Shown here piece after piece: positions 1 through 64,000 of a stretch of 64,000 nucleotides of DNA. Source of the stretch: Meghimatium bilineatum (taxonomy: Eukaryota > Mollusca > Gastropoda > Stylommatophora > Philomycidae); contig CM067298.1 in NCBI GenBank assembly GCA_034231615.1, positions 50,387,832-50,451,831 on the forward strand, written 5' to 3'. The notes beneath the pieces are model-generated. The model was not told where the DNA came from and searched no databases. It was given only the letters and a program-made list of their open reading frames with translations. Positions within the stretch are counted from its first letter, which is position 1. Each line of letters opens with the position of its first letter. A program made the translations under genes and the position numbers.

Positions 1-969
1 AGAAATTGTTAAGTAAATTTTATATAATTTTTTATTTGGAGGTCATTGAGAAGAATATACATAATTTCAACATTTTTGAACTTAATACATGAAATAAACT
101 GTGTTTACTATAACTAAATACCTATATACCATAAAAATGGATTCAAATCACTAAAACTATTGATAAATTCACCGAATAAATTCATATTATTCCACGTTTC
201 ACCAGATTTGCACTACTTTAAAATGATATATCTCAGAAAATATAAAATACATATAATTGAAATCATGTGTGTGTGAATTTGAAATGGTATAGACCGTATA
301 CATTCATTAGTTTCAATTTTTGCTTATTTGCGATATAGATCAAAAGTCTACTTGTCAACACATATCTCACATTCAAATTTGAGATATTCTACAGTAAATT
401 ATAAGATATCATTTACATGTGATTTGTTTATCATATAAATGGTATGATTTAAGCATGAAAATGAACTACTGGTTATTTTTCAATCTTGAACACAAGACAA
501 ATAATGTTTACGGCTGCATCATGTGCAGTATTCCCAGTTCTACTGTTTTCCCATTCTCTTTGGTTAGCTGCAGACCCTAGCTGCTGGAATTGTTTTTTAC
601 TTCAAAGGATGCAGTTTCTTGGACTGGATTTTTAAAATATCTGCTTGTTGTTGTGCTATTAACCTTTAGCAAGCCAGATTAAAAAATATGAAACGTCTCC
701 CTGCCACCGGATTCTTTTTTGAAAATTTGCGTTATTGATGGTGACTGTTTTGAAAATGTGATAATTTTTTGGTTGTTAGAGATATTTAAATAATATTTGC
801 ACATATAAATAAAGAATTGAATTATGCATATATTGGTGTAATTTATGTACGTGTGTGTGTGTGTGATACCAGACGTATGAGAAAGTGGTAAAGACGTTTT
901 TCACAAAAAACATATATTTTATAACAAATAAAGAGGAAAAAAATAAGTAAAAAAAATAACTTACCTTAC
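1..969. other. AT-rich sequence without recognisable gene
   Basis: No coding exon is supported. Short decayed repeat pieces lie near 590-760, including a stretch resembling the end of repeat family G in inverted orientation (agattaaaaaatatg and the flanking aagccagatt). A short (GT)n run lies near 847-865. Confidence 0.5.
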
Positions 970-1012
970 ATATCGAATTCCTTGGCAACACTGTAAACTA
1001 AATCACGCAAAT
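970..1012 (-). CDS. Candidate 43-nt second exon of the RRM gene
   Basis: The minus strand has acceptor ATACAACAG at 1013-1021 and donor GATAT|GTAAGG at 969-964, with a second GTAAGT 5 nt further on that would add an in-frame TAA. Joined in phase 1 to the exon at 2771 it reads D-DLRDLVYSVAKEFD, which could form the second helix of the RRM. The polypyrimidine tract is weak and the exon is very short, so this is tentative. Confidence 0.35.
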
Positions 1013-1315
1013 CTGTTGTATTTATGTTCTTTCACTGCAAAATTATCAAAATATAGCCAGGGGAACTGTATAAAACTTGTAGATTTGCAGTAAAATCGTT
1101 CTTTGAGCTTAGGCCTAGAGTTATTTTTTCTTCCACTTCAAAATATTCGATATCAAACGTACAAGTCCCCAAACCAACACGGCATTCTGTATATTCACTA
1201 CTGTGAAACTAAATAACCTAATAATTCATGATTCAAGACACGATTCAATGTTATTTTATTCGAAATACAATGAAATAAAGGTCTATAAAACCGATCCACC
1301 ATCATTGCATCGTAC

Positions 1316-1560
1316 CGGTGTGCAGATGTGGTCAGATTAATTGCTCTTAAACTTTTACGAATAGCTAGCCATTCTCAAAAACGATCATTTCGGAAGTGGG
1401 GATGTACCGGCTTCGATTGCGCATGTCCCCAGCTATGTGCACGGACTGTGGCACATGTAAATCTCACGATATTCCCGTTGGGTGGGACGGGCCGCCAACA
1501 GTGCACTCCGCCATTATGTTTTTCGGCGGCCGGGGTTGATATAGGCTTGGTTAAGGTTAA
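1316..1560. promoter_or_regulatory. GC- and CpG-rich patch
   Basis: This 250-bp block has clearly higher GC and CpG than its surroundings (for example cgggccgcc and tcggcggccgg). It lies inside or upstream of the RRM gene's putative intron. It may be a small CpG-rich promoter or a GC-rich transposon end. Neither strand shows a convincing start exon. Confidence 0.25.
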
Positions 1561-2337
1561 TGAAACATAAAAATGTTCATAATTCAGAAGGAATAATTTC
1601 TAGAAATTGTCACTATTTTAATAATTTCCTGCCTGTGTCCGGAGTTTCTGATGTAGAACTGCACAATTCATCTGTGTTAACAGTAGTTACCAATTACCTC
1701 GCAGAATGGTGGAGATAAAATTACAGCAGACAGTAAAGTTTAAGCGGGAATTAGGCAATCTAAGAAACGATAAGACAGACAGTGGCAGTAGAAAATAAAG
1801 TTCCAATTTCATCAAGCAACAAAGGTTTGGCTTACCAAAAGCAACATTCCATTCAACGAAATGTCTCTGAAGCCTGAATTACTTGGAATTGTTAAAATAA
1901 ACATGGTATGCAAAGGTTTTTAATATAGACAAGGCAATCGAGAAACGTGGTCATAGATGTTTAAGACCCCCACCTTATCATTTTCACCTAAACTCAATAT
2001 AATTAGTTTGGGCTAAAATTAAGGAATAGGTAGCAGCAGAAATTAAAACATTCAAATTAACAAATGTCGAAATACTTATAAATGTCACTAATATAACCAG
2101 GGATTATTTGAAGAAATTTGAGATCTCTGTGTTACAAGAGGAAGAGAAGGATTGAAAGAATGATGTTAATCCTTTATTCAATGTAATAATTTTTTTTAAT
2201 TCGATCCATGCATTTGGGCTACTTTTGGATGGTCGAGCCTCGGATTTTGCCAGAGCTGCGTGGCAGCAATGATCCAGTGTAATGTATGATGTGGCAATAT
2301 TTATTTTTTTTAAAACACAATAATTGGTATTGCAGGC

Positions 2338-2596
2338 CGATCATGTGTTGTTGGGGCCCAAGAGGGAAGCAAAGAATAGCAACACTGTTTACCGTCCATT
2401 CATGTCATAAGACGTGACTAAGGAGGTTATGGGATGGAGTTGGCTGTCCCATCCCATATAGGGTCAGTAACCCAAAGCCATGCTGAAGTTGGATGTGTCA
2501 GATATCGCAGCAATGCTGTAAACCATGACACAACGTATTCCATTCTCCAGACTACATTCTGCTAATCTGCAGGAGTTAAGAACGAACACAGAAGAT
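2338..2596 (+). repeat. SINE-like family B, copy 1
   Basis: The copy carries the family B signature: gtgttgttggggccc near the 5' end, ctaaggaggttatgggatgg, ccaaagccatgctgaagt, gatatcgcagcaatgctgta, and a 3' module ending ctgcaggagtt..gaacgaacacagaag. It lies directly downstream of the RRM exon on the other strand. Confidence 0.8.
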
Positions 2597-2770
2597 GTAT
2601 GCTGGCAAAGATCAAAGGTCAGCATAAAAACTGAATATGATGCACAAATATAAAGTATAAATTTGTTGGGTCTAACAAAAAATAGCATTAATACATCAGA
2701 CGGTTACTCAAATTATTACATTTGTTTGATGGCAAAAACCAAATAAACAATCTACATAAACATGACTTAC

Positions 2771-2979
2771 CATCAGATTCTTCAAATGTAACAACAGCAA
2801 AAGATTCTGTCTCATTTCTTGTCACTTCTATGTTCTTTACAGCACCACCTCCCTGTCTCCTCTTGTTTGCTAAAACTAAACTAAGCTTGCTCTCTGTTAT
2901 GTCTTCAGTGAGACCCTCTACTTTTAACTTTGCAGACTTGTCTGCCATGTTGAATGCCATACATCTGATAAGTCTTGAC
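2771..2979 (-). CDS. 5' coding exon of an RRM protein, PARP10/14 or NMI-like type (partial gene)
   Basis: The exon is bounded by the acceptor CTGTTCACAG (2980-2989) and the donor GATG|GTAAGT (2765-2770). ATG codons lie at 2960 and 2948 (MADKSAK); either could initiate, and the bases upstream in the exon are 5' UTR. It encodes an RRM front half: RNP2-like KLKVEGL, helix 1 (ITESKLSLVLANKRR), a QGGGAVKNIEV turn and RNP1-like FAVVTFEE. The GGG after helix 1 is typical of RRMs in PARP10/PARP14 and of NMI/IFI35 domains, not canonical splicing-factor RRMs. The rest of the gene lies to the left, mostly outside the window, so the full protein cannot be named. Confidence 0.7.
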
Positions 2980-3399
2980 CTGTGAACAGCAAAAATGTCT
3001 TATCATTAAATAAATCATAAATTATAATGTTGGTTTCTGATTATAAAAACCCCTCAACCAGAGTAGAATATATACTCAACTCCTTGTTCAACATTTGACA
3101 TAAGTGTTTGCAGTCATGCTTTAACTGTGTAATTAATTAGTCCTCAGTTTAACTGTTTCATTCTGAGATATCTCATATGATCATGGGTGCTATGTTTTCT
3201 TCTATAAAATGGTACAGCCTATTATTTGAAATTTTTATAGGCTTTATTTTAATTGAGACTAACCAGAAGTACTTCCTATATGGAGTAAATTCCTTCTTTG
3301 TGCAATATGAAACATGTGACTAAAGTTTTGATCAATGTTTATTTTGTTTTACATCAGTTTCTTTTTCATCTTGTATTTACATTCTTATAATGGCAAGTA

Positions 3400-5215
3400 A
3401 TTTGCAAAGTGAAAAAGGCCTGGCATCAACGAGTTCTTTGATTGGAGGTCTATGACTGCTTTACAAACCAGAGAATGGTTGGAAACAGAAGTTGATTGAA
3501 AAATAGAAGTGAAACTAATTCTACTTCTGATGACAAATTTTTAGCAGTTGTTTTGATACTGACTGATTAGATAACAATTCTGACTGATTATATACTGTTT
3601 AATGCACTGCTAAAAAGGGAGTATCTCATCAACCAGTTTCATGTTGTTGGACCTCTTAAAAAAGGAAAAGAACCAAAGCAGAATCTCCTAGGAGAGATGA
3701 TAATGAAGGTTCAACTAATAATTTCAGATTTTTGTCACAGCAGACATGAAGTGTCAATACTTATCTCAATGAAAAACATACCACTATTCCTGCTGATTTA
3801 AGACAAATCCTAGAGATTTATGATCAGACACAATCCAGCTGGTGTATGACGACCATTCAACTGATGATGTTTTAGAGTTGCTGTACGATTCTATTAACTC
3901 TTTTGTAGAGTATAAATACATGATTAACTAATCACTTCCAATATTGGGATTTTGAACAACCATGATCAATAACAACACCCCCTTTCTGTCACCGCAGTAC
4001 AATAATTATCCGTCATCACAATTAACTGAAATCATCTGAAATTTTTAAATAAAGGTTTCTTTCAAGATTTGACTAAAAAAAATTACATTTCAGCAATTAG
4101 AAAATTTAATGAACAAATCTCCAAACTGATGATGTTTTGCTTTTTTATTATCTTTTTATTCATCTTGAATTTTATCCAACAAGCTGAAATTAACAGTGAT
4201 TTTACAATTTATGAAAATATTTATAAAACATAGCTGACACTGAAAATGTGTCAGAACTTAGTGATTAAAATGTTGATTCGAAATGCATGCCTTCAGACAT
4301 AGAGCTGAACAACAATGAGGATGTTGTATATCTAATTTCAAGTCACATAACAATCAGTAAGAAGCTTTTAAGAAACTGTACCTTGGGAAGGAGGACAACG
4401 TGGACCGAACCAAGGGGTTGGCTCACTGTGTTGTGAGTAATTTTTTAGCCCCCATGCACAGTAAGTGTGCCATGTTCTCTACATGGACAATTTCTTTTCC
4501 TTTCCAGGCCTTTTCAAGGGGCTTGTGGCACACTACAGTTGAAGCGCAAAGGGGTCCCCAGTGAGCTGAAGGGTCTAAAGCTTAAGGCTGGTGACCCACC
4601 CCGTACTGCTATAGATGTCACTATTCTCTACATGGCATGGTATTACAAGAGACAAGTAAATTTGATGACATCTGTACACGATGCGCAGACCTTCAATAGT
4701 AAGGTCCATTCCAAACGTCATGGTGGTAATGTGCTGGATGTGGTAAAACCATGTGCTATACAGGCCTATACCCGTCATATGGGAGGTGTTGATCGTGTTG
4801 ACAAACAGCTAACATATTATTTGTTAGCCCACAGGACTTGCAAGTGGTGGAAGAAAATTTTCTTTTACATGTTGGAAGCTTGCTTTGTGAATTCACTTGT
4901 CCTATGGCAGGCCAAACATCCTGGCCGAGTCAAGGCGGACAAATTTTGCCTGCAGATCCATGGGCTTCTTGAGGGTTGTCAGTCTAGACCTTCTTCTTCT
5001 ACTAGCGGAAGAAGAACAAGTCACCCACTGGATAGGATGGCAACAGCACCAATACACCACATTGCTATCAATCCTAAACAGTTCCCAATGGCAAGCCTGC
5101 ACTTCCTGACTGTATAATCTGTTCCGATCTGTCAAAGTGCCACCAGACATAGTATGTGTGTGCAGTGTGTAAGGTCACTGTGCCCATATCCCTGCTTCCA
5201 TAGATACCACATATT
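3400..5215 (+). pseudogene. PiggyBac-type transposase remnant
   Basis: A 217-codon open frame at 4467-5117 encodes the C-terminal part of a piggyBac (DDE_Tnp_1_7) transposase. It reads KRKGVPSELKGLKLKAGDPP, DVTILYMAWYYKRQVNLM, YTRHMGGVDRVDKQLTYYLL and HRTCKWWKKIFFYMLEACFV. The GGVDRVDK block contains the third catalytic Asp. After the frame closes, 5110-5215 still encodes a Cys/His end (CPYPCFHRYH) in another frame, as expected for the C-terminal zinc-binding domain. Upstream sequence is too broken to show the N-terminus, and no terminal repeats or TTAA duplication could be placed. The first codons of the frame are not native. Confidence 0.8.
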
Positions 5216-5339
5216 ACTAAATTTCAAAATTGATTGCACGTCTGAACTGCACAGCAAGTAGGAGAAATGCACAGCAAGTAGGTGTATTCCAGAGCTGTAT
5301 GGCCAGTGGATAAGTCATTAATGTTTGGTTGTTTTCAAT

Positions 5340-5800
5340 AATTTTTTTTAGAAAAAATGTCTTCACCTCTTCTTAATTTCATCTGTAAGAAACATTAAAA
5401 ATAAACACAATTACACACACACATTTGTGGTAATAAATTCTGCATATAAATGCATAAAAATTATTTCAAAAGCTCTAATAACAAAAAGTTACTGGTTTTC
5501 CAAACACCAATGTCATGTTGTTTTTGTTGGTTTTTGCGAGAGAAAAAAGGTCTTCGCCACTTCCGCACATCTCGCAGTGTCACATTACAAAAAATGTACA
5601 TTCAAATTTGCAGTATTCAATTGTGCATTTACGTATGCAACAATTATTTTAAACTCTCTAATAAAACAACAAAGTTATTGTTTTCCTTAACATCAACCGA
5701 AACAAACGCAAATTCTCACAAAAGAATCCAGTGACAGGGGGGGGGGGATTTTTTTCTTTATGTAAGCACAGCTTGCTAGGTTAAAATTAAAAGCAGCCTT
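5340..5800 (+). repeat. AT-rich repeat family G, tandem-dimer copy
   Basis: Two related units about 185 bp apart contain aattatttcaaaagctctaa (5459) and its partner near 5640. The copy ends with an agcttgct..ggttaaaat block. Related copies lie at 22010-22330, 28540-28780 and 50500-50740. A run of about 10 G interrupts it near 5740. Confidence 0.6.
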
Positions 5801-8640
5801 AACTAAATTCAACGTGACATAAATAATTGGCTTATAACAAAGTTAACAAAGTTATTTATCAAGATTCACCACTAACTTAGAAAGATCGTATATGTTTTAG
5901 GCATAGTACCTACGATTAAGGATTACTCGGCTATGTTTTTGACGGGATAGCCTTACTCAGCCTTACTGAACTCTCGATAGGTAGCTCGCTACCTGATATC
6001 CTGTTCGAGGGGCGAGAATTATAAACGATACGGGATAATAAATAATACTCAGTAGAAACACAAAAGTGGGAGAAACTTCAGTAACAAATAGAAGTCAATC
6101 TTCTACTTTTATAATCAAACTAAAAGTAACTTAGCAAAATTGTGATACTTAAAATACTTGTTGAAAAAAGCATCTAAGACTTACAGACGTTGTAGAAGAC
6201 TCGTATTCTTGTTAGTATGTTCATGTACTATGCAGTATATACTAAGTATCAGTATGAGTTTCTCTTTCAACGTCATTTCTTAGAAGATCCGCATTATTAA
6301 TAGCACACAGCTTTCAGTTTTGATTTCGAATGCCTGGAAGGAATTTTATATTTATGTGTAGTTGTATACATTTATTTCACGATTAGGTTCCCATTCCACC
6401 TCTCTAAAGAAGAAGAAAGTAAAAATTTAACTAAAACTTTGATAAAATTAAAGTTTGCAAAATGTACAGAATAAGTGTTTCCTTAATTGTGTTCTGATTT
6501 TTATTATTTAGACTTTTATTTTATTTGGCATATCCATGCATAGTGTGACAGACAAAATTTTACGGGAATTTCCATTCATACATGAAAACTATCATTACGT
6601 GGTCTAGAGCAATGATTCACAGCCGTTTGTGGCCCATAGCAAACTTTTTTGAAGAAATGTTTTTTTCATGGCCTGTATATCCCAAATGTGATGCCATGTG
6701 TCGTATTCTCTCCAGAACGTTGTCTTCCCAATGAGCTCACTGAACCATTCTCTGCCTTGGGTAATGCTGCTTGCATTTTCCAACGACGTATTCATGTTAC
6801 CTTTAATGCCGTCAGTCCATCATCTCGTTCTGTCTTTTCTCCTCCGCCCCATTACTCTGCCCTTCATTGTTTGACTTTCTAAACAGTTGTGTCTCTTTAT
6901 TCTTTATATTACTAAACAGGTGTAGTTTTTTGTTCTATTGTGCTTCGTAACCAACACCCTGGCATCTTCAATGTGTTTTCGTCGAGAATGGGCGTGTTCT
7001 CTCTACCTACGGTGTCCGATTAGTGGTTGTTTATTATCGAAAGTAACAGTGACGTACGGGAATAGGCCTATTATGCTTAGAAATATTGCAAATGTCGACA
7101 TAAAAAACAATATTAAAACATCGTTAATGACTTTCTTTGCAAGTCACCAATGCCTTTTTTTAACATTATCGCTATATATCTTGATATAGGCCTATAATTT
7201 AAATATTTATCTTCTTTTTAAAAAAAGAATAATTTAACATAGAATGTGCACCCATATTTAATGCTCAATGCTTTTAATGTGTACATAATTGTCTTAATAA
7301 GCTCAAATACTTGCACACAACTTGTCTTAGAAAAGTTTTTGAACATCAGATGGCAAGACAAGAGTCCATTGTCCAGGACAGATAATATTGCAGTACACAT
7401 TCTGCATTGCGATTTTTGCGATACTCTTTTATGTCAGCAGCATCTTTGTCTGGTTTTGGCTAGGGTATAAGATAGCAGCTATGTAGCCTAGCCACTCCTC
7501 TGATACCACTCCTGTTTTCAGACTCGAATTATAATCGCCTGTCATCTTAGCTAGTACATTTTCCCAAATGTCCATGAGATCGAAAGTTAATCTTGTCTAC
7601 AATATACCACGCGCCAGGGAGATACGAGCTGTATGGATCAGAATTGCGGTTGTTTTGTGTAATTTTTTTTTTCTTAAACAGGAAAGGAGAACATTTTGTG
7701 TATACACGCACGTCTAATGGAGGTCAGTATAGCCTAAAACAACATGATGTCACCGAGACCGTCAACGGTATAAAAAACCTGTTCGCAGAATTAATTAGGT
7801 CTCCATTCGTTTATATTCTTGATTATGCTCGTGTTTTCTGTTGGTCACTATTTATATTATTTGAATCGCATGCCGAAAATAGACAAGACTACTCCAAGTA
7901 TTTCTAGAGCATCTGCTGAGAAGAACACAGCTTGAACGCTTAATGACCACTGGAAAGATCAAGTGGAGAAGAGACAGGGAACAACAAAGAGAAAAGTTGC
8001 TTGATGGACCAGTATTGTTGGACTGTAGAGGTTAACCAACCGAGCTTATTAACAACATAAGAGACAGAGAGTCGTGGAGAAGCATGATCGCCTACGCATG
8101 CGGCATGGCACTTGATTGATTTACACACTATTATATATAAATAGTGACCAAACGAAAACACCAATGTTGCGAAAGAAGACCTAATTTTATTCCGTTGAAA
8201 TGTCTTTGTTGGATACGGTTATGATGTTACCCATACATTAATACCAAAGGAATCAGTCGGGCCACACAGATATATAATGGTTCTCAAACGCGTGACGGTA
8301 CCGGTCATCAGAGAAGTACGACTTAATAGTCGTCACCTGAATATCATGGGCACTCCGATGGTCCGTGCCATTGAAGTCGTCAGCGGCATTAACACCTGTG
8401 TGGCTTTTTTATGCTGTATAAATTTTAACAGAATCGGTGAGCAAGCCTCCTTCCTGTCTCGTCTATGTACATCATGGTGCGACAATGAAATGTCAAGTAC
8501 TGCATGTTTCCCGTTAAGATGTTGCATCGAGGGATTTGTAGCTGTGTGATAAAGGTCGCATGCTCTTGCTGTCGCCATGTCATGTACAATGTGAGGTTGT
8601 TGTTTTTTTTAAATTTACCCTGCAACAGAATAAACAAAGA
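5800..8640. other. Intergenic sequence with short repeat fragments
   Basis: No host exon is supported. A fragment at about 6690-6800 (tattctctccagaacgttgt and following) is related to 25300-25410, in the same orientation. The remainder, including short open frames at 7593-7907 and 8277-8549, shows no recognisable domain. Confidence 0.45.
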
Positions 8641-9620
8641 GGCATTGCTGGGTCCCATCCTGGTGCTCATGGTGACACCACTGATTTGGTCGAATAAGTG
8701 ACTTTATCAAAAACTCTACCTCCATGTGAACTTCCTTGACATATCAGTTATCATCCAACCCTCCTGTCTTGGCGCATCTGTATACTACAAATCAACTTAT
8801 ATTCATAGCTTTCTCCTCTGCACCGTCTTTCATCCCTCTGCCTGTCGCGATTTCCTTCCATTCTCTAAAGTTTTTCTCATGCTGTGGCTATGTATAGGGG
8901 AGGAGGACTTTCTCAAGAAAGCCTATGAGATAATAGATTTCTTTCGCTGTCGTATATATTCTGAAAGGGTTCTCATTTCTACCCTGTACTCTGTTTCAAG
9001 TGTGCAGTCTTTCCCGCTAGAACACCCTGAAAAACACTCGAAAGTCTTCTTCCACGGACAGGTCTTCTGTAACCACTTGCATGATATCAAACACAGAACA
9101 CCCACTCCTGTGGCCAATCACTTCAACGGCGCTGGCCACCGTGGTGTCATTGACATTCAGGTCACTGCCATCAGATCCTGCACCACCGATGATAGATCTA
9201 GGTACGCTCTCGAAAATCGTCTCATTTTCGAGTTGGGTACCATCAAGCCATTTGGACTCAATTCCGACCACTCTTTCGCTTAGTTCTCGGTCGTATTTGT
9301 CTTTGTTACGTCATCGTTTTGTTCCTCTCGTTCCACCTGTATTATCGTCTTTGTGTACTTCCTGTTCGTATGCTTCCGGTATCTATCTTACTATCACATT
9401 TCAGTCGGATACGCATTCATTTTTACTTGTGGTTTTTTTATGTTTGTATATTATGTCCGTATCTTGAAAAAGGCCTATTGGTCCGAAACGTCGACTTTGT
9501 CCTGTGTATTGTCATCTGTAGATTATATTCTGTGTTTTGTTTTGTTATATGTACCATATTTACATCCGTTAGTGATAGTGTGTAGTGTTTTAGTCGTCAT
9601 TCAGTAGGACTTCATTACCT
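8640..9620 (+). mobile_element. Penelope-like retroelement 3' remnant (GIY-YIG endonuclease end)
   Basis: The frame 8726-9283 encodes DFLKKAYEIIDFFRCRIYSE, the conserved segment between reverse transcriptase and endonuclease of Penelope-like elements. It continues HDIKHRTPTPVANHFNGAGH and ENRLIFELGTIKPFGLN, the C-terminal half of the GIY-YIG-type endonuclease. The catalytic GIY/YIG strands and much of the RT are missing or frame-broken. The 3' flank carries a hammerhead-like motif at 9463-9494, as in Penelope-like terminal repeats. Confidence 0.7.
9463..9494 (+). ncRNA. Decayed hammerhead-ribozyme-like motif
   Basis: The sequence contains a stem ggcc-tatt-ggtc followed by cgaaacgtc, matching the stem II, GAAA and stem III layout of Penelope-associated hammerheads. 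The upstream core expected to read CTGATGA is CTTGAAA here, so it is probably catalytically dead. Confidence 0.4.
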
Positions 9621-9666
9621 GTCTACACGTGAGTATTATTTCCCATTATGTTCTACTAGCAGTACC

Positions 9667-9707
9667 ATCTTCTATTGATTACCATCAATAGAGCCACATC
9701 TGGCTCG
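9667..9707 (-). repeat. hAT-type transposon terminus
   Basis: Read on the minus strand this begins CAGGGGTCGGAAACCCATGG and continues with gctcgcgagcca, the familiar terminus of non-autonomous hAT elements. The opposite end could be near 6608 (caatgattcacagcc), but the flanking 8-mers agree only partly. Confidence 0.5.
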
Positions 9708-9779
9708 CGAGCCATGGGTTTCCGACCCCTGAGCTAGACGAATAAGATTTTTTTTAACCGCCAAGCTCGGGATTACAAA

Positions 9780-12360
9780 CGTGCTCTATTTTGGAATGTG
9801 GCCAGTGTACATATGGGTGGACTTGCTTTGGACAAATTGGTATATTGCGCTGACATTATGGCGTCGCAGGAAACGTGGTTGGATAAAAGTGGTAACATCA
9901 GGATCACATGTTCTCAGTGTTTTTACAATAGGCGGTACCTTGGACAGGCAATTATGGTAAGTGATAGTATTCGTGTATATGAGGTTGACATGTCCAAGTG
10001 GGATAGTGACAATATCTAGTTACAGGCAGTGAGGGTCCAGCAGCCATTCATGATTGTTTAACGTGTATGCCTGAAACACGAGCGTTGATCTGTAAGGTTG
10101 GAAACTTCTAGGAGAGTTAATTAAACAGGAAAAGGACATTCATTTTTTGCAGTGACATTAACGTGAAAGGTACATCATAGGGCAACAATGCTTCTAACAA
10201 ACAGGGTAGAGAACTTAATGAGGTTCTGACAGATACGTACCTGGTGTGCATTAATGATGGTCGTATAACAAGAATGGCAACCAGGGTTTGTGAAGATCAT
10301 AGTGTTATCGACCTGGCATTGCTGTTATCGGCTTCTATGGCTGTCTGCAAATGGGATGTGCTGGGGCATCATAGCAGTGACCACCTTCCATGTGTTGTGT
10401 TTGTGAAAAATGGCATAAGCAGGTGGAGCTGATGGCCGTGGTTTTAGAACACCGTTCTCAGACCCTTGTAGTCCCTGGTTGAATCCACGGTTGGAACAAT
10501 ATGTTATCTTTCGGAGGTACAATCAAAATCCTTCCTATACATGTCGTGACGTCTATTATGGCAAATCGGCCTTTTTTCCACAGCCCATAGAAAGCCTCCC
10601 TGTACTCCAGCACAGGAAAACAGTAAAGTCCTTTAAGTATGATTGTAGAGGAGCTGATGTTGTCTGCAGAATTCGACAAGACCAACGTAGGACTCAAGAT
10701 GTGGGAAATCAGGTTTGGGCATGGAGCGAGAAACGTAAAGCATTGTGGCAGAGAGCAAGGAAAAGTGTGGCTGCTCAGCACATGGAGTTCGTTCAATGGA
10801 AACGGATGAAATATAACAAAGTTCAAACATTCAAATAGATTGAAAAGTCAGCAAATGCGACAAAATATGACGAATTTTGCCAGGAGATCACACGTGAAAA
10901 GTCACTAAAATTGTTCTGGCTCTTTCGAAAATCCATGAATGTTCTGAAGACACACGACTATTGCCGATTTCCAAGGCGCTGATACGGCCTGGCAGAAGAC
11001 GGAAGAGACAAAAGGTGCGGCATTACTGACACACTATACCGCACAAATTGGTCAAAGAAATATGGAGGCATGTAAAGAAGTCAATAAAAGATTATGGACA
11101 TGTGTAAGAACTTGAGCAGGAAAATGCGTATGATAATTATAGTTGAAGAAATTAGGAAGGCGCTGAAAAGTACCCAAAAAAAAAACAGAAGTACATAGAC
11201 CAGACGACATTAGATACGATGACATTAGATGGAGAACGTATGAGGAGTTAAGAGAGTTGGTGGACATGTTCAATAATAGCCTTTTAAAGGGCACAGTTAA
11301 AGAAGTCTGTTGCATAGCTATTTAGTTCAATTTATTTCTATTCTACCCAAACCTAGCATGGATCACACCAGAATACACGGTTACATAATAATAACAATGC
11401 AAAATACAATAGGCAAGCTTTTGGAACAAATTGTCGTCTGGAAGGTATCGTGTTATCTTGAGAGAAATAAGTGTTTACCAACGTTGTTAGGTGGATATCA
11501 CCCAGAAAAGAAGACATGGCAGAATGCAGCCATCTTTGCGCAGGGTGTTTTTGAGGGGTTCGATTCGCGCATGGAGACATTTGCGGTCGCAATAGATCTT
11601 GAGGTTGCTTACATTAGGTTATCCTTGAATGTCTTGATGGGCAAACTGTTCAATCTTGCGACAAATCCTTTTATCGCGAAGTGGGTTGTTGCGGCCCTAC
11701 TGCACAGGAAAGTAGTTCTTAAGTGTGGTAACTGGGTATCGACACTAACGGTTATTATCCCTGATCTGCCATAGGAGTCGCATCTATCGCCTGCGTTTTT
11801 CAATGTACGCACAGTACACATCACTAACAATCAAAATACAGGTGCCTGCAGAACGATGTCGTACGCTGATGACATCCTGGTCTTTAAGCAGGGCAGAAAT
11901 CTAGAAGAGATTTAGCGTCGTGAAACAACAGGGGGAACTGGACATACTTACAAATTGGTGTAGAGATACGGGAGCAGTAGTAAATCCTTTTAAGGCATCG
12001 TAACTTGGTTTTCTTTGAACAATCACATGGTAAAGACACCTATGCCACAAGTTTCGTAGGCCAGGAACAGGTTAGAAAGAACCAGCACAATGAGATACCT
12101 GGGTGTAGTTTTTGACAGAAGTCTGAGTTTCAGAGAACATGTTGACCACGTTATAATAAGGGCAGGCAAAGGCTTAGCAGAAATGAAGGCTGCGGCTGTT
12201 GCGCACATTAGAGGTTGTTATTTCTTGTGTACCAGGGTTTGGTGGTGGCTGTGGTGGAATATGCACTGGCAATTCTGACTCTTTGCCAAACTCAGATCGA
12301 AAGACTGGATAGAATCCATAATGCAGCAAAGCGTATCATGCTTGGGTGCACAAGAGACAA
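9780..12360 (+). pseudogene. Non-LTR retrotransposon remnant (APE endonuclease and RT)
   Basis: Fragments in order on the plus strand: DIMASQETWLDKSG (AP-endonuclease ALQETW motif, about 9850), HHSSDHLPCVVF (SDH motif, about 10365), the RT finger region LEQIVVWKVSCYLERNKCLP at 11310-11774, SYADDILVFKQG (RT active site, near 11860) and MRYLGVVFDRSLSFREHVDH near 12090. The order matches ORF2 of a Jockey/R1-like LINE. Frames are broken many times. The YADD residues persist. Confidence 0.75.
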
Positions 12361-12617
12361 TTCAGAAATAATATACCAGCATAATGAGACGTAGTTCCGT
12401 CAAGGTCAACGGGAACAACGAAACGAACAAACTGAACACCCAAGGAGGAGAGAAAATGTATGATGAAAAACCATTCCCCCCATCTGTACAGGTAGATCCA
12501 GGAAAAGTTTTGCTAGTAATTGATAACACACATAATGACACACACAAATCGACGTTTCAACTAAAATAGACAACTGAAACAAAATTAAAACATATAACAG
12601 AAAGCGAACAGTAATAA
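12360..12617. other. Unassigned sequence between LINE and hAT element
   Basis: A 62-codon open frame (12384-12569) shows no known domain and probably belongs to decayed LINE sequence. No other feature is supported. Confidence 0.35.
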
Positions 12618-15069
12618 CTAAAGCTCGGATTTTCATGAAATGTCATATTTTTTTCCTGAAGCATATTTTCAGTTTTAAGTTAATTTCTACATGTTTCAAG
12701 CATTTCTGAACAATTTTAAGCTGTTTTTATTTGTCATATAAATGCATATTTTGACCATAATTTTGATGAGGTCATATTTTGCCTGAAATTGGAGATTTAG
12801 GTCATATTTTGCATATTTTCTGGTGTACTCAACGTTCTGGTGTACTCCGTTTTCTTATCAATGTTAGCACATCTTAAACAATGTTTAGAGACAAATTGTG
12901 AGGATTGGCTATATTTCTGAATGTGTGTATTAGTGAATATGCATGTGTGTCTTTCATGCGACTGTAGGGAAGGGAAGACATCAGTCAACTCTTTGATGTC
13001 AGTCGGCATCTGATAATCAAAAAGGGAGTGACATCCGCTCAATACTTCAAAAGAATTTTCTGGGTTTTGTTTCGAAAAGTAAATTCTAGGAAACAATTTC
13101 AAATGTTTCAACGTCAAGAGCGAATATTCCTGGATTTGTTAAAACTTCCAGTTTCAATTTAAACCGTTTGGCGCCCATTTGTATGTTACAATTATTAATT
13201 TGCCATTTGCAACAGTGACTACATGATCTCGTGCTCTAGCTCATAGTTATATAATAGTCTTAATAATAGTGTTATATTTTATATTGTTTATGGTTGATTC
13301 ACTGGAATAACTTTGTTTTACAATGCCTAAAGTGTCTAATTCTAATGGTGCAAAATTGCGTAAATTTGTGCAGGAATTTGGTTCAAAAGTATTTAGTGCC
13401 GATGGAGAAATATTGTACTGTACACTGTGTGAGGTCAAGGTTACAGCTGGAAAACGGTTTAATGTGCAACAACATTGCAATACTTCTAAACATATGAAAT
13501 GTTTAAGTAGACTTTCTAAAATGGAAGGAAGACAAAGTTTATTACTTGAAAAATGTTCTGCTACTTCCTCTTCTTCTTCGGGAAACACAGAGACCGGTTT
13601 TTATAAAGATTTGTGTCATATGATGGTTTCATCAAATATCCCTTTAAATAAATTGCAAAATCAATATTTCCGACAATTTCTGGAGAAATACACTAGCCAT
13701 CCTATCCCAGATGAATCTACTTTAAGAAAAAATTATCTCTCCTATTGTTTTGAGGACATGTTAAATAAAATTAGAAATTCTATTGCAGATAACAAGATAT
13801 GGGTTTCCTTAGACGAGACTACTGATGTAGATGGCAGGTTTGTCGCAAATGTTATAGTTGGAACTTTAAAAGGAGATCAACCAGGAGAAAAATGTGTCCT
13901 TAACTGTGAAGTTCTTGAAAGAACAAATCATACCTCCATAGCTGTTCTATTTGATAATTCCATGAAGCTGTTGTGGCCAAATGGAATAGAAAGAAATAAT
14001 ATCCTTCTATTAATAACAGATGCTGCTCCCTATATGAAAAAGGCTGCTTAAGGACTTCAAATTCTCTACCCGAAATTGATCCATATTACTTGCCTTGCTC
14101 ATGCACTGCATCGAGTAGCTGAGGAAGTTCGAGGTAATTTTCCTGATGTGGACAAGCTTATTTCAAATGGGAAAAAAATATTCATCAAGGCTCCTCTTCG
14201 AGTACAAAAATTCAAAGAAGAAGCTCCTTAACTACCACTTCCTCCACAACCTATCCTTACACGTTGGGGTACATGGCTGGACGCTGTAAAGTATTACTGT
14301 GACAACTATTCAACACTAATTAAAATATTTAATGCCCTAGACAAAGACGACGCAACATCAATACAAGCAGTGCAAAGCTTATTTTCTACCAGACTATCAC
14401 AAAATCTGACTTAAATAAAGTCAAACTTTTCGGCAATTTCAAAAGCAATAAAACGTCTGGAAAGCGAAGGGACTGCACTTTATGATGCATTAGATATTGT
14501 GAAACAAATTCAAACAGAAATAAATGGATCACGTGGTGAAGTAAGCAGCAGGATTAAAGTAAAATTAGAAAGTGTTCTTCATAGAAATTCTGGTTATTTC
14601 TCATTGTGCAAAATTGCAGACATACTTAGTGGTAAACATGCAACATTTCAAGTGGATGAACCTGAACTTTCAGCAAATGATCTGACATTATTTAGATTTG
14701 CCCCTGTGACATCATGTGATGTAGAACGAATTTTTTCAAAATATAAAACAATTCTCAGTGACAATCGACGATCGTTCAAATTTGAAACTCTAAAAATGCA
14801 TGTTGTTGTCGGTTGCAATTGTACAAACAATGAAAACTGAAGAATAAATGTGGTAAGTGTTTTTATACATGCTTTGTTAAGTATTACTACTATGTAGGTA
14901 CTATGACTACTATGTAATGCGTAAAACATGCAAACAATAATAATTTGCGGTTTTTTTGGTTCATAAATGAGAAAAACCTTATGGTCATATTTCGGCATAT
15001 TTTGCCTTTTTAGGTCATATTTGCATGTCATATTTCAGGATTTTTAGGTCATAAAAATCCGAGCCCTAG
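12618..15069 (+). mobile_element. hAT-superfamily DNA transposon with terminal inverted repeats
   Basis: The left end at 12618-12637 (ctaaagctcggattttcatg) and right end at 15050-15069 are inverted copies with about 17 of 20 positions matching. Subterminal motifs of the type TCATATTT recur about five times at the left (12640-12815) and four at the right (14985-15035), as hAT transposase-binding clusters do. Candidate 8-bp duplications agree only partly. The element carries one transposase-like gene. Confidence 0.75.
13323..14840 (+). pseudogene. hAT-like transposase with three in-frame TAA stops
   Basis: A single reading frame of 505 codons runs from ATG 13323 to TGA 14838 without a frameshift. 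TAA codons at 14049, 14229 and 14412 interrupt it. The N-terminus has a BED-like zinc finger (YCTLCEVKV...H..TSKH, residues 37-59), as in CGGBP1-related transposases. IWVSLDETTDVDGR carries the first catalytic Asp region and LLLITDAAPYM a second. [16 protein letters not shown] follows the first stop. The C-terminus APVTSCDVERIFSKYKTILS is the hAT dimerisation region. Each stop could arise by one C-to-T change from CAA. Otherwise the frame looks recently intact. Confidence 0.85.
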
Positions 15070-15079
15070 TAACCTTTAT

Positions 15080-15252
15080 TATTCTTCTTCAGTTTTCACT
15101 CTCAAACTCCCGCTGGTTCTCCCTTGTAGCGGGACAATGGTCCTACTAGATTTCCAGGAGGATGTAGTCCAGATAATGAAAATGCGTTGTGTTGTCATAT
15201 TATTTGCGCCAGACCCAACGAAGACGGATGTATCGGGCCATTGTCGCACATC
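15080..15252 (-). repeat. SINE-like family A, copy 1, with inverted 5' end
   Basis: From the GAA-rich tail at 15080 the copy follows family A on the minus strand to about 15212. From 15213 to 15250 the sequence flips to the plus orientation of the same 5' region (cgaagacggatgtatcgggc), giving a head-to-head arrangement. Confidence 0.75.
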
Positions 15253-15970
15253 TATCCATCTTTAGCAGCAGGCCATCCTCTTGTTGTTCATTGTTTAAAG
15301 TAAATATTACTCCTGTGGTTTACCCAACCTCCAAGAAGTAGGGTACCAGGCTCATGCGTTTGAAAGTTCAGGAATGACGAAATCACTATTGAGCACGTGC
15401 GATATGCGACGTTATTAAGGCGGTTTCTGGTCAAACACTGTCTATATAGATGAGCACTGATAGGAAACCCTGTACTATTATTCTGGGCCATAAATCATAT
15501 TACCTTTACCCAAACATTCATTTTGATATCGGATGTGTCAAGACGAAAGGTGCAGATAATGGACCCAAGCTGTGAACTATGCCATATGACAATCAATACA
15601 AAATACTGCGTGAAACGTAACAACAATTAGACTTACGTAAAACATGTTGTTATTGAGACGAAATATAAACGTGTGTTTTACGTAAGTCGAATTATGCCAT
15701 ATCGTATTTGTTATCTGAACTATATGCTACAAATAGCTTGAGTTTGGAAACGAACGCAGAGGGATAACAAAAATATGATTTAATGAAAATATATTATAGG
15801 TAAATACAGCATATTTTTCAGACGATTTGTCGAAAATATATTAGGCCTAAAATATTTTGCAGAAATTGTCAATTTTACGTGCATGGCATTTACTTGATAT
15901 CTCAAAGCTAATATGCATGTAGTTAGATGTACCGGGTGTATTTTTACAATATAGGCCTACAATGAATCAT
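15253..15970. other. Unassigned AT-rich sequence with a hairpin
   Basis: No gene is supported. A perfect 15-bp inverted repeat (gacttacgtaaaaca) occupies 15630-15644 and 15674-15688 with a 29-nt spacer. Confidence 0.45.
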
Positions 15971-15989
15971 GCCTGTGCTTTAAAAAAAA

Positions 15990-18560
15990 GATATTACAAC
16001 CGTATATGGAATATCTGCGGGTCTTACCACAGAATTCTGGATATATCTAGAAATTCGTGGTCTTACAAATGGTCAACCAACCATGGAGGTTCGAGAGAAC
16101 CAGCAAAACATTGGACAAGGCGAACCTATACCTGAAGTCATGGAGGCACCAATCACAATGAGAGAACTGGAGCATGCAATATCCAAATTAAAAAAGTAAA
16201 AAGTCCCCTGGAGCTGATGGAGTGTCCAATGAAATGATTAGAAACCTGGGAATTGCAGCAAAAGCACAGCTACTGCAGATCTTTAACACAAGCTGGTCCA
16301 CAGGTAATGTACCACAGGCATGGAGAGAAGCAATAATGATACCACTCCTCAAATCAGGAAAAGATGACAACACAGTCTCCAACTACAGGCCCATCAGCCT
16401 CACAAGCTGTCTATGTAAAACAATGGAGCGCATTATCAATCTTAGGATGCAGTGGTACCTTGAAAGTGAAAACCTTCTGGTATCACAGCAAGCAGGTTTC
16501 AGACAGTGCTACTCTACTGAAGATCAGGCAACCTACCTCTTCCAAGAGATTGAGGATGCCTTCCAAGAAAAGAACTGGTACTAGCAGCATGGATAGACCT
16601 CAGGAAAGCATTTGATAAGGTCTGGAAAGAAGGGCTCCTAAAGAAATTGCAGGGTTAGCTCAAGAATGTACAAATGGGTAAAAGCATACCTGCATAATAG
16701 AAGAGCCAGGGTACAATTAGATGATCGCAAGAGCAAGAAAGTTCTACTGCGTCATGGAGTCCCCCAGGGAGGAGTCCTGTCACCCACACTTTTCTTGGTT
16801 TACATCAATGACCTAGTTGCTGAACTACCACACGGGATCAAAGTGGCAATGTATGCTGACGACCTGGTGCACGGAAGAACATGCAACAGTGGCCACTAAA
16901 CAAATACAAAGAGCTATCGATGCCCTAACCTAATGGGCAAATAGATGGTGCATCAGCATTAACACAGATAAGTGCAGCACTACACTCTTTACTCTCTCAC
17001 CAAAACAAAAAGCTGGTCATATCAAGATAGATGGAGAGCTCTTGAAAGAAGACAAACAACCCACATACTTTTGATGATAAGAGTTACTTTTGATGATAAG
17101 CTGACATGGAAGCAGCACATAAACAAAGCAACAACAAAAGCCAGGAGGAAGTTAGCTATCCTGAGAAAACTAAGTGGAACCACATGGGGAGTCAGTGGAA
17201 ATATACTTAGTAAAGTTTACCAGCAAGGCATAAGACCACACCTGGAATATGGTTCAGCTGCGTGGTGTCCTGCATAAAAAACCACATTACAAGATCTAGA
17301 TAAAGTGCAAAACCAGGCACTTAGAATAATGTTGGGAGCAATGAAATCAACACCCATAGCAGAGATGCAGAAAATGGGAAGAATGCAAACACTTGGCGAA
17401 CGCAGATACACAAAAGTACTAATTCAAGCAGAAAAGTTCCAGTGTATGCCAAGTCATCCAATGAAGGAAAGATTCTAAAATCTAGCAATGGGGCGACTGA
17501 AAAGAAGCAGCTTTATCCATCAAGTTAAACGACTCCGTAGACAACTTACAGACCTACCTGAAGTTGATAGCCCCTTAAGGTCTGTACCAGAACAAACCCC
17601 GTGGAGTGAAAGCCATGGAATGCCAATATACATTCAGACCCATGTGAAAGGAATACTAAGCGAAGACGAACAGAACAGTGTGCAGCGAATGACAGTCACC
17701 CTCAGTTTCCTGGATGAGGAATATCCACAAGATATATGGGTCAGAGTGTACACAGATCAAAGCTCTATGGGACACTATATGAACTACAAAAGACAGTGAG
17801 TTTTATTAAGGAGACAGAATTACAGATATAGACATGCTTCAAGTGAACGAAAGAAGAAGAAGAAGAATGGAACAGAAAACCTTAGTAGATGAAATACCTA
17901 TATATTGAGACTTGTTTCTTCTTATGGTAGTTTTATTGTATTTAGAGTATACAGTTAGGGCCTATGTTTCTCGTGGTTTAAAACATTATTTAAATTGTTA
18001 TTTGTATGCTGCCTATGCATGCTGCCTCGATGGTTGGGAGGGAACCAGACAGGGCTGTGGCTAGATTTTCTTAAGGAGGGGGGGTTTTACCTTAAAAAGA
18101 AAAAAAAGATAATTTGTTCGTTTTCATGTGTAAATTTTCCCATTTGATGGGAAAATTGAAGTCCTTTTTGTGAAAAATCGCTATGGGAGGGTTTTTACTG
18201 ACCTTTTGGTTAACTAGTACTAAATGTCATGTTCAGATTTGCTGCTGGAGGAGTTTGACCACTCAAAACCCCTTATCTATGGGCCTGGAGCCGGAGTTGT
18301 ACTGCGCAGTATGAAGGAAATGGGGACTGTGTGTTATTTTTCGATGCTTTAGTCCATTATAATGGACTAGTGACTGAGGACATGATAAGTCTTTGCTTTG
18401 AATATTTGGTTACATGCTGTCTGGAGCCATAGAGAAGATCTGTGTAAACAATAGGCAAAATATAGCGGAGACTAGGCATAGTCAACCATATCTATGCTGC
18501 AATAGCTTGGAGCAATGTGTAGATGCAGATACGTCTTCGGTAGAGAAGGTAGCTCTTGAC
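15990..18560 (+). repeat. Repeat family D, copy 1, split by a LINE
   Basis: Left part 15990-16089 (gcgggtcttac...ggtcaaccaaccatgg) continues after the LINE at about 17868 (aatggaacagaaaaccttag). It runs to about 18560 through blocks also found at 20035-20465. The uninterrupted copy at 20035 shows that the two halves belong together. Confidence 0.6.
16076..17870 (+). pseudogene. Jockey-like LINE (family C) with RT and truncated RNase H
   Basis: Fragments in order: KSPGADGVSNEMIRNLG (16200), NYRPISLTSCLCKTMERIIN (16380), QQAGFRQCYSTEDQATYLFQ, GVPQGGVLSPTLFLVYINDL and MYADDLV (16760-16870), then FDDKLTWKQHINKATTKARR (17085) and the start of an RNase H domain (WVRVYTDQSS, 17735). The RT active-site YADD is intact, but frames break at several points. 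RNase H jumps straight to the 3' tail at 17757, so an internal deletion has removed the rest of RNase H and the Cys-rich C-terminus. The 3' end is gtgaacgaaag followed by (AGA)n. Confidence 0.8.
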
Positions 18561-18899
18561 AGCACATGTTCTCCTTAGTAGAATAATAAAGGTGATACCC
18601 AAACTTATAGTCTTCTTCTTTCGTTCACTAGGTAATGCAGATATAGACATTTCATGTGCAATAATGCGACATTCTCATTATTGTGGTGCCTTCTGGCCAA
18701 ATGTCGTTGACTTCAGCACCTACTTGTACAGTCAAATCCCAACAGCTTGCTCTGGAGCATTGAAATATGTATTAACAGAAATCTGTTATATACAGTAAAA
18801 ACAATAAAGAATAAATATAATTGGCGGTTTTAAATATAAAAATTTGTTATAAAAAGTACTATAGAGGGTTTCAACTGTAATAAGTTTGTTGTCTTAAAA

Positions 18900-19300
18900 G
18901 TAAAGTCATGGTTATGTTTGGGGGTTTATGTATGCACGCCTGTTTAGTTTCAGAAGGGCTGCATTCTTGTGCAGCAGTGTCCCAGGATCATCACATCCTG
19001 CCAGGAGCATAGCATACACTTCTGCGCCAACTACCGGTAGTTCATCATTCTTCTGTTAAATCTGTTTACCCATCTGTGTAATGGTACAACTAGCATTCCC
19101 TTCTATCTAGGAATACGTCTAAAAAAAAGAACAAAGGTGCAATGTCCACTGGCCTGTATCTCTTCGTTTTCCATGTGACAGAAAATTGCAACACCATTAT
19201 TATTTAAATTTTGTTTTAAATTGTTCATATGCCATGTATGCTGAATTTTCTTATAATTTAATTTTGCATATTTCATTGATTTCTTTGCTACTCTCAATCT
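18900..19300 (+). repeat. Repeat family E, copy 1
   Basis: It shares a block of about 280 bp with 63515-63790, including tagcattc...ctaggaa and agaacaaaggtgc. No coding potential is recognised. Confidence 0.6.
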
Positions 19301-19563
19301 GTCAGTTTAAGTACATAATTTCATGAAGTTTTCTGGCTACAATGTTCCATTCTGTGTTTGCCTTGTTAAAGACTTTTTGGTTGAAATGTTGATTCTATTA
19401 TTTCAATGTAAAACTGCTATTTAACCCATTGTTTTCCTGTTTACATTTGCCATAATTCCTGGAGATAGAAACAAACATACAATCCTCAAATATATCAAAA
19501 ATAAATGAAGACAAATATAAATGATTTACTCACACAAAGTAATGAATGTGTTTTACTAAATTC

Positions 19564-19569
19564 TTTATT
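19564..19569 (-). terminator. UBL7: Polyadenylation signal AATAAA of UBL7
   Basis: On the minus strand AATAAA begins about 55 nt after the UBL7 stop codon. It is the first canonical hexamer downstream and implies a 3' UTR of under 100 nt. Position fits; no transcript evidence is available. Confidence 0.6.
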
Positions 19570-19623
19570 AACTCATGTAACGTATGAAGCAATATGACAC
19601 AGAGTGACAGACATTAATTTCAT

Positions 19624-19755
19624 TCACATATTATTATAGCCATCTCCAAAGATAAGATCAATTGCAGCCTGGATGTCACCACCAGTAGCAGAAAGTGCTT
19701 GCCGAGCCACATTTTCATCTGTGATGCCCATTTCTCTAAGTTGCTGTAGTGCTGC
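19624..19755 (-). CDS. UBL7: UBL7 exon 10 (UBA domain and stop)
   Basis: The acceptor is CTTCTTACAG. The exon encodes AALQQLREMGITDENVARQ and then the TGGDIQAAIDLIF helix of a UBA domain, ending GDGYNNM before TGA at 19626-19624. The MG loop and hydrophobic third helix expected for ubiquitin binding are present. Confidence 0.93.
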   Translation of the reverse strand, partial: AALQQLREMGITDENVARQALSATGGDIQAAIDLIFGDGYNNM

Positions 19756-22700
19756 CTGTAAGAAGGAAATTAAACGTGACACATCTTTTTAATGATGATT
19801 ACAAAAAAAGACTAGAAAGGTATAGGACTGACATGAATGTGTTTGGGTTTTCCAATATGTACTTTGTTCCTCTGAATAAAATTTTTGGGAACCATTACTA
19901 TGTCAATTATTTATGGCACTAGTCAGTGATTAATATGGTCCCTATGAAATATTATATCTGATACCGCGAAACAATATAACTCAGATGTTTACTAGAAAAT
20001 GAGGTTTTGCCATTGAAGCACATCTGCATGTGGAAAGTTTGCGGGTCTCACAAATGGTGCACTAGGCCAACCACCCATGCAATAGAAAATCTTGGTAGAT
20101 GACATGCCTATATATTAAGGCTTTCTTAATGTTGGAAGTACACAGCACTCTACCTATAGAATTAATTTTAAAAAATACTTTGTTGTTTGTTAAATCCATA
20201 CATCATCTGTGGTTGGGAAGGAGTCAGAGATGTAAAGCACAGCACTTTGGAGGGGAAGATTAGCTGCATTGTTTTCCTATGGATGAAGCCCATCATAATG
20301 GCACAATGTCTCACACAGTGACAAACCTTTTGCTTTAAACATTTGGTTGCACACCTAGAGCCATAGAGAAGTTCAGCATAAGAAATAGGCAATGGGTTTA
20401 GGGAATGAGCACAGTGAACCCTATCTTTGTTGCAACAGCTTGGAGCAGTGGATACACACAAATCTATCTACCCGGTGGTGTGACAATTATTTTCAGACTC
20501 TAGACATGGGTAAGTAGAAAATTCAGATTTCCCAGAATAACTTATAGGTCAAAGGGAATAAGCACATAGACAACAGGATCAGTAACCAATAAACTGAAGA
20601 ACATTGCCTACTGGTTAAAGTTAAACTTCTCCATGTTATTGCTTACTCCAGGTAAAACCCATATGTGTTCAGTTTCTCCCAACAGATGTCAATAGATATT
20701 AATTGTTATGTAGCTTGCTAGTTAAACACACCCCCTTATTCTGCCTTATAGGCGACAAGTCAAGCTAGCACAACATCTAATATTTAATTCTTCAGAATCA
20801 AATCTTAGAAGTGTCAAATATTGCAATGGCCACCCCCAGAAGAAGCCCTTCCCTAATCATCTTTAATTCATAGATTATAGGTATGATTATAGGTATTTTG
20901 TAGGATGAACATTGTCATTGTCAAAGTGTACTCACATCTGATGAAGCACTCTGAGCATGTGCCATAGCCTGTTGGAAAAAATCACTAGTAATAGTTCCAC
21001 TTGCTGATGTTGAAGGGGTCTGAAATAATAGATATAAAGCAGAAAAAAATCAAGTTTCAATCATTACAATTAGTCAACTTTATTATACTAAATATGGACA
21101 ATGAAATAATATTTCTCTCTATCTATTTATTGTCTTTTCTCTGATTTTGCCATTAGACATCACAGTAGTGAATGCCAATTGATTTAGTGTTGTGTCACTT
21201 GATATGCAGTAATATTGTGATGTCTCAGAACATCTGTAACTCCTTCAATCAACCTACTTCTTGGTCTTCCCGTTCTGAAGATGTATGTATGCTCTTGCTG
21301 CTAGCCAAATATGGGTTCAACCTCATTAAGTGGTCACATAATTTCAGTTTTTCAAAATATTTGACAACAGGTATTGTTCCAACAGTTCTTAATTTCTTCT
21401 TCCTCACATCGTCTCTTCCTGTTTTGTTTGCTGCTTTTCTTAGAATTCTCATTTCACACATAATAAGCTTTCTCTCTTGCTTTTTTGTTAGTGTCATCAT
21501 AGTGAATTTACTTCTATTGTGTAACATAACCAATCTATTGAAACAAACTATTCCACTTAGGCAGAGCATCAAATACAAAATGTATGTTTCATGTCATGGT
21601 TATTGTTCATGTATCACACAAACAATAACATTTTGACTGAAATTTAAGAAGCTAATCTTCATCCTCTTGCCAATATCTCATGTAACAAGAAATACATGAT
21701 TCACAATTCAGTAAGATCACCCACTAATTTTATGTCTAATAAGTAAACAATGAGGTCACGTGATTCAACATGGAAGTGGACAGCAGCAAAAATTATTTTG
21801 CCTGATAACTTGCAGTATTTACTTAAGAAAATGTGATCTTAAAGTGTGCTTTTTCAAACCTATGTGATATATTTCGTTCACAGAATGGATATTGTGGTGT
21901 TATACCAACAATTGCATGTTAGCTTTTGTTTATGTAATTTGTAGATGTGAATAGTACAATCACCATGACTGTGCGCGGGACACACTGGTTTTAAAACATG
22001 GCGACTGGTGCGTGAAACTTATTTTAAAATCTCTAAGAACAATAATTTAATTAGGTTTTCAAAACAGCCATGTTTTTTAAATGAAAAAATTTCTTTACCA
22101 CTATCTCACACTTCTCGTATCACAAATTAAAAAAAAAAAGACTCATAATTGCAGTATACAATTCTTTATTTACATGTGCAAAAATTATTTTAAAATCTCT
22201 AAAAACAAAAAAAAATATTATTATGTTTTCCAAATACCCACACAAAAAAAATATCCGCAAATTTTCAAAATAGAAACTGGTGGCAGGGGAAGATTGTGTA
22301 ATATTAATCCAGCTTGCTAAAGGTTAATACAAATGTGAAGTTAGTATTGATTTATGGTTCCGAAATCCAAAAAATTCGCATCAAAGCTGTAGATATCTAT
22401 CAATGGATCTCTCTGTCATTTACTTCACATTAGATGGCCAGAATTGATACCACATGATGAGTTGTAGAAGAGAAAACAAGAGTGCCAGGTGGAGATAGAG
22501 ATAAAAATTAGAAAGTAAAGATGGATAGGACACACCCTCAGAAAGAAGTGTGATGACATAACTAGACAGACTTTAGACTAGAATCCACAAGGAAAGAAAA
22601 ACAGAAAACTGAGGAACGCCCGGAGGATGAGGCCAAACAAATTTAGGCATTGTGGGGACATGAAGAAGACAGTGTTGTATAGAAATCATTGGTGAGTGAC

Positions 22701-25700
22701 AGAGCTTATAAGTATTTAACCTAATTGTCAGAGGGAGTAATTCTAGATAAGGGGAATCCCAGTTGTATTGGAAATGGCATGCTTGCATCTGATGAATTTT
22801 TCCCAGCTTGGCACCCTATTTGGTGCCTTATTTCTCAGAAATATGCTATTTTTCTGTAATTAGTGATAGGCTTTCACTAGCACACAAGAACATTACACAG
22901 GCATGCAAGTGAATATACTTATAATAGATCCTCAATTGCATCTTCTAAGACAGAAGGATTGCCACAAAAGAAATAGAGACAACTCATACCCCCTGAGAAG
23001 TTGAAGGTAGAGGAAGAGAGCCAGCCAATCTTCCTGATGCTGTTGCAGCCTGCAATGCTGCTGCCAACTGAGATGCAGTGATACTTTGACCAGTGATATT
23101 TCCTCGTGCTCTGTTCATCTACAAAAACAAAATCATAATTTTTATTCTTTTTTAAATTACATAATACTACGGATAAATATTTGCTCTGTTTATTTTTCTT
23201 TATCTATTGTATGTTATAATAATGTAAAAATTTCACTAACAAATATGTTACTAGACTAATCAGACATCTTGTATTGTTTTTCTTGAATGAAGAAAAGCTG
23301 CAATTACAACATCTAAGGTACAGAGCAGTACAGATAAAAATTGGATACACATTACATATGAACATTTAATAAACTTGCTAACTGTACAGCGTTAAAAGTT
23401 CACATTGAGTAAGAAAAAGTAAACATCTGTGTATAAGCTGAGAATTTTTGAATTTTTTTCACTATTGAAGTATGGAGTTCAGCTTATATACGAACACAAT
23501 AAAACATTAAAAAAAATTATTACTGGTAGAGTCATAATCGATAATACGGTCAAATAGGTCTATTGGCAGCAAGAAAAACATTTACTGGTACAAAAAGTTA
23601 TTAAAATCCTTCAAAGTCAGAAACACTGAATTCCGCCGAAGACGGATGTGTTGGACCATTGGTGCAAATAAAACGGCAACACAACGCATTTCCATTCTCT
23701 GGACTACATTAAACTGGAAATCTTGTAGGATCATTGTCCTGTTGCAAGAGAAATCCAGTGGGAGTTTGAGAATTAACGCTGAAGAAGAAGAAACACTGAA
23801 TTCTGAAACAGTTCAGGAATTTCACCCTCTGTAGTGGATATCATCAGTCTATGCCTCACTGTCTACCAGCACATTGTCGAAATTGTGGAGCGCTTTTTGA
23901 AAGATTGTGCGATCATGTGAAGCTATACTGTTTTCATACGATATCAGCTGAAGAGAAAGTAATAATCACAAAAATGATTCTTATGTGTTCATTCTCAAAA
24001 CTCCCTCAGATTTGCAGGATGAGTCAAAAGAACAGGTCGTCAAATTTGGTCAGAAAAGTTTTTCCTGATCACCTGGTACTAGTTTTTCTTGAACATCTGG
24101 TACTAAAATGGTTAAGCACCATGCACTTCCACCGGATTCTATCTTATGTGTATCAGATCTTTATATGATGACTGAAGCTGCAAACTTTAAGGACGGGAGT
24201 ATTCCTCCAGTTTTAAGCATAGATGCAACTTCCTTCCCTCTGTGCTGAAGGTTAATAATATTCATTGTAGACAAAACTAGCCAGTATGAAATGAAAAACT
24301 TGTCACATTGATATGTGCAAAAAAAGTATATCTAAAAAGTACGATTTCATTGTAATATAACAATACAAATTGTATGTCACTTAATAGAATGTACTGAGTT
24401 GCATATAATCGTCATTTAACACTTAGTGCTAACATCATTGTTGCCATGTTTCTCAAAAATTACAACGTTCTCACATATATTAATTGCACTACTTTTTGTC
24501 AACAATTTTCATGTCACATTTGAGCCAACAAACTTTATGTCAAAGACAGATGTGTCTGGATTCTGACACAAATAAAACAATGCATTTCCATTGTCTGAAC
24601 TACATCCTGTTGTTAATCTAGTAGGACCATTGTCCTTCTACAAGATAGATCAAGCAGAAGTTTCAGAATGAACAATGAAAAAGAGCCAGCAGACGACTTC
24701 CTCTTAATGAAAAACATTGTTTTCATTGGTTTTTTTTACTTCATCTGTGTGATATAAACATTTTACCACTATTGACTGCATAGACACATACTGTTTGGGA
24801 ATTTTCAGAGCTTTGAAATATTTTTTTTTATTGTTGATATTTGTACATAATTATATTTGGGTTTTTCTTCTGCAATGTTCACTCTCAAACAATCAGCACA
24901 AATTTATGTTTGATTTGAACTGGAGAGTGAAAAATATGTTGTGTGCTAGTTTTATAGCAGAGCTGCATTATTTGAACCTTTTGATCCATAAAATCCAATT
25001 TTGGCATGTCAATTCAGCTTATATACAGATTAAATACTTTAGAAGTATTTATTATATAAAAGTACCATGCTCTGCTTATATACAGATCAACTTATATACA
25101 GTAATATATGGTATTTTATGATTCAAATACTGCTTAATAATCAATACAAAGAACTGTCACATGACATATTCTTTCCAGAACATAGTCTTCCTTATGAATC
25201 TTCAGAAATCCCAGCAGTCCTGGCAAGTTTCCCACTTCCTCTGCGTTCCAATTATATTGACAATATAAAAATACAAAGAACTACATACAATATATATCAA
25301 GTGACATATTCTTTCCAGAACGTTGTTTCCAACATGAATACTCTGAACTCCTTTCTGTCCCAGGTAAACAGGCCTGCATTGGCCAGAGACATGTGCATAC
25401 ATTCTTCGCTGTCACTGGCCCATCATCTTCTTGGTCCTCCTCTTTTTCTCTTTCCTGCAGAATCACTTTCAATACCATCATGTTGTTTTAAGTGTTCAAA
25501 ATACTGTAGCTTCCTTTTTATTATGGTATTTAGAAGCCACCCGTAATTTTTTTCAGTAATGTTAAAATTTCAATCTTCTTTTTCTCTGTCCATGATATTC
25601 ATAAGATCTTTCTGTAGCACTTTATTTGAAATGAATTTATTATTTTAGATATTGTCTTGTTTAAAGTCCAAGTCCATATGTTGCCACTGAAAAAACACAT

Positions 25701-28700
25701 GATCTTAAAAGGGTTATTTTAGTGTTGTTATTACTACTTTGGCACAGCTTTCTAATTTGTGTTAATTTGAGTGTTGCAATTGCGAGTCTTCTAATCTCAA
25801 CTGAACAATCTCTGGAACTGTTTATATTTTCTCCCAGATATTCAAATTTGTTTACACATTCTAGTTCTATATTGTCTATGTTGATTATTGGTTTAATCTT
25901 TGTTTTGTCTATTGTCATAATTTTTGTTTTTGTGTGCATTCAGATAGAGATTTTGGATCCCACTGTATTGCTTGTTGTTGTGATTAGCTATTTAAGTCAC
26001 TAAGGATGTGTAGTAAGGAGGACTGCGTCATCTGCATATATTATATCTGGAATCCTACATACATTATACAATTAAAATGAATAAGAAGAATGGCTGAAAA
26101 TGATCTTCCAAATTATTAAATTATATCAAAGGCAAAAGTATATGATATACATGCACAATCATGTGTTGAAAACATTGCATGCAGACAACAGATACATAAG
26201 AAAAATTTACTCATAAATCCTCAATTCTTCTATATTATATTATTCAACCTACCTGTGGCATTTCATCATCATCATCATCTTCTGACATCTGATCCATAGA
26301 ATATGTTAGGTTTCCTGAGAAAATTTCACCTGAATAAGTTATCATATAGCAAGAAAGCATAATCAATAAAACAAAAATCCTTTTCATGCAGATAATATTT
26401 ATATAGTGAATGAAACAGCATGACAGATACCTTTATGAAGATGAAAAATTCAGCTCAAAAAGTGGAAGTATAATTGAATCCAGATAAGACATAATATATG
26501 ATAATATTATGCAGCAAAAGAGATCACTGTCCTGCTCACATAGTTGATGAGGTTAAATTAAGAAGCACATAAATATTGAAATATTTAGCAGGAACATTTG
26601 ATAGCTCAAAGAGTGATAGATGAATTTGGGGGTAGAGTTGGCTGCACATTCCACAGATCAAATTGACCCAAAAGCCATGCTGAAGTTGCATGTGTCAGTC
26701 TGAAAGATGCATCTATCACAGTAGTGCTGTAAACTCTGACAAAATACATTCCATTCATTGGACTACATTCTAATAATCAACAGGAACTTGGGAACAAACA
26801 CAAAAAAAGCAAGTTCCATAGGACTGTTTCACTTATTGTGGCTGTAGGATGCAGTGTCACGTGCGATGCAGTCTTCTACTCCAGAGGGAATTTTGTAGCA
26901 ACTTTCTTGCAATCTTGAGGTATGCAGTAGATAACTAAGTCTGATTCACTTGCAGAAATTCAGGAATTGGTCTTCAGTAGACTTCATCACAGTAAAGATC
27001 ATGTTAACACTTTACCAACCAGTAATCCAGAATATACTTATCTCCCATTACCAAGGGTGTCTGCGCATTTTTGAGACATTGACAGCACCGACTTTAAAAT
27101 CTGTACACAAAAAAAACTCATGACATAGAGCTTTGAAATTCTCTATGCGGCACAATGTGTGTTAGAATTTTTCAAATGAATTTAAAAGTGCCAGCATTAT
27201 TTCAATAGTGAAAATATATTTACTAAAATGCTGGGTTTGAACATTCTATGTAAACTGCTACAAAAACTTGTCTTCCAAAATTTCTGATTTTTCAAGAATA
27301 ATACTCATAACTCATGACAACAAACTGCATTTTGTGGGTGCTACTATCTTGAAATGATATATACTATTCTGAATGAGTCATTCTTAGTAATACTATCCGT
27401 ACCGCTGCTGTATTTCTGAAGTATCGTAACAATTTCGACGATCGTCAAAGTTGGTCACCAAGGTATGGGACAGTAAGGGAAATTCACTGTCAGCAAAGTG
27501 TTACTTTCAGTAATCCTTGCTTCATTGGAGAGACAAGTCAGTTTATAGGTGTTCCACAAAGAAGTGAAGATTGGTCTAACTAAGTCCTAACCCAATTGTA
27601 AGAAGCTCAAACTTTACTCATCTCAGCACTCAGAGCATTGCAATAAAATTCATTTTATCATACTTGCCTGTACCATGTTTCTGGCTAATCTTTGCACCTT
27701 CTTCATTCACTGCAGATGCAATAGTTATGGCAGCTTGAGCAAACGATGGGTGAAGCTGCAGCAAACTGAAAGAGTAGGAAGAGAGAACACAAAACATAAG
27801 TACATGCAATATTTCAACTAATTTATTCTATACACAAATAACAGCAGCAGAGTAAAATAGATCAGTTGCATACATATTTTGTTTGCAGGAAATAAAACAC
27901 AATTTTGGGAGAATATGAATATGCGCTACATCATGCCTACAGGCACAATAATGCATGACTAAGCCCTGATAGATACAGCATGAGTCGCGGGTACGGAACT
28001 TCATGAAGTTACGCTCATATGACATTGAATTCCCACCAAACAAAGCCAGGGATACGTCACAGTCTAAAGGTCAAATTCCTTTACACAATATGATTGTAAG
28101 AAGGAGAAAGCTGGCTGGTTTTGTCAACACATTTCTGGAGTGACTTCGGCCATTTTCTGTGCCATATTTTACTATCAAATTGAGTTCCGCGTGGCATGGG
28201 TAAGTGATCGTGACTACATGTTCTAATTGTTGTTTTTTGTGTTTAATATGTTGTTATTTGATAAGAATGTGTGTGTATTCATTCAAAAATACAAAAATAA
28301 TATGTATCAGGGGTGCCACATGTGTGCATGGACAATAATTATGCTGTGTGTTGGCCTAGACCTAGTGTTGTTGACCGGATGGACATTTTATGCGATTTCT
28401 TCACGTTTTATTAGTTTTTTAGTCCATATTATATTAGTTTGGATATGAAACAATATATATATACAACAAGTATAGGTATTTAGGAGGATTTTTATCAATA
28501 TTGCCATACAGTGCTCAAGTATTAGGGTCGTCAAGAGTTATATTTGCAATTTTTTAAATGGCATTTTGCGATTTTCTCCCAATTTTCAACTTCACAACTT
28601 GCTCACAACTGTCATATCACATATACAACAACAACAAAACACAATAATATTCACTCCTTTATTTACATGTACAAAATTCTTTTGATATCTGTTAAAACAA

Positions 28701-31700
28701 AAAAGTTATTGTGTTTTCCAGATACCCACAATAAATAAGGGTGATATTGCGTAATTTTAATTCAGGGCTCTAAAGGTGAAACATGTCTATATCTGTAATT
28801 CTGTCTCCTGAATAAAACGTCACTGTATTTTGTAGTTCACACAATGGCCCATAGCGCTTTGATTCCAGTGTTGTTTCTTCTTACCAATATGCCTGCCTCA
28901 GCGTTTCATACTCACAGCACTCTTGAAGTATATATTTGGCACTATGTGCTGCCTGTCCACATGACGCAAATAATGGGTCATTGACGCAAATAAAACGGAG
29001 ACACAACGCATGTCCTTTCTCTGGACTACATCCTGCCAGAAATCTAGGAGGACCATTGTCCTGCTACAAGAGAGATCCAGCGGGAGTTTGAGAATGTACG
29101 ATGAAGAAGAACATAAGCAATATTTACTTTCAGAAGATTGTGATTACTTTATGAATCTCACATTTTCCAAATTAATTTATTACAGGTCTTATGAACTAGT
29201 AAGGCTACGGTCCATCTGTAATACTGCAGTTGATTTAAAACCTGATACAAGTCAGGCTTGCACAGTTGTGAAACATACTCAGAAACTATCAGTTACAATA
29301 TCTAGCATTTATATTTTACAGTTTGACTCTGATAACTTGCAATTTGATATTTTGTAAGATCTTGGACAGTGCATATAGTAATTATAAACCAATCTGGTCG
29401 GTCAGAAAATATGGCTTGGCGGACCAGGTGGTCATATTTTTCTCACTACTGTTCTATAAATGTACAGGTATGTTAAAAAGAGTCGATCTCTCACCTGCAG
29501 CCTAATAATCATATCCACAAGTAAGGTTTAGAGTTCCTAAGTATGCATAACATGTACATTAGTTACAATACAAACCTTTCCATATTATTAGGATGGGCTA
29601 GCACAGCCAAGAGCTCTGGATCTTGTAACATAGCTGCAAAGTATTGAGATATGATTTACACAAAAATAAAACAAAACAGATTAGTTGAGATAGAAACTAA
29701 AAAAAAACAAATACATTAACACTGATAATAACTTTTTTTAAACTGCACAAAATTCTGTGAATTTCTTCAATGTCTAGGTTTTACTTCAGTCTTTCTCACA
29801 AATGAATGCACTTATTGACAAAAATATGCTATCTTTTACAGACCTATTATGATTAAGCACATGGCTTTCAATGAATGCACTAGCATACATGCAATAACAT
29901 ACAATATCTAGTGACACTAATATATTTCACTTTAAGATCTCACTGTTGTTTCAAGAGTTATATTGATTATTGTGAGCCTGTGTTCTATGACGATATTTTA
30001 AAAAGCTTGTCTTATCTGTCTATCTCTCACTACCTCTCAAGTCTCATACTAGATTTTCTACTCTTGTAGGAGCAATGTGATGGCTATATTGACTTTATTC
30101 TCATAAGATGATTGGAATAATGTATTTTATGTCTCCCTGCATATTTTATAATAACACTGTAAAATTTATTAACACTTTACTGGCCAAATTTGGGTCGTCA
30201 AATTTTCATTATACATTTTAGGTGACCAACTAGAATAATATAATACAAATGAAATAAATAATATTATATAGAAGGATTAAGGATTTATTATTAAAGAATA
30301 AATAATAATGCAGAAGATGGGATGCTCAGATGGCACCTATTCAACTTGAGTCACCATGTTTTCAGAAAATTAAGTGAACCGGGTTTTAATCATGTTTGAT
30401 GCATTAGTATTTATTCTTTCATCTGGGATAGTACATCATTCTAAAATGGCAGAACTCATAAAATAAGTCTCTCAATATGGTTTACGCTGTTATTCTTTAA
30501 AACTCAGAAATCCTGGAAGATGAGATTTTGTGAAACATAAAAAGTAATGTAAATCTATGTTTAGCATTATAATAAGTAGGATTTCACTATTGAAATAACA
30601 CTAAAGTTTTCAAATTCATTCAGAAAACACAAAAATTCATTACAACACATGGAGAATTTCAAAGCTGTATGTTATGAGCGTAATTTTTATACACATTTCT
30701 AAAGACCATTCTATCAATGTCTAAAATATTAGTAATTACCCTTAGTAATGGGGGATAAGTATGCTCAGAATTGCTGGTCAGTAACATGTTAAGAGACATG
30801 ATTGCAGATATTGCAGGTGAAGAAAAGAAGAAGAACAATAGTGTATGTTCATACAATATTATAATGTCTATTATCTTTATGTCATTTCTGGAAATATTGA
30901 TCCAACTTTTTTTTTTACTTCATGATATCTGGCACATTTTAAATATCTACTTTCAATATTGTCCAAGTAAATGTAGTTTTTGCTCACCCAAAACTGAAGG
31001 ATCCCCCAAAACTGAAGGATCCTTGTCAAGCCCTGGTGTGGTTGCTATGATGTTCTCTACAGTTTCTGGATCATTTAACATTCTCTCAACCTGTAAATAA
31101 TTTAAAGAATGAAAATGAATCGATAATCTACATCATCCACCAAAAATACATACATACATACATCAGGAATAAACATAACAACATAAAATAAACTAGAAAT
31201 TAGTATAACACTAGGCGAATTGATAGTATAGGTCTCCACTGTGCTATAAATAGTGCACTGTTTACATGAGCACCATGGATTTCCCTTGAAAAATCAATCA
31301 TATCGATAGAGGCCGTGACATCTCACACCGCAGACGAGAATTCTTAGAGAATTAATTAATTCTAAATACTAATTCTAATCCTTCTAACCCCCAGAAAAAA
31401 ATCTATAAACTAATTATAATTCTTCTAACCCCCCCCCCCCCAATTTATAGCCTTACACAATTTACCTAACACTGCAAAGGTTAGGTAATACCTCGAAACT
31501 AGAACAAAGGTTACAGTGGAGACATATACTAACAATGGGGCAAACACTAGTACAGATAGTTTTTTCATATCTTAGTTTAGATTTTGAAAACAAGTCAATG
31601 TTATGTGTACAACAAAATAGAAATGAACATTTGTTTAAACTATATGCTAAAGTCAGTGAGAAGGTGAATAGCTCTGATTAAATGTTACATTCATCTATGT

Positions 31701-34700
31701 TCACTTCAATAAATGAATGAGGTCTATGGTCAGATTCATCAAAAACTCCTATATAGCTTTTACATGTGCAGTTTCTATAGACATTAGACTGATATGATAA
31801 GATTGTTAATCCCATAGAAGTTCAACTGGTACAGTGCTGATTTATTCAGCCTCGTACACGTGTCAAGTAATTTACTAAAGTTTTTTTGGTTATCTTTTTA
31901 TCATCCAACTGTTACATTTTCTGTAATTTTGGATGTACTACAGTTTATAAAGTGGAATACCTACTCTTGCCAGATATTCTACTGGTCCCTGTTTAGCATT
32001 TTTCTGTATTTAAAAAAGGCACAGCATTTGAATCAAAGAAAAGAAAGCTATTTTTCTTTAGAAAAGATTGTCTATCTATCTATTGTCTTTTCTCTGCTTA
32101 TACTGTGAGGCATCTGCAGAGAAAAGACAATAGAAAAGACTGTAGAACTAAAAAATACTTACAATTTTTCTATACTCATCAACAAGTAAAGCAGATTGTA
32201 TTGCCATGATGACATCACTTTTACTTGAAGAACCTGCACGTCCTGCATAATCCTCTGGTAAATAGAAATTGAAAATATGAGTTCACAAGCACACAGTATG
32301 CACACATTTGTCTGATGTGCCTATAGTTTATTATTCACTATCAAAGTATCAGTACACAAAAATATAGAGTATACCAGTTTTACAAGTATAGCAACAAATA
32401 ATTTCAACATTTGACCAAAAGGTCTTTAACAAGCTCTGGATAAGTTAATAAATCATCATCATTTTAATCAACAAGTGCCATGCTGGTTGGCATAACGATC
32501 ATGGAGCTCTATATCAGTAGTTTCATTTCCCTGTGTGCTGCCAGGGCCCGAGAGGAGATCAAAGAATAGCAATACTGTTTGCCTTCCATGCATGTCGTAG
32601 GGCTAAGGAAGTTATAGGGTGGAGTTGGCTGCCCCATACTATATAGGGTCAAAGTGACCCAAAGCCATGCTGCAGTCAGATGTGTCAGGCGAAAAAGCAC
32701 AGATATCGCAGCAATGCTGTAAACCATGACACAACGCATTCCGTTCGCCGGACTGCATCCTGATGGTCTGCAGGAGTTTGTGAATGAACATAGAAGAAGT
32801 AGTAGTTCCACTGCTGAACCTCTTGCATGTCAATTCTCAAGACTATCCAGACTATTTTCTCTTTCTCTCCCTGTTTCTCTTCTTGAGAGCTTCACATGTT
32901 ATTAAAATATGCTCATAACATATCTCCTCATAATGTATCAAAAAATAATGACTGCTTGTTTGATGTTTCCAAGAAATTTTCTATATGCATTTGTCTCTGG
33001 AAATACCTCTTCATTGCTTCTCTTAATTATGGAATGACTAACAAATTAATTTCATTCGTAAAATGAATCAACATAAAGTATAACAAAATTGGGTTCTTTC
33101 CTAGTACACGGGTGCCAGTAATTTAACCCAACTTTTACTAAATGTGTAGCGAAATATAAGGCAAGGTAAGGAGAGAGAACTGGTACCGGAAAACAGTTGT
33201 AACAGACAACGATTATGACTACTGGCCATGGAATGCGAATAAATGAATATGAGTTAGGTGGAATGTGGGAAAAGGTAGAAAGCATATTAAAATAGTAGGT
33301 GCATCAATCAGTCATTAGAAACAAAACCAATTAGAAAAAAAATGAGTACTTCAGGTAACGGAAAGTTTGGCAATGTTTACATTTTGCTGCATTCGTGACA
33401 TTCATTCATCATAGGCATAATGTTTTGCTGCACTTACGACATAGGCCTAATGTTGTGTTGCACTTGCGACATAGGCCTAATGTTTAAATTTTACTACAGG
33501 TAGCTAAACCAGTATTGTCGTGTTTAAATTTTGCTATAAATTTTGCGACTTAGGCCTAATGTTTTGGTTGGCAACAAGTTGTTGCAACTGGTGCGTTAAA
33601 AACTAGAAACCGGAATAAATTATTAAAAACGCGAAGTCGGTATATTGAAAAGTGTGACATCCGGCACCCGCGTACTAGGAAAGAACCCAAAATTGCACTC
33701 ACAATACATATTATACTATATTATTTAGTATATAAAAATTGACACAATTTAGCTCCAGAAAAATACTTAGACAAGCTACTATGTATTAAGATATGAAATA
33801 GATTTCCAACTCACAAAGGTCAGAAAATAATGTATTACACTTACATGGTACTTATAAAATTCTGTTGGTTGAGTCAGATAGTAAAGGATTGCATTGACCA
33901 TATTTATAAAATCTTTTTTGATGAATATGTGTGAAGGGTTGGCATGGAGATATGTAATAATTTTGTCCAAGATTACATCTTCTTCTTCTTTCTGTCCTCA
34001 TGTACCTTTCGGTGTTGAGGGGAGAGTGATTGTACAGTATTTTGTCCTTCTATTTGCCTCTTCTGCTGTTATGTTTCCGAGTGTCTCTAATACACTATCT
34101 ATCCACCTTTTACGAGGGCGTCCAATAGGTCACCTGTTTTCGTATCGTTTGTTAAGTGTTTTTGGATAATACTTTGCTCTTTCTGTAGGGTTATGTGGCC
34201 GTACTTGTTGTTTCTGGATATATTCTATTGTTGACTTGATCCCTAATTGTTTCCTTCGTGCTTAATTCCTGATTTTGTCTCTCATGCTAACTCCAATTAT
34301 ATGTCTCACATATTTCATTTCAGTGGTGTTATTCTTATAAATTGTTCTAGAATCTAATGTCCAAGTTTGACACTGATAACACAACGTTGGTAAATAAAAA
34401 GGGTGTTGAAAAGTGCTCCAAGATTACATATTCACTGATAATTTGTGATACAAAATGCACAGATGTGACACATCTTCTACGACGCTTGCTCACTTATATT
34501 TATAACCTTTTACATTTCTGTTGTTGATAATCATTTGAGAGTAATTGCAACTTATTAGTTTACAGCAAAACTGTGCTATTTGTGCCTTGTGACCCAACAC
34601 ATATATTTTCATGAACATTTCAGCTTCAACATTCTACAAGACAGACTATGCAACACCATAAGCAACTTTCTTTAGTTGCCCTCTATTCTCTTACTCATAT

Positions 34701-37086
34701 AACAAATGTGGTATGTAACAGTGTTACTAAATTTTGCTTCAGTTTCACGTCCAATGATATATGAATATGTAAATATAAGAAAATATCAAATAGCTATGCC
34801 TACCAAGTTTCTGAGTTTCATCCTCACCATGTGATGATGAAAATCTACGTACAACATAAACGGTTGATTGATTCTGCAAGAAATAACTGGATAAGCTTTT
34901 ATTTGACTTCAGCACCTGGCCTGAGTAAATAATATCTGAGAACAAATCAACAAAATAGGACATTGTGTTACTTATTAACCAAAAATTAACTCTTAATATA
35001 GTACTTTTTGTTTCTAGAAAAAGGTGTTTAAAAATAAGGTATATTTTTAGTTTATAATACCTCCTCATTCAATGAAGGGGCCATGGTAGTTCAGTTGTTA
35101 GTGTACTTGCTTCTTAGTCTGGTGATCCAAGGTTCAATTTTCTGTTCAACTGGAAATATTTTTAAAAAACATTAACGGTTCCTAGGTCGTCCCAACCTAA
35201 AGAAATGGGTACCAGATCTTCTAAGAAAGTAAAAGCCCCAGGAGTGATGCTGACCATATCATCCCTAGGTATGTCATTGGTCAATGAAAAATACAGACGT
35301 AATATGGTATTAATCAATATGCCTCAACGGCATGAAAAGGGAAATATTACTTAGTCCTACTCATAAAAGATTGATAATAAAGTCCACATTTAAAAATGCT
35401 TACTTGTCACAATATAAATAACACAATTTCTTTCACAATAAAACTCAGAACAACTGAATGTGGTTGAAAAAATGTCTCTGTATGCACAAAGTATAAAATT
35501 GTAATGTTCATGAAAAAATGCTTTCTACTTCAGGTCCACAAGTGCTAAATTGTTTCTTGCCTATGGATAATTTGTATAGTATACTATTTTAAGATTATTA
35601 CTAGCTTATACATTTCATAAGATCAGATATGGAGATACTGGGTGTCCACAAGTATAAATGAGTAGGCTATCTCAGAAAAACAAACACTGGGCTGTCTATA
35701 ACTAATCTGTATTTGACCTATAAGTTATATATTAAACTTCTTTTCTTCCTTTTGGATGCCTTTTCTGAGAACTCAATAGTTTTTCTTAGTCTGTTTACTC
35801 ACTGTTATAGCAGAATGGGAAAGGAACTAAAGTAAGTAAAGTATTCTCTTTGTGTTCCATGGTAGGCCATACTAGGCTACACTCACTGTTAGTTGTGTTA
35901 GGGTTAATTATGAAGTTACATAACATAATATGGAAATTGAAATCCTCTGCTTGCGTGTTGCTTGAAAATGAGCAAAGAATAGTAACACTCTGACCCATAA
36001 TGTATTGCATTTAAAGGGGGAATAATGATACTTGGAGATAGAATTGACTGCCCTAAAAATTGATAATCAACAAATGAAAATGTATTAAATAAATAATAAG
36101 TGTATTATTTAATTTGGGCAGAAATTTGATTACGTTCACCGTTGGATTTATTGACCTACTTTCGAGGTATTCCCTATGAAAAGTTCAATACTTGTGACAT
36201 CATGGTTCGCGTGGAAATTTGACACACAGCTGGCGAATTCTTGGAGGTTGGAATCGTGACGTCACGGTTCGCGTGGAAATTTGGAATCGTTGCTGGTTGG
36301 GAACCGACAATGGTGGGCATTGGAGTCCTGTTGGTCAAGCGGGCACGATGGTATGGGGGTGATTATGGGGTGGGGGTGTTGATTTTAGTTATATAAATTT
36401 AGTTTATAAAAATAATAACTGAAATTCAGCATCCCCCCCACATAATTGTTATATTTCGTACACTTATTGTATACTATAAATTTATTTATGTTGTTATGTT
36501 CCTCCAGGGCCATAGGCGGCGAATAGGGCAGAAACCATAGCTTTCCATTTCGGTCTTTGTGTTGCCAGGTCTTTCAATTCTTTATTTATTTATATTGTAC
36601 AATAAATAAATCTCGAGTCAATGTCGAGAATTGATCTGGTCAGTTGGCGCATGCGCAATGTGGATCTGGTCAAACGTCGGCGGGAAAAAAAGCTATTTTA
36701 CACAGATATTCATTATCATATTGCAACGTGAAAACGCTTAAATTTATCAAGTTTACCACAGTATATGGAAAACAAGTGTATCCGCAAGGTACTAGTTGAC
36801 TACGGTAAGTGTTTCATACTGTACCATTTCACACTGTTTACATTTTTAGCTAGGCGTCTACAGTCTACAGAATTCCGTAGAATTTCATTGGTTTAAATTG
36901 GCCTATATTTTTAAAAAAAATATCAGCATAAAACATAATTGATTTACCAAAGTCTGTAATTTTTGAATTCACACGTTTACTTATTTCTGATGCAAGCGTT
37001 TTTACGATGTCTTCAAGGCCTGGAACGGACACTTGAAATCTATCTACTTTTGAAAACAGACGGCTACATACATTTAACGTCGCCAT
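19624..37086 (-). CDS. UBL7: UBL7 homologue, ubiquitin-like/UBA protein (whole gene, 10 exons)
   Basis: CDS join on the minus strand: 37086-36948, 34935-34804, 32254-32163, 31090-30988, 29633-29576, 27765-27668, 26329-26253, 23118-22990, 21019-20936, 19755-19624. The lengths sum to 1044 nt and give 347 residues plus TGA. Junction phases agree throughout, and every intron is GT-AG except intron 6, which prefers GC-AG. Residues 1-90 form a ubiquitin-like domain with the motif DIIYSGQVLK near residue 47. The middle is Ala/Ser-rich with an acidic run (DDDDDE, exon 7). Residues 305-343 are a UBA domain with the EMGI loop and TGGDIQAAIDLIF helix. Motif order matches vertebrate UBL7 (about 380 residues) along its whole length. 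UBL7-family proteins are ubiquitin-binding adaptors with no enzymatic activity; the exact role here is unknown. The introns hold many repeats. Identity is confident; the exon 6 end is the least certain boundary. Confidence 0.92.
20035..20465 (+). repeat. Repeat family D, copy 2 (UBL7 intron 9)
   Basis: It begins gcgggtctcacaaatggt and ends with a ttggagcagtggatacacac block, paralleling 15990-16089 plus 17870-18560. Shorter relatives lie at 46170-46290 and 61850-62010. Confidence 0.6.
20936..21019 (-). CDS. UBL7: UBL7 exon 9
   Basis: The acceptor is TATTATTTCAG and the donor CAGAT|GTGAGT. The 84-nt exon of exactly 28 codons encodes GTITSDFFQQAMAHAQSAS, matching the PITNDLFSQALQHALQAS block. 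Phase 0 in and out. Confidence 0.9.
21125..21590 (-). pseudogene. LINE 3' remnant (family F) in UBL7 intron 8
   Basis: A 109-codon minus-strand frame (21578-21249) encodes LTKKQERKLIMCEMRILRKA and following residues, the C-terminal segment of a LINE ORF2. Its 3' edge, tctatctatttattgtcttttctctg on the plus strand, is also present at 32071-32096. Confidence 0.65.
22010..22330 (+). repeat. AT-rich repeat family G, copy 2 (UBL7 intron 8)
   Basis: Two units carrying ttattttaaaatctctaa lie about 165 bp apart (22020 and 22183). An agcttgctaaaggttaata end block follows, as in the copies at 5340, 28540 and 50500. Confidence 0.6.
22990..23118 (-). CDS. UBL7: UBL7 exon 8
   Basis: The acceptor is TTGTTTTTGTAG and the donor AGGGG|GTATGAG. 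The 129-nt exon of exactly 43 codons encodes QSITASQLAAALQAATAS, matching the PITQSELATALALAS block of UBL7. Phase 0 in and out. Confidence 0.88.
23634..23790 (+). repeat. SINE-like family A, copy 2, complete with TSD
   Basis: The 157-bp insertion is flanked by a perfect 13-bp duplication, aaacactgaattc, at 23621-23633 and 23791-23803. It starts cgccgaagacggatgtgttg and ends aacgctgaagaagaag. It lies in intron 7 of UBL7, antisense to the gene. Confidence 0.9.
24534..24682 (+). repeat. SINE-like family A, copy 3, with diverged TSD
   Basis: A 149-bp copy flanked by gagccaacaaac (24522) and gagccagcagac (24683), 10 of 12 matching. It shows the family A aggaccattgtcct centre and a GAA-rich end. 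It is older than copy 2. Confidence 0.75.
25150..26060 (-). pseudogene. RTE-like LINE remnant in UBL7 intron 7
   Basis: The minus-strand frame 25939-25661 encodes KFEYLGENINSSRDCSVEIR and ITLLRSCVFSVATYG, the post-RT segment of RTE-type LINEs. More decayed pieces follow to about 25200. A partial direct repeat (gacatattctttccagaac) occurs at 25161 and about 25300. Confidence 0.7.
26253..26329 (-). CDS. UBL7: UBL7 exon 7 (acidic segment)
   Basis: The acceptor is ACTTATTCAG and the donor CACAG|GTAGGTT. The exon encodes GEIFSGNLTYSMDQMSEDDDDDEMPQ, matching the FLFEGLSDDEDDF block. The Asp run is encoded by a GAT trinucleotide repeat, so its length may vary between individuals. Phase 1 in, phase 0 out. 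Confidence 0.88.
26625..26805 (+). repeat. SINE-like family B, copy 2 (5'-truncated, decayed)
   Basis: The copy retains ccaaaagccatgctgaagtt and the 3' module (ggactacattctaataatca). It lies in UBL7 intron 6. The 5' third is missing. Confidence 0.65.
27668..27765 (-). CDS. UBL7: UBL7 exon 6, likely GC-AG donor
   Basis: The acceptor is CTCTTTCAG. The exon encodes LLQLHPSFAQAAITIASAVNE. Two donors 6 nt apart are both in frame: a strong GC donor, ACAG|GCAAGTA (last exon base 27668), and a weaker CATG|GTACAG (last base 27674). The choice adds or removes Gly-Thr or an equivalent pair. The GC site is a near-perfect U1 match and is preferred here. Confidence 0.82.
28540..28785 (+). repeat. AT-rich repeat family G, copy 3 (UBL7 intron 5)
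   Basis: It contains tttatttacatgtacaaaat, followed by aaaaaagttattgtgttttc and a degenerate end block. Only one unit is clear. Confidence 0.5.
28970..29112 (+). repeat. SINE-like family A, copy 4 (UBL7 intron 5)
   Basis: It matches family A from gacgcaaataaaacgg to the GAAGAAGA tail. The extreme 5' end is replaced by a short duplicated acgcaaataa. No duplication of the target was found. Confidence 0.75.
29576..29633 (-). CDS. UBL7: UBL7 exon 5
   Basis: A short 58-nt exon with acceptor TACTTTGCAG and donor AAAG|GTTTGT. It encodes MLQDPELLAVLAHPNNM, matching the LQDKDLFSVFADPNML block of UBL7. Phase 1 in, phase 2 out. Confidence 0.88.
30988..31090 (-). CDS. UBL7: UBL7 exon 4, with 18-bp in-frame tandem duplication
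   Basis: The acceptor is TTATTTACAG and the donor TTGG|GTGAGC. The exon encodes VERMLNDPETVENIIATTPG, the most conserved UBL7 linker block, then DPSVLG twice. The second copy comes from a perfect 18-bp tandem duplication ending one base inside the donor. Vertebrate UBL7 has a single DPIALG at this place. Confidence 0.9.
32081..32132. repeat. Perfect 17-bp inverted repeat next to UBL7 exon 3 donor
   Basis: Arms 32081-32097 and 32116-32132 are exact reverse complements (tattgtcttttctctgc), separated by 18 nt. It lies about 30 nt inside intron 3. The left arm equals the 3' end of the LINE family F fragment at 21125. Confidence 0.85.
32163..32254 (-). CDS. UBL7: UBL7 exon 3
   Basis: The acceptor is CTATTTACCAG and the donor AAATT|GTAAGT. 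The exon encodes a helix-rich linker ending IQSALLVDEYRKI, matching the segment after the ubiquitin-like domain in UBL7. It enters in phase 1 and leaves in phase 0. A perfect 17-bp inverted repeat lies about 30 nt downstream of its donor (32081-32132). Confidence 0.88.
32526..32800 (+). repeat. SINE-like family B, copy 3, near full length (275 bp)
   Basis: Flanked by agtagtttca (32516) and agtagttcca (32801), 9 of 10 matching. It begins ttccctgtgtgctgccaggg and ends gaatgaacatagaagaag. It lies in UBL7 intron 2 and, with copy 6, defines the family length. Confidence 0.8.
33091..33688. mobile_element. 598-bp MITE with 26-bp terminal inverted repeats
   Basis: The left terminus (33091-33116, beginning gggttctttcctagtac) and right terminus (33663-33688) are inverted copies differing at one base in 26. 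Perfect 6-bp duplications aaaatt flank it at 33085-33090 and 33689-33694. The interior has no transposase but holds a degenerate 30-bp tandem repeat. It lies in UBL7 intron 2. The superfamily cannot be named with confidence. Confidence 0.88.
33384..33562 (+). repeat. Degenerate tandem repeat inside the MITE
   Basis: About four or five copies of a roughly 30-bp unit ending acataggcctaatg, each with ttgctgcacttgcga before it. Unit length and spacing drift in the last copies. Confidence 0.7.
33979..34416 (-). mobile_element. 5'-truncated LINE (family F type) with perfect 13-bp TSD
   Basis: The 438-bp insertion is flanked by tccaagattacat at 33966-33978 and 34417-34429. The minus strand encodes a LINE C-terminus (PIGRPRKRWIDSVLETLGNI) and ends at the 3' side with GAAAGAAGAAGAAG. 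It sits antisense-free, in the same direction as UBL7, in intron 2. Confidence 0.88.
34804..34935 (-). CDS. UBL7: UBL7 exon 2 (ubiquitin-like domain, second half)
   Basis: The acceptor is TTTGTTCTCAG and the donor CTTG|GTAGGC. The exon encodes DIIYSGQVLKSNKSLSSYF followed by NQSTVYVVRRF. This is the recognisable second half of a ubiquitin-like domain and aligns with the IYCGRKLKDDQTLDFYGI block of vertebrate UBL7. Phase 1 in, phase 1 out. Confidence 0.92.
35076..35345 (+). repeat. tRNA-derived SINE (UBL7 intron 1)
   Basis: The head has tRNA-like pol III boxes: tagttcagttgttagtg (A box) and ggttcaatttt (decayed B box) about 45 nt further on. The body has gccccaggagtgatgctgac and a tcctaggtatgtcattggtc block, in the style of insect tRNA SINEs. 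No clear TSD was found. Confidence 0.65.
35947..36052 (+). repeat. SINE-like family B, copy 7 (5' fragment)
   Basis: It retains gtgttgcttgaaaatgagca and aagaatagtaacact, then ends near gaattgactgccct. It is only the 5' third of the family. Confidence 0.55.
36194..36283. repeat. 28-bp direct repeat with CRE-like core in UBL7 intron 1
   Basis: gtgacatcatggttcgcgtg at 36194 and gtgacgtcacggttcgcgtg at 36256 both continue gaaatttg. They differ at two positions over 28. The second contains the palindrome tgacgtca. Confidence 0.7.
36948..37086 (-). CDS. UBL7: UBL7 exon 1 (start codon, residues 1-46)
   Basis: The ATG at 37086 has A at -3 and G at +4 and is the first ATG of the open frame. It encodes the first part of the ubiquitin-like fold, starting MATLNVCSRLF. 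The donor is G|GTAAATC after residue 46, phase 1. The joined codon with exon 2 is GAT (D of DIIYSG). Confidence 0.9.
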
Positions 37087-37092
37087 CTTTGT
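37075..37092 (-). promoter_or_regulatory. UBL7: TISU/YY1-like motif over the UBL7 start codon
   Basis: The minus strand reads AAAGATGGCGAC across the initiator ATG. This resembles the TISU element (consensus SAASATGGCGGC), a combined YY1-type promoter motif and strong initiator typical of genes with very short 5' UTRs. One core base differs (GAC for GGC). A short leader is therefore predicted. Confidence 0.5.
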
Positions 37093-37249
37093 TTACATTG
37101 ACAAGGGAGAGAAAACACCAACACTTCCTCTCCTTAATGTTGGGCACCTCTCATAGCACTTCAAGAACTCATAACCAGCGTTACCACTACCGGCTTTTTT
37201 CTCAGGACCTGGGATTTTTCGATTAGACATGGTGATATTAGGTTAGGTA

Positions 37250-37910
37250 ATTTTGTTATCCTCTTTGCACACTGGACATAGGTGCTCAAATCTCCGCTTC
37301 AAAATTTCTCAGGAAATAGCGAATGATGGTTCTGGTTATATGTTGGTTCAGTGCTCTTTTTGACATATGTGTATGTGTTCTCTACGGGCCACGCCTATCC
37401 TCATTCCCAAATCGGCATTCTCAGCAATAACTAATGCTCATTTATCTTACAATCCTCTGATCGTGCGGACTCACAAAGAGCACTGGGAATGTCTGCTCGG
37501 TCCATAGACTGACCATCTGTTATGGTGGCGAGTCTAGCTAATTGGTCGGCCCGTTCGTTCCCTTTCACATTAGCTTCTCGGGGACAAAGATAAGAGTGAT
37601 CTTCCGCTGTGATGCCCGCATTTTAGTACCCTCTAATGACTTCACCCATTCCCTACGTGCATTGCATGTTTAGACTATCTGAATCATATTCACTGAGTCA
37701 CTTAGTATGCATGCATGGTCAAATGCTTGCGATTCCAGCCAGGTTAGTGCCTTCGTTTCGACAAATACTTCCATTATTAAACTGCTTGTTGTTGCGGCAA
37801 AAGCCCCACTTACTTCGTGTACTATTTTTTCTTGTGCTCTGGTAGTAAAGGCTCATGAGGACTGCTGGTGGTGGACAACCAACCCGACCGTGTAAATCAC
37901 AACATTTGTG
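37250..37910 (-). pseudogene. LINE RNase H remnant
   Basis: Minus-strand translation in broken frames shows an RNase H-like order (SQAFDHACILSDS, then LIFVPE, then a G..G.N..AD-like stretch). The 3' edge, ggacataggtgctcaaatct, recurs in related form at 54655 (gtccataggtgctcagatct), pointing to one LINE family with two fragments here. It lies upstream of the UBL7 start. Confidence 0.5.
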
Positions 37911-38109
37911 TCATTGGCATGTTTACAGATGAGTGCCTTGACCTCAGCATCCACGCTAACAGAGCTCTATTGAGTGTAATCACTGTCTTGACTGCCTTCT
38001 GAAAGGCAACAGGGATCAATTCCTCGCCGGGAATTATGCCTTCTGGGGCGCAAGTTTGTTTAAGGTACCATCGGCGCGACCACTGATCTGATATGGCAAA
38101 CATCAGACG

Positions 38110-39565
38110 AAGTAAATATATTAGGGGAGAGAAGGGGAATTAATATGTTCTAATTATAGAACAATCCCCTTAATCAGCAAAGCCAATAAAATACTACTGC
38201 AGATTATAAAGAAAAGAATAAATAACAAAATGGAAGATGAGATCCACGAAGCACAAGCATGGTTCAGAGCTGGTGGAGGCCGAGTAATCATGAGGATGCT
38301 CATGGAGAAATGTAGAGAGTAGGCCTATAACATCGAATTACATGTATACTTCATAGACTAGGCCTATACCAAAGCATTAGACTGTGTCAATCACCGTCAA
38401 AATTCTTAAAATACTTGTATGGATCCTTGAGACCTCTTACATATTTTGGTTGTGCGTCCTGATATAGCCTACTTGACATAGTCCGCTGGTTGAAAGTGGC
38501 GCACATCTCCAAATGAGAGGCAAACTCATCACCTACCTATCTACCAATCACCATCAATTACGGGAAATAATGAACTACATGGGTTTCCTAAAACAGATTA
38601 CACAACTAATAGCAGAGCCGTATAACGACCAAGATGCAGAAGTAAAAGTGGAGGGTGCAAGATCGGAGTGGTTCAATGTACAGAAATAAAACAAGGCTGC
38701 ACTTTGTCTCCATACTTGTTCGACATCTATGCGGAAAATATAATGAGAAACGTGAGACAAGAAACAATTTAGTTTGATTTCAGACCCGTAAATATAGGAG
38801 GGCTGCAGATACCAGAAATTAGATATGCAGAAGACACAGTGCTATTAACAACAAATGAATACAACCTACTTAACATAATTAAGTCAACCCAAAATTTCAG
38901 AGAACAGCAAAAATTTGTTCTTACATATGAAAAAAATAAAAATAATGGAAACTGACAAAAACAAAATAATGACACAAAATTAATATAGAGAACTGCAATA
39001 TTTATGAACTATTATAAACAATGTGGTTGGCTGCGCAGTTGAGATTAAAAGAGAAGAACAGCAATGGCGCTGGCAAAATTAAAACAGCTAAAGAAACTAT
39101 GGCAGGGCACTAACTTAAGAACCAAGTTGTGTTTACTACGAACATGTGTGTTTCCAGTGGTGGAATATGGCCGTAAAACGTGGACACAAAATAATACAGT
39201 GGCCAAAAGAATAACATATTTTGAATGAAAGTACTATAGAAGAGTTCTGAGAATGTCATGGACAGCAAGAAAATCAAACCAGAAGATGTTAAGAATAACT
39301 AACGTCCAGGAAGCCTGGTTTCTGAACACCATATTAAGTAAAAAGTTTTTTTCCCGTTCACATTAAGAGATACGACGGCATATAGGGAGTGTTATTGGAG
39401 GTGATGATAGAAGGCAACAGGGACAAAGACCCCCAAGACGTCGTTGGAAAAATAAAAATTCAAGCTATCTGCACATGTAACTAAAAGAGGCGGACAGCTC
39501 AAGATCGTGGAGAAAAAATGATTCACAGGGAAGACTACGTTTTGGAAATTATATGTCACCTGATG
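38110..39565 (+). pseudogene. RTE-like LINE remnant (RT and C-terminal region)
   Basis: Broken frames show CLSPYLFDIYAENIMRNVRQ (38700), then EIRYAEDTVLL (38815), in which the RT active site YADD has become YAED. A post-RT block from 39020 matches the one at 58801. It ends in a GATGATGATGATGA run at 39555, the usual simple-sequence tail of RTE elements. Confidence 0.75.
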
Positions 39566-39779
39566 ATGATGATGATGAAGGGGAAGGTCTTCCTTGAAAA
39601 TTATGTTCTACATACAGATCAAAACAACCAATGTATCAGGCGAGGAATTATTACCACGATATCTTGTCTATGTACGGGGGCTGAATGGAAAAAGAACATA
39701 GGGGCCTACAGGTCGATGTAGAATACGTTCAAACCACTCGTAAATTTTCGAGAACCACCGTCCCAGACCCTGACGTTAT

Positions 39780-40440
39780 ATAGACCCGTAGATAAGGGAG
39801 GGAGTTGGTGTGTTTAAACCTTTCCCTTAGCAAATACGTTTCAAATTTCGTATATTTGGGAAGCAAGATAATAGCAGACGGGGATACCAACTCAGAAATC
39901 AAGACTCAAATTGCTCTCGCCTCCGACGCATTTAACAAATTCTCAAACATCTGGAGATCGAAGATCGCAAGTAAACACATCAAACTGCAACTATTCAATG
40001 CAAGTGTTATTCCATAATTGACATATGGATGTGAAAGTTGGAAATCTACGGTAATAATGGATAAGAAGTTAGTTGATTTTGAGAATAGATGCCTCAGAAA
40101 AATCACAAATACTAATTGGAAAGATTTCAAATCAAACGACATACTAAGAGAGGAGACAAAACAAGAATATGTGACGAACATCATCAGAAAACGTCGCTGG
40201 TCATACATCGGCCACATACTTAGAATGAAAGAAGACCGAATTCCACGACAAGCCTTCATGTGGACACCAGACGGGGAAAGAAAACAGGGAAGACCAAAAA
40301 CAACGCTCAGAAGAACATTTATGAATGAATTAAAATCAACAGGCATAAATGCCCAAGACCTGCAATCCATAGCAACTGACCGACAAGCAAAGAACTAGGA
40401 CATCCGCCCTAAGTGCCAAACTTGGCAAAAGAGGAACTGA
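39780..40440 (+). pseudogene. LINE ORF2 C-terminal remnant
   Basis: The frame 39805-40398 has one TAA (40015-40017). It encodes SNFVYLGSKIIADGDTNSEI, LTYGCESWK after the stop, then RKRRWSYIGHILRMKEDRIP and GRPKTTLRRTF. This is the standard post-RT C-terminus of RTE/CR1-type LINEs. Only one stop over 198 codons suggests a fairly young copy. Confidence 0.8.
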
Positions 40441-40559
40441 CTGACTTAGCAAATATGAACATGACTTTTAGCATTTGGAACTTACCCAAGCGGTCAATAA
40501 AAACCCACGATTTTTTCAAAATAATTTCTTCAAAATTAGGTAAAACCCCCTCCTTAAGA

Positions 40560-41950
40560 TAATCATATCTAATGCCTTGATGGTATACGATATGAGGACT
40601 TTGCCATCCTTAAGAAGAGTGACATAAACGACCTGGTATGTGAGTTTAGCGAAAGCATAAAGAGCGGCACGACCAAGGAAGAATGTCTGCAGGGCTACCT
40701 ATTGCCACTAAAGAAGACAAATAAAACCAACGCTCAGATCAATGGATCACCATCATCATCAGGTGCCATGCCGACTGGCGTAGGCAGTCATGCTCTCCAC
40801 AGTCATCTGTCCACAGTATTATGTATCAAGGTCGTTGTTGTTTCCTTGCCGTGCCAGGCCGTCAAACTGTCTAATATTTTCTCACGTTGTCACACGCATC
40901 CTGTATCAATGGATACAGAATCATAAGGATGCGGAACACTACGTGCAAGTTTGTTGAGAAGAAGGTCGCACCACACCTCGCTCGAGAACTGGAAGAGAAC
41001 CATATTTTCCCAGCACTATCAGGCTATATAGGTCAAAAAGAAACATGGCGAAATATATATATATATGGAGAGAGTGTTACTTGAGGGGATGATAGAAGGT
41101 AACAAGGACAAAGGCCGCCCAAGACGAAATCTCAGAGAGGGTAAATTCTAGGGGTTTTGTGACTTTTCTACTGTTCTCATAACATGTAGATTTGAAGTCA
41201 TAAGCTTCAGCGCCTCTGCAAATAATTCTTTAATGTTAAAGGTCTTCATAGCAACCCAATTATCCTCACTCCTATTCAATATCTAAATAATAAAATAACC
41301 AAAGAAACCTTAATAGCAATAGAACGCGTAATCCAACCTGAACAAGAGAATAGAGAAAAAGAAGACAGTAATATCATTAACGGATTGCCATTTGCAGACA
41401 ATCAGTCATTGATATATAACGATATATCTGAGCCACAAAAACACTTAAACACACTAAATACCCATTGTGAAACCAACGACATGAGAATAAAAAAAACCAA
41501 AATCAGAAACATTGAAGATATGCAGAAATCAATCCCCCTAGAAATATACATAGAAGGCATAAAACTCAACCAAGTAAAGTAATTTAAGTATCTAGGCTGC
41601 AGGTTCTCGGAAGACAGAGAAATAGAGACACAATTTCCGAATGCAAATACAGTTTTATATCAATTAGCACCACTGCTGAAACACCAGAACATCGACATGA
41701 TCTCAAAAAGAATGTTAATAAACATAGTGTTCATACCGATACTGTGCTACCAATGCCAGACCTGGATCCTGACAGAGGAACTAGTCAGCAAGTCAGAATG
41801 GAACTAGATTGCATTCCATCTATAGCCTTCAATAGAAGATCATCTGAAAAGAGAAATGGACAAATCCATACAAAAATGGATAGATGACATCAGAGAAATA
41901 CTAAAACATCAAGGCTGCAATTTGGCAGCGGCATGATGATTAGTTAAAGA
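40560..41950 (+). pseudogene. LINE remnant with RT active site FADN
   Basis: The frame at 41385 encodes LPFADNQSLIYND, where FADD would be expected, then INLNQVK-type text, a TAA at 41580 and continuing FKYLGCRFSEDREIETQFPN and IDMISKRMLINIVF. Upstream, near 40620, are weaker RT finger-like pieces. A short (AT)n lies at 41052-41064. Confidence 0.7.
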
Positions 41951-42615
41951 AAGAAGACTTCGCTTCCCCATGATGCCTAGCGGCACACATAGATAGGACA
42001 AGACAAGACAACAACCCAGGTCTGGGCTAGTCACTGAATGGGTGGGGCAGCTAGAAAAGCATTTTCCATCATCCAAGGGGGCTCCCTGGTTATGCAAGAC
42101 TAACATGTTTGTCATCTGGTTTTTGGCTCACTCAGGGAATTGTCATGTCCTGCACAGTTGCTTTTCATCACACCCAATGTGCCATTTGATCATAGCCAGC
42201 ACCATGGTTAGGGCTCTAGCTCATCTAGTTTCCTAGCATGATTTGCAATGCTGGGTTCTCTGAATATTGTACCACAAAAGGGAAACATAATTGTACAACT
42301 AAAATGTGAGCTTTTCACAAGAGGAACTGGTCCAATAGGAAAACCTCACTTAACTGAGACTAAATATCTATTGAGAGTTTACTTTTGCATTATGGTTGGT
42401 CTGATGTGCCAATAATAACTTATAATCCTGTGCTGCACCCCATATCTACAATAGTTAGTTCAATTTCCCGTCATGTGTCTTCACAAAGTTCTTGGTCATC
42501 ATTATTTATTTTTAATCTGATGCTCAAGTGAGGGAAGTTCTTGCAGGAACACCATGGAATAAGTCTGAATGTGTGACACTAAATCACATATTTTCTGAAA
42601 GTTGCTTACATTTGT

Positions 42616-42771
42616 TCCGCCAGATGTGTCGGACCATTGTCACAAATAAAACGGTGATACAATGCATTTCCATTATCTGGACTACTTTCCGCTTAAATAT
42701 CTAGTAGGACCAAGTTCCTACTACAAGAGAGATCCAGTGGAAGTTTGAGAATGAACATTGAAGAAGAAAAA
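42616..42771 (+). repeat. SINE-like family A, copy 5, complete (156 bp)
   Basis: Flanked by gcttacatttgt (42604) and gcttagatttgt (42772), 11 of 12 matching. It starts tccgccagatgtgtcggacc (the aagacg block is deleted) and ends gaacattgaagaagaaaa. Confidence 0.85.
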
Positions 42772-42783
42772 GCTTAGATTTGT

Positions 42784-43850
42784 AATTTTGTATTACTAAA
42801 TTTAAAGGACAGCACAGTAAAAACTAAATATTGAAATAAGGAAAACAATGCACTCAATTATGGATAATAATACTCAAATATGCAGTCATGTGAAAACATG
42901 CAAACATAGAAAACAATACACAAAATATGGAAATGCTCAAAATGTTTTGTAATTGTTGTTCTCTCTAATTTTATTTTCTTTAATACACAGATCAGTGTAA
43001 CATTTTCGTTGTTTTATTGCATATTTAATAATAAAAATAAAATGTCTTACATATTACACTGTACTGAAATGCTGAGAAGATCCAGTATGGGCTTTAGTGA
43101 CACAAATAAGAAAGTAAATATAAATTAATTTTATTCTGTTTTATCATCTTTTTCATCAGTAGTAGTAGGTGTCTGTAACATATATTTACTTATGAAATTT
43201 CTTATAAACAGTACACAGTATAACTAGTCTACTTGAAAATAGTAATCACTGAAACTCAATTTGAATATGTTTTATACATACTCTTAACAATGCAAACAAA
43301 TAATTGAAGAAAAGAATGGCTTATCCTGAACTCTTCTCTTCTCGATTCACTCTATCATGATCACTTATAGTCCTACTTTTATGCTTACTGGCAACTGCTA
43401 TGGAAAAGTAACACTTACTTCTACTGCCTGTTAAATTCTTCTGGCACTCATTAACAGGAAAACAAACAGTAATGGAATTTCTAAAAAAATATATCCATCT
43501 ACTGTTTCTTTTGCGATCAGTTGTTAAACACTCAGTCCGATATTGGTCATGTATACAGCAGTTTATTTTATGTCACATTGAGTTCCTTACAACTTTCTTT
43601 GCAGAGAACCTCCAGTGGGCCAGACTGTCATTCTATGAACAGCAAAACTGGGACATTTTGTGACCATTTCCTGTATGGTGCATGGATTCAATTGTATTGC
43701 GTAAACTTCCCTTATCAAATTCAACGCCTCATGGGTTAGTGGTTTCCGATTTCGATGCTGGGTAAAATCTTATGATACCTATATGATAGCTGGTAGAATT
43801 TTTTTTTTTTTTTGCATGTAGAATATGAAGAACGTATTGTCATCATCAGG
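42784..43850. other. Sequence without recognisable gene
   Basis: No domain was found in the short frames here. A T-run of about 15 lies at 43801, preceded by a weak tRNA-like stretch (catgggttagtggtttccga) that I could not confirm as a SINE. Confidence 0.4.
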
Positions 43851-44045
43851 TAGCATATCCTGAACAGAATGTTTGCAGTCATCACAGGCTTTTGAAACTC
43901 CTGTCAATCTTGAGCCAGTCCTCCTGCTTCTGTTAGTGTCATGTTCAGGTTGTCTTTGCTATCTTGCATCCATCTTCTTGGTGTGCCTCTTATTTATCTC
44001 CCTGGCATCACTCTTCCAATTATGGTCTGCTTTAGGCTGTCATGG

Positions 44046-44233
44046 TCAAACATATACTTCAAGAGTGTTCTGAGCATGAAAAGCTGAGGCAGACATATTG
44101 GCCAGAGGAAACAACACTGGAATCAAAGCTCTATGGGACACTGTATGAACTACAAAAGACAAGTGAGTTTTATTAAGGAGACAGAATTACAGATACAGAC
44201 ATATTTCAAGTGAACGAAAGAAGAAGAAGAAAA
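44046..44233 (+). mobile_element. 5'-truncated LINE family C, 188 bp, perfect 12-bp TSD
   Basis: aggctgtcatgg occurs at 44034-44045 and 44234-44245. The insert is the last 188 bp of LINE family C (from tcaaacatatacttcaagag to the GAAAGAAGAAGAAGAAAA tail). It is nested in the opposite-strand RTE remnant. Confidence 0.92.
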
Positions 44234-45083
44234 AGGCTGTCATGGTGTTTAATATGGTCAAAATATTGTAGTTTTCTGGAAAGAACCATGTTGTCTAGCC
44301 ATTTTCTTTTACATTCATTTCTCTTAGGATGGCTATATTGATGATCTATTTAGTCCAGGTATTCTGAGGATTTTTCTCAATATTTTGTTTCAAATGCTGC
44401 TATTTTTTTTTCCTCACTGTGTTGGTGATTATCCTGGATTCGCATCGATATATTGCCACTGGGAATATGGAAGCTCTTAGGAATGTTACCCGGTAGTTTT
44501 GTTCTTTTGTAGCAGCTCAGCCATGTTTTTTATTTGTATCAGCTTCTTTGATAGCTAACCTTCTTCTGACTTCTTCATAGCAATAACCATTGCTGTTGAT
44601 AAGAGAACCAAGGTATTCAAAATTGTTGACTCATTCTAATTTGCTGTTGTTGATACTAATTGAGAATGTGCTAGTGGCTTTGTCACTTGTAATCTTGGTC
44701 ATGCTTCCATTCAGAAATAGGTTTTGTTTTTCACTATGTTCTTTAATGGTTGTATAAGGTGTCCAAGACCTGCTTGACTGTGCCAATAATGTTGTATCAT
44801 CAGCATATCTTAGTTCTGACATCTCATGACCTTTGATGTTGAGTGTGTCGAAGTTATTTCTCTGTTGGTCATTTCTTACATTCCTCATAATGTTCTCTGC
44901 ATAAATATTGAAGAGATATGGTGATAGGACACATCCTTGTCGGACTCCTTTTTCCATGCTGAACCAATCAGATGTTTCACTATCTAATCTCACGGCTGCT
45001 TGCAGGTCTTGATACAATTTTTGATGAGGCAGATTAGGTGAGCAGGGAAACCCATGTATTTCATAAAGTTTTTGATGTTGTAC

Positions 45084-45239
45084 TTCTTCTTTAGCGTTCA
45101 TTCTCAAACTCCTGCCGGATCTCTCTTGTATCAGGAACATGATCCATTCTAGATTTCCTGCAGGATGTAGCCTAGATAATGGAAATGCATTATGCTGTTT
45201 TATTTGTGCCAATGGCCCGACATATCCGTCTTTGGCGGG
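45084..45239 (-). repeat. SINE-like family A, copy 6, complete (156 bp), perfect TSD
   Basis: tgatgttgtac flanks it at 45073-45083 and 45240-45250. On the minus strand it starts cccgccaaagacggatatgt and ends gaacgctaaagaagaa. It interrupts the RT frame of the RTE remnant. Confidence 0.92.
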
Positions 45240-45599
45240 TGATGTTGTACAAAATCAAATGTTTTGGTGTAGTCAATAAAGCATATGTATATGTTGACAT
45301 TAAACTCTCTACTGATGCATTTCTCTATGTTCTGCATATTGAAAATATGGTCTCTGGTGCCTCTATCCTGTCTGAAACCTGCCTGTGCTTCATTTAACTC
45401 TTCTTACAGCATATATAGTAGTCTTTTCATGATGATACCAAGTAGTATTTTGCTGGCATGACTGATCAGTGCAATGGTTCTGTAGTTGGTGCATAGTGTT
45501 AGATTTCCCTTCTTTGGTAGCGAACATATTGTAGCATCAAATATTTTGTGACTTTGCCAACCATCTTGGTGCTTCATATAGTGACCAGAATAGACCAAA

Positions 45600-47665
45600 T
45601 GGATTGTCTCATGATGGAGATGTTGTTTGTGAGAGACTATATCAGTATAGTATAAACATGAGATTTAATGCCATCATCCGTACAGTGTACTAAAGAGTAT
45701 AAGAACAAACACACGTTGTAAGGAAAACTGGAGAGGAGATGGGTTAAACCTTTTGCTCACTAAAATATTGCAAAATACCCCAGATTACATCTTTTGTATT
45801 TTTTCCCAAACGCCTGCGATCAATATGGTGTCGTTAGTGCATTCAACAAATACATGAACTTTTGAGACAGAACTACCTAAACAAGAGCTTCTGTAAGACA
45901 TGTCCAATGACATTGATAATATGAATGAACTTTATAATGTATCTATTAAAGCCACTAAAAAAACCAGTTTCACTGATGATTATTTGGTCATCTTTATAGA
46001 TAGAGCCATGAGTGGATGTCATGACAATGTGCATGGAACCAACAGTTTCACCAATAATCAAGAAAAGAAGATTGGATTGAATATGCTGGCAATAACTGCA
46101 AACTGCAACGAAATCCGTCAGATGGGAAACAAAATATAAAAAATATATGTTTAATCTCCACATATAAGATCTGAATACCTCATTAGTGGCACACCAGACC
46201 AACCATTATGCAACAGTGAATCCCTAGTAGATAACAGCCTATATACTCTCTCCTCTTGTGGACTCACATCACTTCATCTTTACAATTACATTATCTTCCA
46301 TATCGGAGAAGGATGCTTATTTTCAATTTATTACATGTAGCGGAGAATCATCAGTCTTTATGGGTATGAAATAAATCTGTAGAGATTCCCTTTCCATCTC
46401 CCCAAAAATTGTGTAAAAAGATACAAGAGGTCTATTTTCATTATTTCTATGAATTTAAATAAACATATAAATTGAAAGATTATTTATTGAAATAAGATGA
46501 TAATATTATAAGTACCAGTAAGAGAAAAAATATAAAGAGTTGACCATAATCAGTGTATGTATTTACTATTAAAAGAGGAAGAATAGATAGGGATCTAAGA
46601 CAGGTAGCCTTCAATGTGGAGAGTGAATTATGAAATAAACATGTTATTGTCTTCTCTATCACACAACTGTGAACTTTTTTAATCTTTAAAAAGGATTTGC
46701 ATTTTCCCTATTTGTTTCCCTATGATTTGCATTATAAGGAGTAATTATTGCAAATAAATTACAACCATACTTATGAGTAGTAAAGAAAGTAAAATTTCAT
46801 AATTTTTATTTGAAAAATAAATATGACATGCCACCACATTTTACAAGCATTGAAATGTAAATATGGAATGTATTATAATTTTGTCCATTACTCACTTCTC
46901 ATCACCCTGTGGAGCGCAAGTAATTTAGGCCTATATACAATTTAAAAAAATATATAGGCCCTATATATATATATATATATATACACACTCATACTTAAAA
47001 AATGTACCTTACATCATCTTATCTGTTATTTGGTGTTACTAATCACATTTGTTTTTATAAAATTACTTGATTGTTTATATTTTTCTGTCTGCTTTCATGT
47101 ATTTTATATTGAGTCCCTCATTATTCCTTTGCTTATAATTTGTTTCTGACATTCTTGCAAATTATATTATATCCTCTTGTGCCTTCTGATATGTCTTTTA
47201 AATTTCTTGAACTGGCTTACTTCTCTTTATGTCTTATGTACAGTGAGGCAGATTATACATCCTATTTTCTTTATAAGTTATGAATGTGGGAGGACATGAT
47301 TGTCAAAAGGTGCAGCCCTTGCATAAAATTTAACTTACCATGCACACAATCCACAACTAAAGACCTAATAAAGAAATATTAAAAAATCACCCCCAGAGTG
47401 ATATTCAAAAACCACTTTTTGTGTGCCCAAACAGCTGTCTGACCTGTGCACACCGGAAAATTATTTAGAGGGAAAGCAGGTCACATCCAAACAATACAAT
47501 ATGTTATTGGATTATTTTTACTCCTTTTCAGATGGGTGTGATATAAATTGCTGTGCCCGTTGTTTTACAAATGAATTTTTACTACATGTTCAAATATAGT
47601 ATAAATACCAATAACATAATTAAGAACAATTTTTTTATCCATCTTACACCATGCAAATGCAACAC
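45600..47665. other. AT-rich sequence without recognisable gene
   Basis: A family D fragment lies at about 46170-46290 and a (TA)n run at 46961-46982. The short frames, including a 79-codon one at 45900, show no known domain. Confidence 0.45.
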
Positions 47666-47668
47666 AAC

Positions 47669-47940
47669 TTCTGCATTAATTCTGAAACTCCTGCAGATTA
47701 GCAGAATATAATCTGGAGAAAGAAATGTGTTCTGTCATGGTCTACGGCTGCACTGTGATATATACCACTTTCTGCCTGACAGATCTGACTTCATAGCTTC
47801 TAGGTCACTTTGACCCTCTATGGGATGGGGCAGCCAATTCCACCCCCAAACCTCATTAGTCACATATGACATGAGCATGCCAGGCAATAGTGTTGATATT
47901 CTTTTCTCCCATTTGGGGCCCTGGCAACACATGTGGTCAT
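47669..47940 (-). repeat. SINE-like family B, copy 4
   Basis: Reverse-complement family B from ctgaaactcctgcagattag through ctatgggatggggcagccaa to ggggccctggcaacacatg. Length fits a nearly full copy. Confidence 0.8.
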
Positions 47941-48324
47941 TATTTTATTTGATTTCCATGCAAAAGAAGGACAAATACAGTAATTCTTTTGAGATTCAGA
48001 AATAGGAAAGCTGTTCAATAGGTTATGGACTGTTTTTGTGTGTGTAGAGAATTGCTATTTAACAGAAACATGTGATGACAATGTATGTGTGAAACCAGAA
48101 GTATGTAACTTTGCATATGGACTGTATGGGAAAATATAAGTGAAGGTGACTTAATTTAGTCTCATCCCATTTTAAACATGGATGTTAATCATCAACAACA
48201 TATGGGCATTTATTTCTATGTTTGGCACAGAAAAACTTGTTCAGATACTTTTGAAATGCTATAATCAGGTTTCAAAGTCATGTCTAAGTAAATTTACAAT
48301 ATTTTAGTGGTATTCTTATTTCAA

Positions 48325-48715
48325 AAGTGGAGATCATTGAAGATGACCCTAGTCAAGGCAGATTGAAAATCTCTCAGATTGAATCATCCATCACCCACAT
48401 TGATGAGATCATTTCACATGTGCAAGAAATCATATGCTAATTCACCATGACTACATCCCTAGAGACAGAGTATCAATGCAGAATGCAGTAAAAACAAAAC
48501 AGTCCTACAACATCTGTGTGAAGACATTATCATGTGTAGTGGATCACAGGTAATTGGATGTTGCATCATGGCAATACCCCTGCACAAAAGTCTGTCACCA
48601 TGAATAAACTACTGATAAAACACATTCCATTGTTCCCACATCTTCCATACCAACCCGGTCTTACTCTGACTTTTGCTAGTTTCCACAATTAAGAGAACAA
48701 TAAAAGGTCACCTAT
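48325..48715 (+). pseudogene. Mariner-type transposase fossil
   Basis: Frame-broken text includes EIIEDDPSQGRLKIS (the N-terminal DDP.SGRP linker of mariner transposases), then WMLHHGNTPAQKSVT and HIPLFPHLPYQPGLT. These match the W..HHDNAPAH and PHPPYSPDLAP blocks. The catalytic Asp of HHDN is Gly. The part between the linker and HHDN is largely deleted. Confidence 0.75.
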
Positions 48716-48719
48716 ATAA

Positions 48720-49510
48720 TGACAATGAGGAGACTTAAGACATAATAATGAGAAAAATGTGGGCTATTTCAAAAAGTTTCCAACTGGGATGCTTTCTTCA
48801 GTAGGAGTGCTGGAGTAATTGTATACAATCATAAAGGGATTACTTTGAAGGAGATAGAACCTCTAGTCTGTATAATGGTTTCCCAGAACAAATGTTTTTC
48901 CCTGGAAACTTATTGAACAGTGCTTGTAAAGTGTTTTTTTATATAAGATATGAGATTTAAAATACAGAAATTTAGGAAATATCTATCTATCTATCTATAT
49001 GCTGAAGCCCTTGTGGGTAGAAGAGTTCTCTAGAGATGGCCTTCCTGTGTGCTGTTTATAAGCTTGTTTCTGTGGCTTCTTTGATTTCTGTGATTCATCT
49101 TTTACATGGTCTGTCTCTGGCTTTATAGCAGTTATGCCTATGTGTCATGGCCATCTGTGGTATGCTGTCTGTTGGTAGTCTGGAAGTGTATGAAAACCAC
49201 TTGATCTGTTGTCTTCTGCTGTGTTCCAATACTGGTATTATTTTGGTTATCTGTCATATGTTATCCTTTCTAATTCTATCTCATAATGACACTCTGAGTA
49301 TTCTTCGCAGACATGTCATTTCTGCTGTTACTATTTTTCTTTTGACTTGTGCTGTCATAAGGAAATATGTTGGGATGAAATACACAATATAATCCTTCTG
49401 GAGGATAAGTATGCAATACTTAATTTTATTTCATTTCACAGCAAATTCTGAAATTATTATAATTAGAACAAACTTATAGTTGCTTTAAGAAACATAAAAT
49501 ATATGGCACT
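48720..49510. other. Sequence without recognisable gene
   Basis: It contains a (TATC)n microsatellite at about 48981-48998. The 81-codon frame at 49147 resembles decayed reverse-strand LINE text and no domain is claimed. Confidence 0.4.
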
Positions 49511-49512
49511 TA

Positions 49513-49770
49513 TGTGTTCATTATAAAACTCCTGCAGATTAAGCAGGATGTAGTCTGGAGAACAGAATGTGTTTTGTCATGGTTTACAGCTTAGCTGTGA
49601 TATCTGCACCTTTAGGCCTTCTGCATCTTCAGCAAGACATCTGGGTCACTTTGACCACATATAGGATGGGGCAGCAAACTTCACTAAAAACCTCCTTAGT
49701 TGTGTCTTACGACATGCATGGAAGGTAAGTAGTGCTGCTATTCTTCGTTCCCATTTCTGGCCCCGGTAAC
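49513..49770 (-). repeat. SINE-like family B, copy 5
   Basis: Reverse-complement family B: aaactcctgcagattaagca, tataggatggggcagcaaac, gacatgcatggaaggtaagt, ggccccggtaacat. It is moderately decayed. Confidence 0.75.
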
Positions 49771-50499
49771 ATATAGGTGATATATGACATAGCTCTGAAT
49801 TGCATTAGCACAACCATAACCATGCTGTAGGTGGATGGTTCTGCAAACGTTATTCCATGTCTGGATTGCAACTGGCTAAAGCATCCAACTCTGTTGTTAG
49901 GCACACTGCAATAAATGAAGAAACCCCAATTTTTAATATTTTGGTTTCCAGATTAGAGAAATCTGGCAAGTATTCAATTGACTTTATTTTCTGGCAATTT
50001 TAGTGGACACCATGTGCCGAATATGGTTGAAATATGAAAATCTTCACAATCTGCAGAAAACTGGACATTATTATGGTACCTTAATAGTGAATCAAGTTTT
50101 ATAGACTTTTGTTTTTCATATTTTCAGTAAAATCATTATGTATTTTCATTCAGATGATGAAGTCTTGAAAGGTAAGTTTTCACACTTGAAAATAGATTAG
50201 ACCACGTGCCTACTTTAATTTGAAGTTAAACATCAACTCATCAACTATTTCGGGATTGATTCAGATTTGGACAAGATCTAGCTTTAGAGAATGATTGCAT
50301 GACAATTCTATAAGGTTTATTCATTTTCCTCCATTAAAATATGACAATTTGACCATAAATACTGTAGAATTAGGTCTGTATCACACTGTTGCCATCCAGG
50401 AAATTTCCAAAAAAAGGTTAGAAAATTTTATTACCGGTAGGTATAATTTTTAAATTTTTTTTTGGGTTATAATTTGTTAGTTTTTTTGTAAAAAACATC

Positions 50500-50745
50500 T
50501 TTATGACTTTCTAACACGTCTCGTATCACACACACTCAAACAAAACTTACACCAATATATGCAGAGTTCAACTCTTTATTTATATGTACAAATATTATTT
50601 AAATATTACTGACAACAAAAAAAGTTATTACGCTTTCACAAAGGGCACCACCTATTATGTAACATTTTCAAAAAAATAATCTGGCTGCAGGAGAGAAATT
50701 ATGTAATTGTAAACAAAGTGTGCTTAAAGTTAACAGAGCACATCA
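50500..50745 (+). repeat. AT-rich repeat family G, copy 4
   Basis: It shows tctcgtatcacacacactca, ctctttatttatatgtacaa and the end block tggctgcaggagag, parallel to 22100-22300. Confidence 0.6.
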
Positions 50746-50986
50746 ATTTCACAGCTATTGTTATAAATGACATAAACAATGATTCACATAATTCATATTT
50801 GAGTCATACGTATTTTATAACAATGTGCAGTATTAATTTAACTTCATTATAACACATACAATATATTGTATTGACAATTAAAATTGACTCCATATATGTC
50901 AACAGCAGATTAAATTAATCACAGAATATAATAATCTCAATCACCCAACATGATCACATGCCAAATTAATTTATAAAATAATGTAT

Positions 50987-51008
50987 GGAACAGTACTAGA
51001 TCAAGGGT

Positions 51009-51082
<74 letters not shown>

Positions 51083-51808
51083 TGTCAATTAGCGAGATGT
51101 GAAACAAACTTAAATTATTTCACACTGTCAATATTTATGTTCTTTGGTTTATGCACATTTAGCGTGCTCAATGAAATAACGTCATTTGCATCTTGGCGCT
51201 GGAATTCAAAATGGCTAATAGTAGCTATGTGTCGAGATTAAAGTGTGCAACCATTTAATGGTGTTTGTATTTTAATGGTGTTCTGATTTAATAAATTCAA
51301 GTTGGTAATTCAATTGAAAGGGAGACAAATGATTTCTGCTTACTATTTGTTTAAATATTACCTTCGGTAGGAATATTTAACAATCATTGGATGGTTTTAC
51401 ATATATAAATACCAGTAAGCCAAGACAATAAATGGTGGGGATATTTAATTGGAGGGTTGTATGAGTGGGGTTTTGAATGCAGGGTGTTTTTTTTGGTCAG
51501 AAAACCCTATCGATGCTCACAATAGTAGTTCAATGTCATAGTATGGACCTGTGCTCATACTTTCCTATTCTCCTCATGACTGCAGCAATTGTGCTGTGTC
51601 TTTGTCAGACGAAGGCAAATTCAACATACATACTGCAGTCATTTTACTAAATATATGTAGTGGAAGAGTGAAGTTTCGGAAGTGTGACATGAAAAAAATT
51701 GTGCGTCCCACGATGACATTAGCAAGTTCTAAAAAAAATCAATGGGAGCGAATTTTTTAAAAGGTGTAAACAGGAAATGCTATATGGACCCTTGATCCAG
51801 TATTGTTC

Positions 51809-51809
<1 letters not shown>
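50987..51809. mobile_element. 823-bp unit with 29-bp inverted ends beside (TA)n tracts
   Basis: The left end at 50987-51015 (ggaacagtactagatcaagg...) and right end at 51781-51809 are reverse complements with two mismatches in 29. A 71-bp (TA)n run lies immediately inside the left end and an 88-bp run immediately outside the right end. No transposase is seen. It could be a MITE or the product of microsatellite-mediated rearrangement. Confidence 0.6.
51011..51081. repeat. (TA)n microsatellite
   Basis: About 35 TA units without interruption. Confidence 0.95.

Positions 51810-51811
<2 letters not shown>

Positions 51812-51899
<88 letters not shown>
51812..51899. repeat. (TA)n microsatellite
   Basis: About 44 TA units. 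An assembly or replication-slippage hotspot is likely. Confidence 0.95.
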
Positions 51900-51901
<2 letters not shown>

Positions 51902-52409
51902 CTGGAAATGACATGATCTGAGCTCTGCATTGAAACCACTGCAAAGTTCCAGCAGGTTGGAACTATATGTCTGTCTCCCTCCCTAGCCACTCTGCTACAG
52001 AGATCAAATTAATCTATGATCTCGCAATAAATTTGTGAATAATAAAATTATAAAACAATTAATAAGATTACTCTTTGGCATTATTGTACAGTTAAATTGA
52101 CCATACAATGTGAAGAAAAAAACAACAGAATGAATGATCATAGGGACTTTTTAAAGCAAAGACTGAAAAATAAAGATAACGTATTCGCTGTGATATATTT
52201 TTAGCATTTGGAGAAAATTAATATTTTTTTAATAATTGTTTTTTTAATGCATCCATCAAGGGAACAAGAAATAGTAGCTCTAAATATATAATTAATTATA
52301 TATATATATGTATATATAATATATATAATTAATGTATTATATTTTGAAGCAGAAATGGACAGAGAATGTGGTTTCACAAGTTCATTAAAAAACATGACTA
52401 TTATTATTT

Positions 52410-53160
52410 AAAAACTAGATTCGTTTGGATCCCGTCATCTCGTCGGGATGAAAGTTATTGGATTGCTTACCCTAATGTGCCTCACATTGCCAATGTGCTT
52501 GCCAACCTTGGCTCACCGGGAACAAAAGCGAGTATGACATCATATAGTCCATAAACAATTTATAAAACACAGCCCATAACCAATATTTTATGAATGAATA
52601 AATGCGAATGTCACAGTGAAAGTGTGGTTCCCCATCTTCATTGATGAAAACCATTGCAACCTTGATAGATGTTAGTTCATTATAGCGATGTTGATCAGAT
52701 TGACAATAACGCTTGAAGACCATGTTTACTATTGGGATTCTCTTCCAGTTTGAGCAACATTCTGAATCTTTCTTATTTTGATTTCACGCATTAACTGATA
52801 CGATTGTGCTAATCTATTGTGTTGATGAAGAAATCAATCGATTTTATCAAGAATTTCTCTTTTGCATGCATTATTTGTCAAAAGCCTGTTGATTGAGTAC
52901 TGTCAAAACCATACAACTGATTAAACTTTGTTGTATGGTGGTTGCATATGAGAGGTTCGATGATAAGTTTTCCATGACCTTTAAAAGATATGGACCTTGA
53001 CAATCCATAATTTTTGGAAGAGAGAGCGCTATTATAAGAGCATATATTCTTGCAAAAATGCGTGTATTTAGGGTGTGTATTATCAGAGAGCATGAAGTTT
53101 AAGAATTCAGGATACTTCAGCCTATTAACATGGACATCTTGTAGCTTTGGGAGCATGATC
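52410..53160 (-). pseudogene. Helitron helicase-like protein remnant
   Basis: The minus-strand frame 53156-52878 encodes LPKLQDVHVNRLKYPEFLNF and ICSYNSALSSKNYG, like the LP.LQ.PP..L and IR.YNSAFA blocks N-terminal to the Rep domain of Helitron proteins. 52723-52472 encodes NELTSIKVAMVFINEDGEPH, CDIRIYSF and YSLLFPVSQGWQ, like the NEP...VA.VFVGEDG.P..RDI and YPLLFPRGE.GW blocks. The HUH nuclease and helicase motifs are absent. Confidence 0.7.
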
Positions 53161-53464
53161 TTTCATTTTCAGCAACAAGTTGTAAACTTATCATTGTTAG
53201 GATGACCGTTCGGCCAAAAAATATTTACCACCACAAAATTGATATATAGTATAGAAAACTTCACAATTGTATACAGTAACATGATACTCAGCAAAATTTT
53301 CTGCTCATTTGAAATTGCTTGACTTCGACACATTTGTGACAATGAGTGAGCCTTGGCATCTGCAGTTTGATGTCTCTGCGTTTGCTAAACAGTTTCATGC
53401 TTTTTGTGATGACGTGTTTGTATTATCTATTCATAGCTTGTTGATTTTCTCTTTGCGCTAGTGA

Positions 53465-53674
53465 TCAAATCAGCATCCTTAGCAAGTCATTATTGTCTTT
53501 GTTGAAGGGTTTCTTGATCAAATTTTTGCATCTCTCTTTCAATTCTATGTCCATGCTCTGCAGCATTTGAGGTACGAATCCAAGCGAGTGACTCTTGAGT
53601 GACGACTCAATAATATAGCTTTTCACTCTTGTTTTTTGACATTTTCTTGTAATTGGATCATCTTCATCCATCAT
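53465..53674 (-). pseudogene. Open fragment upstream of the Helitron remnant
   Basis: A 69-codon minus-strand frame beginning MMDEDDPITRKCQKTRVKSY. I do not recognise the domain. Its position and strand suggest it is an N-terminal piece of the same element. Confidence 0.3.
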
Positions 53675-53979
53675 TTAAAGAAAATTATATGTATATTTTA
53701 AATATAATATATTTTAGGTAACTTTAAACACAAGCTGATACAGAAGTTTACCCGTTAACGCATCAATAACATTTGTATAAAAAAATGTCATCTGCTTTGA
53801 ATAGTGTCATGACATCAATCATTTTGATTGGATGTCGCACAGGAATTTTGTAACATAAATTAAATATTTATAGAGCATTCTGGAGATGATAGAACATGGT
53901 TATTATATTATAGATTGATTTTAAAAATAAAATATAATGCATAAATTAAAAATAATTTCGGACAAATTAAAATAGAAAC

Positions 53980-54255
53980 TTCTTCTTCTGCGTTCGTTCT
54001 CAAACTCCTGCAGATCAGCAGGATGTAGTCAGGAGAACGGAATGCATTGTGTCATGATTTACAGCATTGCTGCGATATCTGTGCCTTTCGGCCTGACACA
54101 TCCGACTTCAGCATGGCCTTGGGTCACTGACCCTATATGGGATGGGACACCCAACTCCATCCCATAACCTCCTTGGTCGTCTCGTACGACATGCATGGAA
54201 GATAAACAGTGTTGCTATTCTTTGCTCCCCTTTTGAGGCCGACAACACACGGGCG
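53980..54255 (-). repeat. SINE-like family B, copy 6, full length (276 bp)
   Basis: Flanked by aaaatagaaac (53969) and aaaatcggaac (54256), 9 of 11 matching. On the minus strand it begins cgcccgtgtgttgtcggcct and ends gaacgaacgcagaagaagaa. It is the best-preserved family B copy here. Confidence 0.88.
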
Positions 54256-54259
54256 AAAA

Positions 54260-56590
54260 TCGGAACTAGTTCTGTGAGATTTCAAGGTAGATCTACAACT
54301 TTTTTGGATGGACATTTTACTCAAGCGTTTTCTTACAAATTGGTGTAAATTAGCAACATAAGACTTTAGGTATGTTTGCCAGTAATTACCCAGTTGAATT
54401 TCAATAATTAATGCGATCAAAGTAAATAAAATAATTATACTTTAACAAAAGATTGAGTTCGTTCGAAAATATATATAGCAAATATAAGGAAAAAATGACG
54501 TCACATACCACTTCTGTTCAAACTTTTTAATAAATTACAAAATTGATATCATAACACATCAAAATCATGCTAGAAGTAGTGTGGACATATTACACTTTTG
54601 ATATGAACCATCCTTAGTTAGTTAGTCATTGGATCATCATCATTGCACTCCGGAAAAGTCCATAGGTGCTCAGATCTCTCCTTGAGTGTATCCACCATTA
54701 CACATTGACTGACGGTCTCAGTACGTCATTACTAACGTAAGAACCATCTATTGTGTCAACCATCCTTATGTTGATATAAATAACAAAAATGAATAAATTA
54801 CCAGTAGTATAGAAAGTAAGGATCTTTAAAAAGATGTCTCACATTCCAGAATACCTACCGGGAGGGAATCAATCTTTTTTATATTAAGTATTCTTTAAAT
54901 ATTGTCAATAGTCTCATCCTAATATAAGACTACCCAGCTTGTGGTTAGTGCACGCAACATAGCAAAAAGCCAAGTTGAACTTTAAATAAAGCATGTTGGC
55001 ATGAAGTTAAGATGCACTCTGAAATTTGAAAGGGAGTTCTCAAAACACATATAAAAGATTTATTTGGAGAAATACCATTATTTTGTGTAAAGGATAATCT
55101 CCACTGCCTTCCGTGAATGAATTAAGAATGTTGCTCATGCTCCTTCAGGGATTAAACCAGCAATGACAACATTAAAAATGCATTTAATTGTATATAAATT
55201 ATAAATAACAGCACAGAATACAATCAAGTTTGCATGGACTGAATGTGAAGATGAATTATGTGGATATGGATGGAATGTGTAAAGATACCTAACAAGAAAT
55301 CGGTTTTAATAGATTTAAATGTCTTTCATATCAGTTGTTATAATGCTATTATAATCAAACAAAACCTTTACATTACATTTGTTTAGCAACTTCACTGTAT
55401 TAATATCTATTTAAATTATTGACTATATGTTAAATTACTGGAATAGGGTTGTAAAAGAAACATCCCACAAATATATTGAAGAAATAAATTATTTTTACTG
55501 AAAAATGTTATTCTCTTCTTTAGGACCAGTAAGTCAAAGCTGTCCAAATGGAGGTTTACACATCACATATATCCCTCAACAACATATTGTTTTAAATCTG
55601 ATGGCACTATAAAAGATTTGTAAAAAATATACCATCATCAATGTAAATATTATTTGTGGTGATCTGCAATCTCTTGAGATGTCATGTTTTCATGAACTTC
55701 TGTGAAAGTTATTCTCATCTATGACAAAGTCACATTATGTCAGTTGCAATTACTCAATTACAAGAATTACCTCTGGTATACCACTAGAGGTCATGGTTGC
55801 AGGATCACTCAAACCATGATCTTTATTATTTTTGATGGTCACAGACCTCATATAACCAAATTGGACTCATGTCTATGATTGAAAGGAGCATATCTCACCA
55901 TAATAGAGCATGTACTTTTAATTTTAATAATAACATAATATCAGTGGTCTCAAATGACTCTTTGATGTATTTGCTCAGACTATCTACTACTAATATCACA
56001 GTGGATCAACAAACAACTGTAGCAAAACCAGACTGCCCGCTACACTTCCATTAAAAAAGTTAATTAGGTTTGTATATTTTCCCCCCAAAATTATTTTCTT
56101 TAAATAATCAAGGTTGTATAAATTATTAAAATAATTATAAAAAATGAATTAACTAAGTTTAATTGAAAAATTAAGTTATATTATTATAAATCATCAAGGG
56201 ATTATTGAAAAAATATGAAAGTAGAAGAGATTTGAATCAGGTTCATTCAGCTGACAACAATTTGCCCTGCAATTTAAGTCAACATATTTGGATTCGCAAA
56301 GTTCTGAAAATGTACTGGCTTTATTAAAATCTCATCTGATAGCTTCTGATATTTTCACAAAATAAAGAAAACAACTTAAAAAAAAGAAATCAGCAGAATA
56401 TCAATTTAAATGTCTAAACTAATAAAAACTACAGCGTATATTATATATTCCCTTCTACCATTTATGTGGTCAGCAGACTGTCTAAAAATATAAAATGAGG
56501 CTGTTAGTTAATCTCAAGTAGAACAAGTTTTGAAATATGTTTTGATCATGAGAATGAATTTTAGTAAATATAAATGTAAAGTTATTTTAA
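54260..56590. other. AT-rich sequence without recognisable gene
   Basis: Only a LINE edge at about 54630-54730 (atcatcatcattgcactccg, gtgctcagatctctcc) is recognised. It is related to 37250-37310. No exon with splice signals and a coherent frame was found. Confidence 0.5.
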
Positions 56591-56595
56591 AATGC

Positions 56596-57154
56596 CCCCA
56601 TCAAGGCCAGCACCGTACAGTGGTGATGGGGCTTAGTTCAGCCATCAGGGGCTGAAAACTAAGACTGGTCGGGCAGTCCCATTCGAGCAGGACCATAGTC
56701 CTGCCCAAGTAAGCAGAGTGCTGAAGACGGAGGCATCCAGCCAAAAGGCGCACAGATAATCAGGATGCCACGCACAAAACACAATGGAAACATGTCTGTA
56801 TCTATAAAAAGTTATGGTGCCTGCCCTGTGGCAGACGTTCAGGCAGGGACGGTGCCGGGCCCAATACCTCGAAAGGGCCCAACCTCAGTTACTACTCCGC
56901 TGTCACATGTATACAAAGTTCAAGATTGGCAACACAGCCATGTGTACATGTGGACAGGCAGCACAGAGTGCCAAACATATACTTCAAGAGTGTTCTGAGC
57001 ATGAAACGCTGAGGCAGACATATTGGCCAGAGGAAACAAAACTGGAATCAAAACTCTATGGGACACTGTATGAACTACAAAAGACAGTGAGTTTTATTAA
57101 GGAGACAGAATTACAGATATAGACATGTTTCAAGTGAACGAAAGAAGAAGAAGA
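56596..57154 (+). mobile_element. Internally deleted LINE family C copy, 559 bp, perfect 12-bp TSD
   Basis: attttaaaatgc flanks it at 56584-56595 and 57155-57166. The 5' end starts ccccatcaaggccagcaccg and forms a hairpin with tgatgggg. The 3' part encodes TKFKIGNTAMCTCGQAAQSA and KHILQECSEHETLRQTYW, the CCHC-like C-terminus of ORF2, and ends GAAAGAAGAAGAAG. Endonuclease, RT and RNase H are absent. Confidence 0.88.
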
Positions 57155-57169
57155 ATTTTAAAATGCAGG

Positions 57170-58800
57170 CACTGTTTTTTTGGGTATTAACACTTGAACA
57201 ATTATTAAAGGCAAAAATGGTGTTGGAAAATAGGTTAAATGTGGAATGTTATTTTATCACAAGTGCATATATTTATAGCATATAACAGCACATATGGAAC
57301 AATAACAGGCTAATGTCAAAATCCTGACTAATAGTGACTAAATTCTGTGCAATGATAGCCGATGTTATAGAAAAGTTATATCTAGCATTATTATCAAGTG
57401 CCATCTCCACATTGAAGGTTAGGAGCAACTGACCTCCAACATACTATGTCTTTTGCCATGATTGTGCACTCTAGTAGACTGTATCTTGTCCATCTCATGA
57501 TGTTCCCCACCTACTTGTATCTCTACCTATTGCTCTCCACCCTTAACTTATCTTTATGTAAGGTCCTCAAATCTAGATTATTTAAATATTATGAAGACAA
57601 TCATTTTATATGCACACAGATATGACAAAATATTGTAAGCAAAACATAAAATTGTCATCAGGGAGTAGGCAAGATACAAATTTAAAAAATGTATTCCAAC
57701 ATTGTAAGATATTAATCTATCTGAAAAGACAGGTTTTGGATTCCATAACAGTTTTTTCTCACTGACTATGTTTTGTGCAAGATGACATAATTGATGCCTT
57801 TTATGGACAAGTACACTTTCACTTCTCTCTCTAAGTGGATAAGAGGTACAACTGCAGTAAAACTATGATCCAATATGTGAATAGTGAAAACTCGAGATAA
57901 TGAAGTTTCTAAATGTAATATTGGCAGGCACAGGAGAGGATGAATGATCTACAGATCTACATAATACCCTGTCCCTAATGCTATTTAGAAGTTCTATTGT
58001 TCACCGTCTTCTATGCCTGAGGTCAAACTAGCACACTCTAATTTTGGCAACCTCATTAATTGTGTCTGTAATTGTGATTTATGGGAGCAAAATAAGTGTT
58101 GTGCTTAGAGCTCTAAATTCCTAGCTTATGATATGTTTTTTATTCTTAGTTTAGAGAGTTTTATAAAACCAAAAATGGCTGCATGATCAACCATGTCTTA
58201 GGAAATAGGTACCAGAGCAAATCTGGGAAAATAAAAGCAGTCATTGTATCAATAATAACAGAAAAAAAACATTCTTTTAGTTCTATAATTATATGTATTG
58301 CCCCAACATCAGTAACAGTTTTCATAATCTTTCAAATCAACCATTAAAAGGTGCAGAACGATGCTTTTTCTCTACCGATTTTATATAGTAATTTTCCCTT
58401 TATCACTAATTAACGCTGTGGTTTAATTATTACCTGTGATAGCTTCTGATTTGATATTTTGGTTCCATGGCAAAGCATATAGATACTATCAGCTTGATGG
58501 GTCAGTCAAAATAGCCTTGTAGTCAGATTTTACTTGCAGACCTTATTTTGCCCATCTCTTAGTCAGAAAGAGTAGTGACAAATAGTGACATTATTTATCA
58601 CAATTCTTATGACTAGGCACTAAAGATTTACTATTTCTACTTTGTTCTCCAGGATTCATATTCTGATATGGATTTCTTCAATGAACTGTATTGTGGTCAT
58701 GAAAAATAATCATGAAACAGAGCGTAAAGCATGTCCATCAGAGCTTTTACAGATGTTACAAAAGATTTACTATATCCCAATGCTATCTGTTCTATATAAA
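57170..58800. other. Sequence with one RTE 3' fragment
   Basis: 57388-57575 is a minus-strand RTE 3' end related to 59979-60170 (atcaagtgccatctccacat, gtgcactctagtagactgta). The rest shows no gene. Confidence 0.5.
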
Positions 58801-59365
58801 CAATGCAGGTGACTGTGCAGTTGAGATTAAGAGAAAAACAGCAATGGCATTGACAAAATTAAAACAGCTAAAAAATTGTGGCAGGGTACTAACATAAGAA
58901 CCAAATTGTATTTATTACGAACATGTGTGTTTCTAGTGGCAACATATGGATGTGAAGGATGGACACTAAATAAAATATTGTCCAAAAGAATAACATCATT
59001 TGAATTAATGTGCTACAGAAGAGTTCCGAGAATACCATGGACAGCAAAGAAAACAAACCAGGTGGTGCTAAGGCTAAGCACAATCAGCAACCAAGAAGGC
59101 TGGCTTCTGAACACCATATTAAAGAAAAAGCTAGGTTTTTCTGGTTCATGCTAAGAGACATGATGATATTGATATAGAGAGCGATATTGGAGGGGATGAT
59201 AGAAGGTAACAGGGGTAAATATTGACTAAGATGTCGGAGGACAGAAGACATGCAGAAATGCCTGCATATATCCCTAAAAGAGGCGGGACAACTAGCTCAA
59301 GACTGAGGAGAATTCAATAGATCCATAAAGAATACTAGATTCTAAGAATACGTCACGTGATGATG
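58801..59365 (+). pseudogene. RTE-like LINE 3' remnant just downstream of the PAL gene end
   Basis: The frame 58876-59154 encodes TNIRTKLYLLRTCVFLVATY and GCEGWTLNKILSKRITSFEL. The same block occurs at 39020-39350 with high similarity. It ends in gatgatgat. It is convergent with the PAL last exon. Confidence 0.8.
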
Positions 59366-59528
59366 ATCTGTTATTTACTAAACAAATTGTCTTTTGCCAA
59401 AAATCTATTTATAAACATAATAAATTTGTGGTGCTTTTGATGATTTGCTATAAAGACACTAAAAATATGCCCAATTCAATAAGTTGCACAAAAATAATTA
59501 AATTTGTAAAATTAATTCAGTTTTTAGC

Positions 59529-59683
59529 TTAATTATTATTTTTCTTGGGGATTCTAAATTCTTCATGGTCTGAGTCATGATCACTGTCTTCTGTTTTAAT
59601 TGGATCAAAGCCTTTGTGAGAGTTAGTCAAGATTCCTGGAAGACGGAATGCTTTCTTGCTGCCACCACAAAATGTCAGTTTAC
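59529..59683 (-). CDS. PAL/PAM last exon: cytosolic acidic tail and stop
   Basis: The acceptor is ACTTTTGCAG. The exon encodes GKLTFCGGSKKAFRLPGILT, then SHKGFDPIKTEDSDHDSDHE and a basic KKNNN end before TAA (59531-59529). The tail resembles the routing tail of PAM, with acidic Ser/Asp clusters that would suit casein kinase 2. That regulatory reading is inference. Confidence 0.8.
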
Positions 59684-62600
59684 CTGCAAAAGTGAGAATA
59701 ATGTATAAATATGTGTATTAAAAACTCGCTATCTGAAAAATATTGATGGTTGTATGTAATAAAGTATATTTAATTTAAAATACAAATCTTTAACACTGAT
59801 TTCACATTGCTTGTCTTTTAAGGTCTTACTTTCATATTCTCTACATACATTTTTCTTCTATTCATTTCTAATTTCTTATTGAACATATATAACTATTTTA
59901 TTTGTTACTTTTGTATTCTATAGTGTTCTTGGTTGTCTTTCTTTACAAAATTTTTTCAAAAGGTGTATTCTGTCATATCATCATCATCAAGTGCCGTCTC
60001 CGCAATGAAGGTTGGCTGCAACGTATCTCCAACATCTCCTGTCTCTTGTCTTGGTGGTGCACTCTGCTAGACTGTAACCTGTCCATCGTGTAATGTTACT
60101 CTCCCACTTGTATCTCTGCCTACCTCTTGCTCGCTTCCCTTTGACTTTACCCTCAAGTAAGGTCTTCAATAGGGTGTCATGTCTTTTAATGTGTCCAAAG
60201 TATTTTATTTGCCTGATCTTTATTTCTCTTAGTAGTTCTTTCTTCATATTAAGTATCTTTAGCACCTCTTTATTTGTTTTCTTCTCTTTCCATGATGTTC
60301 TCCCTATTCTTCTATATACCCACATCTCAAAGGCATCAATTTTGTCTTCTAATTATTATCTCTGTCATATAAGATACCACAAAGCGCATGCATGAAGTTA
60401 CATATTTCCAGTTTTGTACATACATTAGCACATGGTCATTACATGTACTTGGTAAACAGCAATGCTCTACATATTATGGTTTTTCAGTTAAAATAAAATC
60501 AGTCTGGAAATTTATTGAACTTCCCTCACATATCTATTCAGTGTTATAAATTGTTTTCTGTATCTCAGAGCAGCACATGTATTAAAGTTGGGCATACAAT
60601 TTCTTTTCCTCAATTTGGGCATATTTATTCTGGAATTATTATTCACACGACAAAGTAGTTTTACACATTGAATGATTCAGGTAACTGCTAGCCTCCTAAT
60701 AATAAAATGTATTCTATCAATTCATAAACAGTAGAACAACATTATGGTTACCTGAACGATATGCTCTGAAAAGTAAGGTGAAGATCAACAAAAGAATTAC
60801 TGGAACAACAAGCAGACAGCCAATTAAAATTGCTGGAGTGGTGTCATTGCTTTCAACTTCTTTTCCCTTAATAACATCAAGGGCTGCATTTTTCACATAT
60901 ATTTCAGGCATCTTGTTTGGAATAGTTGTTTCTGTAATTTCTTTTACTTTTATTTCTGTGTTATTAGAAAGAAATAAACCTTCAATAAATATTTATTGCC
61001 ACATTCAATCTGTAAGATAATAAATCCGAAACAACACATTTTCATTTTTAATATAAGAAAAGTCAAATCTCATTATAATAACTTGGTCCAGAATAATTAT
61101 AATGACCTCATATATGCCATCGAAAGAGAAAAATGTGCTGCAGTAACTTGGTCTAAACAGCTATTTCAATTTACAAATACAAGTATACAACTTGCATGTT
61201 TTGTGCTGTAAAATTTAAGAAATGTTAGAAGTATACATTTCTTCTTTATTTCTTGTGAAATGAAATGGAACATATATTGGTTTTCCAAAAAAATATACAT
61301 TCACAATTATCTTAAGAACCCGATGTGATAGAGATAAATGGATTTTAAATATGAAATCAGCGATAGAAACTGACAGAAGAATACTTATTCTTATATAAGA
61401 AAGTAAAGTGTTGTTGGACAGTGTTATTTTCCAAATATAATACAGGGAACATCCATAAATTGCATCAACAATTAAAGGGGGGGGGGTTTGAGAGAATATT
61501 GGATACAAATATGAAAAAGTTGTTGGCTGGGGATTGAAATCTGAAAAAAAACTTGCATTTATTTCAGCACATCTTTTACGAAAAAAATTGTGTTTGTGTA
61601 TGGGGGGGGGGGGGGGGGGGAGGAAGGGGGAAAGAGAAGAGAAAGAAAGAAAAAGGAGTAATTTATTTTGGCCATAATTTAAAATTGGGAGGGGCCCTGA
61701 ATTCTTGACAGGTTGTTGACAGGGGGAGTGGGTTACTGAATGTAACTTACTGAATGTAAACATTACTAGAAAATCTCACCAGTTAAAAATTTCTGGGTTA
61801 AATACCATATTCTGAATAGGTTATGCTACCTAACATCATGTAACCTGCATGCAGGTTTGAAGTGACCTGTCAAATCAACCATCGTGCAGTAGCAAACTCC
61901 TAGGATATGACATTCCTATATAGAGAGGCTTTCCTCTTATGGAAGCTCCACAACTACTTCATCTATAAATTTTAAACTCTTTTGAGTATGAGACTATGTC
62001 TCATAAGCATTGAACACTGCTGCGATTTTGAACCTTCTAGGTATAAAATAAAGCTCTGTTGAAATCTCCCCATTGTATAAGAGGAGACAAAAGTTCTATT
62101 GCTCATAACTTTTAGGGATCATCACAACAAATAACATCAGGTAGCAAACTCAATAAAAACAACTTTCTTCTTCTGCATGAGGTCTAACTCCTAAAAGGAT
62201 ATAGTCTGGAAAATATAATTTGTTGTGTCATGGTTAACAGCTTAACTGTAATAATGTAAAAAGAACAAATGTGGTGATTTAGGAAACTAATGAATGAATT
62301 CAAACCAACTATCATCATCAGCCTATAACAAACAGATGTGATATAGAGCTAGAGGAAGACAAGAAAAAGATGAGTAGACAATATCAATGACACTGCACAA
62401 ATATGAATACAAGATAACACATCTTGCCTGAAATAGAAAATTAAAATTACCCCTTAAAGATTAATGTCATGTATGGAATATTCCCATAGAGAGAGAGAGA
62501 GGGAGAGAGAGAGAGAGAGATATAATAGAATGATCCAATGATACTTGGAAACAAAAAGAAAAACAGAAGAAAAAACCCACATCAAATGATGTTTGCAAAC

Positions 62601-64000
62601 ACATGGTCGAGGCTCTGGTAATTTCTACCATCATCTTAATAATACTAACTATGGATCCACATTTCAACAGCACGAACCACCATGGTATCCATGATTCTCA
62701 AGTAGCTGCCACTAAATCATGCACTTCAAATGATAAGGTTTAGTAAGTCCTGAAAAATCATTAAATATCACTGTATGGTAAATTGAGTTCTTCTGGTCTC
62801 TGTACATTTAATTCTTATGTTTATATATTTCTTTGACATTCTATTTTTCACATTTCCAAGATATTTATATTTGTGACTTTAAATTCCATCACAGTTATTG
62901 AATTATCCATTTTTTGTCTACCAATAAAAGCATATTTTGTTGATTGTTATAACCTTGAATCTTTTACATCAATAGTTAATTAGGATGTCAATGTGAGATC
63001 CAATCTACTACTGAAACGGACTACAGGCAAAGTTGTGAATTTTTAAAAAACCTCATGTGCAACACTTTCAAACTCAAACAGTAAAATTGAATTACCAGTT
63101 TGGATTGTAATATTTGGCTCTGTGGAAATATGTACATGTACTAACTCTTTTGGAATAGTACCTGATGAAGACCGTGAAAGTTTCCAGACAGTTTGAGGGT
63201 CTATCTCCCCTATATAGATAGACTGACTTCCTGAATGTACACACACATCATGGGGGTTCTTTAAATGCTGAAGACAATGACATTGAAATAATTCAAGAAA
63301 AAGTTAATCATCAGTTTATTTCTAGTGCTTTTGTTTAAATTAAAACTACCTATCGATCTCTTTCTACTGTTCTTATAGCACACTATTATATTCATGATGA
63401 TATAATTCATTTAGCCGTGAGCATGAAGCGATTGACAGTCCATAGTCTTTTGGACAAAAGCAATAGTCCTCCTTAGATTAGTAACTGCGGTGATACTCGA
63501 AGGTTACCTCAAAGGTATGGTTGTGTTAGGGGGATTTATAGATGCATGTTAGTCCCTGAAGGGAGGCATTCCAGTGTGGTAGTATCACAACAATCTGCCA
63601 GTAATACAGCACATACTTCTGGCCAACTAGCTCATTATTTTTCTGTCAGCTCTGTTGATCCATCTGCAGTGTTGGCACATCTAGCATTCTAAACCACCTA
63701 GGAAATTGCCAGAAAAGAACAAAGGTGCGATGTGAGCTGGCCAGCATCTTTTCATAATCCATGAGGATTATTTAATAAAGACAAGAAATTGCAAGACTTG
63801 CAGTGAAAATGATGATTTTTTCACAGGTGACAGGTTGTCAGCATATCTCCAACTTTGTTTAGTTGCCTTGTATGAATTGCCCAGAAAGCAGACAGTGGCC
63901 CCATTATTTGCACCCTGAACTAGAAGTCCAGGCCCAGGTTGTCAAACAGGCAAAACTATACTCACACAAATAAGTATTCAGGTGTTTGTACATAAGTGCA
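59529..64000 (-). CDS. Peptidyl-alpha-hydroxyglycine alpha-amidating lyase, membrane form, C-terminal exons (partial)
   Basis: Visible CDS on the minus strand: 63267-63096, 60955-60752, 59683-59529. Further exons must lie beyond 64000. The first exon carries an NHL-type repeat end (SQSIYIGEIDPQTVWKL), as in the lyase propeller. The second has a roughly 22-residue hydrophobic membrane segment (AILIGCLLVVPVILLLIFTL) followed by a basic RAYRSGK. The last encodes a cytosolic tail with HKGFDPIKTEDSDHDSDHEEF, strikingly like the acidic KGFDxxxTEGSD tail of vertebrate PAM. PAL cleaves hydroxyglycine-extended peptides in secretory granules, the last step of neuropeptide amidation. Phases (0 in, 1, 1) agree. 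A bifunctional PAM or a lyase-only PAL cannot be separated from these exons. Confidence 0.8.
59979..60360 (-). mobile_element. 5'-truncated RTE LINE in PAL intron, perfect 10-bp TSD
   Basis: tctgtcatat flanks it at 59969-59978 and 60361-60370. The minus frame encodes VYRRIGRTSWKEKKTNKEVL, IRQIKYFGHIKRHDTLLKTL and KRARGRQRYKWESNI, an RTE C-terminus. The 3' tail is GATGATGATGAT. The frame is nearly intact, so the insertion looks young. Confidence 0.9.
60752..60955 (-). CDS. PAL/PAM exon: stalk and transmembrane segment
   Basis: The acceptor is TAATAACACAG; an alternative, GAAATTACAG, is 21 nt further in and also in phase. The donor is TTCAG|GTAACC. The exon encodes a Lys/Glu/Thr stalk, then one hydrophobic segment of about 22 residues and the stop-transfer RAYRSG, consistent with a type I membrane protein. 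Confidence 0.8.
60960..63090. other. PAL intron sequence
   Basis: It holds G-runs at 61481 and 61601-61620, a family D fragment (61850-62010), a family B fragment (62163-62245) and a (GA)n run at 62490-62520. No exon was found. Confidence 0.5.
63096..63267 (-). CDS. PAL/PAM exon: last NHL propeller repeat
   Basis: The acceptor is ATTGTCTTCAG and the donor AACTG|GTAAT. Starting in phase 0, it encodes HLKNPHDVCVHSGSQSIYIG and EIDPQTVWKL, the NPHD...VYV.E....VWK pattern of PAL propeller blades. A Ser-rich linker towards the membrane segment follows. Confidence 0.8.
63515..63790 (+). repeat. Repeat family E, copy 2
   Basis: It parallels 18905-19165: a gatttatagatgcatgtta opening, acttctggccaactagctca, tagcattctaaaccacctag, agaacaaaggtgcgatgt. 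It lies in the upstream part of the partial PAL gene. Confidence 0.6.

Follow-up and report, generated by a model that had tools for sequence, protein, structure and literature searches.

The definition of a SINE usually includes a pol III promoter derived from a small RNA gene, and mollusc SINE families and MetaSINEs offer possibly comparable hosts and repeat context. In a repeat-rich 64-kb stretch of the Meghimatium bilineatum genome (the whole of the DNA analysed here, referred to below as the window; 35% GC, from an assembly of 1.61 Gb in 32 contigs), a first-pass annotation had picked out a short family, flanked by duplications, whose 5' end is fixed and in which no pol III promoter could be seen, which raises the question of what this element, family A, is and how it is copied. 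That reading largely holds. A is a genuine short retroposon that looks recently active in this genome, and it is best read as a SINE-like element that a LINE mobilises and whose head is of unexplained origin.

Family A is a discrete non-coding repeat of ~155-165 bp with one 5' end and a GAA tail. Its copies share a 5' end at about (R)CCGCCGAAGACGGATGTG and a 3' end of the form ...TGAACGCTGAAG(GAA)n, in which the length of the GAA run varies from copy to copy. The window contains six copies that are full-length or nearly so, together with weaker fragments of A and of a longer family, B; the matches to the six-copy A model span 23633-23791, 28956-29113, 42617-42770, 45237-45083 (minus strand), 15220-15079 (minus strand) and 24538-24687. 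The p values given for the duplications at each copy compare duplications anchored to the element ends with 4000 random placements.

23634..23788, plus strand: A copy of the youngest subfamily; duplication AGAAACACTGAATTC, 15/15 (23619-23633 and 23789-23803), p 0.00025
45084..45239, minus strand: A copy in a LINE reverse transcriptase (RT) frame; duplication GTACAACATCA (minus strand), 11/11 (45240-45250 and 45073-45083), p 0.00025
42616..42771, plus strand: A copy with a short 5' internal deletion; duplication 11/12 (42604-42615 and 42772-42783), p 0.0015
24534..24682, plus strand: diverged A copy; duplication 10/12 (24522-24533 and 24683-24694), p 0.20, not significant alone
28956..29113, plus strand: A copy with an altered or truncated 5' end, adjoining a 3' fragment of the LINE that we call LINE C; no clear duplication, p 0.43
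15079..15255, minus strand: A copy with its first ~31 nt inverted (15219-15251 on the plus strand), twin-priming-like; weak duplication, p 0.08

The copies that the first-pass annotation had reported at 23634, 42616 and 45084 (minus strand) lie where it placed them, and all three carry duplications beyond chance by the anchored test. Its duplication lengths of 11/12 and 11/11 for the last two stand, while the 13/13 given for the 23634 copy has to be extended to 15/15, and the 10/12 match at 24534 is present but does not carry weight by itself. At 45084, removing the insert together with one copy of the GTACAACATCA duplication rejoins an RT frame that is then open across the site, and beyond the insert this frame has an RVT_1 match (E 5.6e-13). 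A second RT-bearing LINE, at 43850-45460 on the minus strand, is split both by this A copy (45084-45239) and by a LINE C 3' fragment (44047-44231, 13/13 duplication), and the nesting of these insertions gives a relative order of events. Elsewhere in the window, a plus-strand frame at 4449-5117 matches DDE_Tnp_1_7 (E 1.2e-17) and is presumably a PiggyBac-type transposase, and another at 13311-14051 (plus strand), which we take to be hAT-like, matches DUF659 just under the curated cut-off (33.0 against 34.7 bits).

A genome search with the 23634 copy turned up 3690 candidates at first look; 40 of these were scored, all of them nearly full length at 98-100% identity, and the best 30 of the 40 were fetched. 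Aligning these genomic copies with their duplications, as had been proposed at the outset, supported the family: duplications are found at the two ends of A in 30/30 fetched copies and are perfect in 26, with lengths of 10-16 bp in 28 and longer ones in two (L013 and L028) that sit in tandem-repeat flanks. The flanks of some fetched loci share other repeats, and the duplications are nonetheless locus-specific. Since the 155-nt core is identical in 21 of the 30, activity has been recent, although the fetched copies are those nearest to the query and so speak to recent activity and not to average age; 19 other fetched copies either match the 23634 copy throughout the core or depart from it at 2 to 3 sites. 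Genome-wide there are 62 exact occurrences of the young 43-nt 5' end (34 forward, 28 reverse), as against 0 for a backwards control.

A blind sample of 20 stretches of 10 kb (200 kb, with 2,500 N) contained 16 A and 18 B matches of at least 60 bits, a density of one A per ~12 kb that would amount to ~1.3 x 10^5, or about 10^5, copies per genome. Beyond the query set, A copies show 80-94% identity to an older consensus, and a clear duplication, taken as a score of at least 8, is retained in 9 of 23 older A rows and 4 of 26 B rows, the small share among the older A rows being what is expected of old copies. About 13 sites separate the young subfamily from this older consensus, with C-to-T and G-to-A changes predominating, as though the source copy had decayed for a time and then become active again. 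Exact patterns found no relatives in the viral_contigs and genome_contigs sets; when six family strings were compared with paper texts, a single one matched, in four unrelated Vibrio papers, and A may already have been published elsewhere.

The fixed 5' start and the GAA-rich 3' end described in the first-pass annotation are both seen across these copies. Among 30 A copies that score more than 60 bits and were not part of the genome query set, the match begins at model position 1-3 in 23, at 6-8 in 4, at 17 in 2 and at 36 in 1. A model of the first 48 columns gave 60 matches in 360.7 kb, of which 58 lie in A copies, 1 lies in B and 1 is an inverted 5' end, that of the 15220 copy. In young copies, GC, C or AC mostly precede CGCCGAAG once the duplication has been subtracted, which would place the start of A at about (R)CCGCCGAAG.

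Family B is ~270 bp long and consists of its own ~140-nt head followed by an A-like body and tail, with a 5' start fixed near CGCCYGTGTGTTG where duplications are clear. It is present at six places in the window.

53979..54254, minus strand: family B copy sharing the A body and tail
32526..32805, plus strand: family B copy; duplication p 0.028
2342..2600, plus strand: family B copy
49505..49775, minus strand: family B copy
47664..47935, minus strand: family B copy
26535..26827, plus strand: diverged family B copy

At 15519-15775 on the plus strand there is also what looks like a B-type copy, interrupted by a ~100-bp palindromic insert that has the ends AATTAGACTTACGTAAAACA and TGTTTTACGTAAGTCGAATT and the flanks TATGCCATAT. 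Over its whole length, from GAAGTCGGATGTGT to the tail, A aligns to the 3' half of B, with an internal stretch of ~38 nt found only in A and one of ~13 nt found only in B; because of this homology along its length, A is not an isolated family.

A is short, non-coding, dispersed and present in high copy number, and like a canonical SINE it starts at one fixed point and is flanked by target duplications of variable length; an internal pol III promoter derived from tRNA, 7SL or 5S RNA was not found in it. Using simple A/B-box patterns, we found that a box pair in the six-copy A consensus did not score above resampled sequence (p 0.96), nor did the B box alone (6 of 10, p 0.97), and the family B consensus gave p 0.60 for the pair and p 1.0 for the B box. 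ARAGORN detected no tRNA genes in the window, and Rfam searches at E up to 10 of the window, two A copies and one B copy (single copies, not consensus sequences) returned nothing relevant. The earlier remark that no pol III promoter is visible holds, on negative evidence: the consensus has no boxes beyond chance, and there was no relevant Rfam match. We also considered two structural features of the A RNA and found support for neither. For a 5' ribozyme, neither of two A copies matched an Rfam ribozyme family, at thresholds of E up to 10. For a conserved 3' stem-loop, an idealised, hand-typed consensus folded at z -3.6, but the true young sequence reached only z -1.7, with 21 of 500 shuffles equally low, and covariation in the proposed 3' hairpin did not exceed that of shuffles (85.1% paired versus 85.6%; 3 two-sided pairs versus 4.2).

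LINE C is a young LINE that shares this genome with A and presumably falls in the I group; four of its copies or fragments lie in the window.

16101..17868, plus strand: LINE C copy with its RT domain at 16192-16581 (RVT_1, E 8.4e-08), ending in AGTGAACGAAAGAAGAAGAAGAAGAA
44047..44231, plus strand: 5'-truncated LINE C 3' end; duplication AGGCTGTCATGGT, 13/13
56947..57158, plus strand: LINE C 3' end; 40/40 scored genome matches 96-100% identical
28777, minus strand: LINE C 3' fragment with the LINE C ending

The 40 scored 3' ends were drawn from 195 candidates genome-wide. In the RT region, 106/106 scored matches (of 69,856 candidates) span the whole query without stops, and a 1305-aa open frame is intact in 49 of these 106. 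A young copy at L040:3920-5900 shows a 5' inversion and a 13-bp duplication, GTTCACTTCTAGC, at both ends. LINE C bears marks like those of A, in the form of 13-bp duplications (44047 and L040) and a 5' inversion (L040). A locus upstream of one LINE C copy, L051, was set aside when it was found to be another truncated LINE.

The two elements also resemble each other at their 3' ends. LINE C ends in AGTGAACGAAAGAAGAAGAAG, and this end has an A-like form, TGAACG...GAAGAAGAAG. Within the window, a GAAC is found in the 10 nt ahead of GAAGAA at 9 of the 13 sites that belong to these families, versus 1 of 68 other sites. The similarity between the LINE C and A tails is short, and it beats 226 of 227 other GAAGAA sites, with p about 0.005-0.01 once sites with high scores to any of the families A, B and C are set aside. 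The enzyme that mobilises A would most likely be that of LINE C, as a young LINE with such a tail.

We consider it probable that A is a non-autonomous, non-coding retroposon, with an RNA made from a promoter of non-tRNA, non-7SL and non-5S type and inserted by target-primed reverse transcription, with LINE C as the most likely source of the enzyme and with B as a longer relative. In such a cycle the RNA would begin at about (R)CCGCCGAAG and would be reverse transcribed at TY|R nicks, where its GAA-repeat end could anneal to the exposed TTC/TYY primer; the reverse transcriptase would most likely be supplied by LINE C, which has a similar 3' end. Around the nick, 30 A copies were compared: T is found at -2 in 25 and T or C at -1 in 27, with A or G at +1 in 29 and A at +3 in 22, the purine preference at +1 being partly forced because the A tail consists of A and G.

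Several other origins for a short element with this structure have to be weighed against target-primed copying of a dedicated RNA. A could be an internally deleted LINE of the RIME/NARTc type, made of the 5' and 3' ends of its partner and using the LINE's pol II promoter. Such an origin has a trypanosomatid precedent, a 77-nt 5' promoter common to LINEs and SINE-like elements (PMC4748587, PMC8190864), and the resemblance of the A tail to that of LINE C would fit it. Against it, the 17-mer start of A is followed by non-A bases 9 times genome-wide (7 forward, 2 reverse, control 0), and each of the 6 that were examined belongs to A and has lost 5 nt. Moreover, no such site, among these 9 or the 62 exact 43-nt A starts, comes closer than 12 kb to any of the 106 scored RT regions of young LINE C, the nearest being 66.7 kb away, and we regard this origin as unlikely; the comparison rests on exact A starts near LINE C RT regions, and a diverged shared head falls outside its reach. 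The first-pass annotation had itself named a longer consensus as one thing that would overturn its reading, and in its simple form this does not apply: A does correspond along its length to the 3' half of family B, which at ~270 bp has a head of its own, but A is no simple truncation of B. Were A only a 5'-truncated B, or part of some other longer element, with its fixed end set by a strong stop in reverse transcription, it should not hold an internal ~38 nt that has no counterpart in B while missing ~13 nt that B has. The start at model positions 1-3 in 23 of 30 copies, the 58 matches in A copies and just 1 in B among the 60 to the 5' model in 360.7 kb, and the single start shared by young copies in differing flanks also speak against truncation, which we hold to be very unlikely.

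The finding of no internal promoter, together with a single fixed 5' end and a purine start, would also suit a set of retrocopies made from a small non-coding RNA gene of the host, one driven by its own upstream promoter. The two A copies searched have no relevant Rfam match, however, and the tail is like that of a LINE; subfamilies of differing age with diagnostic changes, along with the related family B, indicate copies that breed, so that a host RNA gene appears an improbable source. To a miniature DNA transposon we give almost no credence: it too would be short, non-coding and flanked by duplications, but the duplications of A vary in length from 10 to 16 bp, its 3' end is a GAA run of varying length, one copy has a 5' inversion, and no terminal inverted repeats were seen in A by eye.

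A retroposon copied in this way has relatives of several kinds among known systems. It resembles SINEs with LINE-related 3' tails in being short and non-coding and in its high copy number, variable duplications, fixed 5' end and LINE-like simple-repeat tail, and differs from them in having no tRNA-, 7SL- or 5S-type head and no A/B boxes that we could find. The MetaSINE superfamily and those named after the V, Deu and Ceph domains are set apart by a conserved central domain. Bird SINE families are described as having GC-rich heads of unexplained origin on bipartite RTE sequences (PMC7245038). A is like them in combining a SINE-like structure with a head of unexplained origin, which makes its missing promoter unusual yet precedented; unlike theirs, its tail resembles a different LINE, and nothing from the 5' part of a LINE was detected in it. 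The trypanosomatid RIME, NARTc and SIDER-type elements are likewise short, LINE-mobilised and without a pol III head. The LINEs and SINE-like elements of trypanosomatids have a 77-nt pol II promoter in common (PMC4748587) and some of the elements carry HDV-like ribozymes (PMC4035085), whereas exact sharing of a head with a LINE was not found for A, and the two A copies searched have no Rfam ribozyme match.

More tentatively, A and B may together form an animal SINE-like line that spreads without pol III and without a LINE promoter, numbering ~10^5 copies and still active, with a head derived neither from a small RNA nor from a LINE and bearing a start signal of its own, probably for pol II; we see this as a possible but doubtful extension of the reading of A as a LINE-mobilised retroposon. 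At least one published curation of SINEs, in bivalves, required a tRNA-related head predicted by tRNAscan-SE (PMC10294476), and a filter of that type would discard elements such as A. Family A is young, has copies that are identical and a start that is defined, and probably has a young partner LINE in this genome; the production and mobilisation of a SINE-like RNA without a pol III promoter can thus be tested directly.
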